64,000 nt of DNA. It comes from Hyphococcus sp. GTDB lineage: Bacteria > Pseudomonadota > Alphaproteobacteria > Caulobacterales > Parvularculaceae. The notes below the pieces were generated by a model. That model saw only the letters and a list, made by a program, of their open reading frames with translations, was not told the origin of the DNA and did no database searches. Each line of letters starts with the position of its first letter. Positions within the stretch are counted from its first letter, which is position 1. Of this stretch, positions 1-64,000 are shown one piece after another. The stretch lies in NCBI GenBank assembly GCA_021776415.1, contig JAJFFY010000050.1:1-64000 (forward strand), read 5' to 3'. A program made the position numbers and the translations under genes.

Positions 1-1
1 G

Positions 2-397
<396 letters not shown>

Positions 398-406
398 AGA
401 ACGTCT

Positions 407-772
407 ATGGGCACCCCGGAACGGCCTTCCTTTGCAGAGTTCATTGCTTCCAAAGCAATTCAGGAAAACTCTGCTTCGGTTTCAAAAGGTGCCATAACCA
501 TCACAACTTTGGTTGCGTTATTTGTGATGTTTTTTCGTGATTGGGGTTTCGGTATTTGGTGGGTGTTTGTTGTTCCGGCTCTGTGGTTTGTTGTGTCTCT
601 TGTGATTGCGATGCCTTTTCAAATTTTGCGCTTGCGATGGGCCCACATAAACTGGTCTAATCCGAAGCGGGCCAGACTGGGAACGGCCTTGCTTGATTCG
701 ACGATGTATATAGCTTTAGTTCCAGTGACATTTTTTGGGCTTCGCACTCTTGCAATAGCGATCTATGGATAA
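407..772 (+). CDS. small membrane protein of unknown function inserted between atpD and atpC
   Basis: The predicted protein has 121 residues. A polar N-terminus of about 25 residues is followed by about three hydrophobic segments (near residues 28-45, 48-68 and 96-118). A basic loop (RLRWAHINWSNPKRARLG) lies between the second and third. I do not recognise the family. It starts 10 nt after the atpD stop and its end overlaps the region just before atpC, so it is probably cotranscribed with the ATP synthase genes. The sequence is visibly AT-richer and uses more T-ending codons than atpD or atpC, which suggests later insertion. A role in ATP synthase assembly or energy coupling is conceivable only from position; nothing in the sequence shows it. 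Confidence 0.6.
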   Translation: MGTPERPSFAEFIASKAIQENSASVSKGAITITTLVALFVMFFRDWGFGIWWVFVVPALWFVVSLVIAMPFQILRLRWAHINWSNPKRARLGTALLDSTMYIALVPVTFFGLRTLAIAIYG

Positions 773-779
773 CTCACTT

Positions 780-1175
780 ATGGCTGATAAACTTCATTTC
801 AACCTTGTCTCTCCGGAGCGCGAGCTCATGTCCGAGGATGTTGACCAGGTCGATATTCCGGGTACGGAAGGCTGGATCGGCGTGTTGCCAAACCATGCGC
901 CGATGATGTCGACGCTGGCGCCCGGCATGGTGCGGATCCGCACCGGGTCGGACGAAAAGCAGATCTTCGTGCGCGGGGGTTTTGCGGAAATCTCCCCCGC
1001 GGGGCTGACGCTTTTGGCCGAAGAGGCAATGCCGGCGGACGAGCTTGATGCGGAAAAGATCGCCTTGCGGGTCAAGGATGCCGAAGAAGACCTCGCCGAT
1101 GCGGACAGCGACGAGAAAAAGCTCGCCGCCCAGCAGTCGCTCGACCGTTTAAAAGAGCTACAGGCCGCGCTTTAG
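780..1175 (+). CDS. atpC: ATP synthase F1 subunit epsilon
   Basis: This is a 131-residue central-stalk subunit that couples and inhibits F1 rotation. The N-terminal beta-sandwich is evident from LHFNLVSPERELMSEDVDQV and the GxxG-type IPGTEGWIGVLPNHAPM motif. The C-terminal helical hairpin (EKIALRVKDAEEDLADADSDEKK) follows. I chose the ATG at 780 (MADKLHF), which matches the usual start of alphaproteobacterial epsilon subunits, over the in-frame ATG at 765, which would overlap the preceding gene. The gene ends tail-to-tail with ppk2, overlapping it by 4 bases. Confidence 0.96.
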   Translation: MADKLHFNLVSPERELMSEDVDQVDIPGTEGWIGVLPNHAPMMSTLAPGMVRIRTGSDEKQIFVRGGFAEISPAGLTLLAEEAMPADELDAEKIALRVKDAEEDLADADSDEKKLAAQQSLDRLKELQAAL

Positions 1176-2209
1176 CGTCCTCGTCGCAAGTCCGGGTGCA
1201 GGCTTTTTCCTAAAATGTGATCATCACGGCCGACTACATGGCTGGCGGAGCCGACAATCAGATTGTCCGGCCCTCTGACAACGTGGGTGTTCTTTTCCGG
1301 ATAGGGTAGCGACGATAAAAAATGCTGCATGCAATTGAGGCGTGCACGCTTCTTGTCGTCAGATTTCACCACAATCCACGGTGCATTGGCTGTGTCGGTG
1401 TAGAAAAACTTAGCCTCTTTTGCTTCAGTATAGTCATCCCATTTATCTAATGACGCCATATCGATCGGCGACAGCTTCCATTGTTTTAAAGGATCGCCTT
1501 CACGCGACTTGAAACGGCGAAGCTGCTCTTTGCGGGTGACGGAAAACCAGTATTTGAAAAGAATGATGCCGCTATTGACCAGCATCTGTTCCAGCGACGG
1601 CGCCTCGCGCATGAACTCAAGATATTCGTTGGGCGAACAAAACCCCATGACCCGCTCAACCCCAGCGCGATTATACCAAGAGCGGTCGAACATGACGATT
1701 TCGCCGCCAGCCGGCAAATGCTGGATGTAGCGTTGGAAAAACCATTGCTTGCGTTCGCGCTCAGTTGGTTTGGATAGCGCGACGACCCGCGCGGTGCGGG
1801 GATTTAAATGTTCCATAAACCGCTTAATGGTGCCGCCCTTGCCGGCGGCGTCGCGGCCCTCAAACAGCAGTACAATTTTCTGATCGGTCTCTTCCACCCA
1901 GCGCTGAGCTTTTAAAAGCTCGACCTGCAATTCAGCCTTATGACGCTCATAGACTTTGCGAGATATTTTCCGGCGATAAGGATATTCACCGGTTTCAAAA
2001 GCCCGCCGGATCGCTTCGTGGTCGTGGCGCATCTCGGCAAGCGCGTGGAGGACCGCGCCGGCTTTTGCGGGCTTTGCCGGGCTGGTTTTTGCGGCGGTTC
2101 CATTTTGCGCCGTCTGCCCATCATCGGCGAGCCTGGTTGCGCTGCTTGCGGATCTGGCCTGCGCTTCCGGTTCATTTCCTGGGGCGCTGCGTTGTTCGTC
2201 ATCCTTCAT
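1172..2209 (-). CDS. ppk2: polyphosphate kinase 2 family protein
   Basis: This 345-residue cytoplasmic enzyme transfers phosphate between polyphosphate and nucleotides, either making polyphosphate or regenerating ATP/GTP. A low-complexity N-terminal extension (residues 1-50, Ala/Lys/Pro-rich) precedes the PPK2 core. The Walker A motif GRDAAGKGG is at 118-126 and the Walker B-like FDRSWYNRAG at 174-183; the lid region follows. The length and the single PPK2 domain fit class I. The gene is convergent with atpC, so the ATP synthase operon and this polyphosphate enzyme share a boundary but not a transcript. Whether it prefers ADP or GDP cannot be told by eye. Confidence 0.93.
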   Translation of the reverse strand: MKDDEQRSAPGNEPEAQARSASSATRLADDGQTAQNGTAAKTSPAKPAKAGAVLHALAEMRHDHEAIRRAFETGEYPYRRKISRKVYERHKAELQVELLKAQRWVEETDQKIVLLFEGRDAAGKGGTIKRFMEHLNPRTARVVALSKPTERERKQWFFQRYIQHLPAGGEIVMFDRSWYNRAGVERVMGFCSPNEYLEFMREAPSLEQMLVNSGIILFKYWFSVTRKEQLRRFKSREGDPLKQWKLSPIDMASLDKWDDYTEAKEAKFFYTDTANAPWIVVKSDDKKRARLNCMQHFLSSLPYPEKNTHVVRGPDNLIVGSASHVVGRDDHILGKSLHPDLRRGR

Positions 2210-2371
2210 GTCTAAACCTAACTCCCCTGGCCGGATTGCGCGCCGGCCCTCGGGCTCACAAAACTACTGCAATGGATGGCGCCGCGCCAGTGGCGGCGGC
2301 GGCCTCACACCGCGCCATTTTGACCGCGGGCGGGTTTATTTTTGGTGAAACTGTTTGGGGAAAGGCGGGAT

Positions 2372-2887
2372 TTATTTCGCGTTATAGCTGCGCAGGAAAT
2401 CCCGCAAGGGCGTGAACGCCGCCATCAGTTCCACATAGACATGGCGCTTGAACGGCACGATCAGCGATGGCGCCTCTTCCAACTCGCCCCAGCGCCAGTC
2501 GTCAAATTCATGATGGTCATCAGCTTCAAGATCGATCTCGCTGTCCTCGCCCTCAAACAGCAGCGCCGCCCATTTCTGGCGCTGGCCCACCCACTTGTTC
2601 TTGTTATAGGCGGCGGGAAAATCATAGGCGAGCCAGCCTGGGGTGATGGTGAGGAGCCGGGCGGACGTAACGCCGGTTTCTTCTTTGAGTTCGCGAAAGG
2701 CGGCGGCAATAATATCCTCACCCGGATCAACGCCGCCTTGGGGCATCTGCCATCGCTGCGTCGGGTCTTTGGCAAGTTCAGGAGAAAAATCGCCAGCGCG
2801 CCGTCCAAACCAGACACGGCCCTCACGGTTAAAAAGGGCAACGCCGACATTGGGGCGGTAGTTCTGGAGGAGGGTATCGGGATCCAT
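2372..2887 (-). CDS. rppH: RNA pyrophosphohydrolase (Nudix hydrolase)
   Basis: The 171-residue Nudix enzyme probably removes pyrophosphate from the 5' end of mRNAs to start decay; some relatives cleave diadenosine polyphosphates. The Nudix box GX5EX7REUXEEXGU is complete at residues 51-73 (GGVDPGED..., FRELKEETGV). It is preceded by RPNVGVALFN and WQMPQ, both typical of the RppH/IalA group. It lies at the 3' end of the minus-strand run ctpA - deacetylase - rppH, a common alphaproteobacterial order. The start MDPDTLLQNYRPNVG is the first ATG of the frame and gives a family-typical N-terminus. Confidence 0.94.
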   Translation of the reverse strand: MDPDTLLQNYRPNVGVALFNREGRVWFGRRAGDFSPELAKDPTQRWQMPQGGVDPGEDIIAAAFRELKEETGVTSARLLTITPGWLAYDFPAAYNKNKWVGQRQKWAALLFEGEDSEIDLEADDHHEFDDWRWGELEEAPSLIVPFKRHVYVELMAAFTPLRDFLRSYNAK

Positions 2888-2922
2888 TAATTTATGCGCC
2901 GTAAATAATTTGCCGCCGATGT

Positions 2923-4182
2923 TTAGCGCCCGGACGCCCGCGCCTGCAAGACGGCTGAGGCCGGTGCGGCGACAAAACCATTTTCCTCAAGGTCGTCCGC
3001 CCAGGCGGCAATCTCGTCGAGTGTTGTCGCGTAAGCATAGGTTTTGCCGAGCGCGGCGCCGTCACGTTTGGCGATTTGCTCCAGCGCGCGCAACTCTCGG
3101 CGCACGGCGTTGCGGCGCGATGGGTCGGGCGCCGGCGGCACAATGCGATTGACGGAAGCGACAACGCTGCCACCCTGCCTTCCGCCGGAAATGGTCGCCG
3201 CGCCAGTGTCGTCAATATAAGCGACGCCCGCGTCGCTGAGTTTTTTCAAAATTGGCCCCAGCGCTTCTTCCTGGGTAGAGAACTTGGCGCCGAGATAGTT
3301 CGTCGCTGCGAAATAGCCGCCAAACCGCGACATCAGCCAGTCGAGGCGCTGGAGGTTTTCCTCGCGGTTCTGCGTCGTCAGGAGGCCGGCAGGGCCAAGG
3401 GCGTCGACATTGGCGCCATAGCCCTCCATCGGCAGTTCAATCAAAATTTCATGCCCGGCGTCGCGGGCCTTCTTGGTCCAGAAGTTCAGATCCTTTGCAT
3501 AGGGTGCAAAGGCGAGCGAGATTTCCGCAGGAAGCTCGTCGATCGCGCGTTGCGTCAGCGCCGAATTCAGCCCGAGGCCGCCGACAATAATTGCGATCCG
3601 CGGCGCGCCGTCCTGCTCCGGGCTGGCGGCGGCGTAAACATGCATGGCTTTGCGCCCGTCCGGGCCGATACGCGGCGCCTTGCCGAACGGTGTTGCGCGT
3701 AACAAGGCCGGGTCAGGCCCGGCGATTTTGGCGGCGGGAGCGCGGGTCAGGGACGCGGCCGTTACCGGTGTTGCTGATGGGCCGGCGCCGGCGATAGTGA
3801 TAACGATGTCGCCGCCGTTTCCGGCTTCATCCGCAAAGGCAGGCTCTTCCGGATAGAGAAGAAAATCTTCTCCTTCTGCGTCTTCAATGGTTTCCATCGC
3901 CGCTTCGTCGGCGTTCCGTAAATTCGGCGGCGCGAGGCGCAGTCCGGGAGTTTGGGTGACGGTCTGGTTTGCTGCTGGTTGGCTCGTCGGCACAGGTTCA
4001 TGGCGGGCGAAGCGTTCCACGCCGTCAATCGGCAATGATACCCGCCCCGGCCCTTTGCCGCTGGTGATGGAATAGGTGAGCCCGGCGATGATAACTGCGG
4101 CCACGCCAAGGGCGCTGAGCCATGCCAGCGACAGGCGGCTCAGGACCGGGAGAACAAATCTGCGACGGCGATTGGCGACCAT
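2923..4182 (-). CDS. divergent polysaccharide deacetylase family protein (YibQ-like)
   Basis: The 419-residue envelope protein has a basic N-terminus and a membrane segment at about residues 16-38, followed by a Pro/Ala-rich spacer to about 190. A NodB-like barrel of the divergent polysaccharide deacetylase family then begins at PRIAIIVGGLGL. ISLAFAPYAK, HEILIELPMEGYG and YIDDTGAA are recognisable family landmarks. The family lacks part of the classical metal triad, so catalysis is uncertain. The gene sits directly downstream of ctpA and upstream of rppH in the usual envC-ctpA-deacetylase-rppH order, which links it to peptidoglycan or periplasmic maintenance by context only. Confidence 0.88.
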   Translation of the reverse strand: MVANRRRRFVLPVLSRLSLAWLSALGVAAVIIAGLTYSITSGKGPGRVSLPIDGVERFARHEPVPTSQPAANQTVTQTPGLRLAPPNLRNADEAAMETIEDAEGEDFLLYPEEPAFADEAGNGGDIVITIAGAGPSATPVTAASLTRAPAAKIAGPDPALLRATPFGKAPRIGPDGRKAMHVYAAASPEQDGAPRIAIIVGGLGLNSALTQRAIDELPAEISLAFAPYAKDLNFWTKKARDAGHEILIELPMEGYGANVDALGPAGLLTTQNREENLQRLDWLMSRFGGYFAATNYLGAKFSTQEEALGPILKKLSDAGVAYIDDTGAATISGGRQGGSVVASVNRIVPPAPDPSRRNAVRRELRALEQIAKRDGAALGKTYAYATTLDEIAAWADDLEENGFVAAPASAVLQARASGR

Positions 4183-4257
4183 TTTACCTGTTGGGCGCGG
4201 GGGTGCGCGCCTCTTTCTAACCTACAGGTCATAAATACGGATAATACGGTTAACTAA

Positions 4258-4292
4258 TTGAAAACGGGGCCGCCTTTGAGAGGCCGCCCCGT
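4258..4292 (-). terminator. intrinsic terminator downstream of ctpA
   Basis: A hairpin (ACGGGGCCGCCT / AGGCCGCCCCGT with one C-C mismatch and a 5-nt loop) is followed on the minus strand by TTTT. It lies in the 137-bp gap after ctpA, so it probably limits read-through from ctpA into the deacetylase gene. Confidence 0.7.
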
Positions 4293-4319
4293 CATGATTT
4301 TAGTCGTATGATTCAGCCA

Positions 4320-5771
4320 TTATTGGCGCGCAACCCCAGCATCGGCCAGCAATTGCCGGTAGGCGATGGCGTCGGTTAAGATTTCAACGGCGCGCTCGAG
4401 CTGGCAATCCCTCAAGGTCTCGCCATCTTCTTCAAACGGGCACTCAAACGGTTCAATGGCCGGCTCGGCGTCCCCATCCCCATCCCCATCGCCATCCCCG
4501 CCGTCAGCTTCCGTGGTCGCCTCGACGATCTCTTCTTCTTTCACGTCTAGCGCGCCGGGCAGATCGCGTTCGGCCCGGCCTGTGGCGTTCTCATCCTGGC
4601 CCGGATAGATCACCGGCATGGCGATATCGGGATCAATGCCAAGCGCCTGGATTGAGCGGCCGGAGGGGGTGTAATACCGCGCCGTGGTGAGCCGCAAGGC
4701 GCCCTGAAGGCCGTTTTGAAGCGGAATAACTGTCTGTACTGAGCCTTTGCCAAAGGATTTGGTGCCAAGCAGCAGCGCGCGATTGCGGTCTTGCAAGGCG
4801 CCGGCGACAATCTCCGACGCTGACGCAGAGCCGCCATTAATCAGCACAATGATGGGCTTTCCGCTGAGCTTGTCGCCCGGGGTTCCCATCTCACGCAAGG
4901 TGTCGCGTGGCCGCCGGCCTCTGGTCGAAACAATTTCACCGCCTTCAAGAAAGACGTCGGAAATCGCGATCGCCTGATCGAGCAAGCCGCCGGGGTTTGA
5001 CCGCAAGTCCAAAATAAGTCCCTTAGGTCCGCCTGGAATTTCTTTCGACAGTTTCTTGATGGCTTTTTTAACGCCAGCATCAGCCTGTTCGCTGAAGGTT
5101 GCGATACGGATATAAGCAAAGTCTTTTTCCGCACGCCACCGGACCGCCTGAACGGTGACGATATCGCGAACAATGGTCAGCTCAAACGGTTCGGCGTCGC
5201 GGTCACGCAGGATTTTGACATCGACTTTTGTGCCTTTCTCGCCTTTAAGCTTGGAAATAGCCTCATCGATGGTCATGCCAAGCACCGCCTCGCCGTCGAT
5301 TTCGACGATCAGGTCATTGGTGAGAATGCCGGCGCGATCGGCGGGCGTGTCTTCTATCGGCGCGACGATTTTGACATAGCCTTTGTCTTCGCCTTCATTG
5401 TCCATGACAATCTGAATGCCGAGCCCGGCAAAGGTGCCGCGGGTCTGCTCTTGCATGGTCTGAAAGTCTTCAGCCGTCAGGTAGCTTGAATGCGGATCAA
5501 GCGTATCGAGCATACCGTTAATGGCGCCCTTGATCAGCTCGCCGTCTTCAGGGTCGGAAACATAGTTCTCGTGCACCTGTTCAAAGACTTCGCCGAACAG
5601 ATCAAGTTGACGGAATGTGTCTGCCGAAATCGACGCCCGCGCGAATACCGCGCTGGACAAAACCCCGAACAGGAGCGCGCCGCCTACTGCGGCGCCGGCA
5701 AGTGCGCTAGCGGAATAACGTTTCGCCGCTGAGGGGCGAATTCTGGGAGCACGGGAAGAAAGCTTCTGCAT
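4320..5771 (-). CDS. ctpA: S41 family carboxy-terminal processing peptidase
   Basis: The 483-residue periplasmic serine protease has an N-terminal signal/anchor at about 22-46. A PDZ domain at roughly 105-190 contains GLGIQI and VAPIEDTPADRAGI. The S41 catalytic domain carries Ser317 in GGSASASE and Lys342 in FGKGSVQ; the Ser-Lys spacing of 25 residues matches known CtpA enzymes. The C-terminal region contains a GDGDGDGDGD run encoded by a short CCATCC-type tandem repeat (about 4475-4500). It lies just downstream of an EnvC-like factor, a conserved pairing consistent with control of peptidoglycan hydrolases. CtpA trims substrates from their C-termini. Confidence 0.95.
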   Translation of the reverse strand: MQKLSSRAPRIRPSAAKRYSASALAGAAVGGALLFGVLSSAVFARASISADTFRQLDLFGEVFEQVHENYVSDPEDGELIKGAINGMLDTLDPHSSYLTAEDFQTMQEQTRGTFAGLGIQIVMDNEGEDKGYVKIVAPIEDTPADRAGILTNDLIVEIDGEAVLGMTIDEAISKLKGEKGTKVDVKILRDRDAEPFELTIVRDIVTVQAVRWRAEKDFAYIRIATFSEQADAGVKKAIKKLSKEIPGGPKGLILDLRSNPGGLLDQAIAISDVFLEGGEIVSTRGRRPRDTLREMGTPGDKLSGKPIIVLINGGSASASEIVAGALQDRNRALLLGTKSFGKGSVQTVIPLQNGLQGALRLTTARYYTPSGRSIQALGIDPDIAMPVIYPGQDENATGRAERDLPGALDVKEEEIVEATTEADGGDGDGDGDGDAEPAIEPFECPFEEDGETLRDCQLERAVEILTDAIAYRQLLADAGVARQ

Positions 5772-5792
5772 ATTACTACCTTTTCATACCAG

Positions 5793-7028
5793 CTAGAACG
5801 CCAGCTCTTCGATACTTTTACTTGAGAGCCACAACGACGGGTTAACGGGCTCGCCTTTTTTGCGGATCTGAAGATCCAAATTTGCACCACCTTCGGCCAT
5901 GGTCGCCACTGGCTCTCCGGCGGTAATCTGCTGGTTTTCCTCGACCAGAATGTCGCCGACGCCCAATAACAATATATGAAAGCCGCCGCCAACGTCCAGA
6001 ACCACCAGATTGCCAATTGGCTGCCAATCCCGCGCCACGACTACACGGCCCTCAAATGGCGCGGTCACAATCGCCTGATCGCGGGCAGAAAGGCGGATTC
6101 CCTCAAAAACACCGCCTTCCGGGCGGGGTTTGCCGAAGGCGCCGGTTAACCTTCCGGCCACCGGCGGCCGCAAGCGGCCAAGGGCGGCGGCGAAGTTTTT
6201 GGTGGCGATAAAGGGCTCTGGCGCCACAGGTTTGATCGCCGGGGTGATTTCGAGGGGGCTGAGGGCAATTTTTTTCGGCGGCGGGGGTTTGAGCCGTGGG
6301 GTCACAAGATGCGCTAGCCGGTCCAGGCGGCGCAGCATCTCGCGCAGGCTGGTCGCCTCGACCGCCAGGCGCGCGGTCTGTTTCTGGGCGGCGGCGGCCA
6401 GCCCGGCGGCGACATCGCGTTCTTTTTCCTTTTGCTTCATTAAATCGCCCAACACGTCGCGGCGGGCGGCAAGCTCGGCATTGGTTCCCGCATAAGCCGC
6501 TTGCTCGCGCGCCAACGCCGCAGACAGCTCCGCCAAGCTTTCAACGGCGGTGCGCAGACGGGCGGCTCTCGCCTCCAGCGCCGGCGCGGCGTCCGATAAG
6601 AGCATCGCCGCGCGCGCCGATTTGTTGGCGTCCTCCGGCGACACCAGCAGCGCTGGTGGTCGCGATAGTTCAAGTGACTGCAGCGCCGCCAAAACCTCGC
6701 TGAGATTGTTGCTCTCGGCGCGTAGGGCGGTCGCCGCTTGCGCCTTTTCCTGTTCGAGTTCGCCAATCGAGCCTTCAAGGGTGGTGATTTTGCGCTCGGC
6801 CTGCTGAATTGAGTTCGCGGTTTCAATCATCCGGTGACGCAGGGCCGCGACTTCCTTTTCGCGGGCGGCAGCCTCCCGTCGCAGGCGCTTTTCTTCTTCA
6901 GCGCGGTCTTTGAGCCGGCGCTCGACATCTTGCAGTTGGCTCGGGTCCGTCTGTGCGCCAGCCTGCGTAGGCGCGATGGAGACCGTCGCCGCAGCAAGAA
7001 TTAAAGGCAGGAATGCGCGCGCGGTCAT
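5793..7028 (-). CDS. EnvC-like murein hydrolase activator with degenerate LytM domain
   Basis: The product has 411 residues from the ATG at 7028, whose first base pairs overlap the rlmH stop (ATGA). It has a signal peptide (MTARAFLPLILAAATVS...AGAQ) and a long coiled coil at about 25-230 rich in Glu/Arg/Ala. A C-terminal LytM/M23 fold (GRLTGAFGKPRPEGG..., VVVLDVGGGFHILLLGVGD) follows. The zinc ligands of active M23 peptidases appear to be lost: GIRLSARD stands where HxGxD is expected and LDLQIRKKG where LHFEIRK is expected. This is the pattern of EnvC-type activators, which switch on amidases rather than cut peptidoglycan themselves. A longer frame to 7133 exists but would overlap rlmH and has no signal peptide at its start. 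Confidence 0.9.
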   Translation of the reverse strand: MTARAFLPLILAAATVSIAPTQAGAQTDPSQLQDVERRLKDRAEEEKRLRREAAAREKEVAALRHRMIETANSIQQAERKITTLEGSIGELEQEKAQAATALRAESNNLSEVLAALQSLELSRPPALLVSPEDANKSARAAMLLSDAAPALEARAARLRTAVESLAELSAALAREQAAYAGTNAELAARRDVLGDLMKQKEKERDVAAGLAAAAQKQTARLAVEATSLREMLRRLDRLAHLVTPRLKPPPPKKIALSPLEITPAIKPVAPEPFIATKNFAAALGRLRPPVAGRLTGAFGKPRPEGGVFEGIRLSARDQAIVTAPFEGRVVVARDWQPIGNLVVLDVGGGFHILLLGVGDILVEENQQITAGEPVATMAEGGANLDLQIRKKGEPVNPSLWLSSKSIEELAF

Positions 7029-7507
7029 GAGCGGTGATAGGGGTGGCCGGTGAGGATGGTCATTGCGCGGTATAATTGCTCCATCAGCATCACCCTGACA
7101 AGCATATGCGGCCATGTCGCGACGCCAAAGCACAAAGAAAGCGCTGCGCGGTCGGTGATGGATTGGTCGTGGCCGTCGGCGCCGCCGATCAGAAACGCCG
7201 CTGCGCTGGCGCCGTCATCGCGCTGGCGGGAGAGCATGTCGGCAAGACCCTCGCTCGAATAGTTTCGGCCGCGTTCATCAAGACGAATGAGAACCGACCC
7301 GGGTGGTGCGGCGCCGTAAAGCATTGCCCCTTCATTGGCGCGCTTTTTTGCGCCTTTCAATTTCGCCGGGGTTTCAAATTCTAAGATGTCGGGCCCGGAA
7401 AAACCGATATTACGGGCAATCGCGGCCGCGCGGTCCCGGTAACCGCAGGCAAGGGTTTTCTCCGGGCCGGCGCGCATTTTCCCGATGGCGGCGATGATCA
7501 GTCGCAT
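7025..7507 (-). CDS. rlmH: 23S rRNA pseudouridine(1915)-N3 methyltransferase
   Basis: The 160-residue SPOUT methyltransferase modifies pseudouridine 1915 in helix 69 of 23S rRNA. The family start MRLIIAAIGKMRAGPE, the SAM-binding knot segment FLIGGADGHDQSI and the C-terminal MLVRVMLMEQLYRA are all present. The length is the family norm. It overlaps envC by ATGA and follows rsfS, the standard rsfS-rlmH pairing of ribosome-associated factors. Confidence 0.96.
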   Translation of the reverse strand: MRLIIAAIGKMRAGPEKTLACGYRDRAAAIARNIGFSGPDILEFETPAKLKGAKKRANEGAMLYGAAPPGSVLIRLDERGRNYSSEGLADMLSRQRDDGASAAAFLIGGADGHDQSITDRAALSLCFGVATWPHMLVRVMLMEQLYRAMTILTGHPYHRS

Positions 7508-7536
7508 GACTAGCCTTTGTCAGCGAAGGCGTTTGG

Positions 7537-8073
7537 TTAAGCCTCTGTCTTGACCGGAGCATGCGCCGCTTCCGACCACACCCGTTCAATATTATAAAAA
7601 TTGCGCACTTCCGGGCGGAACAGATGCACGATCACGTCATGCGCGTCGATCAGAACCCAGTCGCAGGCGCCCGCGCCCTCGACATTGGCGCCGGTGACGC
7701 CGGCGGCCTTGAGGTGCTGGATGATTTTGTCGGCCATGGCGCTGACATGGCGCTGTGAGCGGCCAGAGGCGACAACCATGAAATCGGCAAGGTCTGACTT
7801 GCCGGCAAGGTCGATGGTGACGACATCTTCGGCTTTGTCGTCGTCGAGCTGCTCAACAATGAGGGAAAGAATTTTGCGACCAATTTCCACCGGCGTCAGG
7901 CCGGCAAAAGCGCCCGGAATTGTGATCGGGCTGTGGTCGTCGTCGCCATCAGCGACAAGTCTTAATGCGGCCTTTCCGGCGGCCGCGGCGCCGTCAAGTG
8001 AACTCAGCGCAGTTCTCCATGTGCAACACGAGACATCCTCGTCCGGTAAATATAGGGGCTTTTGGGGCCGCAT
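7537..8073 (-). CDS. rsfS: ribosomal silencing factor RsfS (Iojap-like)
   Basis: The RsfS core occupies the C-terminal about 115 residues: EIGRKILSLIVEQLDDDKAEDVVTID, then DFMVVASGRSQRHVSAMADKI and the GACDWVLIDAHDVIVHLF signature. It binds ribosomal protein L14 and blocks subunit joining in starvation. The frame gives 178 residues, with about 60 extra N-terminal residues that are not part of the family. The true start may be further in, at a GTG or TTG, since no clear Shine-Dalgarno precedes the ATG at 8073. It lies between nadD-egtD and rlmH. Confidence 0.92.
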   Translation of the reverse strand: MRPQKPLYLPDEDVSCCTWRTALSSLDGAAAAGKAALRLVADGDDDHSPITIPGAFAGLTPVEIGRKILSLIVEQLDDDKAEDVVTIDLAGKSDLADFMVVASGRSQRHVSAMADKIIQHLKAAGVTGANVEGAGACDWVLIDAHDVIVHLFRPEVRNFYNIERVWSEAAHAPVKTEA

Positions 8074-8092
8074 CCAAGCGGGCGCCGGGGAA

Positions 8093-9697
8093 TTAACTGT
8101 TGCTTAAAAGGCACGCCGCGAACCAGCCCTTTTCATCGGTCCAGATGGCCTCCTGGCGCCACGGGGTCTTGGCGAAAAGCGCCTCCAGCCGCTGGGGCGA
8201 ATATTTGTAAGAGTTTTCCGTATGCAGGGTCTCGCCCGCTGCAAAGGTAAATTTCTGCCCATCAATTGAAATGGATGTTGGGCGGAGCGCCCGCAGGTGC
8301 ATTTCAAGCCTGCAGTTTTTTTCACAATAAAAAACGTAATGCTCGAAGTCGGCAATGGTTAACGAGGCGTCGAGTTCGCGCTGCATCCGCGTCAAAAGAT
8401 TGAGGTTGAACTGCGCAGTGACGCCGTCGCGGTCATTGTAAGCTGCGATGATGGTTGCCGGATCTTTTTCGAGATCGACCCCGAGCAGGAATTTGGCGTC
8501 CGGGCCCAGCGTCTGGCTGGCGCGGGTTAGAAATGCGACGGCGCTGTCGGGCTGCATGTTGCCGAGGGTCGAGCCCGGGAAGAACCCCAGCCAATGCGCC
8601 GGTTGCGGCAGATGGCCGGCGGGGATGATTACCGGCGCGTGAAAATCGGCGCAGACAGCCGCCACGGGGAGCTTATGCCTGCCGGCAAGCGCGGTTGCGC
8701 TCTCAATCAGATAGCCTTTGGAAATATCCATCGCCACATAGGCGGCGGGCTGGTCAAGGCCGTCCAGCAGCCAGGCGATTTTTTCACTGGCGCCAGAGCC
8801 ATATTCAAAAATCGCTGCGCCAGAGCCGATCTGGTCTGTGATGTCGGCGGCGTTAGCGTCAAACACCGCTTTTTCCGTGCGAGTCGGATAATAGTCATCG
8901 AGCGTCGTAATGCGCTGAAACAGCTTCGAGCCGCGCTCATCATAGAAATATTTTGGCGAGAGTGTTTTTTGCGTCTGCGCTAATCCGGCCAGCGCATCAG
9001 TTTTAAAGTCGCCGAGATCGGGATGCAGATCGAGAAAAAACGCCAACGGCCCATAAGGTGCGGTTATATCAGTCATGTCGTGGGAGGCTCCAGAAGGTTT
9101 GTCGGGCGATGCAAGATTGTTGTTTCTGATCGCGGTGGAGGAAAGAGAGTTGTCGGTGTCTGAAAAATAAACCCAGACCGGCGGGTCGTTCCGGGTCAGT
9201 TGGCTGAGATTTTTCTCGTCAATGCGGAACGCGTCTAGTGCTTTTGCCGCCTCTCCTGACAGCGCACTGTCAGTATAATCGGGACGGTTGAACACCGCCA
9301 TCGGCGCCAGTTCTGCGATTTTGCGCCAGTTCTTCCAGCGATGAAATCCTGCCATGCTGTCCGCGCCCATCAGCCAGATAAAATCGATGTCAGGATTTGT
9401 GACTTGCAATTGTTCCAGCGTATCAGCCGTATACTGAAGATTGTGCCGGCGCTCAAAGTCACTGACCACAATATCGGGATGGTCGGCAATGGCGCGGGCC
9501 TTTGAAAGCCGCTCCTCATAAGGCGCATATTGACCTGCATCCTTTAACGGGTTGCCGGGCGTCACCAACCACCACACCGCTTCCAGACCAAGCCTTTCCA
9601 GCGCGGCCAGCGAAATTTGCCGATGGCCGGCATGGGCCGGATTGAACGAGCCGCCGAGAAGTCCGATTCGGCGGCGAGGGAGATTGTCAGAGGGCAT
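8093..9697 (-). CDS. nadD: in-frame fusion: nicotinate-nucleotide adenylyltransferase (NadD) + EgtD-like histidine N-methyltransferase
   Basis: This is one 534-residue frame. Residues 1-195 are NadD, which makes nicotinate adenine dinucleotide from NaMN and ATP. GGSFNPAHAGH at 15-25 binds nucleotide and the family SSTAIR motif is at 186-191. A short Ser/Pro linker follows. Residues 208-534 are an EgtD/DUF2260-type SAM methyltransferase, of the family that trimethylates the histidine amino group on the ergothioneine route. LSPKYFYDERGSKLF and FEYGSGASEKI are its landmarks. An internal ATG at 9076 (MTDITAPYG), about 11 nt after GGAG, could also start a separate methyltransferase. No EgtB partner is visible in the window. 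proB/proA, often found between obgE and nadD, are absent. Confidence 0.88.
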   Translation of the reverse strand: MPSDNLPRRRIGLLGGSFNPAHAGHRQISLAALERLGLEAVWWLVTPGNPLKDAGQYAPYEERLSKARAIADHPDIVVSDFERRHNLQYTADTLEQLQVTNPDIDFIWLMGADSMAGFHRWKNWRKIAELAPMAVFNRPDYTDSALSGEAAKALDAFRIDEKNLSQLTRNDPPVWVYFSDTDNSLSSTAIRNNNLASPDKPSGASHDMTDITAPYGPLAFFLDLHPDLGDFKTDALAGLAQTQKTLSPKYFYDERGSKLFQRITTLDDYYPTRTEKAVFDANAADITDQIGSGAAIFEYGSGASEKIAWLLDGLDQPAAYVAMDISKGYLIESATALAGRHKLPVAAVCADFHAPVIIPAGHLPQPAHWLGFFPGSTLGNMQPDSAVAFLTRASQTLGPDAKFLLGVDLEKDPATIIAAYNDRDGVTAQFNLNLLTRMQRELDASLTIADFEHYVFYCEKNCRLEMHLRALRPTSISIDGQKFTFAAGETLHTENSYKYSPQRLEALFAKTPWRQEAIWTDEKGWFAACLLSNS

Positions 9698-9799
9698 CAG
9701 GTTTCCGGTGCGGCGGTTTTGCTTGGGCGCTTACATAGGCGTCCCAGCTTGAGATGAAAACCAGCGCGGCGGCAATAAAACTGGTTTTGGGTGATCCCC

Positions 9800-12066
<2,267 letters not shown>

Positions 12067-12094
12067 AATACCTTGTTCTGATCTGGAGAAGAAA

Positions 12095-12760
12095 ATGATT
12101 ACGGTTCACCACCTTGAAAATTCACGATCTCAGCGCGTCCTCTGGTTGCTCGAAGAATTGGGCGCCGAGTATAAAATCAAGCACTACAAACGCGATAAGA
12201 AAACCAGCCTCGCGCCGGCGGCGTTAAAAAAAGTGCATCCGTTGGGGAAGTCACCGGTCGTTGAACAGAACGGGGAAGTGATCGCCGAGACCGGCGCGAT
12301 AATGGAGTACCTTGTCGAGCAGCATGGCGGCGCGTTGGCGCCGGCCCCGGGCGCGCCGAACTATCAACGCTACAAATACTGGATGCATGCGGCAGAAGGC
12401 TCGTTCGCGGCGATTATGGTGACGGCTTTGTTGCTGAACCGCATGGAAACCGCCCCGATGCCGTTTTTTGCCAAGCCAATCGCTCGTAAGCTGACGAAAG
12501 GCGTGCGCGACGCCTATCTCGATCACACTATGAAGGGGCTGTTCGATTATGCCGAGGCGACGCTTGGGCAATCGGAATGGCTGGCGGGCGATGAATTTTC
12601 CGCCGCCGACATCATTATGAGTTTTCCGTTTGAGGGCTTTGCCGCGCGCGGCAATATCGCGCTTTACAAAAACATCTCTGCATTTTTGGACCGCATTCAT
12701 GCCCGCCCCGCCTATCAGCGGGCGGTGGAAAAGGGCGGGTCTTACGGACTTGTCCGGTAA
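12095..12760 (+). CDS. glutathione S-transferase family protein
   Basis: The 221-residue protein has an N-terminal thioredoxin-like domain (ITVHHLENSRSQRVLWLLEELGAEY) with the conserved cis-Pro context HPLGKSPVV and the ETGAIMEYL glutathione-contact segment. An all-helical C-terminal domain follows (WLAGDEFSAADIIMSFPF, with the N-cap Asp of GST folds). Ser in the NSRSQRV loop is the probable catalytic residue. It starts 28 nt after the OYE gene and is likely cotranscribed. It conjugates glutathione to electrophiles; the exact substrate is unknown. gshB, the glutathione synthase, is elsewhere in this window. Confidence 0.92.
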   Translation: MITVHHLENSRSQRVLWLLEELGAEYKIKHYKRDKKTSLAPAALKKVHPLGKSPVVEQNGEVIAETGAIMEYLVEQHGGALAPAPGAPNYQRYKYWMHAAEGSFAAIMVTALLLNRMETAPMPFFAKPIARKLTKGVRDAYLDHTMKGLFDYAEATLGQSEWLAGDEFSAADIIMSFPFEGFAARGNIALYKNISAFLDRIHARPAYQRAVEKGGSYGLVR

Positions 12761-12857
12761 CAATTTTGTGTGGCGCCGCCACGCCGGCGCCATGTTCCGG
12801 GCTTCCTTTCGCCGCCGGCGAGCCCTAGCTATAGAGGCAGGCAAATGAGGACTGTGC

Positions 12858-13640
12858 ATGAGCATCGCAATGCTTTCGGCAATTTCATTGATCTGCATCG
12901 ATGCGGCCGCGGCGGCGCGCCCATTGCCGACGAGCGCAGCGGCCACGCCGATTGTGGTCGCGGTTCAGGCGGCGACGGATCCGCAACTCACCACGCCGCC
13001 AGCGGACGAGAGTAACCCCGTCATTTTGGCCCCGGCCAGCGAACCGGTTCTAGCCGTCGCGGCGGAGGCGGACGAAAGCGGCCCGCTCGCCTTTGAAGGC
13101 GAAAGCGATACGGCGGTTGTGCAGCATTTTGTCGATTACCTTGAGCAAACAACAACCCTCACGGGCGATTTTACCCAGATTGCCCCATCCGGTGCGATCT
13201 CGACCGGCCGTTTATATCTGCGCCGTCCGGGGTTTTTACGGTTTGAATATGACCCGCCGACCCCGCTCCTGATCGTCGCCAATGGCGGGCTCGTCTATGT
13301 CTATGACGACGCGCTGGAGACAACCGATTCCTACCCTTTGAACAAAACCCCGCTCAAATTTCTGTTGAGCCGGAAGCTCGATTTTGATGAAACCAGCGTG
13401 GTTGGGGTTGAGCGCGGTGTTAACAATGTCGCGATCACGCTGGCGTCCAAAAAGGACGACACCGAGGGCGAGCTGACGGTTATCGTTAAAGCGCCGGAAA
13501 TGACGATAATCCGCTGGATCGTTCGCGACCTGCAAAATGGCATAACCGTGGTCACGCTTGACAATGTGGCCGCCGGCGAGCGCCTAGCCAACCGGCTTTT
13601 CCGGCCCCCGGATGCGGGCGGAGCTTTCCTTAAAAATTAG
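12858..13640 (+). CDS. lolA: outer-membrane lipoprotein carrier protein LolA family
   Basis: The 260-residue protein is longer than typical LolA (about 200). A signal-like N-terminus (MSIAMLSAISLICIDAAAAA) is followed by an Ala/Pro-rich spacer to about 85. The LolA fold then begins at VVQHFVDYLEQTTTLTGDFTQ. FLRFEYDPPTPLLIVANGGLVYVYDDALE is the characteristic beta-strand core. It would carry lipoproteins through the periplasm from LolCDE. A compact intrinsic terminator follows at 13657. Confidence 0.9.
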   Translation: MSIAMLSAISLICIDAAAAARPLPTSAAATPIVVAVQAATDPQLTTPPADESNPVILAPASEPVLAVAAEADESGPLAFEGESDTAVVQHFVDYLEQTTTLTGDFTQIAPSGAISTGRLYLRRPGFLRFEYDPPTPLLIVANGGLVYVYDDALETTDSYPLNKTPLKFLLSRKLDFDETSVVGVERGVNNVAITLASKKDDTEGELTVIVKAPEMTIIRWIVRDLQNGITVVTLDNVAAGERLANRLFRPPDAGGAFLKN

Positions 13641-13656
13641 CAATGCTACAAATATC

Positions 13657-13675
13657 GCAGCACTTTGCTGCTTTT
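13657..13675 (+). terminator. intrinsic terminator of lolA
   Basis: GCAGCA / TGCTGC stem with a 3-nt loop, immediately followed by TTTT, 17 nt after the lolA stop codon. Confidence 0.65.
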
Positions 13676-13749
13676 GTTACAGGGTCACAATCAAGCTTTT
13701 TTTTGCGTACCCTATTGAAAAACTCATCAGTGATGCGTTAATGTAACAG

Positions 13750-13895
13750 TACGCGAAGGGTGTTTTCTCAGGCCAGCGTTGCCCCCCCGCTTGCAGGCCT
13801 GAAAGCCAGTCGCGTCGCCGGAATATCCCCTCCCGGCGTAGGCGCAACAGCGCAGCTTGGCGCCCGATCTCTCTTCAGGATCGGGCGCCTTTTTT
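13750..13895 (+). ncRNA. candidate structured small RNA with C-rich hairpin loops
   Basis: The 303-bp gap between lolA and the next gene holds a complete-looking transcription unit without an ORF. A weak sigma70-like promoter is present (TTGAAA at 13715, 17-bp spacer, TTAATG at 13738). A hairpin at 13769-13801 (CAGGCC-AGCG / CGCT-GGCCTG) has seven Cs at its tip. A second at 13816-13838 (CGCCGG / CCGGCG) has CCCCTC in its loop. A perfect 11-bp terminator stem (13859-13869 with 13879-13889) ends in six Ts. C-rich loops can pair with Shine-Dalgarno sequences, as in the anti-SD sRNAs known from alphaproteobacteria. I see no 6S, SRP or tmRNA signature. The terminator is clear; the promoter and function are inferred. 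Confidence 0.6.
13859..13895 (+). terminator. strong intrinsic terminator ending the candidate sRNA
   Basis: Perfect 11-bp GC-rich stem (GGCGCCCGATC / GATCGGGCGCC), 9-nt loop, followed by T6. It does not end any upstream protein gene, since lolA has its own terminator at 13657. Confidence 0.85.
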
Positions 13896-13943
13896 CTTAT
13901 TAGTGGGCTATGACCCGGGCCACGCAGCGGAGAACATGTCGAT

Positions 13944-14540
13944 ATGGACGAAATCGAGCTGGAAGAGCTGGAGCGAGAGCTGCCGAGCCTGACCGTGCTG
14001 ACGCGGTTCGCTCGCACGCTCGACCGGATTCCGTGGTTTGCCAATCTCGGCGAGCCGCTGACGCCCGGCGCCCGCGCTGCGGCGGAGCAGTATGTCACCC
14101 GGCTCGGCTTCCCCGACGCAGAAGTTGCAATCCTTATCGATTGGGACGATGCGGCGGCGGCGACCGAAAGTCTCGACTGGCAGAGCCCGGCCTGGGAGGC
14201 TGAAGAGTTGCAGCGCGCTGACCTCACCGGGCGCGCGCTTGAGTGCTTATCGCAAGAGGCGCTGCATATCGGCATGACGCTGATCGCCGATAAAATCACC
14301 GAGCCGGCGCTGGAAGGCATGGAGCAGGCGGCGGTGATTTTTGATATTGTCGAGGAAGGTCCGCGCAATATTGCGGTTGGTGCGGCGGTCCAGGCGGCCA
14401 ATGGCGCAGCGCTTGCGCTTCTCGCCGCAGCCAATCCCGATTTCGATATTGAAGCGCACCCATTCGCAGCAAAATTTCGCCTGTTTGAGTTTGGGCGCTG
14501 GCCGGTCGGCGTCACCGGGCTTTCGTTTAACCTGTTTTAA
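13944..14540 (+). CDS. conserved hypothetical protein
   Basis: The 198-residue soluble protein has no signal peptide. The N-terminus is acidic and Leu/Glu-rich (MDEIELEELERELPSL). It has a small-residue-rich segment (GAAVQAANGAALALLAAAN) and a GRWPVGVTGLSFNLF C-terminus. I do not recognise a named domain. Codon use matches the core neighbours, so it is probably a resident chromosomal gene. It overlaps the convergent TauE exporter gene by 14 bases at its 3' end. A GGAGAA 11 nt before the ATG may serve as its ribosome site. Confidence 0.75.
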   Translation: MDEIELEELERELPSLTVLTRFARTLDRIPWFANLGEPLTPGARAAAEQYVTRLGFPDAEVAILIDWDDAAAATESLDWQSPAWEAEELQRADLTGRALECLSQEALHIGMTLIADKITEPALEGMEQAAVIFDIVEEGPRNIAVGAAVQAANGAALALLAAANPDFDIEAHPFAAKFRLFEFGRWPVGVTGLSFNLF

Positions 14541-15294
14541 AATCAAGCCCCGCCGCGACCAGCAGATAGATAGCAATCAGGGTCAGGATCATTTTAAAGC
14601 CCCGGTCAAAGTGGACTTCCGGCATCTGCCGGAGATAGTGCGTGCCGATCACCGTGCCGGCAAAGCCCGACAGAAGGATAGCGGTGATCACCACCGCCCA
14701 GTCGGCAAAGGCAAAGCCAAGCGCGCCAAAGACGATAATCTTGATCCCGTGCTGTGCGACCATGCAGGCGGCGTGGGTGGCGACGCGCCCTAGTCGGTCG
14801 AGCTTGGTCGCCGACAGCATAGTCGCGGCAATCGGGCCGGTGGCGCCAAAGAACATGGTCAAAAAAGCACCGACCGCGCCGGTTACGAAAAAAGTTTTGG
14901 CGCCGGGCGAGAAGCCTTTCGGGCGCGGACCCCAGACGGTGTACAAGATAAAAGCGGCGACGCCGGCGCGTAGCGCCCAGACCGGCATTTCGATAGCAAG
15001 GCGGCCGCCAAGCCCTGCGCCCAACAGCCCGCCGACGGTAAACCATAATACGATCGGCCAGACCACGTCGCGACGTTGCAGGTAGAACCGTCCGGCGTTG
15101 GAGCCGAGCTGCGCCGCGCCGTGCACCGGGACCACGGCGGCGGCGGGGAAAATCGCGCTCATCACCGCCAGCAACGCCAGCCCGCCGCCCAGCCCGAAAG
15201 CGGCGGTGAGGGCGGTGGTGAAAAACGCCGCGATGATCGCGCCAAGCGCCGCCCATAGGGGCAGTCCTTCGGGCAAGAGGGTAGCGAGTTCCAT
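14527..15294 (-). CDS. sulfite exporter TauE/SafE family permease
   Basis: The product has 255 residues from the ATG at 15294 (MELATLLPEG); the frame is open to 15330. About eight hydrophobic segments form the two TauE/SafE repeats. GLGGGLALLAVM and AAQLGSNAGRF are in the first half and FFGATGPIAATML in the second, a placement typical of the family. It is an inner-membrane permease for sulfite, sulfoacetate or other organosulfur anions, or a related solute; the substrate is not deducible. It is convergent with the preceding hypothetical gene. Confidence 0.88.
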   Translation of the reverse strand: MELATLLPEGLPLWAALGAIIAAFFTTALTAAFGLGGGLALLAVMSAIFPAAAVVPVHGAAQLGSNAGRFYLQRRDVVWPIVLWFTVGGLLGAGLGGRLAIEMPVWALRAGVAAFILYTVWGPRPKGFSPGAKTFFVTGAVGAFLTMFFGATGPIAATMLSATKLDRLGRVATHAACMVAQHGIKIIVFGALGFAFADWAVVITAILLSGFAGTVIGTHYLRQMPEVHFDRGFKMILTLIAIYLLVAAGLDFKTG

Positions 15295-15417
15295 GAAGCG
15301 CGTGATATAGGCGGTTGGCCGCCGCGGCAAATATGCTCGCTTGACGGCTATGGCTTCGGCGCATAGCCATGGGCATCACCCCGCAGCCCTCACCCCGCCC
15401 CCACAGTCAGAGCCCTC

Positions 15418-16221
15418 ATGAAAATTACCACATGGAACATCAATTCCGTCCGCCTACGCATTGATCTTGTGACGCAGTTTTTAAAACAACAAGCGCCGGA
15501 CGTGTTGTGTTTGCAGGAAATTAAATGTGTTGAGGACGCCTTCCCATCCAAAGCGTTTCGCGACGCCGGTTATGAGCATCTCGCCGTTTCCGGTCAGAAG
15601 GGATATCATGGCGTCGCGATTGCCTCGCGCCTGCCACTTAAGAAAATTGAAAAGCGCGAATTTTGCGGCAAGGGTGACGCCCGCCACATTGCCGCCAGCC
15701 TTCCCGGCGGCGTGCGCATCCATAATTTTTATGTCCCGGCCGGCGGCGACGTTCCCGACCCGAAGGCGAATGATAAATTCGCCCACAAGCTGGACTTTAT
15801 GGATGAGATGCGCGGCTGGTTTTCAGAGCTGGGGCCGCGTTCAAAGTCTATTCTGGTCGGTGATTTAAATGTCGCGCCAACCGAAAACGATGTCTGGTCG
15901 CACAAGCAATTGCTGAAAATTGTCTCCCACACGCCGGTCGAGGTCGACCTGCTTAACGCTGTCATCGCTTCGCATGGCTGGCTCGATGTCGCGCGCGAAC
16001 TCGTTCCCGAGCCGGAAAAACTCTACACTTGGTGGTCCTACCGGGCGAAAGACTGGCGCCAATCCAATCGCGGTCGGCGTCTTGACCATATCTGGGTGAG
16101 CCCGGCGCTCAAAAAACCGGCGCTGGATGGCGGGCGCAAGGCCTATCAGATTCATGATGACGCGCGCGGATGGGAGCGACCTTCTGACCATGCGCCAGTG
16201 TCTTTGAAGCTAGATTTATAG
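15418..16221 (+). CDS. xthA: exodeoxyribonuclease III
   Basis: The 267-residue AP endonuclease/3' exonuclease works in base-excision repair. MKITTWNINSVRLR and CLQEIKC (metal-binding Glu) are followed by GYHGVAIASR, ILVGDLNVAPTENDV (Asp/Asn of the active site) and GRRLDHIWVS. The catalytic His is in ERPSDHAPV at the C-terminus. All key residues are present and the length is normal. The 3' end overlaps the convergent aminotransferase gene by 6 bases. Confidence 0.95.
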   Translation: MKITTWNINSVRLRIDLVTQFLKQQAPDVLCLQEIKCVEDAFPSKAFRDAGYEHLAVSGQKGYHGVAIASRLPLKKIEKREFCGKGDARHIAASLPGGVRIHNFYVPAGGDVPDPKANDKFAHKLDFMDEMRGWFSELGPRSKSILVGDLNVAPTENDVWSHKQLLKIVSHTPVEVDLLNAVIASHGWLDVARELVPEPEKLYTWWSYRAKDWRQSNRGRRLDHIWVSPALKKPALDGGRKAYQIHDDARGWERPSDHAPVSLKLDL

Positions 16222-17325
16222 ATGCGGCGTTAACGCCGCCAATAGCGCATCAATATCATTTTCATCATTATAAAGATGGACTGAAAGCCGCGCCAAGCCC
16301 TGCCGCGTGTCGTGAATGACGCCGGCTTCCGCCAGGTCCGCCGCCGCCGCATCATAATCGCGCACCTTGACCAAAACGCCAGAACCGCGGGCGCCTTCGG
16401 TCATCATCGATTGCACCGCGCCGTCCGGCAGGCCGTCAAACAGCCGCGACAACAGCGCCTGATTATGCGCGTAGATCGCATCAATGCCGTGAGCGCCGAT
16501 GATCTCAAAGCCCGCCAGCGCGCCTGCGGCGGGTGCGATTGAGGGCGTGCCGCCGGTATAGCGCGCTGCGCCTTGCGCATATTCGAAATGGCGGATGTCC
16601 AGCTCGAACGGGTTTTCATGGGAGAACCAGCCGACATCCATCGGCGCACATTGCGCGGCAGTATCGCTCTGCACCCATAAGAATGCGGCGCCGGGCCCAC
16701 CGCAGAGATATTTCAACGCCGTGCCGACGGCGAAATCGGGCGCCCATTCATTCAGTCGCACCGGTACGGCGCCGGCCGCCTGGGCGACATCGAGAAGCGA
16801 AAATACGCCGGCCTCGCGGGCGCGGCGGGCGATTTCTCCGGCCGGCGCCATAACGCTGGAATTGGAATAGACCCTCGTCGTCGCCACCAGTTGAACATCG
16901 TCCTCGAACGCCGGCGCCCACGCATCGGGATCGGCAAGGCGGGCCCCGCCGGGCAGGAACACCAGCTCATAGCCAATCCGCCGCGCCTGGGCGAGGGCAA
17001 AGCCGACGGTCGGAAAATCATCTTCGCTCAGAACAATCTTGGTCCGCCCCGTCCGCTCGGGGAGCGAGAACAGGATTTTCGAAATCCCGCTTGAGACATT
17101 GCTCTGTAGGCAGAGATCGTTCGGATCGGCGCCAATCAGCGGCGCGAGGCCGGCGCGCGCCAGAGCCAGCGTTTCAAACCAGGTATCCCAGACCCCAGCG
17201 CCCTCGCGCCGCCAGGGGTCCGCAAACCCCGTTGCCATCGCTGCATCCATGGTTTTTGGCTGAGCGCCAACAGAATGCGACAGGAAATAATGCTTGCCCG
17301 GCAAGTGAAATTTATCGCGGTCCAT
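16216..17325 (-). CDS. class V aminotransferase-fold PLP enzyme (kynureninase-like)
   Basis: The 369-residue fold-type I PLP enzyme starts KHYFLSHSVGAQPKTM, like the kynureninase and selenocysteine-lyase-related group. VYSNSSVMAP and SLLDVAQAAGAVPV (PLP-contact Asp/Gln) precede GTALKYLCGGPG, where Lys is the Schiff-base residue. YTGGTPSIAPAAGALAG completes the site. The reaction is not certain: kynurenine hydrolysis is possible, but no other tryptophan-catabolism gene is adjacent. It begins 3 nt after the Usp stop codon, so the two are almost surely cotranscribed. Confidence 0.85.
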   Translation of the reverse strand: MDRDKFHLPGKHYFLSHSVGAQPKTMDAAMATGFADPWRREGAGVWDTWFETLALARAGLAPLIGADPNDLCLQSNVSSGISKILFSLPERTGRTKIVLSEDDFPTVGFALAQARRIGYELVFLPGGARLADPDAWAPAFEDDVQLVATTRVYSNSSVMAPAGEIARRAREAGVFSLLDVAQAAGAVPVRLNEWAPDFAVGTALKYLCGGPGAAFLWVQSDTAAQCAPMDVGWFSHENPFELDIRHFEYAQGAARYTGGTPSIAPAAGALAGFEIIGAHGIDAIYAHNQALLSRLFDGLPDGAVQSMMTEGARGSGVLVKVRDYDAAAADLAEAGVIHDTRQGLARLSVHLYNDENDIDALLAALTPHL

Positions 17326-17327
17326 GG

Positions 17328-17828
17328 TTAGCCTGAAAGTTTGCGTAATTCGTCGCGCGTTACCGCCCCTGGCACCACCACCACCGGTATCGGCCGCACG
17401 CCAAGATAGGCGGGGTTGTTCGCCAGCGCCGAGACCAGAGGTCCCGGGCCGCTGGTCTCAGTGGAGGCGCCGAGAAACAAAAATGCGATCTGCGGGTCCT
17501 CTTCAATCAGCTTGCCGATTTCCTCAACGACGATGCCTTCGCGGATGATTTCTTCCGGGGGCTCGCCGGTCTGGGCTTTCACCTCGGCGGCAAATTCATG
17601 CAAGATCGCCTCGGCGTTCTCATAGGCTTCAGCGCGCATGGTCTCCGCGACGGTCGCCCAATGGCCAAATTCGGGCGGCTCGACGACATGCAACAGGCTG
17701 ACAAGGGCGTTGGACCGCTTGGCGCGCCGGCCGGAGAAAAACGCCGCCAGCCGCGCTTCAGGACAATCGGATGCTATTACCAGGAATTTGATCCGCTCAT
17801 CGGCGCTGTCTGTGTCAGTCTCGCTCAT
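17328..17828 (-). CDS. universal stress protein family (UspA-like)
   Basis: This is a 166-residue Rossmann-like single-domain protein. Start chosen at MSETDTD (17828); another ATG lies 15 nt upstream. FLVIASDCPEARLAAFFSGRRAKR begins the first strand/helix. IAFLFLGAST and the terminal IPVVVVPG match the Usp core. The ATP-binding G-2x-G-9x-G(S/T) motif is not clearly intact, so ATP binding is doubtful. The gene forms a two-gene unit with the downstream aminotransferase. Confidence 0.85.
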   Translation of the reverse strand: MSETDTDSADERIKFLVIASDCPEARLAAFFSGRRAKRSNALVSLLHVVEPPEFGHWATVAETMRAEAYENAEAILHEFAAEVKAQTGEPPEEIIREGIVVEEIGKLIEEDPQIAFLFLGASTETSGPGPLVSALANNPAYLGVRPIPVVVVPGAVTRDELRKLSG

Positions 17829-17897
17829 GAGCGTATAATGCAATGAAACGCCGGCGCGCGTCTACTTTCCTGGCGAGCCACCCAAATAGCGGGCAAA

Positions 17898-17931
17898 TGA
17901 AAACGCCGCCGGCGCTGGGGCCGGCGGCGTT
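17898..17931 (-). terminator. intrinsic terminator of the marR-like gene
   Basis: Perfect 12-bp stem AACGCCGCCGGC / GCCGGCGGCGTT with a 6-nt loop, followed on the minus strand by TTTTC. It lies 28 nt after the regulator stop codon. Confidence 0.8.
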
Positions 17932-17958
17932 CATGATTACGCGTTTCGCTTAAATATC

Positions 17959-18513
17959 TTAGCGGCGCTTGGTCCGGCGTTTGGCTTTACGCTTTGTGGC
18001 TTTTTTCGCGGTTTTGCGTTTTGCGGTTTTCTTCGCCGCTTTGCGCTTGGTTGCGCGTTTTTTCGGCGCAGCCGCTGCGGATTCCATGCTGTCGAGCGCA
18101 TCGGCGTAAGCTTTGAGCGCTTTCATGAAGCCGGCCTGCTGGGTTTTCGGCAGAACGGAAAGAACCGCACGGTCCGATTTGTTGACCTTGGCGTCTGCCG
18201 ATTTGAGGACGCGTTTGCCAGCGGCGGAGATGCTGACGGCGTTTGCTCTGGCGTCTTCTTTGGTGCGTTTACGCGTCAATAGACCTTTTTTGATCATCCG
18301 GGCGATCATGTCGGCCAGCGTTGAGCGGTCGATGCCGGTGTGACGGACGAGGTCAGTCTGGCTCAGCCCTTCATTTTTGGCGACAACGCTCAGAACTTCA
18401 AACTGGCGCGGCGTCGGGCCGGATGAACCAACCTCTTTAGAATAAAGGTCGTGAGCATATTGCTGGGCGCGCCGCAATAGGTGACCTGGTGAGCTCTTAA
18501 GCGAATAAGCCAT
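17959..18513 (-). CDS. MarR family regulator with a Lys/Arg-rich histone-H1-like tail
   Basis: The 184-residue protein has a MarR winged-helix domain at about 1-145. TPRQFEVLSVVAKNEGLSQTDLVRHTGIDRSTLADMIARM contains the recognition helix, and KRTKEDARANAVSISAAG is the wing. Residues 149-184 are almost entirely K, R, A and T (KKRATKRKAAKKTAKRK...), like bacterial histone-H1-like or AlgP-type tails. Such a tail would add non-specific DNA binding. The gene has its own terminator and a 400-bp upstream region with two sets of 15-bp tandem repeats. The target genes are unknown. Confidence 0.88.
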   Translation of the reverse strand: MAYSLKSSPGHLLRRAQQYAHDLYSKEVGSSGPTPRQFEVLSVVAKNEGLSQTDLVRHTGIDRSTLADMIARMIKKGLLTRKRTKEDARANAVSISAAGKRVLKSADAKVNKSDRAVLSVLPKTQQAGFMKALKAYADALDSMESAAAAPKKRATKRKAAKKTAKRKTAKKATKRKAKRRTKRR

Positions 18514-18524
18514 GAATTTCTCCG

Positions 18525-18569
18525 TGTTTCGACTGTGTGTGTTTCGACTGTTTATGTTTCGGCTGTGTC
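18525..18569. repeat. three tandem 15-bp repeats (TGTTTCGACTGTGTG type)
   Basis: Three consecutive 15-mers: TGTTTCGACTGTGTG, TGTTTCGACTGTTTA, TGTTTCGGCTGTGTC. They begin 12 bp upstream of the MarR-like start codon and so fall in its 5' untranslated/promoter region. Confidence 0.75.
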
Positions 18570-18653
18570 GGAAATATCTCGAATGGGTTCAAGTTATGCG
18601 TCGCGATCTGATAATCCGAAAACGGCGCTTCATCCTTAGCGTGATTGGTCAGC

Positions 18654-18713
18654 ATGCCATTTGACTGGATGTCATAAGACAGGATGCCATTAGATTGGGC
18701 GTCATTAGAACGA
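18654..18713. repeat. four degenerate 15-bp tandem repeats (ATGCCATTAGATTGG type)
   Basis: Four consecutive 15-mers: ATGCCATTTGACTGG, ATGTCATAAGACAGG, ATGCCATTAGATTGG, GCGTCATTAGAACGA. A 77-codon minus-strand frame spans both repeat sets, but I do not call it a gene. Beyond the repeats I see no other feature in the gap 18514-18914. Confidence 0.7.
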
Positions 18714-18914
18714 TTCCGAAAGAATTGCAAAATTACACCCGACGCGGACGGTTTGAACTGCGCTGGTACATAGTTGATTGAAACTCATCCGTCATCGGCA
18801 AAATTGCCGCACCAGATCACAAAGTGGAGAGTTTAGGCTTTGGGCGGATAATCAGCAGACGTGTGATCATGCATTAGGGTTACATAAAATTTAAAATGAG
18901 GAGGCGTGCGGCGT

Positions 18915-19628
18915 TTAGTTTTCCCCAGCGGGCTTCTCGTTCAGTTCATCTGCAACACTTTCATCCGGCATAAATTTGGCGATTAACGGCGTCTGAAATC
19001 CGGTGAAGATCAGGCTGGCGGCGGTGAAGCCGAATATTTTCAGATTGACCCAATGTTTTTCCCCAGAACAGCCCGCCTCGCCGGTGAGATCGCAATCACG
19101 CATGAAATAGCGCCAGGCAATTTCGTTGGCGACGGCGAGAACTGCAAAAAACACCGCGTAGCGCTTGGTCAGTATACGCCAAGCATCGTCCGGCAGGTGC
19201 AGGGCGCCGTCAAAGACAATTTTGAGGAAATTCCGGTCGGCGATCATGCCGCCGGCCAGGCTCGCGGCAAACAGCGTGTAAATAATCGTCGGTTTCATGT
19301 AAAAGAACATCTTGTTGTGCAAGATCAACGTCAGACTGCCGAGGACGCCGACAATGACGCCGGTGACCAGCAGCATTGGCGCCACCCGGCGCTCCTTCCA
19401 CACCGAATAGATGAAGGCGACCAGATAAGCGGGCAAGAAAAGCCCGACCGCGAGATACATTTCCTCGCCCTCGGAGATCGACCAGTCCTGACCGGCCAAC
19501 CCGCCGATCAGCGGCGCTAGGCGGCCGCCGAAAAAATAGGCGATCATGAAAACCGCAAGTGGGCCCATATCGACGGCGAATTTGGCGCCGCCGGACAGTC
19601 GTGGCTCAGGGCCTTTGGTCTCGTTCAT
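18915..19628 (-). CDS. yciB: inner-membrane septation protein A family (YciB/IspZ)
   Basis: The 237-residue protein starts at the ATG at 19628, with GGAG 7 nt upstream. A longer frame to 19787 lacks homology and overlaps ftsY. AKFAVDMGPLAVFMIAYFFGG is the family N-terminus. About six membrane segments follow, with NKMFFYMKPTIIYTLFAA and DDAWRILTKRYAVFF. NEIAWR and WVNLKIFG are typical late motifs. It is implicated in septation and envelope synthesis. It is the last gene of the mtaB-ftsY-yciB run, a conserved alphaproteobacterial order. Confidence 0.93.
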   Translation of the reverse strand: MNETKGPEPRLSGGAKFAVDMGPLAVFMIAYFFGGRLAPLIGGLAGQDWSISEGEEMYLAVGLFLPAYLVAFIYSVWKERRVAPMLLVTGVIVGVLGSLTLILHNKMFFYMKPTIIYTLFAASLAGGMIADRNFLKIVFDGALHLPDDAWRILTKRYAVFFAVLAVANEIAWRYFMRDCDLTGEAGCSGEKHWVNLKIFGFTAASLIFTGFQTPLIAKFMPDESVADELNEKPAGEN

Positions 19629-19665
19629 GAAACGCTCCTTGAGGAATTGGGAATTTAAATCCGGT

Positions 19666-20832
19666 TTAATCAACCACGCCGGCAAGCGCTCGGGCGAAAC
19701 TCTCGGCGTGGAAGATTTGCAAATCGTCAACGCTTTCGCCGACGCCGATAAAATGTATCGGCAATGCAAATTTGTCGCCAAGCGCAACCAGAACGCCGCC
19801 TCTGGCGGTGCCGTCGAGCTTGGTCATGACCAGGCCAGTCACCCCGGCAATGTCAGAAAACGCCGCTGCCTGGCTGATCGCGTTCTGGCCGACGGTGGCG
19901 TCAAGGACGAGGATGACATCATGAGGTGCGGACGCATCGAGTTTTTTCAGGACACGCACAATTTTCGCAAGCTCGTCCATCAGCGCGGATTTGTTTTGCA
20001 GCCGGCCGGCGGTATCGATGAATAAAACATCGACGCCAGCGGTTTTTGCTTCTTTGACGGCGTCAAAGGCAAGCCCCGCCGCGTCCGCGCCAACTTCGCG
20101 GGCGATCACTGGCGCGCCGGTGCGCTCGCCCCAGACGGTTAGCTGCTCAATGGCGGCGGCGCGGAAAGTGTCGCCCGCGGCCAGCATCACCGACAGGCCA
20201 TCATCTTTGAATTGCTGCGCCAGCTTGCCGATCGTGGTGGTTTTTCCCGAACCGTTGACGCCGATCATCAAGACCACATGCGGCTTGTTCGCGGCATTGA
20301 CCAGAAGCGGCGCCTCCAGCGGCTTGAGCGTCGCCGCAACCTCGTCGGCGAGGATTTCGCGGACTTCGGTGTTGGTGATTTCCTTTTCGAACTTGTCTTG
20401 AGCAAGACTATCGGTAATCCGCTCAGCGGCGGCAACGCCGAGATCGGCGGTGACCAGAAGCTCTTCGAGCTCATCAAGCGTTTCCTGGTCAAGCTTGCGC
20501 TTGTTAAAAATACCAGCGACGCCGTCGGAAAGCTTTGACGATGATTTTGATAGCCCCTGGCTTAGCCGCGACAGCCAGCCCGGGCTTTTTTTCTCGGCCG
20601 TTTCTGCAGGCGTCGTCGGGCGCGCGGGTTCATCGTCTGAGACGGGCTCGACGATTTCAGGCGCCGGCGCTATGGTTTTCGGCGCGCTGACATCTGCGGC
20701 CGGGAGGTCCTTCGGCGCGCTGTCATCGGCGGCAGGCGCATCTTCCGGCGTGGATTGTTGTTCCGGCGCCGCATCGTCGGCCGGCTTTTTTTTGCCGAAC
20801 AGGCCGGAGAGGAAATTCTTCGCCACGATCAA
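19666..20832 (-). CDS. ftsY: signal recognition particle receptor FtsY
   Basis: The 388-residue GTPase docks SRP-ribosome complexes at the membrane. An acidic/Pro-Ala A domain (about 10-85) precedes the NG domain. The G1 loop GVNGSGKTTTIGKLA, AAGDTFRAAA, DTAGRLQN, and the G4/closing motifs TKLDGTARGG and GVGESVDDLQIF are all present. The start MIVAKNFLSGLFGKKK has the common FtsY amphipathic lead. Its neighbours are mtaB upstream and yciB downstream. Confidence 0.97.
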   Translation of the reverse strand: MIVAKNFLSGLFGKKKPADDAAPEQQSTPEDAPAADDSAPKDLPAADVSAPKTIAPAPEIVEPVSDDEPARPTTPAETAEKKSPGWLSRLSQGLSKSSSKLSDGVAGIFNKRKLDQETLDELEELLVTADLGVAAAERITDSLAQDKFEKEITNTEVREILADEVAATLKPLEAPLLVNAANKPHVVLMIGVNGSGKTTTIGKLAQQFKDDGLSVMLAAGDTFRAAAIEQLTVWGERTGAPVIAREVGADAAGLAFDAVKEAKTAGVDVLFIDTAGRLQNKSALMDELAKIVRVLKKLDASAPHDVILVLDATVGQNAISQAAAFSDIAGVTGLVMTKLDGTARGGVLVALGDKFALPIHFIGVGESVDDLQIFHAESFARALAGVVD

Positions 20833-20883
20833 TCTACTCCTGCAACATTGCGCGCGCGTTGGGCGCCTGACGAATAATGGATT

Positions 20884-22164
20884 TCATATAGCCTCGCCGA
20901 TCAGGAGATCGCCTTCACGCGCGGTCAGGCGAAGCTGGCATGCGCCGCCAATGGAGGCGGTCTCACTATTAATGACTTTCACACTGGCGAAATTGCCAAG
21001 CCGCGCGCGGCCGCCGCTCTCCATGATCGCTAATTCCTCGCGTCCGACAAGCTGATCCAAAAACCCATGCAATGCATCGGCGGCCTTTGCCCGCAGCCGC
21101 GCGGCGCGCTCTTTAATGATCACGCGCGGGACTTGTGGCATCAGCGCCGCCGGGGTTCCCTGGCGCGGGGAGAACGGGAAGACATGAAGATATTGCAGGC
21201 CCGCCTCGTCGATGATGTCGAGGCTGCGAACGAACATCTCCTCGGTCTCAGTCGGAAAACCAGCAATAATGTCAGCGCCGAAGGCGACATCGGCGCGCCG
21301 GGCGCGGATAGTATGGCAAAGCTCGATCGCCTGTTCGCGCGTGTGGCGGCGCTTCATACGCTTAAGGATCATATTGTCGCCGGACTGTAGCGACAGGTGT
21401 AAATAGGGCGCAACGCGATTGTCGCCGGTGATGCGCTCAAACAGTTCGTCGTCAATCTCCGCACCGTCAACCGAGGACAGACGCAGCCGGCAAATCTCTG
21501 GGACCTGATCAAGGATCGCCGCGACCAGCACGCCCAGCGTTGGCGCATCGTCGAGATCGGCGCCGTAGGAGGTCATATCGACGCCGGTGAGCACAATCTC
21601 GTGGTGGCCAGCCTCGGCCAGCCGCCGCGCCTGTTCAACCGCGACGCGCACCGGCACCGAGCGCGAATTGCCGCGCCCGAATGGAATGATGCAGAAAGTG
21701 CAGCGGTGGTCACAGCCATTTTGAATCTGCAAAAATGCGCGCGCATGATCGCCATAACCGTCGATCAGATGACCGGCGGTCTCACGCACCGACATGATGT
21801 CGTTAACGCGAATGATTGGCGCAGCGTTTTCTTCCAGCGCCGGGTCTTCGGCGAGCGCGCGCCATTCGCGCGGTGTCAATTTTTCCTGATTGCCGATGAC
21901 GGCGTCGACTTCGGCCATCGATGCGAAGTCATCCGGCGTGGTTTGCGCGGCGCAGCCGGTGACGATAATTCTGGCGCCTGGCCGCGTGCGCTTTGCGCGG
22001 CGAATGTTCTGACGCGCGGTGCGCACCGCTTCGTTGGTGACCGCGCAGGTGTTAATCACCACCGCGTCTTTTAGCCCGGCCGCGCCGGCAAGTCGGCGCA
22101 TAGCCTCGCTCTCCACCAGATTGAGGCGGCATCCAAGCGAGATGATATCGAGATTGGCGGGCAT
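20884..22164 (-). CDS. mtaB: tRNA (N6-threonylcarbamoyladenosine(37)-C2)-methylthiotransferase
   Basis: The 426-residue radical-SAM methylthiotransferase converts t6A37 to ms2t6A37 in tRNAs reading ANN codons. The N-terminal UPF0004 domain contains SLGCRLNLVESEAM, NTCAVTNEA and VTGCAAQ, whose Cys residues bind the auxiliary 4Fe-4S cluster. The radical SAM motif CDHRCTFC (CX3CX2C) follows, and a TRAM-like end (ARLGNFASVKVIN) closes the protein. The Asn in GCRLN and the shorter length place it with MtaB rather than MiaB. Confidence 0.94.
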   Translation of the reverse strand: MPANLDIISLGCRLNLVESEAMRRLAGAAGLKDAVVINTCAVTNEAVRTARQNIRRAKRTRPGARIIVTGCAAQTTPDDFASMAEVDAVIGNQEKLTPREWRALAEDPALEENAAPIIRVNDIMSVRETAGHLIDGYGDHARAFLQIQNGCDHRCTFCIIPFGRGNSRSVPVRVAVEQARRLAEAGHHEIVLTGVDMTSYGADLDDAPTLGVLVAAILDQVPEICRLRLSSVDGAEIDDELFERITGDNRVAPYLHLSLQSGDNMILKRMKRRHTREQAIELCHTIRARRADVAFGADIIAGFPTETEEMFVRSLDIIDEAGLQYLHVFPFSPRQGTPAALMPQVPRVIIKERAARLRAKAADALHGFLDQLVGREELAIMESGGRARLGNFASVKVINSETASIGGACQLRLTAREGDLLIGEAI

Positions 22165-22216
22165 GCGCGCTTATTTGGGCTAAGACGGCGCAGAGAACAA
22201 GGGCGCTAGAGCGGCC

Positions 22217-22651
22217 TTATGAGGCGGCGCCGCCGAATGTTTGCGGCAAGGGGCGGTCCGGCGCGCTTGCGGGTTGCGCGAATGCGGGCTCGGCGGCCAT
22301 CACCTCGCCCAGATAGCGCATGACTTTGTAGAACTCATTTTCCGCAAGCCGAATATCAACCTCGCGCCGGGTCTCATTGGCGCCGGGCCCGTCATAACTT
22401 TCAAGCGCATGGCGAGCAAGGTCTGCGGCCTCGGCGTTGGCCAATTGTCCCGCGACCGCCATTTGCGCAATATAATATGCGCGCTTTAACGGGGTTGTTG
22501 CGTCTTCCGGCTTCATCGCATCGCGTAGCCGCAAGATGTGGGCGCCGTCGGTTTTTACCCGCAGCCGGGCTTTGCGGTCGCCATTTTCAACCACCACGCC
22601 GTTGATCATCAGCTCTTCATAGGGGCGAAGCTTTAAAATCAGACCGGCCAT
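22217..22651 (-). CDS. flbT: flagellar biosynthesis repressor FlbT
   Basis: The 144-residue protein starts at the ATG at 22651, with GGAG about 9 nt upstream. The longer frame to 22756 has no homology. LILKLRPYEELMINGVVVENGDRKARL is the FlbT signature; RLRDAMKPEDATTPLKRAYYIAQMAVAG follows. In Caulobacter FlbT binds the fljK flagellin leader and promotes its decay. No flaF, flagellin or other flagellar gene lies nearby in the window, which is unusual. The Ala/Pro-rich tail is variable in the family. Confidence 0.88.
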   Translation of the reverse strand: MAGLILKLRPYEELMINGVVVENGDRKARLRVKTDGAHILRLRDAMKPEDATTPLKRAYYIAQMAVAGQLANAEAADLARHALESYDGPGANETRREVDIRLAENEFYKVMRYLGEVMAAEPAFAQPASAPDRPLPQTFGGAAS

Positions 22652-22773
22652 AAACTCGTCTCCGCTTGTTTCACAAACACTCATGGGCGCGCATACATAT
22701 ACAACCATAAATTGAATACGATGCAACCATAAATAGAAAATTAACAGAGAATGCAACGCTGGCCCTGCTTGTA

Positions 22774-22795
22774 GCCAAGCCTGGCCAGGCTTGGC
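22774..22795. other. perfect 22-bp palindrome before the lptG 3' end
   Basis: GCCAAGCCTGGCCAGGCTTGGC is its own reverse complement. It sits within 30 bp after the lptG stop on the minus strand, with no T-run. It may be a Rho-independent-like hairpin without U tract, an mRNA-end stabiliser or an operator. Confidence 0.6.
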
Positions 22796-22800
22796 CGTGG

Positions 22801-23892
22801 CTAGTTTTCCATCGCCAGAAGTATGGAAAAGCCGACAATCATGAACAAAGCGAGCGGCGAGAAGGCGCCAAGAAGCGCCGGGATGACGCCGAGCTTGCCG
22901 AGCGCGAGGGCCAGGCTTTCGGCGACAAAATAAGTAAAGCCGAGGGCAGATCCGGAGATTGCCCGGACCAGAAGGACGCCCTGGCGGTGCATGCCAAAGC
23001 CGGCAATGGCGCCCAAAAGCGGCATTACCAGCGTCGCCATAGGTCTGGAGAACCGGCCCAAAAAGGAGGTCATCGCCTCGCGCGTATCAGCCTGTTCGCG
23101 GCGCAGCTGGCGAATTTTTTTCGACAAATCGCTGAGGCTGGTTTGGTCGGGCTTCAGCGTCAGTGCAAATAACAGCTCGGGGTCAAGGCTGTTGGTCCAT
23201 AAGGCGACGGCGTTCTCGGTGACGGCAAGGTTCACGGCGTCAAATGTTTTTACGCCAAACAGCCGCCAAATCCCATCTTCATGACGGGCGGCGCGCGCCT
23301 CTATGACCTTTGAGGCAAGTCCGTTCTCGTCAATGTCGTATATGGTGACGTCAGACAGCAAGACGGCGTCGCCGAACCGGGCGGCGCTTTGCGCGCTGAT
23401 ATATTCATTGTCAAAATTAATGCGGATGTTGGTTCGGGTGCCGGTGTCTTCCGGCAAGTTGAGGGCGTAATCATTCGCCGCCCAATAATCGAGCGCGTCG
23501 GATGATTTGATGGTCACCGTTTCAAAGAAAATAAAATGCGCGATGGAGACGATCACGCACACAAATCCGAGTGGCAATAACACCCTGTGCACCGACATGC
23601 CGGCCGCACGCATGACGGTGATTTCACTAGTATGGCTAAGGCCGGCAAGGGTGATGACGATGCCGAGGAGCGCCGCGAAAGGCGTAAACTGCGCAATGAT
23701 CTGCGGCGAGCGCAGTCGGATATAGTGGATCAGCGAATCCACCGTGGCGCCGTCTGCCGCCAGAATATCGCTCGAGCGATTTAACAGATCGAGCATCTGC
23801 ATAATGATCACGAAAAATAACAAAAAGCCGACGAAGCGGATCAAAAACATCCGCCCGACATAAAGCGTGAATATCCCTTGTGCGGCGTTCAT
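22801..23892 (-). CDS. lptG: LPS export ABC transporter permease LptG
   Basis: The 363-residue inner-membrane subunit of LptB2FGC extracts LPS and feeds it to the Lpt bridge. Three N-terminal and three C-terminal membrane helices flank a periplasmic jellyroll (about 115-260). The coupling region SHTSEITVMRAAGMSVHRVL is characteristic. The start overlaps the lptF stop by four bases (ATGA), giving tight coupling. lptF-lptG order is the normal one. Confidence 0.95.
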   Translation of the reverse strand: MNAAQGIFTLYVGRMFLIRFVGFLLFFVIIMQMLDLLNRSSDILAADGATVDSLIHYIRLRSPQIIAQFTPFAALLGIVITLAGLSHTSEITVMRAAGMSVHRVLLPLGFVCVIVSIAHFIFFETVTIKSSDALDYWAANDYALNLPEDTGTRTNIRINFDNEYISAQSAARFGDAVLLSDVTIYDIDENGLASKVIEARAARHEDGIWRLFGVKTFDAVNLAVTENAVALWTNSLDPELLFALTLKPDQTSLSDLSKKIRQLRREQADTREAMTSFLGRFSRPMATLVMPLLGAIAGFGMHRQGVLLVRAISGSALGFTYFVAESLALALGKLGVIPALLGAFSPLALFMIVGFSILLAMEN

Positions 23893-25097
23893 TGCGGCTC
23901 ACCCGCCGCCGATTCTGACGATGGTGCGGGGCCTTCCGCTCCGGCAAGGCGCACCGTTTCGGTCTCGCGCCGGGTCATCACGCGCGCTGTGCGTGCGCGG
24001 TCGATCGAGCCGCGATAGAGCAGAACCGATACTACCGCAAAGGCCGCAAACACCCCCCACATAGAAATGTAAGGGGACAGCTCGCCATTCCCGGCCACGA
24101 CCTTGCCCCACTCTTCAAGAGTTTCGTGATAGACGATCAAAATCGCAATGCCGACGATTGGCTTTATTGAAGATTTTTGGCGCCGGCCCGAAACGCCCAT
24201 TGCGATCGCCAAGATTGGCATTATCAAAAAGGACAGCGGATGAATGATGCGCCAGTGCAGCCCGGCGCGATATTTGTTATAGAGCGGTGATGATGCGCGC
24301 GTTTCCCGGCTGAGGAAACTGACAACTTCATCGAATGTCGCTTCGCGTTCATCGCCGCCGCGCTCGCGAAAGACGCCAATGGCGGGCAACTCGATCTCCA
24401 GGTCGAAGGAATCAAAATTTAACGCCTGAATTTGTTCACCCAGCGGATCAATAATCACCTGGCGGCCTTGCTCGAGCTTTAAAAGCAATGAGCGGATATC
24501 CGGGGTTGTTGAAATGGCGCCGTAGCGAGCGGTTATGGTTGTGCGTCCGCCATCGAGCCCGCGCCGCTCCAGAAAAATATTTTCCGCGTCACGGGTGTCC
24601 TTATTGACGGCGCCAAGGCGGATGGTGACCTGGTCGGAGATATCGACGAACTCGCCGGCGGGCACTTTTATGCCGAGTGCGCCGCTGGTCACATTGAAAC
24701 GGATCTGGCTGTATTCGTAACGTGAATAAGGTTGGATGTAGGAAACCAGGAGAAAGTCCAGCACGATCAGAAACAAGACCAGCACATATATTGGCCGCAA
24801 CAGCCGTCCAAAAGACGCGCCGCTTGAACTTAACGCATCAAGCTCGCTCGACAGCGACAGATTGCGAAACGCCAGCATGATGCCGAGAAAAGTGCCAAGT
24901 GGCAGCGCCAGTCCAAGATAATGCGGCACCAGATTGGCCAGCATCTGCCAGACCACATCGACCGGGCCCTGTTCGGCAAGCACAAAATCGAACAGTCGCA
25001 ACATATGTTCAAGCAACAACAGCATACCGGCAATGCTTAGCGCCAGTAATAGCGGTGTGATGACAGTGCGTAGAATATAACGGTCAACGAGATGCAT
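23889..25097 (-). CDS. lptF: LPS export ABC transporter permease LptF
   Basis: The 402-residue partner of LptG begins MHLVDRYILRTVITPLLLALS. It has six helices around a periplasmic domain, and NLSLSSELDALSSSGASFGRLL forms the coupling helix. The C-terminus carries an extra Ala/Pro/Glu-rich tail. The 261-bp region upstream (25098-25358) must contain its promoter; I see no convincing element or gene there. Confidence 0.95.
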   Translation of the reverse strand: MHLVDRYILRTVITPLLLALSIAGMLLLLEHMLRLFDFVLAEQGPVDVVWQMLANLVPHYLGLALPLGTFLGIMLAFRNLSLSSELDALSSSGASFGRLLRPIYVLVLFLIVLDFLLVSYIQPYSRYEYSQIRFNVTSGALGIKVPAGEFVDISDQVTIRLGAVNKDTRDAENIFLERRGLDGGRTTITARYGAISTTPDIRSLLLKLEQGRQVIIDPLGEQIQALNFDSFDLEIELPAIGVFRERGGDEREATFDEVVSFLSRETRASSPLYNKYRAGLHWRIIHPLSFLIMPILAIAMGVSGRRQKSSIKPIVGIAILIVYHETLEEWGKVVAGNGELSPYISMWGVFAAFAVVSVLLYRGSIDRARTARVMTRRETETVRLAGAEGPAPSSESAAGEPQ

Positions 25098-25358
25098 GGA
25101 CGGCGTTTTGTCACCGGGTGTTGATGTGTCGCCAATTCCTTAACGGATCGGCGTGATCTTTGTTGTGTAGCGAATTCCGGACCACTCGGGAAGGCGGCGG
25201 TTAACTTTTCGCAGCTTGCGCGTGAAGGCGGTCAAACTAATATTGTGTGCGCCTTCGCGGCCGGGCAATGCGGCGATAAATTAGCACAAGCTCTCGGTTG
25301 TGTGCCGGCCCGACCTCGCCGTCGGCGCTCTGCTGTTCTGATTTGACAACCGGCTGGG

Positions 25359-26306
25359 CTATTCGCCTTCCAGCCGACCCTCAACCCAGTCCCAAAACAG
25401 GGCGGAAAAATCTGCCCCGCCAAATCCGCGCATTTCCTGAACCCCGGTCGGCGAGGTCACGTTAATCTCGGTGAGATAGTCGCCGATGACATCAATGCCG
25501 GCAAAGACGAGGCCGCGCTCGGATAGCGCCGGGCCGATGCGGTCGCAGATTTCCTGATCGCGCGCCGTCATCTCAACCGCTTCGGCGCGGCCGCCAACAT
25601 GCATATTGGAGCGGGTCTCACCCGCCGCCGGCACACGGTTGATCGCGCCCACCGCCTCGCCGTCCAGCAGGATGATGCGTTTATCGCCTTTTGAGACTGA
25701 CGGCAGAAATTTCTGCGCGATAATCGGCTCACGGAACATTTGTTCGAAGAGCTCGAGCAGCGCATTGAAATTGCCATCCTCGGGGTGGATACGAAACACC
25801 CCGGCGCCGCCATTGCCATAGAGCGGCTTTAAAATCATGTCGCCATGTTCGGCCCGGAACTCACGGATCGCTGCCCGGTCACAGGTAATCAGCGTTGGCG
25901 GCGTCAGGTCTTGAAAATCGGTGACGAAAAGTTTTTCTGGCGCATCGCGAATGGCGCGCGGGTCGTTCAACACCATCACACCCGGCTGCAGCCGTTCAAG
26001 GATCTGCGCGGCGGTGATATAGGCCATGTCGTAAGGCGGGTCCTGACGGATAAGGACAATGTCAAGCGCACGCAGATCGATAAGTTCGGGCGCTGCAAGG
26101 TTAGCATGATCGCCCTGGGTTCGGCTCATGCGGTCGATGCGCTGCGCACGGGCGCGCACTTCGCCGCCATAGAGCTGCAATGTCGCCGGCCCATAGACCC
26201 AAATCTCATGGCCTCTGGCATTGGCTTCAAAGGCCATATCGAAGGACGTGTCGGCGTTAACGTCGACGGCGTCGATGGGGTCCATCTGGAAGGCTATTTT
26301 CAACAT
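25359..26306 (-). CDS. gshB: glutathione synthase
   Basis: The 315-residue ATP-grasp ligase joins gamma-glutamylcysteine and glycine. MLKIAFQMDPIDAVD is the typical start. QDPPYDMAYITAAQIL, LKPLYGNGGAGVF (ATP-grasp loop) and FLPSVSKGDKRIILLDGEAVGAINR are all present. The C-terminal INVTSPTGVQEM binds Mg-ATP. It follows rsmI and yraN, the conserved alphaproteobacterial order. It supplies the substrate for the GST of this window and, by family, perhaps the GFA protein. Confidence 0.96.
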   Translation of the reverse strand: MLKIAFQMDPIDAVDVNADTSFDMAFEANARGHEIWVYGPATLQLYGGEVRARAQRIDRMSRTQGDHANLAAPELIDLRALDIVLIRQDPPYDMAYITAAQILERLQPGVMVLNDPRAIRDAPEKLFVTDFQDLTPPTLITCDRAAIREFRAEHGDMILKPLYGNGGAGVFRIHPEDGNFNALLELFEQMFREPIIAQKFLPSVSKGDKRIILLDGEAVGAINRVPAAGETRSNMHVGGRAEAVEMTARDQEICDRIGPALSERGLVFAGIDVIGDYLTEINVTSPTGVQEMRGFGGADFSALFWDWVEGRLEGE

Positions 26307-26423
26307 GGAGGAGCTTTCGCGCTGGAGGTTTAGTGGGGCTGGCTTAGGACGGGTTACTGCGCGTCGCCGGTTGCGCGAAGCTTAACATGGTTGCCGGTTT
26401 TTTCCTCGACCCTGATAGAACAA

Positions 26424-26798
26424 TTAATCGTCATCGAGCCAGGCGCCTTTAATATGGCGCCAACGCCAACCGGAGACGGCGATAATATCGTAACGCATAT
26501 CGCAATGCGCAAGTCGCGGCTGGCGCGCCAAGAACATTGACGCCGCATCGCTGACCCGGCGCTGATTGGCGTAACCGACCGCCTCCAGCGCATCGTCGAG
26601 GCTGGCGCGGGCTTTGACCTCAACGAAAATCAACAACTTGCCGCGTTTTGCGACCAGGTCGATTTCTCCGCCGGGAGCCTTAAAGCGGCGGGCGATAATC
26701 GCAAAACCCTTCAAGCTCAAAATCAGGCCGGCAAGCCTTTCCCCGCGCCGGCCGGCAGCTTCTGCGCGCTGCTTGGCCCCGGTGTTGGGGCGGCTCAT
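26424..26798 (-). CDS. YraN family protein (UPF0102, endonuclease-like fold)
   Basis: The 124-residue protein has a predicted restriction-endonuclease-like core. GRRGERLAGLILSLKGFAIIARRFKAPGGEIDLVAKRGKLLIFVEVKAR contains the E-I-D-L and V-E-V-K catalytic-like motif. The function is unresolved; genetic context suggests DNA or RNA processing. Its start overlaps the rsmI stop (ATGA). A short non-coding gap of about 115 bp separates it from gshB. Confidence 0.9.
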   Translation of the reverse strand: MSRPNTGAKQRAEAAGRRGERLAGLILSLKGFAIIARRFKAPGGEIDLVAKRGKLLIFVEVKARASLDDALEAVGYANQRRVSDAASMFLARQPRLAHCDMRYDIIAVSGWRWRHIKGAWLDDD

Positions 26799-27643
26799 GA
26801 GCCGGCTTTTAATTTTAGCGCGCGCGCATAGGCGCTCTTGCGCGGGGCGCCGAGAATGCTTGCTGCTTGCGCCGCCGCGTCTTTAACGCTCATCGTTTCA
26901 AGTGCGTCTTTAAGGAAATAGTCGAGCGCTTCCATGGTGACCGGTTTTGTCTCCGGCGGAAATACCAGAACGACAATCTCGCCCTTTGGCGGCGCATCTT
27001 TATAGCTCGCTGCAAGCTCGGATAATTGCCCTTCGCGGAATTCTTCATGAAGTTTTGTAAGCTCGCGGGCGACCACTGCGCGGCGTTCGCCAAAGGCTGC
27101 CGCCATCGCCTCAAGGCAGGCGCAAAGACGCGGGCCCGTCTCATAAAAGACCAGCGTAGCCGCGACTTCCGCGACGGCGGCGAACGCCTTGTCGCGGGCC
27201 CCGGCGCGTGAGGGGGCAAACCCTGCAAACAGGAAATGATCGCTTGGCGCTCCGGCGGCGCAAAGGGCGGTGATGACGGCCGATGCGCCGGGAAGCGGGG
27301 TGACCGCAACGCCCGCGTCGCGCGCCTCGCGCACCAGCTTATAGCCCGGATCGGAGATTAACGGCGTGCCGGCGTCAGAGACCAGACACATCGAGGTCCC
27401 ATCTTGCAGTTTTTTAATAATGCCCGGCCGCGTCCGCGCTGCATTGTGCTCATGATAAGCCTTGAGCGGGGTTTTGATCCCATAGGCGGCGCAAAGCTTG
27501 GCGGTCTGGCGAGTGTCCTCGCAGATGATCAAATCGGCGGCCTTAAGCGTTTCGACAGCCCGATAGGTTATGTCGCCGAGATTGCCGATTGGCGTTGCGG
27601 TCACATAAAGGCCGGGTTCGAGGTGTAAGGGCGTATTGGTCAT
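26795..27643 (-). CDS. rsmI: 16S rRNA (cytidine(1402)-2'-O)-methyltransferase
   Basis: The product has 282 residues from the ATG at 27643; the frame continues 12 codons upstream without homology. The tetrapyrrole-methylase fold shows YVTATPIGNLGDITYRA, ICEDTRQT and VSDAGTPLISDPGYKLV, all hallmark RsmI motifs. It methylates the ribose of C1402 in the decoding centre. It is the first gene of the rsmI-yraN-gshB run and is divergent from the LpoA-like gene. Confidence 0.95.
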   Translation of the reverse strand: MTNTPLHLEPGLYVTATPIGNLGDITYRAVETLKAADLIICEDTRQTAKLCAAYGIKTPLKAYHEHNAARTRPGIIKKLQDGTSMCLVSDAGTPLISDPGYKLVREARDAGVAVTPLPGASAVITALCAAGAPSDHFLFAGFAPSRAGARDKAFAAVAEVAATLVFYETGPRLCACLEAMAAAFGERRAVVARELTKLHEEFREGQLSELAASYKDAPPKGEIVVLVFPPETKPVTMEALDYFLKDALETMSVKDAAAQAASILGAPRKSAYARALKLKAGS

Positions 27644-27772
27644 GCCGCAACGATTGGCCCGGTCGGCGGAGCGCGTCAATTGGGCCAGTGGGTGGGGCGA
27701 TCGATTAGGCTTGTTTACGGGGCGTGCAGCGGCGGCTAGTCTTGCGCCCGCATATTAGGATAGTAGGGGCTT

Positions 27773-29125
27773 ATGCGCATGGATGTTGGTTTTGGGTTGA
27801 GGGCGGGGTTCGCGAGCCTTATGGCCGCGGCGATTGTCGCTTGTGAGACCGCGCCGGTGCGCCCGGGGCCGTCGGTGGTCACGCTGCCTGGCCAACCAGG
27901 GGTTGAAGCGCCGTCCGGGGTGACGACTTCCGGTCCGGAATTTGACCAGGAAGCCCGCCGTTATGATCGCCGCGGCTATGCCCGTCCGCGCCATATGGAT
28001 GGCAAGGAGCCAGTGCGCGTCGGTTTGCTGTTGCCATTTTCCGCCAATAGCGCGCCGGCCCAAAAGGTTGCATCGGCGATGTTTGACGCCGCCCAGCTGG
28101 CCGCGTTTGACGCTGGCGATGAGCTCTTCTTGCTGATCCCGAAAGACACCAAAGGCACCGCGATTGGCGCGGCGGACGCAGCGCGCTCGGCGCTTGCTGA
28201 TGGCGCCGAGATTATTTTGGGACCGCTATTTTCTGAATCGGTTGAAGCTGCGGCCGTGGTCACGCGCGCCGCCCAAACGCCGATGATTGCATTTTCGTCC
28301 GATCTTAAATCCGGCGGCAACGGGGTTTATCTGTTGAGCTTTCCGCCGGAACTCGAAATCGAGCGCGTCACCGAATATGCGGTCAGCCAAGATTTGACCC
28401 GTTTCGGTGTGCTTGCGCCGCTGACCGAATATGGCAACCGCGTCTCCGGTGCCTTTGCCGAAGCCGTGTTCGTGCGCGGCGGGATTATTGTTCACGAAGA
28501 ACGCTATATGCAGGAGCCGGACGCGATGCTGGCGCCGGCCAAACGGCTGGCGCGGTTTTCTGAAGAAATCGTGCCGCTGGAACTGCGCCATGAATATGAT
28601 GGCGAGGCGCCTGAGCCCGGCGCCGAAGAGGTTGGTTATACCCAAGGCTATCAGGCGGTGTTGATGCCGGAGCAGGGCACATTGTTGCGCGCGCTCGCGC
28701 CGCTGCTGCCGTTTTACAATGTCGATATTACGCGGGTGAAACTGCTTGGCATATCGGCGTGGAAAAACCCGCGCCTCACCCGAGAGCCGGCTTTGCGTGG
28801 CGGCTGGTTTGCTGCGCCCGACCCTGAGATCACGCGCAATTTTGAAAACCGTTTTGCCGGTGCGTTTGGTGCGCCGCCACCGCGGCTCGCTTCGCTGGCC
28901 TATGACGCCTCTCTCCTTTCCGCCCGCCTGGCGGCTAGTGAGCGCAAGCGCAATCGCTTCTCAGTGGAGACGATCACCGACCCGAACGGCTATTTCGGCG
29001 CCGACGGTCTGTTTCGTCTGAATAGAGATGGGTCGGTTGAGCGTGGATTGGCAATTTTGGAAATTCAGCCCGGCGGCATTTTAACCATCGATCCCGCACC
29101 GCGCAGTTTTGCGCCGAGCTTTTGA
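27773..29125 (+). CDS. penicillin-binding protein activator (LpoA-like lipoprotein)
   Basis: The 450-residue protein has a lipoprotein signal: hydrophobic GFASLMAAAIV then AC with Cys at about 24. After a Pro/Val linker comes a periplasmic-binding type 1/6 fold (VRVGLLLPFSANSAPAQKVASAMFDAAQLAAFDAGDE). The second lobe ends with IDPAPRSFAPSF. The family activates class A penicillin-binding proteins from the outer membrane. It is divergent from rsmI, the common position for this gene. The cognate PBP is not visible in the window. Confidence 0.88.
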   Translation: MRMDVGFGLRAGFASLMAAAIVACETAPVRPGPSVVTLPGQPGVEAPSGVTTSGPEFDQEARRYDRRGYARPRHMDGKEPVRVGLLLPFSANSAPAQKVASAMFDAAQLAAFDAGDELFLLIPKDTKGTAIGAADAARSALADGAEIILGPLFSESVEAAAVVTRAAQTPMIAFSSDLKSGGNGVYLLSFPPELEIERVTEYAVSQDLTRFGVLAPLTEYGNRVSGAFAEAVFVRGGIIVHEERYMQEPDAMLAPAKRLARFSEEIVPLELRHEYDGEAPEPGAEEVGYTQGYQAVLMPEQGTLLRALAPLLPFYNVDITRVKLLGISAWKNPRLTREPALRGGWFAAPDPEITRNFENRFAGAFGAPPPRLASLAYDASLLSARLAASERKRNRFSVETITDPNGYFGADGLFRLNRDGSVERGLAILEIQPGGILTIDPAPRSFAPSF

Positions 29126-29128
29126 GGG

Positions 29129-29845
29129 TTGCGTAATTTTCGTTGCATTGTTTGTCTGTTTTTCTTCGCCGCATCAGCGCAGGCCGAAGACGCACAGCCG
29201 CAAGCCACCGACATTCTCGCCTCCACCGTTGAGAAAGCGGCGGCATTTGGCGATGCGCGCTTTGCGTTTAGCGTTGATTTCTGGAGTGAGCAAAACGGTG
29301 AAGAGCTGGCGCTACGGCTGCGCTTTGACCCGAGCAAGGCCAGCGGCGAGCAATGGTCGCTGTTAGACGTCTCCATCGACGATTTGTCAAAAGACCAGAA
29401 GAAAGCGTTCAAGCAATTTCAGAAGTCAGAAACTCCCGACGATGCGCTGGTTTATGATACGTTGGAAGATGAGCTCGGCGATCTGGTTCTGGTGGAGGAA
29501 ACGGAGGCGGTTGCGGTTTTCATAGGGCCAGTTGTCAGCGACGATTTGCCGGAAGATGTGCTGGAAATGACGATTACGCTCAACAAAGCCGAAGGTTTTG
29601 TTGAGCAGATTGATGTGCGCTCGAAAAAGCCGTTCAAACCCATGCCGGTGGCGAAAATAAAATCCATGAACCAGAGCCAGATCTATGCAGCGCCCAATGG
29701 CGACGGCGTTGCATTATTGCAGGCGAGCGAAGGCGCCGCCAATGGCAAGGCGATGTTTAAATCATTCACCACGCAAAGTCGTCAGCGCTATTTCGAGATT
29801 GAACGCATCGATCCGCCAGAATCTCCCGCGGCGGATTCTGAATAA
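29129..29845 (+). CDS. secreted hypothetical protein
   Basis: The 238-residue protein uses a probable TTG start at 29129, 4 nt after the preceding stop. A signal peptide (FRCIVCLFFFAASAQA, cut before EDAQP) is clear. The mature part is acidic and rich in Asp/Glu/Val; I do not recognise a domain. It is almost certainly in the same transcript as the LpoA-like lipoprotein, so an envelope role is plausible from position only. Confidence 0.75.
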   Translation: MRNFRCIVCLFFFAASAQAEDAQPQATDILASTVEKAAAFGDARFAFSVDFWSEQNGEELALRLRFDPSKASGEQWSLLDVSIDDLSKDQKKAFKQFQKSETPDDALVYDTLEDELGDLVLVEETEAVAVFIGPVVSDDLPEDVLEMTITLNKAEGFVEQIDVRSKKPFKPMPVAKIKSMNQSQIYAAPNGDGVALLQASEGAANGKAMFKSFTTQSRQRYFEIERIDPPESPAADSE

Positions 29846-29865
29846 GCCGGCGAGCGCAAAAAGCT

Positions 29866-30999
29866 TTAGCGCAGCAATTCATAAAGCACAGCGTTGAGCA
29901 CGCGCCGGCCGTTTGCTGTGGCAACCAAGCGTCCACAATCGAGCGTTACGAGACCGTCGGCGATGAGTGCGTGGAGGCGCTCAGTGCGGGCTTCATCGGC
30001 GTAGAAAAAATCGTCCGCATAGAGGGTTATGCCGTCGGCAAGGCGCAGGCCCATGGTTAGGCGTTCCACCAGCTGAGCGGCCTCATCCAGCGCTTCTGTA
30101 ACATAGCCATCAGCTCCGCCTGCCAAGTAATCCGCCGGCGCCTTGGCGGCCTCGGTTGCGAGGCGGCTTCCGTCAATGCTGAGGCGTCCATGAGCGCCGG
30201 GGCCGACGCCGATATAGTCGTGATAATTCCAATAGATGAGATTGTGCCGCGAGCGCTCGCCCGGCGCTGCATGATTTGAGATTTCATAGGCGGGAAGGCC
30301 GGCGCTGGCGGTCATCTCCTGGGCGAGGTCAAATTGATCGGCGCATTGGTCCTCATTAGCCGGCGCCCAGCGGCCGGCGCTAACGGCTTTGGCGAAGGCA
30401 GTGCCCGGTTCGATGGTGAGCTGGTAAAGCGACAGATGACCGGCGCCGAAATCAAGCGCCTCGCTGAGTTCTGCGCGCCAGGCGTCCAGCGTTTGTCCTG
30501 GCCGGGCATAGATGAGGTCGAATGTGGTGCGGTTGAAGACCCGCTGCGCCGTTTCGATGGCGCGCCTCGCCGCAGCGGCGTCATGGTCGCGGCCGAGGAA
30601 GCGCAAGGCGTCATCGCGCAGGGATTGAACGCCAAGCGACAGGCGGTTGACGCCAGCGCCGGCCAGCGCTTCAAAATGCGCTTGCTCCGCATCGGTCGGA
30701 TTGGCCTCAATGGTGATTTCTGCGTCGGGCGCAAAGCCCCAAAGCCGCTCGCAAGCGCGGATCACCGCATCAATAACACCGAGCGGCGCCAGCGACGGTG
30801 TGCCGCCGCCAAAATAGAGGCTGGTCAATTTGCGGTTCGGTGTTCGCGCCGCCCAATGTTCAAGATCGCGCGTCAGCACCTCTATCCAGCGCGCCGCATC
30901 GACGGTTTTATTTTTGTAAATATTGAAGTCGCAGTAGGGACAGATCCGTGCGCAATAGGGCCAGTGAACATAAACGCCCAGCGGGGTATGGTCAGTCAT
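29866..30999 (-). CDS. hemW: radical SAM family heme chaperone HemW
   Basis: The 377-residue radical SAM protein of the HemN superfamily has a 4Fe-4S motif C16-X3-C20-X2-C23 in CARICPYCDFNIY. FGGGTPSLAP, EANPTDAEQAHFEALAGAGVNRLSLGVQS and GAGHLSLYQLTIEPGTAF are typical. HemW inserts heme into respiratory enzymes; it was long misannotated as coproporphyrinogen oxidase. Its start overlaps the metallo-beta-lactamase stop by 8 bases. rdgB-hemW adjacency is conserved in alphaproteobacteria, with the lactamase wedged between here. Confidence 0.94.
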   Translation of the reverse strand: MTDHTPLGVYVHWPYCARICPYCDFNIYKNKTVDAARWIEVLTRDLEHWAARTPNRKLTSLYFGGGTPSLAPLGVIDAVIRACERLWGFAPDAEITIEANPTDAEQAHFEALAGAGVNRLSLGVQSLRDDALRFLGRDHDAAAARRAIETAQRVFNRTTFDLIYARPGQTLDAWRAELSEALDFGAGHLSLYQLTIEPGTAFAKAVSAGRWAPANEDQCADQFDLAQEMTASAGLPAYEISNHAAPGERSRHNLIYWNYHDYIGVGPGAHGRLSIDGSRLATEAAKAPADYLAGGADGYVTEALDEAAQLVERLTMGLRLADGITLYADDFFYADEARTERLHALIADGLVTLDCGRLVATANGRRVLNAVLYELLR

Positions 31000-31771
31000 T
31001 GGTTACTTCAGCAAGCGCTATCGTGTGAGCAAGGAGGTCGCGTCCGCCCGCCGGGCCATGGCTCGGGATGATGATTTCGGCGTCGGGAAATTCAGCGGCG
31101 ACGCGGCGCACCGTATCGGCCCACGCGGCGAGGTCGGCGTCGGTGGTGTTGCCGAGGGTGTTCGCCTCGCCCGGCCGGATCAGGCATCCGCCAAATAAAA
31201 TTTTCGTCTTGGGGTCATAGGCGACGATGTTGTCGCGCGTGTGGCCGGGGCCGGGATAGAAAAACTGGATTCTTCCGACGTTCCAAGAGTTCGGTTTCCC
31301 GCGTTCATGTTCGAAATATGGAACAGAACTTCTGGCCGGGGTCAGGCCGTGCTTGGCGGCGGCCTCATTTGTCAATTCGAAAGCTAACGTGGCCCAGTTG
31401 CGTTTATTGACAGTGTTCATTCCCCCCATCTTGTCAGCATGGGCGTGGGTCGGAACAAGTGTTCCCGGGCCGTTGAATATCTGCTCGTCGATCAAGTCGA
31501 GTAATCGCTCCGTATCCTCATCATTCCAGGCGGTATCGATAACTAATAGTTCGGCGCCATCTTTAACGACAAGGCCCTGCGAAAGAATCGGCCCCCAAGG
31601 CTCGATAGTTTCATAGCTCTTATGTATCCAGACATCCTCAGCGATTTTCTCCAGCACCAATTCGGGATTTGCGCCCTGTTGGGCAAGCCCGCGTTGCGAC
31701 GTAGGCGCCACAGCACAGGCGGCAAGCAACAATCCGCCAAATATCCACAGGGTAAGATTTCTAATCATCAC
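30992..31771 (-). CDS. subclass B1 metallo-beta-lactamase, NDM-like lipoprotein
   Basis: The 259-residue protein has a lipobox LLLAAC with Cys19, so it is predicted to be anchored in a membrane facing the periplasm. All B1 zinc ligands are present: H109, H111 and D113 in [11 protein letters not shown]177 in [13 protein letters not shown]196 in FGGCLI and H238 in PSHGP. HAHxDKMGGM, [14 protein letters not shown] and LGNTTDADL closely match the corresponding NDM segments as I recall them. By family it hydrolyses beta-lactams including carbapenems; activity here is inferred. It overlaps rdgB (11 bases) and hemW (8 bases), implying cotranscription and stable chromosomal residence rather than recent transfer. 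An alternative start is the second Met. Confidence 0.9.
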
Positions 31772-32378
31772 TCAAGCATGCTTTCGTCAGCTTACGGAAG
31801 GCATCGGCGCGATGCGACATTGCGTGTTTCGCGGCCGGCGCCATTTCGCCAAAGGTAATATCATACCCATCCGGCGTGAATATCGGATCATAGCCGAACC
31901 CGTTGTCGCCGCGAGGCGGAAAGGTGAGCGTTCCGGTCACTTCGCCGTCAAAAACCTCCTCGCCGCCATCCGGCCAGGCAAGGCACAGGGCGCAGACAAA
32001 GCGTGCGGAGAGGTCGCGCGCGCCGCATTCTCTCAGCTGTTCCTCGATTTTCTTCATTGCATGGCCAAAATCACGCGGCTCGCCGGCCCAGCGAGCGGAA
32101 TAAATCCCCGGTGCGCCGCCGAGTGCGGCCACCGCCAGCCCGGAATCATCACCGAGCGCGGGCAGGTTTGAGGCGTCGGCAGCGGCCCTCGCCTTGATAA
32201 TAGCGTTCTCAGCGAAGGTTTTTCCGGTCTCTTCAGGATCATTTAGGCCAATTTTTTTGGCGGACACCGCCTCGATACCGAAGGCGGCCACTAACGCGTT
32301 GATTTCTATTATTTTTCCGTCGTTGTGAGAGGCGGTAATAAGCCGTCCAGGAGGCAATTTTCGTCGCTTTTCGATCAT
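31761..32378 (-). CDS. rdgB: XTP/dITP pyrophosphatase RdgB/HAM1
   Basis: The 205-residue house-cleaning enzyme removes dITP, XTP and related purines from nucleotide pools. [14 protein letters not shown] (SHNxGK substrate motif), [24 protein letters not shown] and [10 protein letters not shown]-like [10 protein letters not shown] with AMSHRADA are hallmarks. It is the first gene of the rdgB-lactamase-hemW unit. Its start faces an AT-rich divergent promoter region. Confidence 0.95.
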
Positions 32379-32379
32379 G

Positions 32380-32460
32380 TTTTATCCTTTTTCGGAAAAT
32401 ATTTATCGTTTTTCGAGAAAAAACACTTGCATTGTTTTTCGATAAGTGTATATCGATAAT
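32380..32460. promoter_or_regulatory. divergent control region with TTTTTCG repeats and a sigma70-like promoter
   Basis: Between rdgB and the small-ORF operon, the motif TTTTTCGxxAA occurs three times (TTTTTCGGAAAA, TTTTTCGAGAAA, TTTTTCGATAAG), with TATATCGATAAT beyond. TTGCAT and TATATC with a 16-bp spacer (about 32437-32464) form a plausible rightward promoter that overlaps the third copy. This arrangement suggests an operator array for an unknown regulator; the XRE protein at 33671 is one candidate. Confidence 0.5.
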
Positions 32461-32468
32461 CAACAAGA

Positions 32469-32656
32469 CGGCGAAACAAACGCCGCAACGGAAAACCGGC
32501 CCAAAAGCCAGATGGCGATAAAAACAAGACCGGCGACCCGAACACAAGCCCCTCCAGCCAAGGCTGGAAAACTAAAGACCCCGGCGCAGGCCGGAAATAA
32601 AAAGCACCGGCTAAGCCGGAACAAAAAAAGAGCGGCTGGGAAAGCCCAGACCGCTC
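32469..32656 (+). ncRNA. leader with five successive GC-rich hairpins
   Basis: In the 336-bp gap before the first small ORF I can fold five compact hairpins on the plus strand: CGGCG/CGCCG at 32469-32485, TCCAGCC/GGCTGGA near 32552, CCGGC/GCCGG near 32581, CCGGC/GCCGG near 32607, and GAGCGGCTGGG/CCCAG-CCGCTC at 32630-32656. A-rich single strands separate most of them. A strong ribosome site follows at 32702. It resembles a structured 5' leader or an RNA in its own right; I do not recognise a known riboswitch or family. An 81-codon frame across it has no protein-like features. Confidence 0.55.
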
Positions 32657-32714
32657 AGAAGATCAGAAATGAGTTGCGTTGCTTCAACTAGGGAAAAAGA
32701 AAAGGAGAAATCCC

Positions 32715-32849
32715 ATGTCTAACAAACACTCAACAGATAACTTCGGTGGATTTGGCGGCATTGTCAACGGTCTGGCCGTTTTGGTCACGATTTCCTTGAT
32801 CGGCGCAGGCTACTTTACGGCCCTTGGTTCATTTGCAGGCATTGTATAA
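32715..32849 (+). CDS. 44-residue small membrane protein
   Basis: It starts at an ATG preceded by AAAAGGAGAAATCCC, an excellent ribosome site. The polar, glycine-rich N-terminus (MSNKHSTDNFGGFGG) is followed by one membrane helix (IVNGLAVLVTISLIGAGYFTALG). The stop codon overlaps the next ATG (TAATG), so the two are translationally coupled. The family is unknown to me. The strong ribosome site and coupling support a real gene despite its size. Confidence 0.7.
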   Translation: MSNKHSTDNFGGFGGIVNGLAVLVTISLIGAGYFTALGSFAGIV

Positions 32850-33007
32850 TGTCCAAATTCTTTCAATTTGCGGCCGCGGCGCTGTTTGCGGCGGTCGCCG
32901 CAGCGAGCCTTGCGGGGCTCGCGATCGCGGCCGAGCAAGGGCCAGGCGCAACGCTTGCGGGCGCTAACCTCTGTCAAAAAGCCATATGTTTTGTGGCTTT
33001 CTTTTGA
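32849..33007 (+). CDS. 52-residue small exported/membrane protein
   Basis: It starts within the stop of the preceding gene. MSKFFQFAAAALFAAVAAASLAGLAIA looks like a signal peptide with a possible cut before AEQGP. Only about 24 residues follow, with two Cys (LCQKAIC). The 3' end overlaps an intrinsic terminator stem, so the last codons are also terminator sequence. The operon is therefore leader - two small proteins - terminator. Confidence 0.62.
   Translation: MSKFFQFAAAALFAAVAAASLAGLAIAAEQGPGATLAGANLCQKAICFVAFF
32978..33005 (+). terminator. intrinsic terminator overlapping the second small ORF
   Basis: AAAGCCA / TGGCTTT stem with a 9-nt loop, followed by CTTTT. It ends the two-gene small-protein operon. 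Confidence 0.7.
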
Positions 33008-33160
33008 GCCCTCTGTGGGGCTGCCTGGGGAAAGTCAAGGCGTTGCGCTGATCGTCTGGCGGGCAGAATCGCCCGACGATATCCGCGGTCGGCAGATTGA
33101 GATCGTGCCGGGGCGTTTTCACACAAGCGCAAATTTGAGACTTAGGACGGAGACAAGCGG

Positions 33161-33667
33161 ATGCGCGCGATAGGAAAAGGATCACTGGCGTCTATCCTCG
33201 CTATGGGTCTGAACATTACACGGATTATTTTGTGGCTTGCCTTTATTGGGTTTTCGATTGCCCTGGTGGTTATTCCGTTTGCGTCGATCGTCTACGGGAT
33301 GTTCCAGGGCTTTGATGGCGGTGACGCTCTTGTCGAGGGCGCAGATTATATCCAAATCGCATATCAGTTCGTCAGCTTTGGCGTCATGTTGTTTGTCGTC
33401 ACCCGATTGCTGAAAGTATTGAAAACACTGCGTTTCGGCTCGCCCTTCGTAAAAGAGAACGCCGACCATTTTCGCACCGTCGGCTACGCTTTGCTGATTG
33501 GGGAGGGCGCCAAAATCGCTTTCGGGCTGCTCTCATTGATCACCAGCGCCGACATTGAAATTGACACCCAGCCGATCACCTGGCTGGCGATCATCACGGT
33601 CTTTGTGCTTGCAGAAGTGTTTCACGAAGGCGCGCGGATGAAAGAAGAACAGGATCTTACGGTTTAA
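33161..33667 (+). CDS. DUF2975 family membrane protein
   Basis: The 168-residue protein has four membrane segments (about 15-45, 62-85, 108-128, 140-160) and the signature loop LRFGSPFVKENADHFRTVGYALLIGEG typical of DUF2975. Function unknown. Such proteins are routinely paired with a small XRE regulator, as here 3 nt downstream, which suggests a two-gene sensor/regulator or homeostasis module. Confidence 0.85.
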   Translation: MRAIGKGSLASILAMGLNITRIILWLAFIGFSIALVVIPFASIVYGMFQGFDGGDALVEGADYIQIAYQFVSFGVMLFVVTRLLKVLKTLRFGSPFVKENADHFRTVGYALLIGEGAKIAFGLLSLITSADIEIDTQPITWLAIITVFVLAEVFHEGARMKEEQDLTV

Positions 33668-33670
33668 ATC

Positions 33671-33901
33671 ATGGCGATTTCGGTAAAACTCGACCGCATA
33701 CTTCTCGACCGCGGGATGTCTTTGACAGAATTGTCAGAGCGGGTCGGTGTGACGATCGCGAATTTATCAATCCTGAAAACCGGCAAGGCTAAAGCCATTC
33801 GTTTCTCAACGCTCGAGGCGATCTGCCATGAGCTTGAATGCCAACCCGGGGACATCTTGTTCTTTGACGTAGAAGACAGCGCCGTCAAGGCGGCGGAATA
33901 A
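33671..33901 (+). CDS. small XRE/YozG-type helix-turn-helix regulator
   Basis: The 76-residue Cro/C1-type HTH protein shows MSLTELSERVGVTIANLSILKTGKAKAIRFSTLEAICHELECQPGDIL, a classic YozG pattern ending in the polar PGDIL motif. It follows the DUF2975 gene with 3 nt spacing. It probably represses its own operon; the TTTTTCG repeats 1.2 kb upstream are a possible but unproven target. Confidence 0.9.
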   Translation: MAISVKLDRILLDRGMSLTELSERVGVTIANLSILKTGKAKAIRFSTLEAICHELECQPGDILFFDVEDSAVKAAE

Positions 33902-33937
33902 GCTGCCCGGCGCCTTCTCATTTTATTGCTGAAGAGT

Positions 33938-35275
33938 TTATTCGTTTACCGCAAGCGTATCGGACGCCTTTGCGGCTGCGGCGATGCGCGACGGGCTGGC
34001 CTCGCCAACCGCGCGGCTGGTCATTGCGAATATCCATAACGCCACACCGAGAAGGGTGGTGCAGATATAAGCGGTTTGCGGCGCTATTGAGTAAAGCCCA
34101 ATGCCAAGCAATGGGGCGATAATAAAGCCCGACGCGCCAGCGGCGCCGGTCAGGCCGATCGCCGCGCCCTGCTCGTCTGATGTGACCGCCAGCGAGGCGG
34201 CGGCGTTAAAACCCGGAACCGCCAGGCCAGCGCCAAAACCGGCAAGCACCATGCCGAAGATGACCACCCCCAGATGCGGAAGCGTCCAGATGAGGCCGTG
34301 CCCGGCGATAATGAACAATGGTGCGATGCGCATCAGCAAGCGTGGTTCAACGCCAAAGCGCTGGACGATAACGATTTGCGAGAACAATGCCGCCATTGCA
34401 CCGCCCATAAGACCAAGGCCGACAAGCTGCGGCGCCGTTTCGGTGGTCACGCCCAGCGCATCCATGAAATAAAATGCAATGGTCTGTACAAGGATGGCAT
34501 TGGCGATGCCAAAGGTGAGCCCAAAGATTAAAAACGGGCGAATGCGCTTATCGGCTAGTTTCATTTTAACCGATTTTTTGCGTTGTTTCGGGCGGGTGTG
34601 CTCCGGCAAATATAAATAGACTGCAACGCTCATGATTGCGGCAAGGCCGGCAATGGCGAAAAACGGCGCCGTTGGTCCTAGCAAAGTGGCGGCAGCGCCA
34701 AAGCCGGGGCCGAGCATTGCGCCAAGGCCAAACGCGGCGGAGAAACTTGCAATTCCGGCGGTCCGATCAACAGCGCTGGTCCGGTCGGCGATGTAGGCTT
34801 GCGCTGCCGGTGGGCCGGCGGAGCCAAAAACACCATAGAGGCTTCGCGTCAGAACCAGTAAAATATAAAGCGGCGCGCCAGAAACGGCGCCCAATAGCCC
34901 AAACTCGATCGATGCGCCGAAAAAAATCATCGAGACGGCAAAGCCGATCAGGCCGATCAATATATATGGTTTGCGCCCGCCATGGTCGCTGCGTCGGCCC
35001 CAGCGCGGTACGCAAAAGACCCAGCACACAGCTGAGATCATGAAGATTAGCACCACCTGCAAATCGGATACGCCGATGTCGCGGGCAATCGGCGGCAATA
35101 TCGAAAAGACAATGGTCTGACCCATGCCGGCGCAGACCGCGCCGGCCAAGAGCAGCATAAAAGCAATCCGTCGCGCCTTGGGCGATGACGCCGCAAAGCG
35201 TTCGGCGTCCGTGGCGGCGCTAGCCGGGGCGGCATTCATAGCATCATTACGGTTGGAAGAATCGGGGCTTTCCAT
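33938..35275 (-). CDS. MFS transporter, drug:proton antiporter type
   Basis: The product has 445 residues from the ATG at 35275 (MESPDSSNRN); 25 further codons upstream lack support. Twelve membrane segments are visible. Motif A appears in the loop after helix 2 as PRWGRRSDHGGRKPYILIG, and the second half carries a matching VQRFGVEP loop. The layout resembles TetA/Bcr-type multidrug exporters. The substrate is unknown. It is divergent from the GFA gene across an inverted-repeat region. Confidence 0.87.
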   Translation of the reverse strand: MESPDSSNRNDAMNAAPASAATDAERFAASSPKARRIAFMLLLAGAVCAGMGQTIVFSILPPIARDIGVSDLQVVLIFMISAVCWVFCVPRWGRRSDHGGRKPYILIGLIGFAVSMIFFGASIEFGLLGAVSGAPLYILLVLTRSLYGVFGSAGPPAAQAYIADRTSAVDRTAGIASFSAAFGLGAMLGPGFGAAATLLGPTAPFFAIAGLAAIMSVAVYLYLPEHTRPKQRKKSVKMKLADKRIRPFLIFGLTFGIANAILVQTIAFYFMDALGVTTETAPQLVGLGLMGGAMAALFSQIVIVQRFGVEPRLLMRIAPLFIIAGHGLIWTLPHLGVVIFGMVLAGFGAGLAVPGFNAAASLAVTSDEQGAAIGLTGAAGASGFIIAPLLGIGLYSIAPQTAYICTTLLGVALWIFAMTSRAVGEASPSRIAAAAKASDTLAVNE

Positions 35276-35335
35276 GGCCGTTTCAGAGCATGCGCAAGAG
35301 CACAGTGCAACAATGTTGTGTATGGTGTTCCCGGC

Positions 35336-35364
35336 GAACACGCGTGACACGCAGTCACGTGTTC
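35336..35364. promoter_or_regulatory. long inverted repeat between the MFS and GFA genes
   Basis: GAACACGCGTGAC and GTCACGTGTTC flank a 5-nt centre and pair almost completely. A second, overlapping element GTGTTC-CCGGC-GAACAC starts at 35326. Located between two divergent start codons, the pair looks like an operator for a dimeric regulator, or an RNA hairpin. Confidence 0.5.
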
Positions 35365-35386
35365 AAAACCATGAGAGGCGGCGTTT

Positions 35387-35869
35387 ATGCAAGACGAACA
35401 ACATTTCTCCGCCGAGGGCGGGTGCGCCTGTGGCCGCGTGCGTTATCGCATGCTGTCACGGCCACTATTTGTGCATTGCTGTCACTGCCGGTGGTGCCAG
35501 CGCGAGAGCGGCGCCGCGTTTGCGCTCAATGCGCTGATCGAGGCGGATCGGGTGGAGGTGTTGAAGGGTGCGTTGGGGGCGGCCGAAATTCCGTCGCATA
35601 GCAGCAAGGGCCAGGAATTTCACCGCTGCCCGGATTGCCAGATAGCCTTGTGGAGCCATTACGCCGGCATGGGCGCCAAGATATGCTTCATCCGTGTAGG
35701 AACATTAGAAAATCCGGACCTGTTGGCGCCGAGTATTCATATCTTCACATCAACCAAGCAACCCTGGGTTAATCTGGAAGGCGGTACGCCGGTTGTGGCG
35801 GAGTATTACAGCAAAAAGAACTTCTGGCCGGCGACGAGCCTGATGCGCTGGCGCGCGTTGGAAAAATAA
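35387..35869 (+). CDS. GFA (glutathione-dependent formaldehyde-activating/CENP-V) family protein
   Basis: The 160-residue zinc-binding beta-fold protein has metal sites GGCACGRVRYRM, HCCHCRWCQRESGAAF and HRCPDCQIALWSHYAG, which hold the expected Cys residues (CxC, CxxC, CxxC). The family includes S-(hydroxymethyl)glutathione synthase but most members have no proven activity. It is divergent from the MFS gene. Confidence 0.9.
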   Translation: MQDEQHFSAEGGCACGRVRYRMLSRPLFVHCCHCRWCQRESGAAFALNALIEADRVEVLKGALGAAEIPSHSSKGQEFHRCPDCQIALWSHYAGMGAKICFIRVGTLENPDLLAPSIHIFTSTKQPWVNLEGGTPVVAEYYSKKNFWPATSLMRWRALEK

Positions 35870-35879
35870 TCTGTGGCCG

Positions 35880-37187
35880 TCAGGGCTGCTTGTAGGCGAC
35901 GCCCCCTTTCATCACAAAGTCGATGTCTTCAAGCTCGGTAATGTCCGTGAGCGGATCGCCGCCTACTGCGACTAGATCGCCCGATTTGCCGATGGTGAGG
36001 GTTCCGATCAAGCTGGACTGGCCGAGATGCTCCGCGGCGATAACGGTTGCTGAGGCGATGGCCTCCATCGGGGTCATGCCGGCGTTAACAAGCAGCGCAA
36101 ATTCGCGGGCGTTGTCGCCGTGCCTAGAAACGCCGCTATCGGTGCCGAACGCGATATGGACCCCGCTAGCATGGGCGCGCCGCGCCATGTCGAGTATTTG
36201 TGGGCCGACCTGCTTTGCCTTTTTGCGAACTGGCGGCGGGAAAAAACTATTTGGATCGTTGGCTATTTCGGCGACCGTCACGCCCGCGAGAATTGTGGGA
36301 ACAAGATAGGCGTCGTAGCGCCTGAACAGACGAAAGGATTCGGCATCGGCGAATGTTCCGTGCTCGATCGAATCGACTCCTGAGCGCAACGCTGCGTTGA
36401 TCCCATCGGCGCCGTGGGCGTGCGCAGTTACCTTTCGGCCAAGCGCGTGGCTTGTATCCATAATGGCTTTCAACTCATCGTCGAAGAACTGCTGGCCGGT
36501 GCCGGCAGCCGTTTCCGACAATACTCCGCCGGTTGATACAAGCTTGATGTGGTCGGCGGAGCGGCGCACCTGCTCGCGCACCGCTTTTCGGCATTCGGCG
36601 ACGCCGTCGCAAACGCCGGTTGATTGGATGACATCAAAGACATCACTACGGTACCCGTGGCGTTGGCCGTGACCGCCAGTGGGCGATATCGTGTGCCCGG
36701 AGGCGAAAACGCGCGGGCCGATCACATCGCCGCGTTCTATGCCGTCGCGCAGGGCGAAAACTGCATCATCTCCGCTTGCACCGACATCGCGCACGGTGGT
36801 GAACCCCGCCAGCAGCGTCTTTTTTGCGAATCCGGCGGCGATCACTGCGACATCCGCGTCGGAGCGTTCGACCACAGATAATTTTCCTCGGGGCCCCAAT
36901 TCGCTTGTTAGATGTACATGGCTGTCGATAAAGCCGGGCATCACAAAATAATCTTTGAGATCATAGAGCGCCAGCGCGTCACCGGGCTTTGCGCCGGTGG
37001 TCGCGGCATCGACATATCCTGCCAGAACGCCGGTGATTTTTCCGTCTTCAATGATGATGCTGCGCTCGGTCAAAACCGCGCCGCCGGGCTCGGCCAAAAG
37101 GCGTCCAGCATGGACAATTGAATAATCTGTGGCCTGAGCGCTTGCAAACATTGCGCAGGCGGCGGCAATCAAGGGCAGGTACTTCAT
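35880..37187 (-). CDS. exported amidohydrolase family protein
   Basis: The 435-residue protein has a signal peptide (MKYLPLIAAACAMFASAQA). The amidohydrolase barrel shows VMPGFIDSHVHLTSELG (HxH metal ligands) and GFTTVRDVGASGDD. VTAHAHGADGINAALRSGVDSIEHG and IAFGTDSGVSRHG supply further His/Asp ligands. It resembles imidazolonepropionase-like Xaa-Pro dipeptidases and other periplasmic peptidases/amidohydrolases. The substrate is unknown. Confidence 0.9.
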   Translation of the reverse strand: MKYLPLIAAACAMFASAQATDYSIVHAGRLLAEPGGAVLTERSIIIEDGKITGVLAGYVDAATTGAKPGDALALYDLKDYFVMPGFIDSHVHLTSELGPRGKLSVVERSDADVAVIAAGFAKKTLLAGFTTVRDVGASGDDAVFALRDGIERGDVIGPRVFASGHTISPTGGHGQRHGYRSDVFDVIQSTGVCDGVAECRKAVREQVRRSADHIKLVSTGGVLSETAAGTGQQFFDDELKAIMDTSHALGRKVTAHAHGADGINAALRSGVDSIEHGTFADAESFRLFRRYDAYLVPTILAGVTVAEIANDPNSFFPPPVRKKAKQVGPQILDMARRAHASGVHIAFGTDSGVSRHGDNAREFALLVNAGMTPMEAIASATVIAAEHLGQSSLIGTLTIGKSGDLVAVGGDPLTDITELEDIDFVMKGGVAYKQP

Positions 37188-37246
37188 AAAAACCTCGTTA
37201 GATCAGGGCGCGGAAGTTGTTTTCTTTATCTTGTGGCTAGGCACGC

Positions 37247-38209
37247 TTATCGAGCGTTGGCCAACCGGCGCTTTGCCTTGGGCCCCATATAAAGCTGTTC
37301 GTGGGCAAAGTCGAAAATAAAGCTGCGCTCGATCATCAGATCCGAGCCGATAAGACAGAACGCTTTTTTGTGTACGCCCAATTCTTCAAATATCGGTGCG
37401 TCGAAAACGGTGAGAATGCGTTGGCTCCATCTGGCGCGGGCAATCCTGATCGACGCAACCCGAACGCGGCTAGCAACTTCAACGTGATCGAAGATATCGC
37501 TTAAGCGGCTGCCAGTGTTAAATCCGGCGCCTCTAGATCCTTCGATGACAATGCCGCCGAGCAATCGCCGTAGCGTACGGTTGTTGATCAGTGTTCCCGA
37601 GGCGCCGAGATCGATGATACACGGGACTTTTCGCCCGTGGATGTTGGCGGTAATGCGATAAAGGGTGCCCGCGCCTTCGCCGAAATTTTCCGCTCTCATA
37701 CGGGTTTTGGACCAGCCACTTGATAAACCCTTAATCGGGTCGCGCCGGTCATAGAGGCGGATCGTTTGTTTGTTGGCGTCAAACAGAACTGTGTATTGGG
37801 TTAAAAAATCGAGCCCCAAAATACCGCCCGGTGTTCGCCGTGTATCTCGCCAATCAGGCAAAACCACACCGACATGATTGTCCATGCGCTGACCGCTGAC
37901 GGTCAGGTCGCCGATATTAACCGCAGGCAGGATTTCCGAACCGGCAAGGCCGAGAATGCGGATCGGCTCACGATTAGCGGGCGTGAAAACCTGTTGGTCG
38001 GCGAGGTTTTGGAATGTCGCGGTAATCGTCGCGCCGGAATCAAGGATGAAATCATAAGGCCCCTTGCCGTTCACCATAACGCTCACGGTGACCCAGCCCT
38101 CATAATCGATGCGATAGGGGAATTCGGCGATTGGGTCGGCGGCGCGCGCGGACAGGCTGAAAGAGGCCCCAATAAGCAAAAGCCACAAAAAAAATGTGTT
38201 ACGCAGCAC
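37247..38209 (-). CDS. retropepsin-like aspartic protease family protein, exported
   Basis: The 320-residue protein has a signal peptide (MLRNTFFLWLLLIGASFSLSARAAD). Two retropepsin-like halves are visible. The first has YDFILDSGATIT, the catalytic DSG/DTG motif, and GGILGLDFLTQYTVLFD. The second has CIIDLGASGTLIN with DLG in place of DTG, and ends ERSFIFDFAHEQLYMG. A tandem arrangement would let one chain form a dimer-like active site, but the altered second motif may make it weak. Periplasmic function unknown. Confidence 0.85.
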   Translation of the reverse strand: MLRNTFFLWLLLIGASFSLSARAADPIAEFPYRIDYEGWVTVSVMVNGKGPYDFILDSGATITATFQNLADQQVFTPANREPIRILGLAGSEILPAVNIGDLTVSGQRMDNHVGVVLPDWRDTRRTPGGILGLDFLTQYTVLFDANKQTIRLYDRRDPIKGLSSGWSKTRMRAENFGEGAGTLYRITANIHGRKVPCIIDLGASGTLINNRTLRRLLGGIVIEGSRGAGFNTGSRLSDIFDHVEVASRVRVASIRIARARWSQRILTVFDAPIFEELGVHKKAFCLIGSDLMIERSFIFDFAHEQLYMGPKAKRRLANAR

Positions 38210-38393
38210 GAGCTCGCCTCCCGGAGGGGCATTTTTTGAGGGGGCGCCCCTGAGTTGATTTTAGGGCAATTAGCAGATCACGCCAGTCGTTTCGACCGAT
38301 TGTGAGACCGCTTCGTCCGGCTTGGCGTTTAATACCAGCTCAACCGCAAGAAACGGGATGCGATCGTTCGGTCTGGCGCGCTATAAATCTGCT

Positions 38394-38618
38394 ATGACGC
38401 ACCAATATGCAACGGATGAGGCTCGCTGGAGGGCGGTGCAAACCCGCGAAAAAGCTGCCGATGGGCAGTTCTGGAGCTGTGTGCGGACCACCGGGATTTA
38501 TTGCGTCCCGTCCTGCGCCGCCCGCCCGCTAAGGAAAAACGTCTTTTTCGTCAAATCGCGGTCTGAGGCTCGGACCGCCGGCTTTCGGGCGTGCAAGCGT
38601 TGTCGGCCGGATTCATAG
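38394..38618 (+). CDS. stand-alone Ada metal-binding domain protein
   Basis: The 74-residue protein starts at the ATG at 38394 (MTHQYATDEARW). It consists only of the Ada N-terminal zinc domain. WRAVQTREKAADGQFWSCVRTTGIYCVPSCAARPLRKNV contains the reactive and two zinc Cys, and FRACKRCRPDS supplies the last two (CxxC). In Ada this domain repairs methylphosphotriesters by self-methylation. The AraC and methyltransferase domains are absent and no ada/alkA partner is next to it. It may be a remnant or an independent sensor. Confidence 0.85.
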   Translation: MTHQYATDEARWRAVQTREKAADGQFWSCVRTTGIYCVPSCAARPLRKNVFFVKSRSEARTAGFRACKRCRPDS

Positions 38619-38628
38619 TGCATTGCGG

Positions 38629-38656
38629 TTGAGCGGCCCGGCCGCGCCGCTATAAT
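38629..38656 (+). promoter_or_regulatory. sigma70-like promoter upstream of a 33-residue ORF and rpmI-rplT
   Basis: TTGAGC (38629-38634), a 16-bp GC-rich spacer and a perfect TATAAT (38651-38656). The probable start site is near 38663, just before the small ORF. Confidence 0.65.
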
Positions 38657-38685
38657 CCGCAATACGTTAACCCCAGGAGTGCGCC

Positions 38686-38787
38686 ATGCTACACATCGTT
38701 CGCCGATTGCCGCCGCTGGCTCAAAAAGCCCTTTTTGCAACCTCGCTCCTTGCCCTTGCCGGCGGGGTATTTCTTTTGCTGCAATAG
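38686..38787 (+). CDS. 33-residue small membrane peptide
   Basis: ATG preceded by CCAGGAGTGCGCC, a good ribosome site, and by a strong promoter. MLHIVRRLPPLAQK is basic and amphipathic, followed by one membrane helix (ALFATSLLALAGGVFLLLQ). It might be a genuine small membrane protein or a leader peptide for the rpmI-rplT transcript 147 nt downstream. No stem-loop attenuator is obvious. Confidence 0.55.
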   Translation: MLHIVRRLPPLAQKALFATSLLALAGGVFLLLQ

Positions 38788-38934
38788 CGAAAAACCTTCT
38801 CGGATACCTTGCGCCACACGGCTGGCGCGTTATAACCCGCCGCCTCGACCCGGTCGCCGGGCCAATAGGCATGCCTTGGCGACCTTGAAACGCAATCATT
38901 GCGCGCCCGAAAGGGCCCATTTAGGAACAGCGAA

Positions 38935-39135
38935 ATGCCCAAGATGAAGACCAAGTCAGGCGCGAAAAAGCGCTTCAAAATGACCGCGACCGGCAAAGTC
39001 AAAGCCGGCGTCTCCGGCAAACGCCACGGCATGATCAAACGCACGTCGAAGCAAATCCGCCAGAACCGCGGCACGGACCTGCTATCGGCTCCCGATGCTA
39101 AGATCGTCAAAAAATACATGCCGTATAACCGTTAA
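38935..39135 (+). CDS. rpmI: 50S ribosomal protein L35
   Basis: The 66-residue protein has the family start [23 protein letters not shown]. It is highly basic, with [23 protein letters not shown] at the end. I used the ATG at 38935, not the in-frame one 36 nt upstream. It precedes rplT by 11 nt, the standard pair. Confidence 0.97.
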
Positions 39136-39146
39136 GGAGACGTCCC

Positions 39147-39503
39147 ATGGCACGAGTAAAAAGAGGCGTCACCGCCCACGCCCGTCATAAAAAAGTTATC
39201 GGCAAAGCCAAAGGCTATTACGGCCGCCGTAAAAATACCTTCCGCATCGCCAATCAGGCAGTGGAAAAGGCCGGTCAATACGCCTATCGCGACCGCCGCG
39301 TCAGAAAACGCAATTTCCGCGCTCTATGGATCCAGCGCATCAACGCCGCCGCACGCGCGCTCGATATCACCTATGGCCGATTTATTCACGGGCTCGGCCT
39401 CGCCGGGATCGAAGTTGACCGTAAGGTGCTTGCCGATCTCGCCGTCCACGAGCCCGAGGCGTTCAAGGCGCTGGCGGAAAAAGCAAAAGCAGCGCTCGCT
39501 TAA
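39147..39503 (+). CDS. rplT: 50S ribosomal protein L20
   Basis: The 118-residue protein, [32 protein letters not shown], is the canonical start; [24 protein letters not shown] follows. It is an early assembly protein of the 50S subunit. An intrinsic terminator follows at 39565, and GGAGA precedes the ATG. Confidence 0.98.
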
Positions 39504-39564
39504 AGCATTTTCGTCCGCCGGGAACGCAACAACGATCCGGGTGACGTTTGATTGATATACTGAT

Positions 39565-39596
39565 AAAGCGTCATCCGGTCCGGGTGACGCTTTTTT
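39565..39596 (+). terminator. intrinsic terminator after rplT
   Basis: AAAGCGTCA-CCGG type stem (GCGTCA / TGACGC extended by wobble and GC pairs), followed by T6, 62 nt after rplT. Confidence 0.85.
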
Positions 39597-39629
39597 ACTG
39601 AGGTTCAAAATGATTAAGGGCGGGGCGTG

Positions 39630-40706
39630 ATGTCAGATTTGGATGGGCTTGAAAAAGACCTAATGACGAAAATTGACGCGGCGTCCAGCGAAGCCGCGCT
39701 TGAGGAAGTGCGCATCGCCTCGCTCGGGAAAAAAGGCGCCGTCTCCGAACGGATGAAGACGCTCGGCAAGATGAGTGCGGATGAGCGCAAGCAGATGGGC
39801 CCGGCGCTGAACGGGCTGAAGGCGCGCATTACCCAAGCGATTGAGGCGCGCAAGACGACACTCGAGGCAGCAGCCCTAGATGCGCGGCTGGCGACGGAGA
39901 GGGTTGATATCACGCTTCCTGCGCGGACGTCGCCGAAAGGTAAAATTCACCCCGTCAGTCAGGTGACGGAGGAGGTCGTCGCAATTTTTTCCGCCATGGG
40001 CTTTGATGTCGCCGAAGGCCCGGATATTGAAGATGATTTTCACAATTTCACGGCGCTAAATTTCCCCGCCGATCACCCCGCGCGCGATATGCACGACACG
40101 TTTTTCTTCGAGCCTAAGCAAGATGGCGAACGCATGTTGCTGCGGACGCATACCTCGCCTGTGCAAATTCGCACCATGAAAACGCAAGCGCCGCCGATCA
40201 GGATTATCATTCCGGGGCGGACTTATCGTTGCGATTCAGACCAGACCCATACGCCAATGTTCCATCAGGTCGAGGGGCTGGTGATCGACCGGCAAACCAA
40301 TATGGGCCATCTGAAAGGAACGCTGGAAGCGTTCTGCAAGGCGTTCTTTGAAGTCGATAGCGTCAAGACGCGATTCCGACCGCATTTCTTTCCGTTCACG
40401 GAGCCTTCAGCGGAAATGGATATCGGCTATGAACGTGTGGGAAAAGAAATTCGCATCGGCCAGGGCGCCGATTGGATGGAAATTCTGGGTTGTGGCATGG
40501 TGCACCCTAATGTCTTGAAAAATTGCGGCCTTGACCCTGACGAATTTCAGGGTTTCGCCTTTGGTATGGGCATCGACCGCCTGGCAATGTTAAAATACGG
40601 CATCCCCGACCTGCGTGATTTCTTCGCCGCGGACGCGCGCTGGCTCGAGCATTACGGTTTTGACCCGCTGGACCAGCCGAACCTGGCGACGGGATTGTCG
40701 CGATAA
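39630..40706 (+). CDS. pheS: phenylalanyl-tRNA synthetase subunit alpha
   Basis: The product has 358 residues from the ATG at 39630; a GTG directly upstream is a less likely start. The N-terminal coiled coil is followed by the class II catalytic core: [46 protein letters not shown] (motif 2 region) and [14 protein letters not shown] (motif 3). It charges tRNA-Phe as an alpha2-beta2 enzyme with PheT. Two unrelated genes lie between it and pheT, which is unusual. Confidence 0.97.
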
Positions 40707-40734
40707 CACACGGCGTTGGAAAAGGAGCGCGCTC

Positions 40735-41118
40735 ATGACCTACTATATTGCAAAAACCGTCGCCGGTGATTTTGACGCTGTCATTGAGCGCGTCATCGGG
40801 GCGTTGAAAGTCGAAGGCTTTGGTGTCTTGACCGATATCGATGTCGCGGCGACCCTGAAAAAGAAAATCGATGTCGATTTCCGCCCCTACCGTATTCTTG
40901 GCGCCTGCAACCCAAAAATGGCGCACAATGCGCTTGTGGTCGAAGACAAAATCGGCGTCATGTTGCCTTGCAATGTCATCGTTCAGCAAACGGATAAAGG
41001 CGTCGAAGTCGCGGCGGTGGATCCACAAGCTTCGATGCAGGCAGTTGAAAACCCTGCCCTTGCCGGGATCGCCGGCCCGGTGAAAGAGGCGCTGATGCGG
41101 GTTGTTGAGGGGTTGTGA
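40735..41118 (+). CDS. DUF302 family protein
   Basis: The 127-residue protein starts at the ATG at 40735, with AAAGGAG 7 nt upstream. DFDAVIERVIGALKVEGFGVLTDIDVAATLKKKIDVDFRPYRILGACNP and VGVMLPCNVIV-like IGVMLPCNVIV are the DUF302 hallmarks. The fold is a compact alpha/beta; no enzyme activity is established. It is inserted between pheS and pheT and its TGA overlaps the next start. Confidence 0.92.
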   Translation: MTYYIAKTVAGDFDAVIERVIGALKVEGFGVLTDIDVAATLKKKIDVDFRPYRILGACNPKMAHNALVVEDKIGVMLPCNVIVQQTDKGVEVAAVDPQASMQAVENPALAGIAGPVKEALMRVVEGL

Positions 41119-41747
41119 ACAAGACAAACGCCGATAGGCGCCCTTACCTCAATTTTGAAACGGTCGGTTCGATCGCGGCGATGATCGTCGGCGCCGCGGC
41201 GCTTTTTGTCGCCTGGGACCAGGCGAAAATCATGCGCAAACAGCAACATGCAAGCGTCTGGCCGATATTATCGACGGATTTTTCGATCGATAATGATGAT
41301 GACAGTCTGTTCCTGGAGTTTAGTGTCGCCAATGATGGCGTTGGTCCGGCGCTTGTGGAAAGTGCTTTTGTGACGGCGAACGGAGAAAAAAAAACAAGCA
41401 GATCTGACTTTATGGATTTTATCTTTGCTGACACAAAGCCGGTGGGGTCGGTCAGCCTAAGGGGCGGAAGTATAGAGAAAACTGTTATAGGCGCAGGCGA
41501 TAATGAACTTGTCTTTAAAATTACCTGGCCAATAAATGAAGATAATATTGCTGCATTTGGCGCACTCACCGATCGCTATGTTGCGGGGGAGAAATTGGAT
41601 GTCTCAATGGCGATATGTTATTGTTCGGTGTTTGATCGTTGCTTTGTAGCCAATGGCGTTGATCGTCCAGCGGAGGTCGATCAATGCAGCCCGCCAACAG
41701 ACTTTTTTGCACAAATTATTTCTGATAATCAGGCTTCTGGACAATGA
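41115..41747 (+). CDS. hypothetical protein with one N-terminal membrane helix, between pheS and pheT
   Basis: The 210-residue protein uses a GTG start overlapping the DUF302 stop (GTGA). A membrane helix (TVGSIAAMIVGAAALFVAWDQA) follows a short polar N-terminus. The exported or cytoplasmic domain has alternating beta strands (FLEFSVANDGVGPALVESAFV) as in Ig-like or DUF-type surface domains. Cys pairs occur near the end (AICYCSVFDRCFV). Its last codon overlaps the pheT ATG. AT content is higher than in pheS/pheT, which fits later insertion. Function unknown. Confidence 0.75.
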   Translation: MNKTNADRRPYLNFETVGSIAAMIVGAAALFVAWDQAKIMRKQQHASVWPILSTDFSIDNDDDSLFLEFSVANDGVGPALVESAFVTANGEKKTSRSDFMDFIFADTKPVGSVSLRGGSIEKTVIGAGDNELVFKITWPINEDNIAAFGALTDRYVAGEKLDVSMAICYCSVFDRCFVANGVDRPAEVDQCSPPTDFFAQIISDNQASGQ

Positions 41748-44170
41748 AATTCACACTTAGTTGGCTCAAAGAGCATTTGGAAACGAATGCTGGTCTCGAT
41801 GATATCGTTGCGGCGATGGTCTCCGTTGGCCTTGAGGTTGAGGTGGTAGAGAATCCAGCCGAACGCCTTGCGGCCTTCTCCATTGGCGAGGTTCTTGAAG
41901 CTAATAAACACCCCGACGCCGACAAGCTAAAGGTCTGCCGCGTCGCCACCAAGGACGGCGAGATGCAGATCGTCTGCGGTGCCCCCAATGCGCGCGCCGG
42001 CATCAAGATCGCTTATGCCCCGGTCGGGGCTTATGTTTCCGGCATCGACCTCACGCTCAAGAAGGCGAAGATCCGCGGCGTTGAAAGTTTCGGCATGATG
42101 TGTTCGGCGCGTGAGATGGAGCTTGGCGACGATCATAACGGGATTATCGAGGCTCCGGCGGAGGCTGCGATTGGCGATCCGATCGCCCAATGGCTGGGCG
42201 TCAACGATCCGGTAATTGACTTTGAGGTGACGCCAAATCGTCCTGATACGAATGGGGTTAACGGCGTTGCGCGTGACCTTGCCGCCGCCGGGCTCGGTAA
42301 GTTGACTACGCCGCAGCCACAACCGGTTAAAGGCGGCGCCCCTTGTTCACAGAAAATAGGGCTTCGGTTTTCTGAAGAGACGCAAGGCGCCTGCCCGGCT
42401 TTTGCAGGGCGTCTTATCGAGGGCGTTAAAAATGGTCCCAGCCCACAATGGTTGCAGGACAAATTGCGCGCTATTGGCCTGCGCCCGATCAACACGCTGG
42501 TCGATGTCACAAATTACATGTCCTATGACCGCGCCCGGCCGCTGCATGTTTATGACGCTGGCAAATTAAACGGCGAAATCCAGGCTCGGCTAGGTGAGCG
42601 CGGCGAGAGCTTCCTTGCGCTCGACGGCAAGGAATACTCAGTCGACGAGACGATGACGGTGATCGCCGACGACAATGGCGTTTTAGGGCTTGGCGGCGTG
42701 ATGGGCGGCGAGAGCACGGGGTGTACGGCTGAGACTACGAGCGTGTTTATCGAATGCGCCTGTTTCGATCCTCTGCGCACAGCTAAGACCGGCCGCAAAA
42801 CTGGCATTAATTCCGATGCGCGCTATCGCTTCGAGCGCGGCGTTGATCCGGCGTTTGTCTTGCCGGGGCTGGAAATGGCGACGCAGCTGGTCATTGATAT
42901 GTGCGGAGGTGAGCCGAGCGAGGTCGAGCTTGCCGGTGATATTCCGCAAACGGACCATGTGGTTCTGTTCCCACCAAGCGAAGTGTTGCGCCTGACCGGC
43001 ATGGAGGCGTCGCCAGAGGATTGCGAGCGCATTTTGACCGCGCTCGGTTTCAACGTCGCCAAGTCCGATCCGTGGCAGGTCGGCGCGCCGAGCTGGCGTC
43101 CGGACATTGGCGGCAAGGCCGATCTTGTTGAGGAAATAGCCCGCATTATCGGATTTGACCATCTTCCAACACAAATGCTGCCGCAACGCGCCGCCGTTGA
43201 AATGCCAAAACTAACGCTGTCGCAGGACCGCCGCCGGCTGGCGCGCCGGGCGCTTGCTGCGCACGGCCTTCTTGAGGTTGTCACTTGGTCGTTCATGGAT
43301 ATGCGCGCCGCGGCGCTGTTCTGCCCACAGACAGAAAATGACGGTGAGGACTGGTTGAAGACACAAGGGTTGCTCCTCGCCAATCCGATTTCTTCGGACC
43401 TTGCGGCGATGCGCCCGTCAATCCTGCCCAATCTCGCCGCCGCGCTTCAGCGCAATGCCGATCATGGTCGCAATGATCTGGCGCTGTTTGAGGTCGCGCC
43501 GATCTATAAAGGCGACGCCCCAGATGAGCAGGCGAGTGTGGCCGCCGGCGCGCGGCGCTCAAACCCGCCGCGACATTGGCAAGGCGCAGAGACGACCGCG
43601 GATGCGTTTGTTGTAAAAGCCGACGCACTTGTCGCGCTTGACGCGGCCGGGGCGCCGCTGGCGAGCCTGCAGGCGAGCGCTGATGCTCCGTCATGGTACC
43701 ATCCGGGCCGCTCCGGTGTTTTGCGCCTCGGCCCGAAAGTGCTGGCGCATTTTGGCGAACTGCATCCGGGCGTGCTGAAGGCGATGGACATTGACGGTCC
43801 AGTGCACGGGTTTGAGGTTTTCCTCGACGCCATTCCAACGCCGAAGAAAAAGCCGACCAAAACCCGGCCCGCGCTCAACGCATCGGAGCTGTTGGCGTTA
43901 ACCCGCGACTTTGCGTTTGTGGTCGATGAAGATGTCGCCGCCGCGGTGCTTATAAAAGCGGTGCAGGGTGCTGAGAAAAAATTGATTACTGGCGTTCGGC
44001 TGTTTGATGTTTATCGCGGCAAAGGCGTAGACGAAGGCAAGAAATCGCTCGCCGTCGAGGTCACCATTCAACCGCAGGACAAGACCCTCACCGATGAAGA
44101 AATCGAGGCGATTGCCGCCAGGATTGTCGCCCAGGCGACAAAAGCAACGGGCGGGATTCTCCGGGCGTAA
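41744..44170 (+). CDS. pheT: phenylalanyl-tRNA synthetase subunit beta
   Basis: The 808-residue protein carries all beta-subunit modules. A tRNA-binding EMAP-like domain (40-150, VCRVATKDGEMQIVCGAPNARAG) is followed by B3/B4 editing (NRPDTNGVNGVARDLAA, MSYDRARPLHVYDAGKL). B5 (WRPDIGGKADLVEEIARIIGFDHLP) and the C-terminal anticodon-binding-like domain (LTRDFAFVVDEDVAAAVL) complete it. The start overlaps the upstream gene. It ends 87 nt before tRNA-Thr. Confidence 0.97.
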   Translation: MKFTLSWLKEHLETNAGLDDIVAAMVSVGLEVEVVENPAERLAAFSIGEVLEANKHPDADKLKVCRVATKDGEMQIVCGAPNARAGIKIAYAPVGAYVSGIDLTLKKAKIRGVESFGMMCSAREMELGDDHNGIIEAPAEAAIGDPIAQWLGVNDPVIDFEVTPNRPDTNGVNGVARDLAAAGLGKLTTPQPQPVKGGAPCSQKIGLRFSEETQGACPAFAGRLIEGVKNGPSPQWLQDKLRAIGLRPINTLVDVTNYMSYDRARPLHVYDAGKLNGEIQARLGERGESFLALDGKEYSVDETMTVIADDNGVLGLGGVMGGESTGCTAETTSVFIECACFDPLRTAKTGRKTGINSDARYRFERGVDPAFVLPGLEMATQLVIDMCGGEPSEVELAGDIPQTDHVVLFPPSEVLRLTGMEASPEDCERILTALGFNVAKSDPWQVGAPSWRPDIGGKADLVEEIARIIGFDHLPTQMLPQRAAVEMPKLTLSQDRRRLARRALAAHGLLEVVTWSFMDMRAAALFCPQTENDGEDWLKTQGLLLANPISSDLAAMRPSILPNLAAALQRNADHGRNDLALFEVAPIYKGDAPDEQASVAAGARRSNPPRHWQGAETTADAFVVKADALVALDAAGAPLASLQASADAPSWYHPGRSGVLRLGPKVLAHFGELHPGVLKAMDIDGPVHGFEVFLDAIPTPKKKPTKTRPALNASELLALTRDFAFVVDEDVAAAVLIKAVQGAEKKLITGVRLFDVYRGKGVDEGKKSLAVEVTIQPQDKTLTDEEIEAIAARIVAQATKATGGILRA

Positions 44171-44257
44171 TGTCACCCTGCAGCCGCTAAAACCGGCTTG
44201 CAGATCATGCCCGGTCAAGCTATGACGCGGCCTCGCTGAAGGTCTGGGCATATTTGT

Positions 44258-44333
44258 GCCGCATTAGCTCAGTTGGTAGAGCACGTCATTCGTAATGACG
44301 GGGTCAGGTGTTCGAGTCACCTATGCGGCACCA
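44258..44333 (+). tRNA. tRNA-Thr(CGU)
   Basis: GCCGCAT / ATGCGGC acceptor stem, D-loop AGTTGGTAGAG, anticodon arm CGTCA-TTCGTAA-TGACG with anticodon CGT at 44291-44293, T-arm with TTCGAGT, discriminator A and encoded CCA to 44333. It reads ACG codons. It is the insertion site of the island that follows; its 3' part is repeated at 58496. Confidence 0.96.
44309..44327 (+). repeat. left att-like direct repeat (tRNA-Thr 3' end)
   Basis: TGTTCGAGTCACCTATGCG, the T-arm and 3' acceptor region of tRNA-Thr, is repeated exactly at 58496-58514. Confidence 0.85.
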
Positions 44334-44421
44334 CAAATATAAATTATATCAATAATATCAATGCGATAGACCCCCGCTATCACTGGCCTACATTTTGGAC
44401 CCACAAAATGGGCCCACAAAA

Positions 44422-46110
44422 ATGAGCGCCATCAAACATGCTTTCCGGGCCAATTCTGGCATTTTCTATTTCAGATACACGCTGCCAAAATCACTGCGAC
44501 AGTTGGGGGCGTTCCCCCGCAAATCAATTTATCTTTCCCTGAAAACACATGACCTTAAAGAAGCGAATTTGATGAGCAAGGCGCTTTGGGTAGAATTGCA
44601 AATGGCCATGAATTCAAAAAATAAAAAAGATAAATCAGCGACGCTGCCAGATATTCATGCACGCCTCAAAAGATATCGGGACTATATCGCAGACGCTGAC
44701 GAGCATGAGCAGAAGACTGTCTATTGGGGCAACCCAGAGTTCGAAGAAATACTCGAAATTCATGAGAAAGACCTTCGGCAGTTAGCGTCAGCAGGCTTAC
44801 TTGAAGAGCTTGATGGCAATTTTTCAAACCTTACTAAGCTTACCGCGAGAGCGGAGAACATCCACAACCGGATCAAGCAAGGTCGAATTGATTACATCAC
44901 GGATCAAACCATCAATAATGCGAAGAGAGATTTGGCTGGTGAATCCTATCAGTCACAATCTAATGGTAAAAGACGAAACGATACCTCAGAGACAACTCTT
45001 CAGAATATTTTGGATGAATATCTGGATAAAAATGATGTTGATGATGTTAAGTGGTCAGTGAAAAATTACAGCAAAGAGAAAGGCCACTTTCAATTTTTAA
45101 TTGACTCGATTGGCGACATCCCCGTGCATGAATTTGATGAAAAAGGCTTACGAGATTTTTTAAAGGCTCTTGAAAAACGAACTAGAAGGCTGGGCGGTAA
45201 ACAAGTTCCTATCAGCGCGAAAACCCGTAATGAATATATTGCCACATGTAGACGCGTGTTTGAGTTTGCTGAGGCGAGATATGCTAGCATCCAAAAGAAT
45301 CTATTTGCCAATAAATCAATTTTCTACAAAGCCAACGAAACAAAACGTCACCCATTCACCGTCGCTGATTTGAAAGCGATGTTTTCGCATCCAACATATG
45401 TAGCGGGCGCGTTTCGACACCCTTATCAATATTGGATACCACTACTTGGTCTTTTTACCGGGGCTCGCGCGAATGAACTCGCACAGCTTCACGTCGATGA
45501 CATTATGATAAAAAACGGCATTCCTTGCATCAGTCTCAACACTAATACGACAGATAAAGGGCTGAAGAATAAGGGAAGTGATCGGTTTGTGCCGCTTCAC
45601 CCAAAACTAATAGAACTTGGCTTCCAAGGCTTTGTGGATTTGCTTCGAACGAAGCCGGCCCGATGGAAAGATGAAAACGGTTACTATCGGTTGTTTCAAG
45701 GGCTTACTCTCGACAAAACAAGAGGGGGCTATCAGAAGAATTTGTCACGATGGTTCAATGGCAGTTTTAATAAGAAGACAAAGAAATATTCTGGTTTTAA
45801 ACATGATGCGGGAATCGAGATTTCAGAGGAGTACAAAAAGGATTTTCACAGCTTTCGCCACACTTGTTCAACGGCTTTAGATAACGCAGGCGTGCCGCCA
45901 AATATTGCGTACAGAATAACCGGACATACAACTGATGAAGCCATCAAGAAGTTATACGTATCTGCAGGTGGTCAATACCGTCATGCCCTGGAAATAAAGA
46001 TCATGTACGAAGAAATATGCAAGCTTGATTTTGATGAGGCTTTATCAAATGTGAAGCCATTTTTTAAAATTGGCGGTGATAAAAAGTGCTTAAACAAAAA
46101 ACGATTGTAG
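44422..46110 (+). CDS. tyrosine-type site-specific integrase
   Basis: The product has 562 residues from the ATG at 44422; a TTG start nine codons upstream is possible. The N-terminal SAM-like/DUF6538-type domain contains SGIFYFRYTLPKSLRQLGAFPRKSIYLSLKTHD. The C-terminal recombinase has Arg349 in GARANELAQLHVDD, His476-x-x-Arg479 in HSFRHTCSTAL, His502 in GHTTDEA and Tyr512 in IKKLYVSAG. All catalytic residues are intact, so the island may still be mobile. It lies 88 nt after the tRNA, reading away from it. A hairpin (CCAGCATTTCAGAATGCTGG) follows at about 46155. Confidence 0.93.
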   Translation: MSAIKHAFRANSGIFYFRYTLPKSLRQLGAFPRKSIYLSLKTHDLKEANLMSKALWVELQMAMNSKNKKDKSATLPDIHARLKRYRDYIADADEHEQKTVYWGNPEFEEILEIHEKDLRQLASAGLLEELDGNFSNLTKLTARAENIHNRIKQGRIDYITDQTINNAKRDLAGESYQSQSNGKRRNDTSETTLQNILDEYLDKNDVDDVKWSVKNYSKEKGHFQFLIDSIGDIPVHEFDEKGLRDFLKALEKRTRRLGGKQVPISAKTRNEYIATCRRVFEFAEARYASIQKNLFANKSIFYKANETKRHPFTVADLKAMFSHPTYVAGAFRHPYQYWIPLLGLFTGARANELAQLHVDDIMIKNGIPCISLNTNTTDKGLKNKGSDRFVPLHPKLIELGFQGFVDLLRTKPARWKDENGYYRLFQGLTLDKTRGGYQKNLSRWFNGSFNKKTKKYSGFKHDAGIEISEEYKKDFHSFRHTCSTALDNAGVPPNIAYRITGHTTDEAIKKLYVSAGGQYRHALEIKIMYEEICKLDFDEALSNVKPFFKIGGDKKCLNKKRL

Positions 46111-46228
46111 TACTGGAATTCATCGATGTTATTATCGCTCCGGTATCTGGACGCCAGCATTTCAGAATGCTGGCTCGATACACACATTTGAGTTACTGAA
46201 CACGCTACCATCGATTCATTCACTCAGT
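46111..46228 (+). promoter_or_regulatory. probable CRISPR leader between integrase and array
   Basis: This is a 118-bp non-coding stretch. It holds the integrase terminator-like hairpin (GCCAGCATTTCAGAATGCTGGC) and then an AT-rich run directly abutting the first repeat. TTGAGT at about 46187 and TCGATT 17 bp further may be a weak promoter. The array terminator lies at its other end, so I infer the leader is here and the array is read on the plus strand. Confidence 0.5.
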
Positions 46229-48970
46229 GTTGCGGTTGGCTCGTCTTTTCCAGAGTGCTAAACCTCATCGGGGTCGGTTGTAGGTGTTGAAAGGGTTGCG
46301 GTTGGCTCGTCTTTTCCAGAGTGCTAAACCGTCAATCCAGTTGACCGGAGACATGGCGGAGTTGCGGTTGGCTCGTCTTTTCCAGAGTGCTAAACCCGCG
46401 CTATGAAGCTCGAGCCACAGGCTGATGTTGCGGTTGGCTCGTCTTTTCCAGAGTGCTAAACCGTTCAACGCTGCCCGTACCGGTGAGGCGCAGTTGCGGT
46501 TGGCTCGTCTTTTCCAGAGTGCTAAACCTTGCGAAGCCGCCGGGTGCGCTTACCGTTGGTTGCGGTTGGCTCGTCTTTTCCAGAGTGCTAAACCTACAGG
46601 TGACAGCAAAGCTCATGTCGCAGGGTTGCGGTTGGCTCGTCTTTTCCAGAGTGCTAAACCGGCAGTGGTGCAAGTGACCGCGACGCCGTCGTTGCGGTTG
46701 GCTCGTCTTTTCCAGAGTGCTAAACCTCGCGCGGCGTTCATAGATCCCGCGCGGCAGTTGCGGTTGGCTCGTCTTTTCCAGAGTGCTAAACCAGATGATC
46801 CGGCTTTTGGCTGGACCGGCAACGTTGCGGTTGGCTCGTCTTTTCCAGAGTGCTAAACCCTTCGACAGCATCGCCAAGGCCGCGCGCCTGTTGCGGTTGG
46901 CTCGTCTTTTCCAGAGTGCTAAACCCAAAGACGAGACGACCCCGTGGGGCGCCGCGTTGCGGTTGGCTCGTCTTTTCCAGAGTGCTAAACCGGTTGCGAT
47001 AGCCCAGCGCACTTGCAATCTGTTGCGGTTGGCTCGTCTTTTCCAGAGTGCTAAACCGTCATTGCCAAGCGTCAGGTGAGCATAATAGTTGCGGTTGGCT
47101 CGTCTTTTCCAGAGTGCTAAACCTCCTATTGTGGTTACGACCTGGGCAGTGTTGTTGCGGTTGGCTCGTCTTTTCCAGAGTGCTAAACCTGACTTTTCAT
47201 GCTGCCTCGCGGCGCCGCGGTTGCGGTTGGCTCGTCTTTTCCAGAGTGCTAAACCGCTTTACAAGACGCTGAGCGAGCCGTCCTGGTTGCGGTTGGCTCG
47301 TCTTTTCCAGAGTGCTAAACCTCATCGGGGTCGGTTGTAGGTGTTGAAAGGGTTGCGGTTGGCTCGTCTTTTCCAGAGTGCTAAACCCCAAGACTTGTCT
47401 TTCTGCTTCTCGTTGTAGTTGCGGTTGGCTCGTCTTTTCCAGAGTGCTAAACCTTGGACATTCAGGCCGGGATGCGTCTGCAGTTGCGGTTGGCTCGTCT
47501 TTTCCAGAGTGCTAAACCGGTGCTGAGCGCCGACACGCCCCCTTTCGGGTTGCGGTTGGCTCGTCTTTTCCAGAGTGCTAAACCGTTCGCTCTCAATACC
47601 CTAATGTCGTCTGAGTTGCGGTTGGCTCGTCTTTTCCAGAGTGCTAAACCGGCGGCTTGCCAGTAATGACCCCAGAGATAGTTGCGGTTGGCTCGTCTTT
47701 TCCAGAGTGCTAAACCTCTAATAATCGCCGGGCTTTATTTTATCCCGTTGCGGTTGGCTCGTCTTTTCCAGAGTGCTAAACCGAATATCGACATGGATGA
47801 ACTTGAAAACGCGTTGCGGTTGGCTCGTCTTTTCCAGAGTGCTAAACCAGTTTTCGTAGCATGACAGCCCTTGTGAAGGTTGCGGTTGGCTCGTCTTTTC
47901 CAGAGTGCTAAACCGCATCCTTATGATGTCCTCGGGATATTGCAGTTGCGGTTGGCTCGTCTTTTCCAGAGTGCTAAACCCCATATTTCTGAATTAAGCT
48001 CGCGCACCGTGTTGCGGTTGGCTCGTCTTTTCCAGAGTGCTAAACCTGCTATCTATAGACATATGTATTAAATATCGTTGCGGTTGGCTCGTCTTTTCCA
48101 GAGTGCTAAACCTGAATGTTGACTTTTCCGAAGGTCGAAAGCGTTGCGGTTGGCTCGTCTTTTCCAGAGTGCTAAACCCCCTTTCAGACTCGGGTTGCTG
48201 GTTCGTTGGTTGCGGTTGGCTCGTCTTTTCCAGAGTGCTAAACCCCTTGCCTTTCAGTTTCTTCGTCGTTTAGCGTTGCGGTTGGCTCGTCTTTTCCAGA
48301 GTGCTAAACCCAAGGCTGGCATGCAAGCCAAGATGGATGAGTTGCGGTTGGCTCGTCTTTTCCAGAGTGCTAAACCAAAAGCTGCATAGGAGCCCGGTCA
48401 CTTTGCGTTGCGGTTGGCTCGTCTTTTCCAGAGTGCTAAACCGCGCAGATCCTGTTGATGCTTTATCGGCGCGTTGCGGTTGGCTCGTCTTTTCCAGAGT
48501 GCTAAACCCAAGACCTGAAGTGATCGCGAGTGGTGCTAGTTGCGGTTGGCTCGTCTTTTCCAGAGTGCTAAACCATGGAGCCGGCGGGGTGCGTCTGTCC
48601 CCGCGTTGCGGTTGGCTCGTCTTTTCCAGAGTGCTAAACCCCGATCCCCCGCGCCTCTTCTTTCGTTGGCGTTGCGGTTGGCTCGTCTTTTCCAGAGTGC
48701 TAAACCTGTCCGCGCTCGCGTTCACGGTTATTTTTAGTTGCGGTTGGCTCGTCTTTTCCAGAGTGCTAAACCAATGCGCAGCTCGGCTGGCCCTAGTTAT
48801 TGGTTGCGGTTGGCTCGTCTTTTCCAGAGTGCTAAACCGAGGTCATCGTGGTGATGGAGGACGCCTATGTTGCGGTTGGCTCGTCTTTTCCAGAGTGCTA
48901 AACCGAATTGCTTGAGCAGGTCTATGCCGTTATCGTTGCGGTTGGCTCGTCTTTTCCAGAGTGCTAAACC
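46229..48970 (+). CRISPR. type II-C CRISPR array, 42 repeats and 41 spacers
   Basis: The 36-bp repeat begins GTTGCGGTTGG and ends CCAGAGTGCTAAACC. The copies I inspected are identical, including the first and last, with no degenerate end repeat. Spacers are 30 bp, at least one 31 (46793-46823). The 2706-bp distance between first and last repeat starts equals 41 periods of 66. The 5' GTTG and 3' AGTGCTA follow the pattern of Neisseria-type II-C repeats. Spacers 1 (46265-46294) and 17 (47322-47351) are the same sequence. Orientation is inferred from pairing with the tracrRNA, which is transcribed on the same strand. Frames through the array translate the repeat and are not genes. Confidence 0.98.
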
Positions 48971-48995
48971 AGCTGCCTGCTAATATGCTGAAATA

Positions 48996-49034
48996 AAAGG
49001 GTGTTTTTGAGTTTTAGGATCGAAAACACCCTTT
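48996..49034. terminator. bidirectional terminator between CRISPR array and cas2
   Basis: AAAGGGTGTTTT / AAAACACCCTTT stem. T-rich sequence follows on either strand (TTTGTTT rightward, TTTTATTT leftward). It would stop array transcription coming from the left and the cas operon coming from the right. Confidence 0.8.
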
Positions 49035-49040
49035 GTTTCA

Positions 49041-49388
49041 TCAAAACATCACCAATTGTTTGGGATTTTTTGGCGATTCGCCGCGCCGCCTTCCCCGTAA
49101 ACATACTATATTCTCATATTGCTTGTCAGTGAATTGTAAAATATCGACTTTTCCTTCGGGGGGCATCGCGGCCTCAACTTTGCGGGTAATCGCTTGTACC
49201 GCGTCTTTGCCATTTGTGTGTTTCACATAAACGGAATATTGCGCCATCTCAAAACCGTTATCGAGCAAGAAACTGCGAAACTGGGTATATTCACGCCGTT
49301 CCTGTGGCGATGTCGTTGGCAAGTCGAATAAGACCATAACCCACATAAATTTATACCCGCTGAAATGCGATAGAGCTTGCCGCGACAT
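49041..49388 (-). CDS. cas2: CRISPR-associated protein Cas2
   Basis: The 115-residue protein has a ferredoxin-like fold. MWVMVLFDLPTTSPQERREYTQFRSFLLDNGFEMAQYSVYVKH contains the conserved early Asp in FDLP and is typical of type II Cas2. The structural partner of Cas1 in spacer integration. A shorter start at the MWVM methionine is possible. It follows cas1 by 5 nt and ends just before the terminator. Confidence 0.95.
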   Translation of the reverse strand: MSRQALSHFSGYKFMWVMVLFDLPTTSPQERREYTQFRSFLLDNGFEMAQYSVYVKHTNGKDAVQAITRKVEAAMPPEGKVDILQFTDKQYENIVCLRGRRRGESPKNPKQLVMF

Positions 49389-49393
49389 CAGCG

Positions 49394-50317
49394 CTATCCT
49401 GACTGAGTTCGCATGAGAGGAAGTGGCGGGCCGGGCAAATCCAGGGCTTTGCGCTCACCTAAAAAAACCTGTGCAAGCGACTGTGCCATCCCATCCATGC
49501 AAATTTGCATTGGGCTAGCGCCCTGTGGTCCTTGGAGATCAAGTGTTAGAACGCCCACAAGAATAGCTTTGCGATCTTGATCGAGGTCAAATTTTTCCGA
49601 GGAATCCAGCTCATTAGCCAGGGTACGGACTTTATGGTCTACCCACGGACGAAATAACTCCATAAGGTCATCCGCAAGCCGCAAAGCATCACCGCGACTT
49701 TGATGTTGCAATGACAACGAAGGGTGTAGGCCCGCTGCCAGAATGGATCGTGCGGTAGCCGCGCGCAGAATCGTATAGCCGTAATTCAAGGCCGCATTGA
49801 CCCCATCTTGATCTCTGTCGCGCTTGAAATCATCGCCCATCAAACGTGGCCAGTATCGCCGGGCGGCTTGCGCCTCCAGATTTTCGCTATCGCCGGATTT
49901 TACCCGGAGCGCCATGGCGCGCAGATCGTCACAATCCAAGTTACAGGTTTCAAGAACATCCGCTTGCGCGCCAATCTTGGCCTTAATCAGTTGCGCCCAT
50001 AGCCGTTTTAATAGGGGTTTGTTGGAAACCGCCTGGGCTTGCATCCGCAAACCTTGAGAAAAATGTCCTGAGACAGGCCAAATAACCGACGCAGGTGATT
50101 GGTTCGCGCCGCAAATGACAATCGGAACATTCGCCTCGGACAGGCGCGTGCAGATATTGACCGACAGGCTTGCGCCATGACCGCGAATGATGAGCGCGGC
50201 CATATCGTCTATGGCGACCTGCCCCGCTTTCTCGCCATTAATCTTAACCGCTAAAAACCCGCGAGACACGCTTATATGCGCACCATCAGATGTGATCTCC
50301 ACTACACGGTTTTGCAT
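49394..50317 (-). CDS. cas1: CRISPR-associated endonuclease Cas1
   Basis: The 307-residue type II Cas1 is the integrase that inserts new spacers. The N-terminal beta-rich part (MQNRVVEITSDGAHISVSRGFLAVKIN) and AALIIRGHGASLSVNICTRLSEANVPIVICGANQSP are typical. ALNYGYTILRAATARSILAAGLHPSLSLQHQSRGD carries the metal-binding region. It lies between cas9 and cas2 in the standard II-C order cas9-cas1-cas2. No csn2 or cas4 is present, which supports subtype II-C. Confidence 0.96.
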   Translation of the reverse strand: MQNRVVEITSDGAHISVSRGFLAVKINGEKAGQVAIDDMAALIIRGHGASLSVNICTRLSEANVPIVICGANQSPASVIWPVSGHFSQGLRMQAQAVSNKPLLKRLWAQLIKAKIGAQADVLETCNLDCDDLRAMALRVKSGDSENLEAQAARRYWPRLMGDDFKRDRDQDGVNAALNYGYTILRAATARSILAAGLHPSLSLQHQSRGDALRLADDLMELFRPWVDHKVRTLANELDSSEKFDLDQDRKAILVGVLTLDLQGPQGASPMQICMDGMAQSLAQVFLGERKALDLPGPPLPLMRTQSG

Positions 50318-50374
50318 TTACTTCCCCATGAGTAGCTTAACACAGGGAAACGCAAGTTTTACGCCGTTATGTTC

Positions 50375-53300
50375 TTAGTATACTTTCAACACACCCGATG
50401 GGCTTACGGTAACGCTTCTGGCATTGGCTTTTTGGAGAGAACCTGGAGCCATTTGTATGGCTTTTAGCGCTTTTTCTCTAATGCGTGCGGAAGCATTGGC
50501 TTCAAAATGCTCAGACATCAAAATCATTCCGGTTGAGAATTTATACACCTGAACGATTTTCGTGTGACCTTCATGGTCTATTTGCACATAGTCGTCTTTA
50601 CGCAAGCGCATAACTAGCGTCTGCCCCTCACGGCCTTTCAGGCTACGCCACCATGCAACATTTTTTCGTGCTTTTTTAAGCTGATATGCTTCATAGGTCG
50701 AAATAACTTCTCCGGCCCATTTGCCACTTTCATTTGGCCAAATATCATAACAATAATTTCCGTCTCCCTTATAGGTTTTGTATTCCTTGCCTGATTTATC
50801 TTTAAACGGAATGACGCTCAATTTTTCTTCGATGCGTACTTTGTAAACAGGCGGCGTCATCGCCTTGGCCTCCATCAGCAAGGCGGCCTTAAAGTCTTTG
50901 CCCGACAATCCTTGAGTTACCTCTAGCAGGGCTTTCTTGATTGGTTCATCACGAATTTTTTCTAGGTCTTTTGACGCCTTAAAGCTATCGCTATCAAGCG
51001 GTTTACGAGTGACTACGGTTCTCACTCCCCGCTTGTCAGGCTCGCCCTCTTCGCCTTTGGTGATGCCGTAAGCGGTATCATTGTGCATGGCATCCTGGAT
51101 CCCGTGATCTGGTTTATGGCTGACGATAATATCCCGAACAGACGTTGCAACGTCATCGCGAAACCCGCCCCACGGCTCAGCAACTCCAGCCATTAATCGT
51201 TCATCGAACTTTTCTTCATTTTTCTTGGCTTGCTTGGCGGCCCCCTGAAGCATTCCAATGTCCGTGCAAGCCACAACAATGGCGTCAATCGCATGATGGC
51301 GGTGGTCGTGACGGTTTTTCTTTTGCGCCTCGGAAATCTCTTCGTTATGGCCGTGTAAAACACTATCGAGTCCCCACTGCCAGCGCAGATCAGCCGTTAG
51401 CCTTCCGGGAATAACCCAGACATTGCTGGCTTTTCCGCCTGGATAAACCGCACTCAGATAGCCCTTTGCAAGGCGTGAAATATACTGCGTATCAGTCAGT
51501 TGGCGGGCCAGAAATCCGCCTTCCTCTTTTTCGTAGCGCTCCATGGCGTCCGGCCCAAAGCGCCAGGTTTTATTGTCGGGGAGCTCCGCTGCGCGCTTTG
51601 AGATTTCTTCCCAATTGTAGCTGTCTGGAGAGTGTCCAAAAGCTTCGAAGGGCGTTTGATTCCCTTTGTCACGATTGGCCTGGCGCATAGACAGTGTTTT
51701 GTTAGAGTAACTGTCATCAAAGGTGCGCGAGAACGGCAGGATATGTTCAACCTCCACCTTGTCGGTGAACAAGTCGGAAAGCGGAATATGTTCTCCGGTA
51801 AATACGCAGCGCTTACCCAGCGCTTCCAGGTCCTCATATAATCGTAAGCGCATCCGGTTTTGATAGTTATCTGCAATGCTGCGCTCTAGCAGCATTTTGC
51901 GCCGGTTTTCATTCGCGTCCTGGTTTTGCTTGTGGCGCTTCTCCAGATCGCCTTTTCCTTTCGCCGACAAAGGAAGAGAACGCGCCAGTTCAATCACAAT
52001 CTGTTCCGGAGGGCCAAATCGTTTGAGCAAATCATTGACGACAGAACGAATTTGATTGAGCGCTACATGGACGGTCGGGTTGGCGATTTTACCGTAGCGT
52101 GTTTCGTCTAGGTCCTTGGGTTCGCCTGTTCCAAATGCAACATGGCGTTCAAGGATATAACCGTAATAAGGCAAGGCTTTATCAAAAACTTCGCCGGTTT
52201 CAAAATTGCTGTGACTGGAAAACCCGGCCAAAATAACGGCCTCAGAATAAATTGTAACGTCTGCTTCAAGGTATGGCTGGATTTTATCCAGGGCTAGCTT
52301 ACTCAGGCTGCCATATCCGGAGACAAGCGGACAATCGGCGACGCGAAAAGCCTGGTCTGCATCAAGTTTGTGAACATCTCGCAGATAGGCGACAAGTACA
52401 TCTTCTTTTTCCTCATTAATAAGACGATCAATAATTTCATCCTGGGTTTGAGGGTCAAGGTCAAACCAGCTATCACCCCAGCGATCTTTTTGCATCAGGC
52501 GAGCCGCCGTTGCGTCCCCTTGCAGGTCGGGGCGTTTGACACTTTCAGTGTTGAAAACAGTGCGGTCCGACAATTTCAGCAACGAGCGAATTTGCTTGAA
52601 GCTTACCTTGCCAGTTTTATTCGTCGGACGAAGGAGGCGCTCGGTAATTTTGTCACGTTGTTCTTTCGAGAGTGGTTTTTGCGCTTCACCGGGATAACCA
52701 ATGCGCAATGCGTTTACTTCCTGAAAAATACGCGACCTTTGAGACGATGGGAGGGCTTTAGCGGCGCGTTCTTCGGTCGGAATGAGCGTGCATTTACCAA
52801 CCGGCGGTGACTTAAGTGGGTGTTGCCATTCTATGGTGTCGCGCAGGCGGGTGCGCGCAGCGTCCGTCAATTCTTTAGGGTGATGGGTTTTTTGCATATC
52901 CCAGATAGCGTCAAACTCGTCCAGAATAAGCTCGCGCGTGGGGTAATAGTCATATTGCCATTTTGCGCCTTCACCAGATTTTCGAACCCGCGCTAGGGGT
53001 TGCGCTTGGCGCTCGCCTTTTTTCGCTGTCTGGTTATGTAAGGCAGCTTTCAATCGGCGGCGGCCAAAAAGCTCTCCTAACGTACGGGCATTTTCTGTTT
53101 TTAGCTCTTCCTTCGTACGCTGTGTTGCTTCATAGACTTTACCACTTTCACTATCGGCACGGTCGGTTTTACGGTTAGATTTAAAGCCCCGGCGTTGATG
53201 CAAATGAAAAATCGCGCGCCCCAATTGGTGTAGTGAAATCTCTTCATCCAACGCTCGGGCGCGCAATATCCATGGGTCAGTATCGGCCAGCGATACGCCT

Positions 53301-53602
53301 TTGCCGCCTTCCAGCGCTTTGCGGGCGGCCTCATCCTTCGGCATCAGGCCAAACTCTATCAACTCACGCATCAACCGCGCCCGGCGACGCAAATAACGAT
53401 CCCGGTTCTTGCGGGCTCCGCGCGGCTCTCGGCGTTTTACAGCGTTGGATTGCTTGTCTTTGGGGTTACGCCCATCGGAAAAAATACGAACCCCGCTATC
53501 TTTAAGGCCGACGGGACCCCAGGCTCCATCAATTTCCTTGAGCTTAAGAGCTGCCCAGCCGAGTGAATTTGTACCTAAATCAATGCCTAAGCGCCAAACC
53601 AT
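50375..53602 (-). CDS. cas9: type II-C CRISPR RNA-guided endonuclease Cas9
   Basis: The product has 1075 residues, a compact II-C length. RuvC-I Asp8 in LGIDLGTNSLGW; Arg-rich bridge helix around 56-80 (RREPRGARKNRDRYLRRRAR). RuvC-II Glu538 in IVIELARS; HNH His620 in VEVEHILPFSR, with the SNKTLSMRQANRDKGNQ helix; RuvC-III His770/Asp773 in HHAIDA. All nuclease residues are intact. The C-terminal part is the probable PAM-interacting region. The start is backed by a GAGAGG ribosome site 5 nt upstream. It is transcribed with cas1-cas2 and is divergent from the tracrRNA. The PAM cannot be read from sequence. Confidence 0.98.
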   Translation of the reverse strand: MVWRLGIDLGTNSLGWAALKLKEIDGAWGPVGLKDSGVRIFSDGRNPKDKQSNAVKRREPRGARKNRDRYLRRRARLMRELIEFGLMPKDEAARKALEGGKGVSLADTDPWILRARALDEEISLHQLGRAIFHLHQRRGFKSNRKTDRADSESGKVYEATQRTKEELKTENARTLGELFGRRRLKAALHNQTAKKGERQAQPLARVRKSGEGAKWQYDYYPTRELILDEFDAIWDMQKTHHPKELTDAARTRLRDTIEWQHPLKSPPVGKCTLIPTEERAAKALPSSQRSRIFQEVNALRIGYPGEAQKPLSKEQRDKITERLLRPTNKTGKVSFKQIRSLLKLSDRTVFNTESVKRPDLQGDATAARLMQKDRWGDSWFDLDPQTQDEIIDRLINEEKEDVLVAYLRDVHKLDADQAFRVADCPLVSGYGSLSKLALDKIQPYLEADVTIYSEAVILAGFSSHSNFETGEVFDKALPYYGYILERHVAFGTGEPKDLDETRYGKIANPTVHVALNQIRSVVNDLLKRFGPPEQIVIELARSLPLSAKGKGDLEKRHKQNQDANENRRKMLLERSIADNYQNRMRLRLYEDLEALGKRCVFTGEHIPLSDLFTDKVEVEHILPFSRTFDDSYSNKTLSMRQANRDKGNQTPFEAFGHSPDSYNWEEISKRAAELPDNKTWRFGPDAMERYEKEEGGFLARQLTDTQYISRLAKGYLSAVYPGGKASNVWVIPGRLTADLRWQWGLDSVLHGHNEEISEAQKKNRHDHRHHAIDAIVVACTDIGMLQGAAKQAKKNEEKFDERLMAGVAEPWGGFRDDVATSVRDIIVSHKPDHGIQDAMHNDTAYGITKGEEGEPDKRGVRTVVTRKPLDSDSFKASKDLEKIRDEPIKKALLEVTQGLSGKDFKAALLMEAKAMTPPVYKVRIEEKLSVIPFKDKSGKEYKTYKGDGNYCYDIWPNESGKWAGEVISTYEAYQLKKARKNVAWWRSLKGREGQTLVMRLRKDDYVQIDHEGHTKIVQVYKFSTGMILMSEHFEANASARIREKALKAIQMAPGSLQKANARSVTVSPSGVLKVY

Positions 53603-53630
53603 AATTGCCTCTCATCTAGCCATGACAGCT

Positions 53631-53658
53631 AGACTAAGCCTTGATTTAAGTATGTCAA
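53631..53658 (-). promoter_or_regulatory. cas9 promoter (minus strand), overlapping the tracrRNA promoter
   Basis: On the minus strand a perfect -35 TTGACA (53658-53653) and TAGTCT (53636-53631) are separated by 16 bp. It drives cas9-cas1-cas2. The tracrRNA promoter on the other strand occupies the same bases. Confidence 0.65.
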
Positions 53659-53669
53659 AAGCATAAAAT
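53641..53669 (+). promoter_or_regulatory. tracrRNA promoter
   Basis: TTGATT (53641-53646), a 17-bp spacer, and TAAAAT (53664-53669). It reads towards the anti-repeat; expected start near 53676. Confidence 0.7.
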
Positions 53670-53675
53670 GAAAGT

Positions 53676-53790
53676 GCATTTTAGCACTCTGGAAAAGGCG
53701 GGCTTTCCGTTAACAAGGACAATGTCCTTTTGGATAGTCCACAAAATGCTTTTAAAGGCAGCCAGCCCTTTGGGTCTGGTTGCCTTTATT
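53676..53790 (+). ncRNA. tracrRNA of the II-C CRISPR system
   Basis: The anti-repeat at 53680-53716 matches the reverse complement of the CRISPR repeat. TTTAGCACTCTGGAAAAG is identical over 18 nt, and most of the rest pairs with the repeat 5' end with wobbles and a small bulge. Next come an AAGGACAATGTCCTT hairpin and a GGATAGTCC hairpin. A terminal hairpin follows (AAAGGCA-CCAG...CTGG-TTGCCTTT, 53754-53787). About 115 nt in all. The order anti-repeat, nexus-like hairpin, terminator matches known II-C tracrRNAs. Confidence 0.88.
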
Positions 53791-53925
53791 AATTACGGGG
53801 GCTCATTTCATTGACCTGGCTCCCATTTTTTTCCAATTTGGCCTGGAAACTATCCCGCCGGGTAGGTAGCCAAAGAAAGTATTTCATCGAAAAATAATGA
53901 TGATGTGGAGCGCCAGAGATGGTAG

Positions 53926-54069
53926 CGCCTTACCTATGCAATCGACAGACTAAATAAGAAATTCGGCAAACGTGTTTTGTCAGTCGGGCCATGGGCGCCG
54001 CCGCCGGGCGGTTATGCCGGCGGCGAGATTTCTTATACGCGCATCCCTTCTGCGGAGGATTTCTGGTGA
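53926..54069 (+). pseudogene. C-terminal remnant of a Y-family (UmuC/DinB-like) DNA polymerase
   Basis: One frame between a stop at 53923 and TGA at 54067 encodes 47 residues: AIDRLNKKFGKRVLSVG, then PPPGGYAGGEISYTRIPSAEDFW. This resembles the little-finger tail of UmuC/DinP-type polymerases (AxDxLNxxFG... and FTRIPxxEEF). The polymerase and thumb domains are missing. It looks like the surviving end of a gene lost when the cas locus or island was assembled. The next small gene overlaps its stop (GTGA). Confidence 0.5.
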
Positions 54070-54320
54070 GCTGGCTCGATGACATGCATCTGGTTGATCT
54101 AGATGACAGTCAAGCCATCGAGGCAACCTGCATGAAATGCCTGCACACATGCTTACAAAGTCCGATCCAGTTGCTCCTTAAAGTCAATCACCGGGATGTA
54201 ATCATGGCTGAAATTGCCCGTGAGCTAAAATGCCGCCGCCCTCATTCTGGTCATTGCGGCGCTCGGCTTTTACTTGTCAGAAATGAGAATGCTAGAGGTT
54301 TTGTGGGCGGTATGCCGTAA
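54066..54320 (+). CDS. small Cys-rich protein following the polymerase remnant
   Basis: The 84-residue protein starts at a GTG overlapping the remnant stop. SWLDDMHLVDLDDSQ is a distinct N-terminal signature. CMKCLHTC and CRRPHSGHC provide zinc-finger-like Cys spacings. The family is not known to me. Translational coupling suggests it once formed an operon with the polymerase and may now be a leftover. Confidence 0.55.
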   Translation: MSWLDDMHLVDLDDSQAIEATCMKCLHTCLQSPIQLLLKVNHRDVIMAEIARELKCRRPHSGHCGARLLLVRNENARGFVGGMP

Positions 54321-54333
54321 GCAGAGGATGCCT

Positions 54334-54573
54334 TTAAGCGTCATTTGATACGGCGGCTAATATTCTTTGAGGATCAGTTTCAATCTGCTCACAAAGCTCG
54401 ATGAATTCGATGACATCCAAACGCCGTTCACCACCCTCAATTTTAGCAATATACGATTGTGGCTGTCCCAGCCGATCAGCTACCGTCTGTTGTGTCAAAT
54501 TTGCTTCCAACCGTGCATTAGTCAGCAATTCACACAGCAGCTCATGGCGCTCTGAATAGATGGATTTCGGCAT
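54334..54573 (-). CDS. XRE family HTH regulator
   Basis: The product has 79 residues from the ATG at 54573 ([10 protein letters not shown]). [43 protein letters not shown] is a textbook Cro/C1 HTH. Ten more codons upstream are less likely coding. It may control the island genes; convergent to the small Cys-rich gene. Confidence 0.85.
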
Positions 54574-54753
54574 ATTTGCGCTTCGACAAGTAAAACTTGC
54601 CAAAGCGCTAATCCGATATTAGAATTATCCCATATTAGGATATTTCCTGGCTAACTGGATGAAAATATAGAGAACAACTTGGGAGATATATGTTGGGAAA
54701 AGGTTGTTTCTTATCTCTCCATTTATGCTGTTGATTGTTCGGAGGGGGCTGTA

Positions 54754-55389
54754 ATGGCTAAGATAGTTGAATGCAAAACATGCGGTAAGGAGATTTCCTC
54801 CGGCGCTAAAAAGTGCCCGCATTGCGGACAAAAACGTGGAGGCATTGTTGGAAAAATCGTGATGTGGGCAATCGTTGGTGTTGTCGGGTTAGGCATAGCT
54901 ACTGCATTGTTGGGTGACCCGGACGATAGTTCAACCCGGGCCACTAAAGGTTCTCCTGCAAAACCAGAGACAATCTATTCTATTGGAGATAGCGTTAGGT
55001 CGGGTGACTTTTCCATCACAATAAATAATGTCTCAACGCGATCAAGCGTCGGTTCAAGCTTTATCGAGGAAGTGGCTGGTGACGGTGGAATATTTGTTGT
55101 TGTTAATTTTTCCTACCGCAATGAAACCCGCGAACCCGTAGGAGCATTTAGTGTTCCTGACATTGAACTACGTGATCCGCATGGCGTAAAATACAGTCAA
55201 GACATTGGTGCAAGCTCAAGTTATGCAACAGAACGTGATCTCAATACCAATGCTTTTTCTGACATAAATCCGGGCATTCAAGTCAATGATGCTTCTGTTT
55301 TTGAGGTCTCAAAATCGGCTTTTGAAATTGGCGGATGGACAGTGTACGTAGATAACGGAAGAAACGATTTTCAGGTCGTCATTCCTTAG
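54754..55389 (+). CDS. zinc-ribbon membrane protein with DUF4352-like domain
   Basis: The 211-residue protein starts at the ATG at 54754, with GGAGGGGG upstream. The zinc ribbon CKTCGKEISSGAKKCPHCGQK holds four Cys (8, 11, 22, 25). A membrane helix follows at about 31-53. The outer part IYSIGDSVRSGDFSITINNVSTRSS...FVVVNFSYRN resembles the DUF4352 Ig-like fold. Function unknown. It is 10 nt before the SH3-like gene and likely in one operon. AT-rich, as the rest of this end of the island. Confidence 0.8.
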   Translation: MAKIVECKTCGKEISSGAKKCPHCGQKRGGIVGKIVMWAIVGVVGLGIATALLGDPDDSSTRATKGSPAKPETIYSIGDSVRSGDFSITINNVSTRSSVGSSFIEEVAGDGGIFVVVNFSYRNETREPVGAFSVPDIELRDPHGVKYSQDIGASSSYATERDLNTNAFSDINPGIQVNDASVFEVSKSAFEIGGWTVYVDNGRNDFQVVIP

Positions 55390-55398
55390 GGCTTACTG

Positions 55399-56256
55399 TT
55401 GAATTTCATAGGGAAAATATTGCAAGAACGATTTTATGTTCTGATGTATTGGGTTGCTTTTCCTATTGCGTTCGCACTCCTCATTTTACCTGTTTCAGCA
55501 AAAGCAACAGCCGATGGGCCTGACTTTATGCAGGTAGACGTTGCTGCAAATGACGTTTTAAATGTACGGAGCAGGCCTGATCACAAAGCGCCAATAGTTG
55601 GTGAGCTTCATCGAGGCGAGAAAGTGCGCGTTCTAGACGAAGCTGAAAATGGTTGGCAGTTTGTGACAAACGAGCGCGCGACAGGCTGGGTGAACGGGCG
55701 TTATTTGGTCGAATACATCGCAACAGTTAAACCTGCAAGCGACCCAGATCTACATGCGGAATCGGATCTGGCACATAGATTTCGTAGTGTTGGCGAGAAT
55801 GATTGGAATGTAATTGAGAATCCTGATCCGTTTTCAGATGAGCGCTTAATTCTAAAAGGCGAGCTGAAGGAAGGTGACGGTAGAATTGATATTAGAGCAT
55901 TTTGTACTGTGAGCTTATTCCAAACACCGGCAATTCGTCTTGAGCTTGTAGCGCTTCGGGCGTCTGGCCTTCGAAGGCCCTTTAAAACGAAGCTGGAGCT
56001 GAATGAATTTATTGGTGAGTATATGGAATATACTAGAGTTCAAGTTCGAACCGCACGAGGTAAAATTCGTTCTTCAGAATTCGTGATTGGCGACTACCCA
56101 AACGAAGTCACAATTGTTATCGGAACCGACATTTTCAACCCAGCAGAGTTACCGATATTGGTTGGATTGGAATTTATCGATGCCCGAGGTAGCATTGAAA
56201 TCCCGAACAACTCTGTCGTCTCATCATTCAGTTCAGAATGTGATCAGCAAAATTAA
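55399..56256 (+). CDS. exported SH3-domain protein
   Basis: The 285-residue protein has a TTG start and a membrane/signal segment (YVLMYWVAFPIAFALLILPVSAKA). An SH3b module follows at about 45-110 (VLNVRSRPDHKAPIVGELHRGEKVRVLDEAENGWQFVTNERATGWVNGRYL). The C-terminal about 150 residues are beta-rich and unrecognised. Bacterial SH3 domains often bind cell-wall peptides; the role here is unknown. Paired with the DUF4352-like gene. Confidence 0.8.
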   Translation: MNFIGKILQERFYVLMYWVAFPIAFALLILPVSAKATADGPDFMQVDVAANDVLNVRSRPDHKAPIVGELHRGEKVRVLDEAENGWQFVTNERATGWVNGRYLVEYIATVKPASDPDLHAESDLAHRFRSVGENDWNVIENPDPFSDERLILKGELKEGDGRIDIRAFCTVSLFQTPAIRLELVALRASGLRRPFKTKLELNEFIGEYMEYTRVQVRTARGKIRSSEFVIGDYPNEVTIVIGTDIFNPAELPILVGLEFIDARGSIEIPNNSVVSSFSSECDQQN

Positions 56257-56460
56257 CTCGATCGTCTATGATTGAAAGAATCCAAGTTGATCAGCTTCCC
56301 GAAACATTAGGCATTGAAGGCTCGAGATATCCGCTATAACTTCCTTGGTACAAACTGAGCGTAGCATCAACAGCATGACTCTCGTTTTGAATGAAGGAAT
56401 CAAAAGGCATAAGTAAATTAATTTTCAACAATAAGATATTCATGATTGGGAGATTTTGGT

Positions 56461-56802
56461 ATGGATATTTTTGAACAACTCTGGACTAGTGCTACAAGTC
56501 GGGAAATTATACTTCTACTGATTGGATTTTTATCTGGCATTGTTATTGTGAGGTGGCGGATCGAAATCAAGAAACCAATCGTCAAGTCGCAATTGGACAA
56601 AGCGCAAACCCGTTCTACTCAAGATATGCATGAGCTTCGTAAAATAGTCTCGCGTTTGGAAAAGCGGCTTTCGATTTTTAATGCGGAGTTTAATGAGTTC
56701 AAACAGGAAATTGAAGAGATTGAAATATATCAGCACGTGCCTAATATCATTGGTGACGCAAAGCATGACGTATCAAAATTGCGTGATGATGTTTCTCAAT
56801 AA
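56461..56802 (+). CDS. small membrane-anchored coiled-coil protein
   Basis: The product has 113 residues from the ATG at 56461. The N-terminal helix SREIILLLIGFLSGIVIV is a membrane anchor. The rest is a charged coiled coil (LRKIVSRLEKRLSIFNAEFNEFKQEIEEIEIYQ) followed by a polar end. GGGAGATTTTGGT upstream offers a ribosome site. I do not recognise the family. The gap 56257-56460 contains no gene I can support. Confidence 0.65.
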   Translation: MDIFEQLWTSATSREIILLLIGFLSGIVIVRWRIEIKKPIVKSQLDKAQTRSTQDMHELRKIVSRLEKRLSIFNAEFNEFKQEIEEIEIYQHVPNIIGDAKHDVSKLRDDVSQ

Positions 56803-57653
56803 TTGAGTGACGTGCTTCACATGTCCTGGACCAATTGAAGCTGGAATTTTCCAATCATAGCCCGTTGGATAGGTGAATGAGTAATTCGAACGGTAGATTA
56901 ATAAGAATTGATTCTGGTCTATATAGGTCCCTATTAAAAACCAAATCTTCAACATGACTCTAATCCAATTAATGATATCAAAACTAAAGAAACGGCGTTA
57001 GCCGTAAACTTGCGAAGCAAGTTTTTAATGGACATTTTCTGAATCATAGCATCTATAAAAATATTATTATTATGTGTGTCTGGATTTCAAAGTGAAGTTA
57101 GAATTTTTTGAAATCCAATTTACTTGATGTGAACTAGAATTATTACAGTCGCTTTGCTCCTGTAATCTCATTCGCTTCGCTCATTCGTTTTCTATAAATG
57201 ATTGAATCTGGGTGTCTGAATGGGTAGTTTTGGACACACTTTTCCTTCCGCCAGGAAAAGTGTTCCGAAAATACCTGAATGGTATAGCCCCATCACACAC
57301 CATAAGAACAACCCCAAAGGGGAAACGGCGGTTTGCCGGTCTCGTTTTATGTTCCACTTTATTCAAACGGAACCATTAAAGGTGCTATGGTGTGACGACC
57401 CTTCAATGGTGGAGGTTGGCTTTTTCTCAGAGCCTCCATCGTGCTTCAAACGCATGCGCGCTTATCTGCTCTTTTACGCTTTGGTGTAAGTTTTTCTTTT
57501 GGCACCCTTTCTGAAATCCGGCTCAATTTCGACGAAGTTACCTTCGCTGCCTCGACAGATTTGGGTCGCACTCACAACCTATTTAAATTACTTACTGTAC
57601 TTATTTATACAAATAGAACTCGCTAAGCGATATTTTCAAAAAAATATTTTAAA
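56803..57653. other. gene-poor AT-rich stretch with small inverted repeats
   Basis: I see no convincing gene in these 850 bases; frames of 60-89 codons lack ribosome sites and protein-like composition. Inverted repeats stand out: ACGGC/GCCGT with AAACTTGC/GCAAGTTT plus T5 (56992-57028, terminator-like), ATTACAG/CTGTAAT (57142-57166), and ACACTTTTCC/GGAAAAGTGT (57236-57263). Several repeat loops contain GCTTCGC- or CGAAGC-like cores. It may be degraded mobile DNA. Confidence 0.55.
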
Positions 57654-57905
57654 TCATTTTGGAGTCACCCAGTTTCGTGCCTTCACAAATTGCTGAATAT
57701 CTTTTTGGCTGTATATTCGCCCCGTTTCCTTCACGGCTCCAAACTTTTGCCTCCATAATCCTCTATAACGTTTTGTTTCTTTTATTTTGCGCGCCCTCAC
57801 GGGGTTTTCAGCTGATTTATCAAAGCTCTCAAGATTTTGCTGGCGCTTTTGTAACTTCATTTCTCTTATCCAAGCTTCAAAGGATTTTTCGTTTGTTGTC
57901 GTCAT
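57654..57905 (-). CDS. small basic hypothetical protein next to the excisionase
   Basis: The product has 83 residues from the ATG at 57905, with GGAAAATT before it. It is charged and basic (FEAWIREMKLQKRQQNLESFDKSAENPVRARKIKETKRYRG), with a hydrophobic-poor end. Not recognised. It follows the AlpA-like gene on the same strand and is probably cotranscribed, as in many integrative elements. Confidence 0.55.
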   Translation of the reverse strand: MTTTNEKSFEAWIREMKLQKRQQNLESFDKSAENPVRARKIKETKRYRGLWRQKFGAVKETGRIYSQKDIQQFVKARNWVTPK

Positions 57906-57983
57906 TAATTTTCCTTGTAGCATGAGAATGAAAGCTAATCTTGCTCTCAAGACTGGTTTGTTATGCTGGCATGCCCAGGATGG

Positions 57984-58178
57984 TTAACCCTGGTATCTGT
58001 CAATTGAATAACCGGTATGTTGCGTTGCCCACTCAAAAACATCTTGTTCGCGGTAAAGGACTTGCCTACCGCACTTTAGATATGGTGGGCCTGTGCCATT
58101 GCGTCGAAGCCTATATAATGTTGTTCGTGAGACCTTCAGCTTTTTGCTGAGGTCTAAAATCGATAAGTAGTTTAGCAT
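57984..58178 (-). CDS. AlpA-like excisionase / MerR-type HTH protein
   Basis: The 64-residue protein has a winged HTH: LSILDLSKKLKVSRTTLYRLRRNGTGPPYLKCGRQVLYREQDVFEWATQ. This is the AlpA/excisionase pattern (HTH_17). Such proteins serve as recombination directionality factors and activate excision of islands. Its position near the right att copy, opposite the integrase at the left, supports this. 1 of 2 genes in its operon. Confidence 0.85.
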   Translation of the reverse strand: MLNYLSILDLSKKLKVSRTTLYRLRRNGTGPPYLKCGRQVLYREQDVFEWATQHTGYSIDRYQG

Positions 58179-58495
58179 CTAATATTTTTAATTGTGGTTT
58201 TGAGCTGCACATCTAGAAGCCGATCGAAACACGCTCTTATATCTATTTATACAAACGCCTCGGCAAAATTGGTGATTCTCGAAATTTTTTTGGATTTATT
58301 TTTAATTTGCTTCGGAAGTGTCCGAATTTGGACAGGCGATAGTGCTTTAGAGTAACGCCAAGAGCGTTATCCATTTAGGTGCGTAAATTACCCCTAAAGG
58401 GTGCCACAAAATATTGTTTTGTTCGAACGCTTGAAATTGAAAATATTGTTCTATATCATAAGGTTATGCACCAAATAGAGTTTCGATATATACTG

Positions 58496-58519
58496 TGTTC
58501 GAGTCACCTATGCGCACCA
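58496..58519 (+). repeat. right att-like direct repeat
   Basis: TGTTCGAGTCACCTATGCG is identical to the tRNA-Thr 3' end at 44309-44327, followed by CACCA after loss of one G. It marks the probable right end of the island. The stretch 58179-58495 contains no gene I can support; it holds the AlpA promoter region. Confidence 0.8.
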
Positions 58520-58629
58520 GTGCAGAATTTTTTAACATCCACACTCATCCAATAACAAAGCAATAACAATACACTAAGTGTACTTTTCGTCTTATGCCAT
58601 CCAAACACGTCCTTTAAGGTTGGGGGTAT

Positions 58630-58671
58630 TTGGGGGTATTCATGATTCCTCAAATTGGCGATACCCCCAAA
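58630..58671. repeat. inverted repeat TTGGGGGTAT / ATACCCCCAA upstream of the P4-type integrase remnant
   Basis: TTGGGGGTAT (58630-58639; also a preceding partial copy) pairs with ATACCCCCAA at 58661. Such G-tract repeats are found at the tRNA-proximal ends of P4-like elements. Confidence 0.5.
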
Positions 58672-59045
58672 ATGCTATCTGCTCTTCAAATCAAGAACGC
58701 ACCGCCCAAGAAGAAGCCATACAAGCTTTCGGATGGCGGTGGTCCCCACCTTCTGATCAGCCCTAAAGGCTCGAAGTTGTGGCGTCTCAAATATCGTTAT
58801 CTCGGTAAGGAAAAGCTTCTGTCGTTGGACGTTATCCAGACCTCAGTCTTGCAAAAGCAAGGAAGGCGCGAGAATCCGCACGGGAAATGATTGCAGAAGG
58901 GCTGGACCCCGGCGCGGAAAAGAAGAGAACGCGAGAAAACCAGCTGCGTGAACGTGAGCAGACCTTTGAGTGGTTGGCGTGCAATTATCCTGAAAAGCAG
59001 GCAAGGGAGGGCCGGGCGCCATCAACCCTCAAGAAAAATCGCTGG
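58672..59045 (+). pseudogene. P4-type tyrosine integrase remnant, frameshifted and truncated
   Basis: MLSALQIKNAPPKKKPYKLSDGGGPHLLISPKGSKLWRLKYRYLGKEKLLSL is the DUF4102 N-terminus of P4-like integrases. The frame then breaks near 58826: read one base off, LAKARKARESAREMIAEGLDP continues the protein. It stops making sense after STLKKNRW, so the catalytic domain is gone. It lies directly right of the second att copy and is the trace of another element. Confidence 0.85.
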
Positions 59046-59200
59046 GTCGTACGGCAGGGTAATTTCTGGGCTTCAGTTTCACGGCAGTTAGTTTTCCGTT
59101 GCGCGGGTTTGCAACATCATCGGGATTTTTTCTGTGCGATTAACGATGAAGATTATTGCGAATTGAGTATTCCGTGAGAAATCTGGACCTAAATTGAGCG

Positions 59201-59962
59201 CTACCATTTGTTGAGGAGTGCGCGTTCTTCATCAGCATCGAGTGGTTCATCTAAAATGAGGCCGTCAACAAACTCATCAAATTGGGCGTTGAAGCCAGCG
59301 GATGCGGTAGAATAGCCGCCACTGCTTACATTTTTTGCAGGCACAAGAGCGACAAGCTGGATTTCCCAGGTTGTTGTTTTGCGGCAGGCCACTGCACGGC
59401 TTGTCATTTCGTGCTGCGTCACTGTGAACTCCCGGCAATAATCGTCATTTATGGACATAAATGTCAGTGACGGCGTAATCGCGGCATCGTTTGTGGCATT
59501 GATAATATATGTATCAAGGCTCGCGACTTTCTCAAGCGCATGATGAAGAGGACTGGTTTTATCAATAACGCCAGCAGCCAGAATCTTGTCACGTTGTATG
59601 GTTGTGCTTTTCGACGTGATTTGCATACCCAAACCAAGCCCAACAACAAGCATCATGGATGCAGCGATTGGCATCGCCCACTGCTGCGCTGCTTTTGGCA
59701 GGTGATGAAATGGAAAGAGCGCGATATTTTCTGGGCGCTCATCTGTATCTGTTGATTCAAGCATATCAAGCACGGCCTGTGGCATAGGCGTCTTGTCAAT
59801 GTCGCTATAGGCGGCGACGATCAAATGGTTAGAGTTTTTTAGTTGCTCAACCCTTCTCGCAAGCATGGCATCTTGTTGAAGCGCCTGGCTAATCATGTCC
59901 AATTCACTATCAGCCAATTCACCATCGATATAAGCAGAGAGTTTTGCGTCCGTAATCGTCAT
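59201..59962 (-). CDS. anti-sigma factor, membrane-anchored
   Basis: The 253-residue protein has a cytoplasmic N-terminal anti-sigma domain: ITDAKLSAYIDGELADSELDMISQAL and ARRVEQLKNSNHLIVAAY, as in the RskA/anti-ECF class. A membrane helix (AMPIAASMMLVVGLGLGMQI) follows at about 92-112, then an exported domain to 253. No zinc motif (HxxxCxxC) is visible. It starts 2 nt after the sigma gene on the same transcript. It probably holds the sigma factor inactive until a signal leads to its release or cleavage. Confidence 0.88.
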   Translation of the reverse strand: MTITDAKLSAYIDGELADSELDMISQALQQDAMLARRVEQLKNSNHLIVAAYSDIDKTPMPQAVLDMLESTDTDERPENIALFPFHHLPKAAQQWAMPIAASMMLVVGLGLGMQITSKSTTIQRDKILAAGVIDKTSPLHHALEKVASLDTYIINATNDAAITPSLTFMSINDDYCREFTVTQHEMTSRAVACRKTTTWEIQLVALVPAKNVSSGGYSTASAGFNAQFDEFVDGLILDEPLDADEERALLNKW

Positions 59963-59964
59963 GA

Positions 59965-60495
59965 TTAGGCTCCAATAGCCGCATTAGTTTCAATACCGGC
60001 GCCCTTCGCGCCAAGTGTTTTAATCAGTGCTTTGCGAGCCCTGGCGATACGGCTCATGATGGTGCCGATTGGCGCGCCCAGCGCCTGCGCTGCTTCTGCG
60101 TAGGAAAAGCCCTCAAGCGCCACGAGTGATAATGCAGCGCGCTGCTCATCGGGCAACTCACCCATTGCTTTATTAACTTCGTTGAAGGCTATCTTATCCA
60201 TCATCATTTGTTCTCCATCGACCTTTTCTTCGCCGCCAATCTTGCCGCTTTCGACCGCCGCAACCCGTACTTTTCGCGACCGTATCTCGTCGATCCAGAT
60301 ATTTTTGCACACACGAAACGCCCATTTTCCCAAATTCACATCATCGGGCGCACCCTTCTTCAATATGCGTTCAACCGTCGCCTGTAGTAAGTCATCGGCG
60401 TCAGCGCGAGCGCCCGTAAGCGCATACGCATATCGGCGTAACCGCGGCAATAGCTCGACAATTCCTTGACGCAACGCGTCCGTTTTCATCGACAT
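59965..60495 (-). CDS. ECF RNA polymerase sigma factor
   Basis: The 176-residue sigma-70 family member shows region 2 (LLPRLRRYAYALTGARADADDLLQATVERILKK, LGKWAFRVCKNIWIDEIRSRKVR) and region 4 (LPDEQRAALSLVALEGFSYAEAAQALGAPIGTIMSRIARARKAL). There is no region 3. Either ATG at 60495 or 60489 could start it. Its promoter at 60506-60532 has the same motif as the divergent protease gene, so it is probably autoregulated. Confidence 0.95.
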   Translation of the reverse strand: MSMKTDALRQGIVELLPRLRRYAYALTGARADADDLLQATVERILKKGAPDDVNLGKWAFRVCKNIWIDEIRSRKVRVAAVESGKIGGEEKVDGEQMMMDKIAFNEVNKAMGELPDEQRAALSLVALEGFSYAEAAQALGAPIGTIMSRIARARKALIKTLGAKGAGIETNAAIGA

Positions 60496-60505
60496 TCACC
60501 CTGTT

Positions 60506-60532
60506 GACGTGCTGGGTCTCGAAATTATTCCC
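60506..60532 (-). promoter_or_regulatory. ECF promoter of the sigma gene (GGGAATA-N16-CGTC)
   Basis: On the minus strand GGGAATA (60532-60526), 16 bp, CGTC (60509-60506). The start site would fall within a few bases of the sigma ATG, giving a nearly leaderless mRNA. The matching plus-strand promoter begins 8 bp away. Confidence 0.75.
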
Positions 60533-60540
60533 TAAAATGT

Positions 60541-60567
60541 GGGAATTTTCACGGCTTTCGAAACGTC
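60541..60567 (+). promoter_or_regulatory. ECF promoter of the protease gene (GGGAATT-N16-CGTC)
   Basis: GGGAATT (60541-60547), exactly 16 bp, CGTC (60564-60567). Expected start near 60574, about 43 nt before the protease ATG. Confidence 0.75.
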
Positions 60568-60616
60568 ACCTTTACGATGTCGTATGATAGACTCAATTGG
60601 TTAAATTTGGTGAGAT

Positions 60617-62959
60617 ATGTTCAGCTTGTGTAATAGACGCCCCACACACAAACGATCGGTTCCGTTACTTATGCCCCGGCAATTTTTATATATCCTATGC
60701 TTCCTGGCGGCGGCGTTTCCAGTCATTGGCTTGCCAATCGCTGGTTCGCCCGGCGCCGCGATGGCCAAGTCAGGATCTGGCAGTGAAGGCACGCCAGAAG
60801 ACGATATCGAGGGCGACATTGAAGATGATGTTGAAGAGAGAATCGAAGAGGAACTGGAAGACAGTGTCGAAACTGATATTGAGGATAGTGTTGAGGATGA
60901 CGTTGAGGACAGTGTCGAAGACGATATTGAGGATAGTGTAGAAGATAGCGTCGAGGACAGCGTCGAAGACGACGTTGAGGACAGCGTTGAAGACGATGTT
61001 GAGGATAGCGTTGAAGATGACGTCGAGGACAGCGTTGAAGACGATGTTGAGGATAGCGTTGAAGATGATGTCGAAGACAATGTTGAAGATGATGTTGAGA
61101 ATAGTGTTGAAGACAACGTTGAAGGCGGTGTCGAAGATAGGGTGGATAACAAGGTCAGCGATAACATTGACACGAAGATCGACGACAATAGTGGATCTGG
61201 GAACGCGAGTGATCGTGATGTCGAAGATGAGATTGATGATAAGATCAGTTCGGAAGTCGGCGACCAAAGTGATGCCAGCGAAAGTTTAGGCGATATTTTT
61301 GATGAGGCTAAAGCTCTCGCGGAAGCGGAACGTGACACTGTGCGCATTGCAGCAGACGCGGAGCGAGATGCGGCGCGGGCCGCAGCCAAATTTGCCCGTG
61401 ATGAAGCATTGGCAGCGCCAAATGCTGATGTGGAGGCGATCGAAGCAGAATATGATTTGTCGAAAGAGGCTGCAGATGAGGGTCGCGATGCTGCGCATGA
61501 ATCGGCTGATGAGACCTTAGCGATCACACTATTATCTATTAGCGCTGAAGAGGAAATGCTTGAGGGCGACGATGAGGAATCGTCTGGTTCAGGATCTTCA
61601 AATTCAGACAGTAGCGACGATGAAGATGAAGATCAGGAAGACGATTCAGGATCTGGATCAACGAATTCGGGCTCTGGTAATAGTAATGACGACGATGACG
61701 ACGACGAAGATGACGATGAAGAAAATTCCGGCTCCGAAAATGGTGATGACGAGGGCGACGAAGACGAAGGTGAAGATGATGAGGATGAGGACAATTCGGA
61801 ATCCGGATCTTCAAATTCGGGGTCCGGCAATAGCGGATCTTCTCAATCACTAAACGACAGAATATTCTCTGTCGCCCTTGACGAAAGCGGCAATGAGATA
61901 GAACGCGGCGAATGGCTAATGCTAGCGCCTTCAGATGCTCTAGAAGAGTTGAGAGCACAAGGATTTTCTACAACAGAAATAGAAAAGCTGGATGGGCTTA
62001 ATCTTGTGCTCGCGCGCATAGAAGCCTCTGATGGTTACAGCCTTAACGAAGCAGAGGCGATTGTTCGGGACGCAACATTAGGCGCTGAGGTCGACTATAA
62101 TCATATCTATTACAAACATCATTATACGCCTGGATCGAAACGAATCCGAAAAGGCCGTCATGGCGCAGTGCCGACGGATTTATTTGAAATGCCGGAAGCT
62201 GACGGCGGTAAGGGGCGCTCAATTGGGATTATCGATACGAATGTGGATGTAACCCACGGAACGCTCAAGAATGCTAATATTCAGGTCGGAGATTTTGTGC
62301 CTTATGCACATACGCGACCCGAAACCCATGGGACCACTGTCGTATCTATCCTGGCCGGTGACAGCGAGACATATCATGGCTTGCTGCCAAAGGCTGATAT
62401 TTACGCCGCATCCGTGTTTTTCAATTCTCCAACCGGGTCCGAAGCGGCAACCACGATGAGTTTGGTTCGTGCACTCGATTGGATGACAAAAAACAACGTG
62501 CCTGTTGTTAATATGAGCCTTACAGGCCCGGAAAATGCGATTTTAAAAAGCGCCATCGATCATGCCTACGAAAAAGGGACAATTGTTGTCGCCGCCGTTG
62601 GCAATGACGGCCCAACGGCGCCGCCGCTTTATCCGGCCGCCTATGACAATGTCATCGCCGTCACCGCGGTCACAAAGAAAATGAAGATATACCGCCTCGC
62701 CAACCGTGGTGAGCATGTGGATTTTGCAGCCCCTGGCGTTAATGTTCAGCATGCATTGGATCATGGCGAGTTTGCAGCATCCTCAGGCACATCCATCGCC
62801 GCGCCCTTTGTCAGCGCGCTATTGTCTCTTTACACAGATGAGAACGGGCATATCAGCGATGTGCGACTTAATGACCTAACGGCGAATGCGGTTGACCTTG
62901 GTCGCAAAGGGTTTGATCCTATTTATGGGAATGGCTTGATCAGGCCGATTGACGATTAA
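60617..62959 (+). CDS. secreted S8 (subtilisin) serine peptidase with acidic repeat domain
   Basis: The 780-residue protein has an N-terminal signal/anchor (about 20-45; Met19 at 60671 is an alternative start). Residues 55-200 repeat EDSVEDDV-type octapeptides many times. Helical Ala/Glu/Arg sequence follows (AERDTVRIAADAERDAARAAAK), then Asp/Ser/Gly-rich runs to 415. The subtilase domain occupies about 530-775: Asp540 in IIDTNVDVTHG, His571 in ETHGTTVVSILAG, Asn663 in GNDGP, Ser726 in SSGTSIAAPFV. The triad is intact. It faces the ECF sigma gene and carries the same promoter motif, so it is a probable regulon member; it could cleave the anti-sigma or an exported substrate (speculation). Confidence 0.92.
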   Translation: MFSLCNRRPTHKRSVPLLMPRQFLYILCFLAAAFPVIGLPIAGSPGAAMAKSGSGSEGTPEDDIEGDIEDDVEERIEEELEDSVETDIEDSVEDDVEDSVEDDIEDSVEDSVEDSVEDDVEDSVEDDVEDSVEDDVEDSVEDDVEDSVEDDVEDNVEDDVENSVEDNVEGGVEDRVDNKVSDNIDTKIDDNSGSGNASDRDVEDEIDDKISSEVGDQSDASESLGDIFDEAKALAEAERDTVRIAADAERDAARAAAKFARDEALAAPNADVEAIEAEYDLSKEAADEGRDAAHESADETLAITLLSISAEEEMLEGDDEESSGSGSSNSDSSDDEDEDQEDDSGSGSTNSGSGNSNDDDDDDEDDDEENSGSENGDDEGDEDEGEDDEDEDNSESGSSNSGSGNSGSSQSLNDRIFSVALDESGNEIERGEWLMLAPSDALEELRAQGFSTTEIEKLDGLNLVLARIEASDGYSLNEAEAIVRDATLGAEVDYNHIYYKHHYTPGSKRIRKGRHGAVPTDLFEMPEADGGKGRSIGIIDTNVDVTHGTLKNANIQVGDFVPYAHTRPETHGTTVVSILAGDSETYHGLLPKADIYAASVFFNSPTGSEAATTMSLVRALDWMTKNNVPVVNMSLTGPENAILKSAIDHAYEKGTIVVAAVGNDGPTAPPLYPAAYDNVIAVTAVTKKMKIYRLANRGEHVDFAAPGVNVQHALDHGEFAASSGTSIAAPFVSALLSLYTDENGHISDVRLNDLTANAVDLGRKGFDPIYGNGLIRPIDD
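60820..61140 (+). repeat. tandem 24-bp repeats encoding EDSVEDDV octapeptides
   Basis: GAGGACAGCGTTGAAGACGATGTT-like units recur about a dozen times with synonymous changes, encoding EDSVEDDV (also EDSVEDDI, EDNVEDDV). They lie inside the S8 peptidase gene and make a very acidic domain. Confidence 0.85.
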
Positions 62960-63113
62960 ACTGCCCATATTTATAGCATTTTACTGGCGGAAATGACCTT
63001 GCAGATAGTCATGCTGGGTATCTGAAGAAAACTGCCACAGCACTCATTTCGCTGCTCAATATTACATTTTATTTACTGTAATCAAACTGCTCACAAAATA
63101 AAAAGATTCTTCT

Positions 63114-63140
63114 GGGAATATATCGCGTCCTTGAGCCGTC
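63114..63140 (+). promoter_or_regulatory. ECF promoter of the last gene (GGGAATA-N16-CGTC)
   Basis: GGGAATA (63114-63120), 16 bp, CGTC (63137-63140), 35 nt before the ATG at 63175. Same sequence and spacing as the sigma-gene promoter at 60506-60532. The gap 62960-63113 contains no gene I can support. Confidence 0.75.
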
Positions 63141-63174
63141 ACCATCAAGAACCGCCCACCATAGGAGAATTTGT

Positions 63175-64000
63175 ATGGGTACCGCGAAAATATATGCTTC
63201 TGCTTTAGCCATTGCGGCTGTCCTAGGCTGGTCTGGCCTGGCAAACGCCGCCCCAGCCAATACGGCTTCAGGCGCAACCGGTCTCCAATTAGCAATGCTG
63301 CTTCAATCGAGCGCCGACCCAAGCGACGATGACATTGGATTAGATGGCCTCAAGCGCCGCGGTGACGGCACCATTGATGACGACCAGCCGGGTCAAGATG
63401 ATATAGACGATGACATTGGTCCCGATGGCCTCAAGCGCCGCGGTGACGGCACTATTGATGACGATCAGCCAGGCTCGGATGATGATGATCGCGACGACAC
63501 AGCAGATACTGATGACGATGATGATCGTCGCGGCCGCGGCAGAGGTCGTCGCGGAGAATCGGTAGATGACGACGATGGTGAACATCGCGGCCGTGGACGC
63601 GGAAGAGGTCGGGGCCGGGGTCACGACGGCGATGACGCTGCTCGCGATGAGGCTCGCGAAGCAGAACGTGCTGCAAAAGATGCTGAAAAATCCGCACGAC
63701 GTGAGGCCAAGCAGGCTGAAAAAGAAGCCCGCAAGGAAGCCCGAGAAGCTGAAAAAGAGGCAAAGGAAGCCGCTGACGAAGCTGAAGAAGCCGCCAAAGA
63801 AGCTGCTGACGAAGCTGAAGAGGCTGCCGAGGAAGCCGCTGAAGAAGCTGAAGAAGCTGCCAAGGAAGCTGCTGAAGAAGCTGAAGAAGCTGCCGAAGAG
63901 GCCGCTGATGAAGCCAGAGAAGCAGCTAAGGAAGCTGCGGATGAAGCTGAAGAAGCCGCCAAGGAAGCCGCTGACGAAGCTGAAGAAGCGGCTAAAGAAG
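63175..64000 (+). CDS. exported low-complexity acidic/Ala-Glu repeat protein (3' end outside window)
   Basis: GGAG lies 9 nt before the ATG. At least 275 residues, open at the window end. A signal peptide (IYASALAIAAVLGWSGLANA, cut before APANT) is clear. Next are two copies of a unit containing DDDIGxDGLKRRGDGTIDDDQ, Asp-runs, Arg/Gly tracts (RGRGRGRRGES, GRGRGRGRGRG), then a long helical array of AEEAAKEAADE heptad-like units. No catalytic domain is visible in the part present. It shares the ECF promoter motif with the sigma and protease genes. It may be an extracellular structural, mineral-binding or cell-surface protein; a protease substrate is a guess. Confidence 0.85.
   Translation, partial: MGTAKIYASALAIAAVLGWSGLANAAPANTASGATGLQLAMLLQSSADPSDDDIGLDGLKRRGDGTIDDDQPGQDDIDDDIGPDGLKRRGDGTIDDDQPGSDDDDRDDTADTDDDDDRRGRGRGRRGESVDDDDGEHRGRGRGRGRGRGHDGDDAARDEAREAERAAKDAEKSARREAKQAEKEARKEAREAEKEAKEAADEAEEAAKEAADEAEEAAEEAAEEAEEAAKEAAEEAEEAAEEAADEAREAAKEAADEAEEAAKEAADEAEEAAKE

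Follow-up and report, generated by a model that had tools for sequence, protein, structure and literature searches.

An ECF26-type promoter motif shared by a sigma/anti-sigma operon, a pro-subtilase gene and a repeat-protein/barrel operon in Hyphococcus sp.

Three neighboring transcription units that begin in a 64 kb stretch of Hyphococcus sp. DNA (hereafter the window), namely a sigma/anti-sigma operon, an S8 protease gene and an operon pairing an exported repeat protein with an outer-membrane barrel, are each preceded by one copy of the motif GGGAATW-N16-CGTC and very probably constitute a single regulon. The overall picture that we favor, and consider reasonably probable, is that of an ECF26-type switch controlling an exported zymogen protease that would be parked by a region of four-residue repeats beside a rod-like partner and the barrel.

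A pattern scan of both strands of the window yields exactly three matches, each with a 16-nt spacer: GGGAATA-N16-CGTC before the sigma/anti-sigma operon (60506-60532, minus strand), GGGAATT-N16-CGTC before the S8 protease gene (60541-60567, plus strand) and GGGAATW-N16-CGTC before the repeat-protein/barrel operon (63114-63140, plus strand). The count expected from dinucleotide shuffling is 0.05 (mean), and three matches were reached in none of 100 shuffles. The divergent sigma and S8 copies are separated by 8 bp (60533-60540); this spacing, like the coordinates, strands and 16-bp spacers of the three copies, had been given in a preliminary description of this DNA and is confirmed here. The genome-wide search for which that description had asked returned six matches in the assembly to which the window belongs (3.31 Mb, 100 contigs, 85% complete), against none for the pattern read backwards. 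Two of the three matches beyond the window (L001 and L002) sit within open frames and are probably due to chance; the remaining one (L006, G000:C80:87337) is intergenic, has counterparts in genomes G026 and G019 and is directed into the gene of a multihaem cytochrome c, in antisense orientation. In one search the intergenic stretch of L006 was found in only 1 of 39 other genomes, and it had no match in G006 and G009, although both possess the sigma factor. A promoter/terminator scan was no richer than shuffled sequence (4 vs 5.2 and 2 vs 5.3).

Of 30 loci with a sigma orthologue, 28 have the motif upstream of it (0.07 expected; the exceptions are G003 and G060). For divergent S8 genes the figure is 19 of the 20 loci tested (0.10 expected; the exception is G003), and three of four additional divergent S8 genes, for which longer stretches were scanned, have it as well; of 14 partner (repeat-protein) genes, nine are preceded by it (0.05 expected; it is lacking in G029, L068, L069, G060 and G013). 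Where the S8 gene is not divergent from that of sigma, the motif was found before S8 in none of five loci (L074, L075, L076, L077 and L082), some of the stretches being short. The motif-bearing orthologous promoters occur in many marine bacteria, span Alpha- and Gammaproteobacteria and differ in their spacer sequences; furthermore, the partner-barrel operon of G031, although placed on a separate contig, still has the motif upstream. Because orthologous promoters in many genomes retain the motif, that of the separate G031 contig included, and because the same promoter class has been mapped experimentally for a Sinorhizobium meliloti protease (PMC6180224), the three copies are best read as regulatory sites of one regulon. 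The earlier proposal that one self-activated ECF factor drives both protease and repeat protein is thus supported on comparative grounds. That the three copies arose instead by chance or recent duplication, with no common regulon, is a very improbable reading; it can invoke the shortness of the motif and its three further exact copies in the genome, two of which lie within open frames, but it accounts poorly for the conservation of the motif in two classes despite differing spacers and for the mapped S. meliloti counterpart (PMC6180224).

The regulon is, on the other hand, best kept small. A search of ten genomes gave 1-8 sites per genome, compared with 0-5 for the reversed pattern, and when 31 loci, a subset of these matches, were inspected, six corresponded to the gene cassette described here and 21 of the 25 others fell within open frames of 100 aa or more; a large regulon is therefore not claimed.

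The sigma factor (176 aa; 59965-60495, minus strand) consists of regions 2 and 4 only (Sigma70_r2 and Sigma70_r4_2), as in ECF factors, and its residues 27-168 show 41.9% identity with the sigma encoded at the rpoE6-type locus of S. meliloti; its best NCBIfam model, PRK12511, scores 128, under the cut-off of 185. The gene that directly follows (59201-59962, minus strand), overlooked in the preliminary description, encodes an anti-sigma factor of 253 aa, recognized from its open frame, sub-gathering Pfam matches and alignment, whose N-terminus resembles zf-HC2/RseA_N (under the gathering score), whose single hydrophobic stretch was judged by eye to be a membrane span and whose C-terminal domain is taken as periplasmic. 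Several traits coincide with those of the ECF26 group: the window promoters agree with the consensus reported in PMC6180224 (-35 GGAATA, -10 containing GT), the sigma gene is adjacent to that of a membrane anti-sigma factor with an N-terminal anti-sigma domain and a periplasmic C-terminus, and a serine protease gene is divergent from sigma, as in RpoE6-type loci. Judged from these sequence traits, affiliation of the sigma factor with ECF26, close to S. meliloti RpoE6, is highly likely. A Cys pair in the C-terminal part of the anti-sigma factor is invariant in all 23 proteins aligned, the S. meliloti EcfR6-type protein included, and might tentatively be assigned to disulfide sensing.

The system had at first been described as not recognized, which does not hold for its sigma-protease half: loci in which an ECF26 sigma gene diverges from that of a serine protease are reported to be widely conserved, and in S. 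meliloti RpoE6/EcfR6 adjoin the protease SMa0142, whose promoter has been mapped and whose expression rises upon RpoE6 overexpression by a log fold change of 4.7, the microarray data being reported to give no defined role for RpoE6 (PMC6180224). The two loci share the divergent arrangement and order of sigma and S8 protease genes, an anti-sigma gene adjacent to that of sigma and encoding the same Cys pair, and an autogenously expressed anti-sigma factor (PMC6180224). They differ in that the S. meliloti protease promoter reads GGGAATA-N15-CGTT (spacer counted from the sequence printed in PMC6180224) instead of N16, and in that the mapped rpoE6 promoter is itself RpoD/RpoH-like, of a different class from the protease promoter (PMC6180224), whereas the window sigma promoter carries the motif. 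Furthermore, the S. meliloti protease has 467 aa as opposed to 780, and nothing is annotated as barrel or repeat protein in the 12.4 kb around that locus, for which the gene table is incomplete.

The window protease (780 aa; 60617-62959, plus strand) is a pro-subtilase identified by open frame, Pfam, alignment and structure model, in which a signal peptide (by eye) is followed by a tetrad-repeat region (residues 64-188, 60806-61180), a helical hairpin, an acidic Ser/Gly linker, an I9-like prodomain (residues about 427-499, 61895-62113) and an S8 catalytic domain (residues 531-773, 62207-62935; Peptidase_S8 E 2.2e-37). The prodomain, of beta-alpha-beta-beta-alpha-beta topology, was assigned from the model and a structure match and not by Pfam. 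The best PDB match of the S8 model is 3whi, unprocessed pro-subtilisin E, and the catalytic Asp, His, Asn and Ser are all in place (alignment, by eye). The protein resembles pro-subtilisins in its prodomain, catalytic fold and catalytic residues and departs from them in the ~400 extra residues, made up of tetrad repeats, hairpin and acidic linker, that precede the prodomain. Its earlier description as an exported low-complexity protein is correct for the N-terminal part only, the catalytic domain being intact. A mycosin identity (TIGR03921) was rejected, the score being 128 against a curated cut-off of 278.75.

Periodicity analysis of the tetrad region finds V, I or L at every one of 32 consecutive fourth positions, the best of 2000 shuffles reaching 8. 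Hydrophobic phase-locking of this kind is seen in 18 of 21 proteases, where it spans 21-67 repeats, and persists in G003 and G060, where acidity is low, which argues for a structural rather than merely charged region. No Pfam family matches the repeat of the window protease at E 0.1, and the region is modelled as helix at low confidence (pLDDT about 52); so strict a four-residue repeat may represent an undescribed protein architecture.

The open frame of the exported repeat protein, originally drawn within the window, starts at 63175 (plus strand) and runs beyond the window edge at 64000 to C45:64200, encoding 341 aa. Its 11-residue Ala/Glu repeats have a Fourier period of 3.68; the partners of G006 and G031 likewise have 11-residue repeats and no tetrads (periods 3.66-3.68 across the three), compared with 4.00 for tetrad runs. 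Tetrad repeats like those of the protease occur in 11 of 14 partners, that of the window excepted. The charge of protease and partner repeats covaries (Pearson 0.87, n=10), but Spearman's coefficient falls to 0.17 without G003 and G060, and because of this dependence on two genomes matched repeat charge was rejected as weak evidence of protease-partner contact. A functional analogy, drawn by description and not by sequence, is offered by tetrabrachion/STABLE of Staphylothermus marinus, in which a right-handed helical stalk that has 11-residue repeats is described as holding a protease of the subtilisin family; the setting there is an archaeal S-layer (PMC5744192).

The barrel gene (311 aa; C45:64291-65226, plus strand), which lies just beyond the window edge and was missed in the preliminary description, begins 90 nt past the repeat-protein gene and in line with it. 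BBP2_2 scores 32.0 (gathering score 23.7) and OMP_b-brl is above gathering as well; the structure model has 14 strands (pLDDT 84) and CymA porins as best matches, with TM-scores to CymA and OmpG of only about 0.5-0.6. The protein resembles a general 14-strand porin. Identity with the Slam/SlipAM exporters was rejected, the similarity to SlipAM being weak (E 0.0016, score 18.5, gathering 22) and the window protein being a barrel only, of 311 aa.

Barrel alignment retrieved 33 loci with several gene orders, in which sigma was found 26 times, S8 27 times and both 25 times within the fetched flank; in the other seven, sigma was not found in the fetched stretch. All nine best-scoring sigma relatives (at least 118 bits) have the barrel, whereas among six weaker ones only G013 does; G041 and G043 have a sigma at 46% identity and S8, but no barrel. 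The same set of genes is found in both Alpha- and Gammaproteobacteria, among them named Halieaceae strains (Parahaliea, Seongchinamella and Luminiphilus). A search for the barrel on plasmids gave no match, and no paper on the repeat protein/barrel cassette was found in the open-licence literature searched. A Halieaceae RNA was rejected for the window genome, its single weak match (E 0.046) lying in a stretch that looks coding by eye.

Comparison with the sister genome G006 delimits a cassette of ~6.2 kb (59191-C45:65351, its right edge outside the window) that is 89-90% identical in the two genomes, no similarity being found to its left (44335-59190) or in the remaining 1.5 kb of the contig to its right. 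Colinearity with G006 (30313-44334) ends at a tRNA-Thr gene (44258-44333, plus strand), where the variable region holding the cassette begins. Because its edges are sharp and it lies in this region, the cassette is fairly likely to be mobile; its position behind the same tRNA-Thr gene in both genomes weakens the case for a recent transfer between the two. An integrase remnant, Arm-DNA-bind_3 only, lies near the left edge (58630-58890, plus strand), and a 15-pair hairpin (C45:65312-65344) is no more than consistent with the right one.

In the switch that we favor, a periplasmic signal would act on the Cys-bearing domain of the anti-sigma factor and free the sigma factor, which would amplify its own operon and turn on both exported units. 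The protease would be exported as a zymogen and held by its tetrad-repeat region at the cell surface or outer membrane, near the rod-like partner and barrel; the enzyme would then cut itself behind the I9 domain, which would release or arm the catalytic domain. Direct co-assembly of protease and partner is possible but rather doubtful, and we consider quite unlikely the most far-reaching version, a new protease-bearing surface device combining tetrad rods of pro-subtilase and partner, a dedicated barrel, a mobile cassette and an ECF26 redox-type switch. In such a device the rods, with exactly one hydrophobic residue in four, would be assembled at or through the 14-stranded barrel.

Two simpler readings, both of them unlikely in our estimation, have to be weighed. 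The S8 protein could be a site-1 protease or amplifier acting against its own anti-sigma factor in a positive loop, repeat protein and barrel being mere further targets. The divergent promoters, which place sigma and S8 under one switch, speak for this, as does the adjacency of S8 and sigma at loci without a nearby barrel (L050, L051, L053, L054, L055 and S. meliloti). On the other side, neither long tetrad rods nor acidic linkers nor a barrel in the outer membrane would be required for such a role, and for five weaker sigma relatives (L056-L060) the stretch contains no relative of S8; DegS-type site-1 proteases, moreover, are not known to be made as induced zymogens that carry long pro-regions. 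Alternatively, the protease could degrade damaged or misfolded envelope proteins next to disordered, cation-binding or osmoprotective repeat proteins and a general porin, with no assembly at all. The high acidity of the low-complexity regions, the Ala/Glu repeats of the window partner and the porin-like barrel are in keeping with this envelope quality control, against which stands the phase-locking of hydrophobic residues in 18 of 21 proteases, low-acidity G003 and G060 included.

The sigma-protease half of the system is already known; what is new is the tetrad periodicity of the protease, the presence of tetrads in 11 of 14 partners and the anti-sigma Cys pair conserved in 23 of 23. The window suggests that, in marine bacteria, an ECF26 switch of this kind controls not just the protease but also a barrel of the outer membrane and an exported repeat protein; since the gene set recurs in named Halieaceae strains, the protease's role can now be tested, and the invariant Cys pair offers a direct handle on the signal of the switch.

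Pattern search of the window recovered the three copies of the ECF26-type motif GGGAATW-N16-CGTC at the positions assigned to them in the preliminary description, namely 60506–60532 on the minus strand and 60541–60567 and 63114–63140 on the plus strand, against 0.05 matches in shuffled sequences. The genome search proposed there gave six matches in the own genome (G000) and none for the reversed pattern; the three matches outside the window lie within open frames in two cases and between genes in one. The intergenic one, a fourth genomic copy (G000:C80:87337–87363, locus L006), points toward a multihaem cytochrome c gene in antisense orientation, and its counterparts in G026 and G019 (L107, L147) have a 15-nt spacer.

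The genes concerned are those of the ECF sigma factor (59965–60495, minus), of the S8 protease (60617–62959, plus) and of the exported repeat protein, here called the partner (plus, from 63175 past the window edge to C45:64200 of the same contig). To these are to be added a 253-aa anti-sigma gene (59201–59962, minus), of which the preliminary description makes no mention, and a 311-aa outer-membrane barrel gene (C45:64291–65226) starting 90 bases 3′ of the partner gene and followed by a terminator-like hairpin (C45:65312–65344) of a kind no more frequent than in shuffled sequences. The barrel model has 14 strands (mean pLDDT 84); among solved structures CymA porins match it best and OmpG is within the first 50, with TM-scores of about 0.5–0.6. 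Signal peptides and membrane spans were assigned by eye. The partner–barrel gap holds GC-rich inverted repeats of varying sequence, also seen by eye (e.g., L007:6201–6290, L042, L043 and L047), perhaps forming a transcript-stability hairpin. At L007:8256–8897, right of the cassette and at the contig end, there begins a further protein with repeats of the ALARHPQAFQAMA type, hydrophobic near its N-terminus. In the interval separating the -10 element from the S8 start codon (60567–60616) lies a conserved stretch centred about AGACTCAA-N-GTTAA-TTTGGTGAG, common to G000, G009 and G026 (sigma–S8 intergenic regions of L042 and L043).

Across loci, sites of the pattern GGAAT-N16/17-CGT[CT] were counted against a first-order Markov expectation, the rows not being independent since many come from related species. 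Sites were found within 150 bp of 28/30 sigma genes (0.07 expected; lacking in G003 and G060), within 250 bp of 19/20 divergent S8 genes (0.10 expected; lacking in G003) and within 200 bp of 9/14 partner genes (0.05 expected; lacking in G029, L068, L069, G060 and G013). Of the 29 loci with sigma and S8 together, 20 entered the S8 test. Four of the nine left out (L073, L092, G062 and G060) are divergent with an S8 start that is not fixed; a site toward S8 lies within 0.99–2.6 kb in L073 (a poorer one), L092 and G062, and none was found in the scanned stretch of G060. Nor was any found in the scanned stretches of the five non-divergent loci (L074, L075, L076, L077 and L082, the last covering just 246 nt). 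Loci L050, L051, L053, L054 and L055 stand outside these counts.

The proposal that one sigma factor serves all three promoters is very likely correct, whereas the accompanying remark that the system is not a recognised one holds for only half of it, the ECF26 sigma factor with a divergent protease having been described in Sinorhizobium meliloti (PMC6180224). There RpoE6 and its anti-sigma factor EcfR6 are divergent from the serine protease SMa0142, a layout termed widely conserved in ECF26, and RpoE6 overexpression raises SMa0142 (log fold change 4.7) and ecfR6 (3.6). Table 1 of that study gives an SMa0142 promoter that includes GGGAATA-N15-CGTT (spacer counted by us from the printed sequence); the rpoE6 promoter is listed as RpoD/RpoH-like, unlike the sigma promoter of the window, and the authors state that a role for RpoE6 could not be defined. 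In strain LMB1 the order S8 family serine peptidase, sigma factor, anti-sigma factor suggests, from the neighbouring genes, the rpoE6 locus. Two cysteines of the anti-sigma C-terminal domain are kept in 23/23 aligned proteins, that of S. meliloti included, and may serve disulfide-type sensing.

Sigma matches at E 1e-15 occur in 37/60 genomes, the own genome excluded, and surroundings were retrieved for 20 of the 37. The nine top-scoring relatives (L041–L049, at least 118 bits) all have S8 close by, and eight have the barrel; in the ninth genome (G031) the partner–barrel operon is on a separate contig, with GGAATAAAGCGTCGGGGTCACACGTC 38 bp upstream of the partner gene. Five weaker relatives (L050, L051, L053, L054 and L055) pair sigma with S8 and have no barrel in the fetched stretch, sigma identity still being 46% in two of them (G043 and G041). 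The N-terminal parts inspected of their proteases show no long repeats; the motif is on both sides in L054, on the sigma side in L053 and on neither side in L050, L051 and L055. At L052 no S8 match was found up to the contig end, nor any S8 relative in the fetched stretches of L056–L060. Whole-genome search of six weaker-sigma genomes found the barrel in G013 only, unlinked.

Scanning genome contigs with the barrel alignment gave 33 loci, whose fetched stretches hold sigma in 26/33, S8 in 27/33 and both in 25/33. The carriers include Parvularculaceae, Marinicaulis, Robiginitomaculum, a Kordiimonadaceae bacterium and five Halieaceae (Parahaliea, Seongchinamella, Pseudohalioglobus, Luminiphilus and HTCC2148). 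S8 and barrel are convergent at many loci; in L074 and L075 every cassette gene is on the same strand, and in L076, L077, L082 and L084 the barrel stands behind the anti-sigma gene. The spread within the family is patchy (17/62 genomes, single copy in each).

In the protease pro-region (residues 64–188) V/I/L occupies 32/32 successive fourth positions, the best of 2000 shuffles reaching 8. Such tetrad runs, of 21 to 67 repeats, are present in 18/21 proteases, the same score giving short runs in G032 (9), G030 (5) and Luminiphilus (6). In the AlphaFold model this region is helical (pLDDT about 52), residues 224–319 form two helices (mostly pLDDT >90) and residues 427–499 an I9-like prodomain, besides the catalytic domain; unprocessed pro-subtilisin E (3whi) is the top solved match. 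Since the tetrad region is N-terminal of the prodomain, it would be cut off with it, given subtilisin-like processing. Tetrad runs (6 to 44 repeats) are seen in 11/14 partners; in the other 3/14, the window's own included, the repeats are 11 residues long (period 3.66–3.68). The acid content of the protease repeats correlates with that of the partner repeats (Pearson 0.87, n=10), but with G003 and G060 removed the Spearman value is 0.17; co-assembly of the two is therefore offered only as a conjecture, the closest analogy in function being tetrabrachion, where a subtilisin-family protease is borne on a right-handed stalk of 11-residue repeats (PMC5744192).

In Halieaceae an extra motif copy lies beyond the anti-sigma gene, upstream of a conserved structured RNA that is probably non-coding (minus strand, at positions of about 14.2–14.7 kb in L080, L081, L085, L087, L088 and L089 and of 5.4–5.7 kb in L086). 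Compensatory changes affect 5/25 predicted pairs (8 rows, two from the same genome). The covariance model finds it once per genome in 8/8 gammaproteobacterial genomes, seven being sources of the model sequences, and in 0/2 alphaproteobacterial genomes; in the eighth, that of L083, it was detected without using the motif, which is yet upstream there too. Rfam gave no match at gathering in the four carrier loci scanned (L080, L085, L087 and L089); in L088 its sole match is weak (E 0.4) and on the opposite strand.

As to the setting of the cassette, window 30313–44334 is largely colinear with the sister genome G006, and in both colinearity stops at the end of a tRNA-Thr gene (44258–44333). There follow 14.9 kb in G000 (44335–59190) versus 2.8 kb in G006, mutually dissimilar, and then the block 59191–65351 with 89–90% identity; to its right, the final 1.5 kb of the G000 contig has no similarity to G006. 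The tRNA-Thr gene with the adjoining dissimilar 14.9 kb has the aspect of an integration hot spot beside the cassette. An integrase remnant (58630–58890) lies close to the left edge of the block, and the barrel of G032 has a tRNA-Met and an open phage-type integrase gene some 1 kb away, a single gene intervening. The block thus has sharp edges and belongs to a variable region anchored at a tRNA gene. Given this setting and a patchy spread over two classes, the block is probably mobile; transfer between G000 and G006 does not follow, because the block occupies the same site in both. The novel elements are the partner and barrel attached to the switch, the repeat of four residues, the island setting and, as a candidate sensor, the invariant pair of cysteines.
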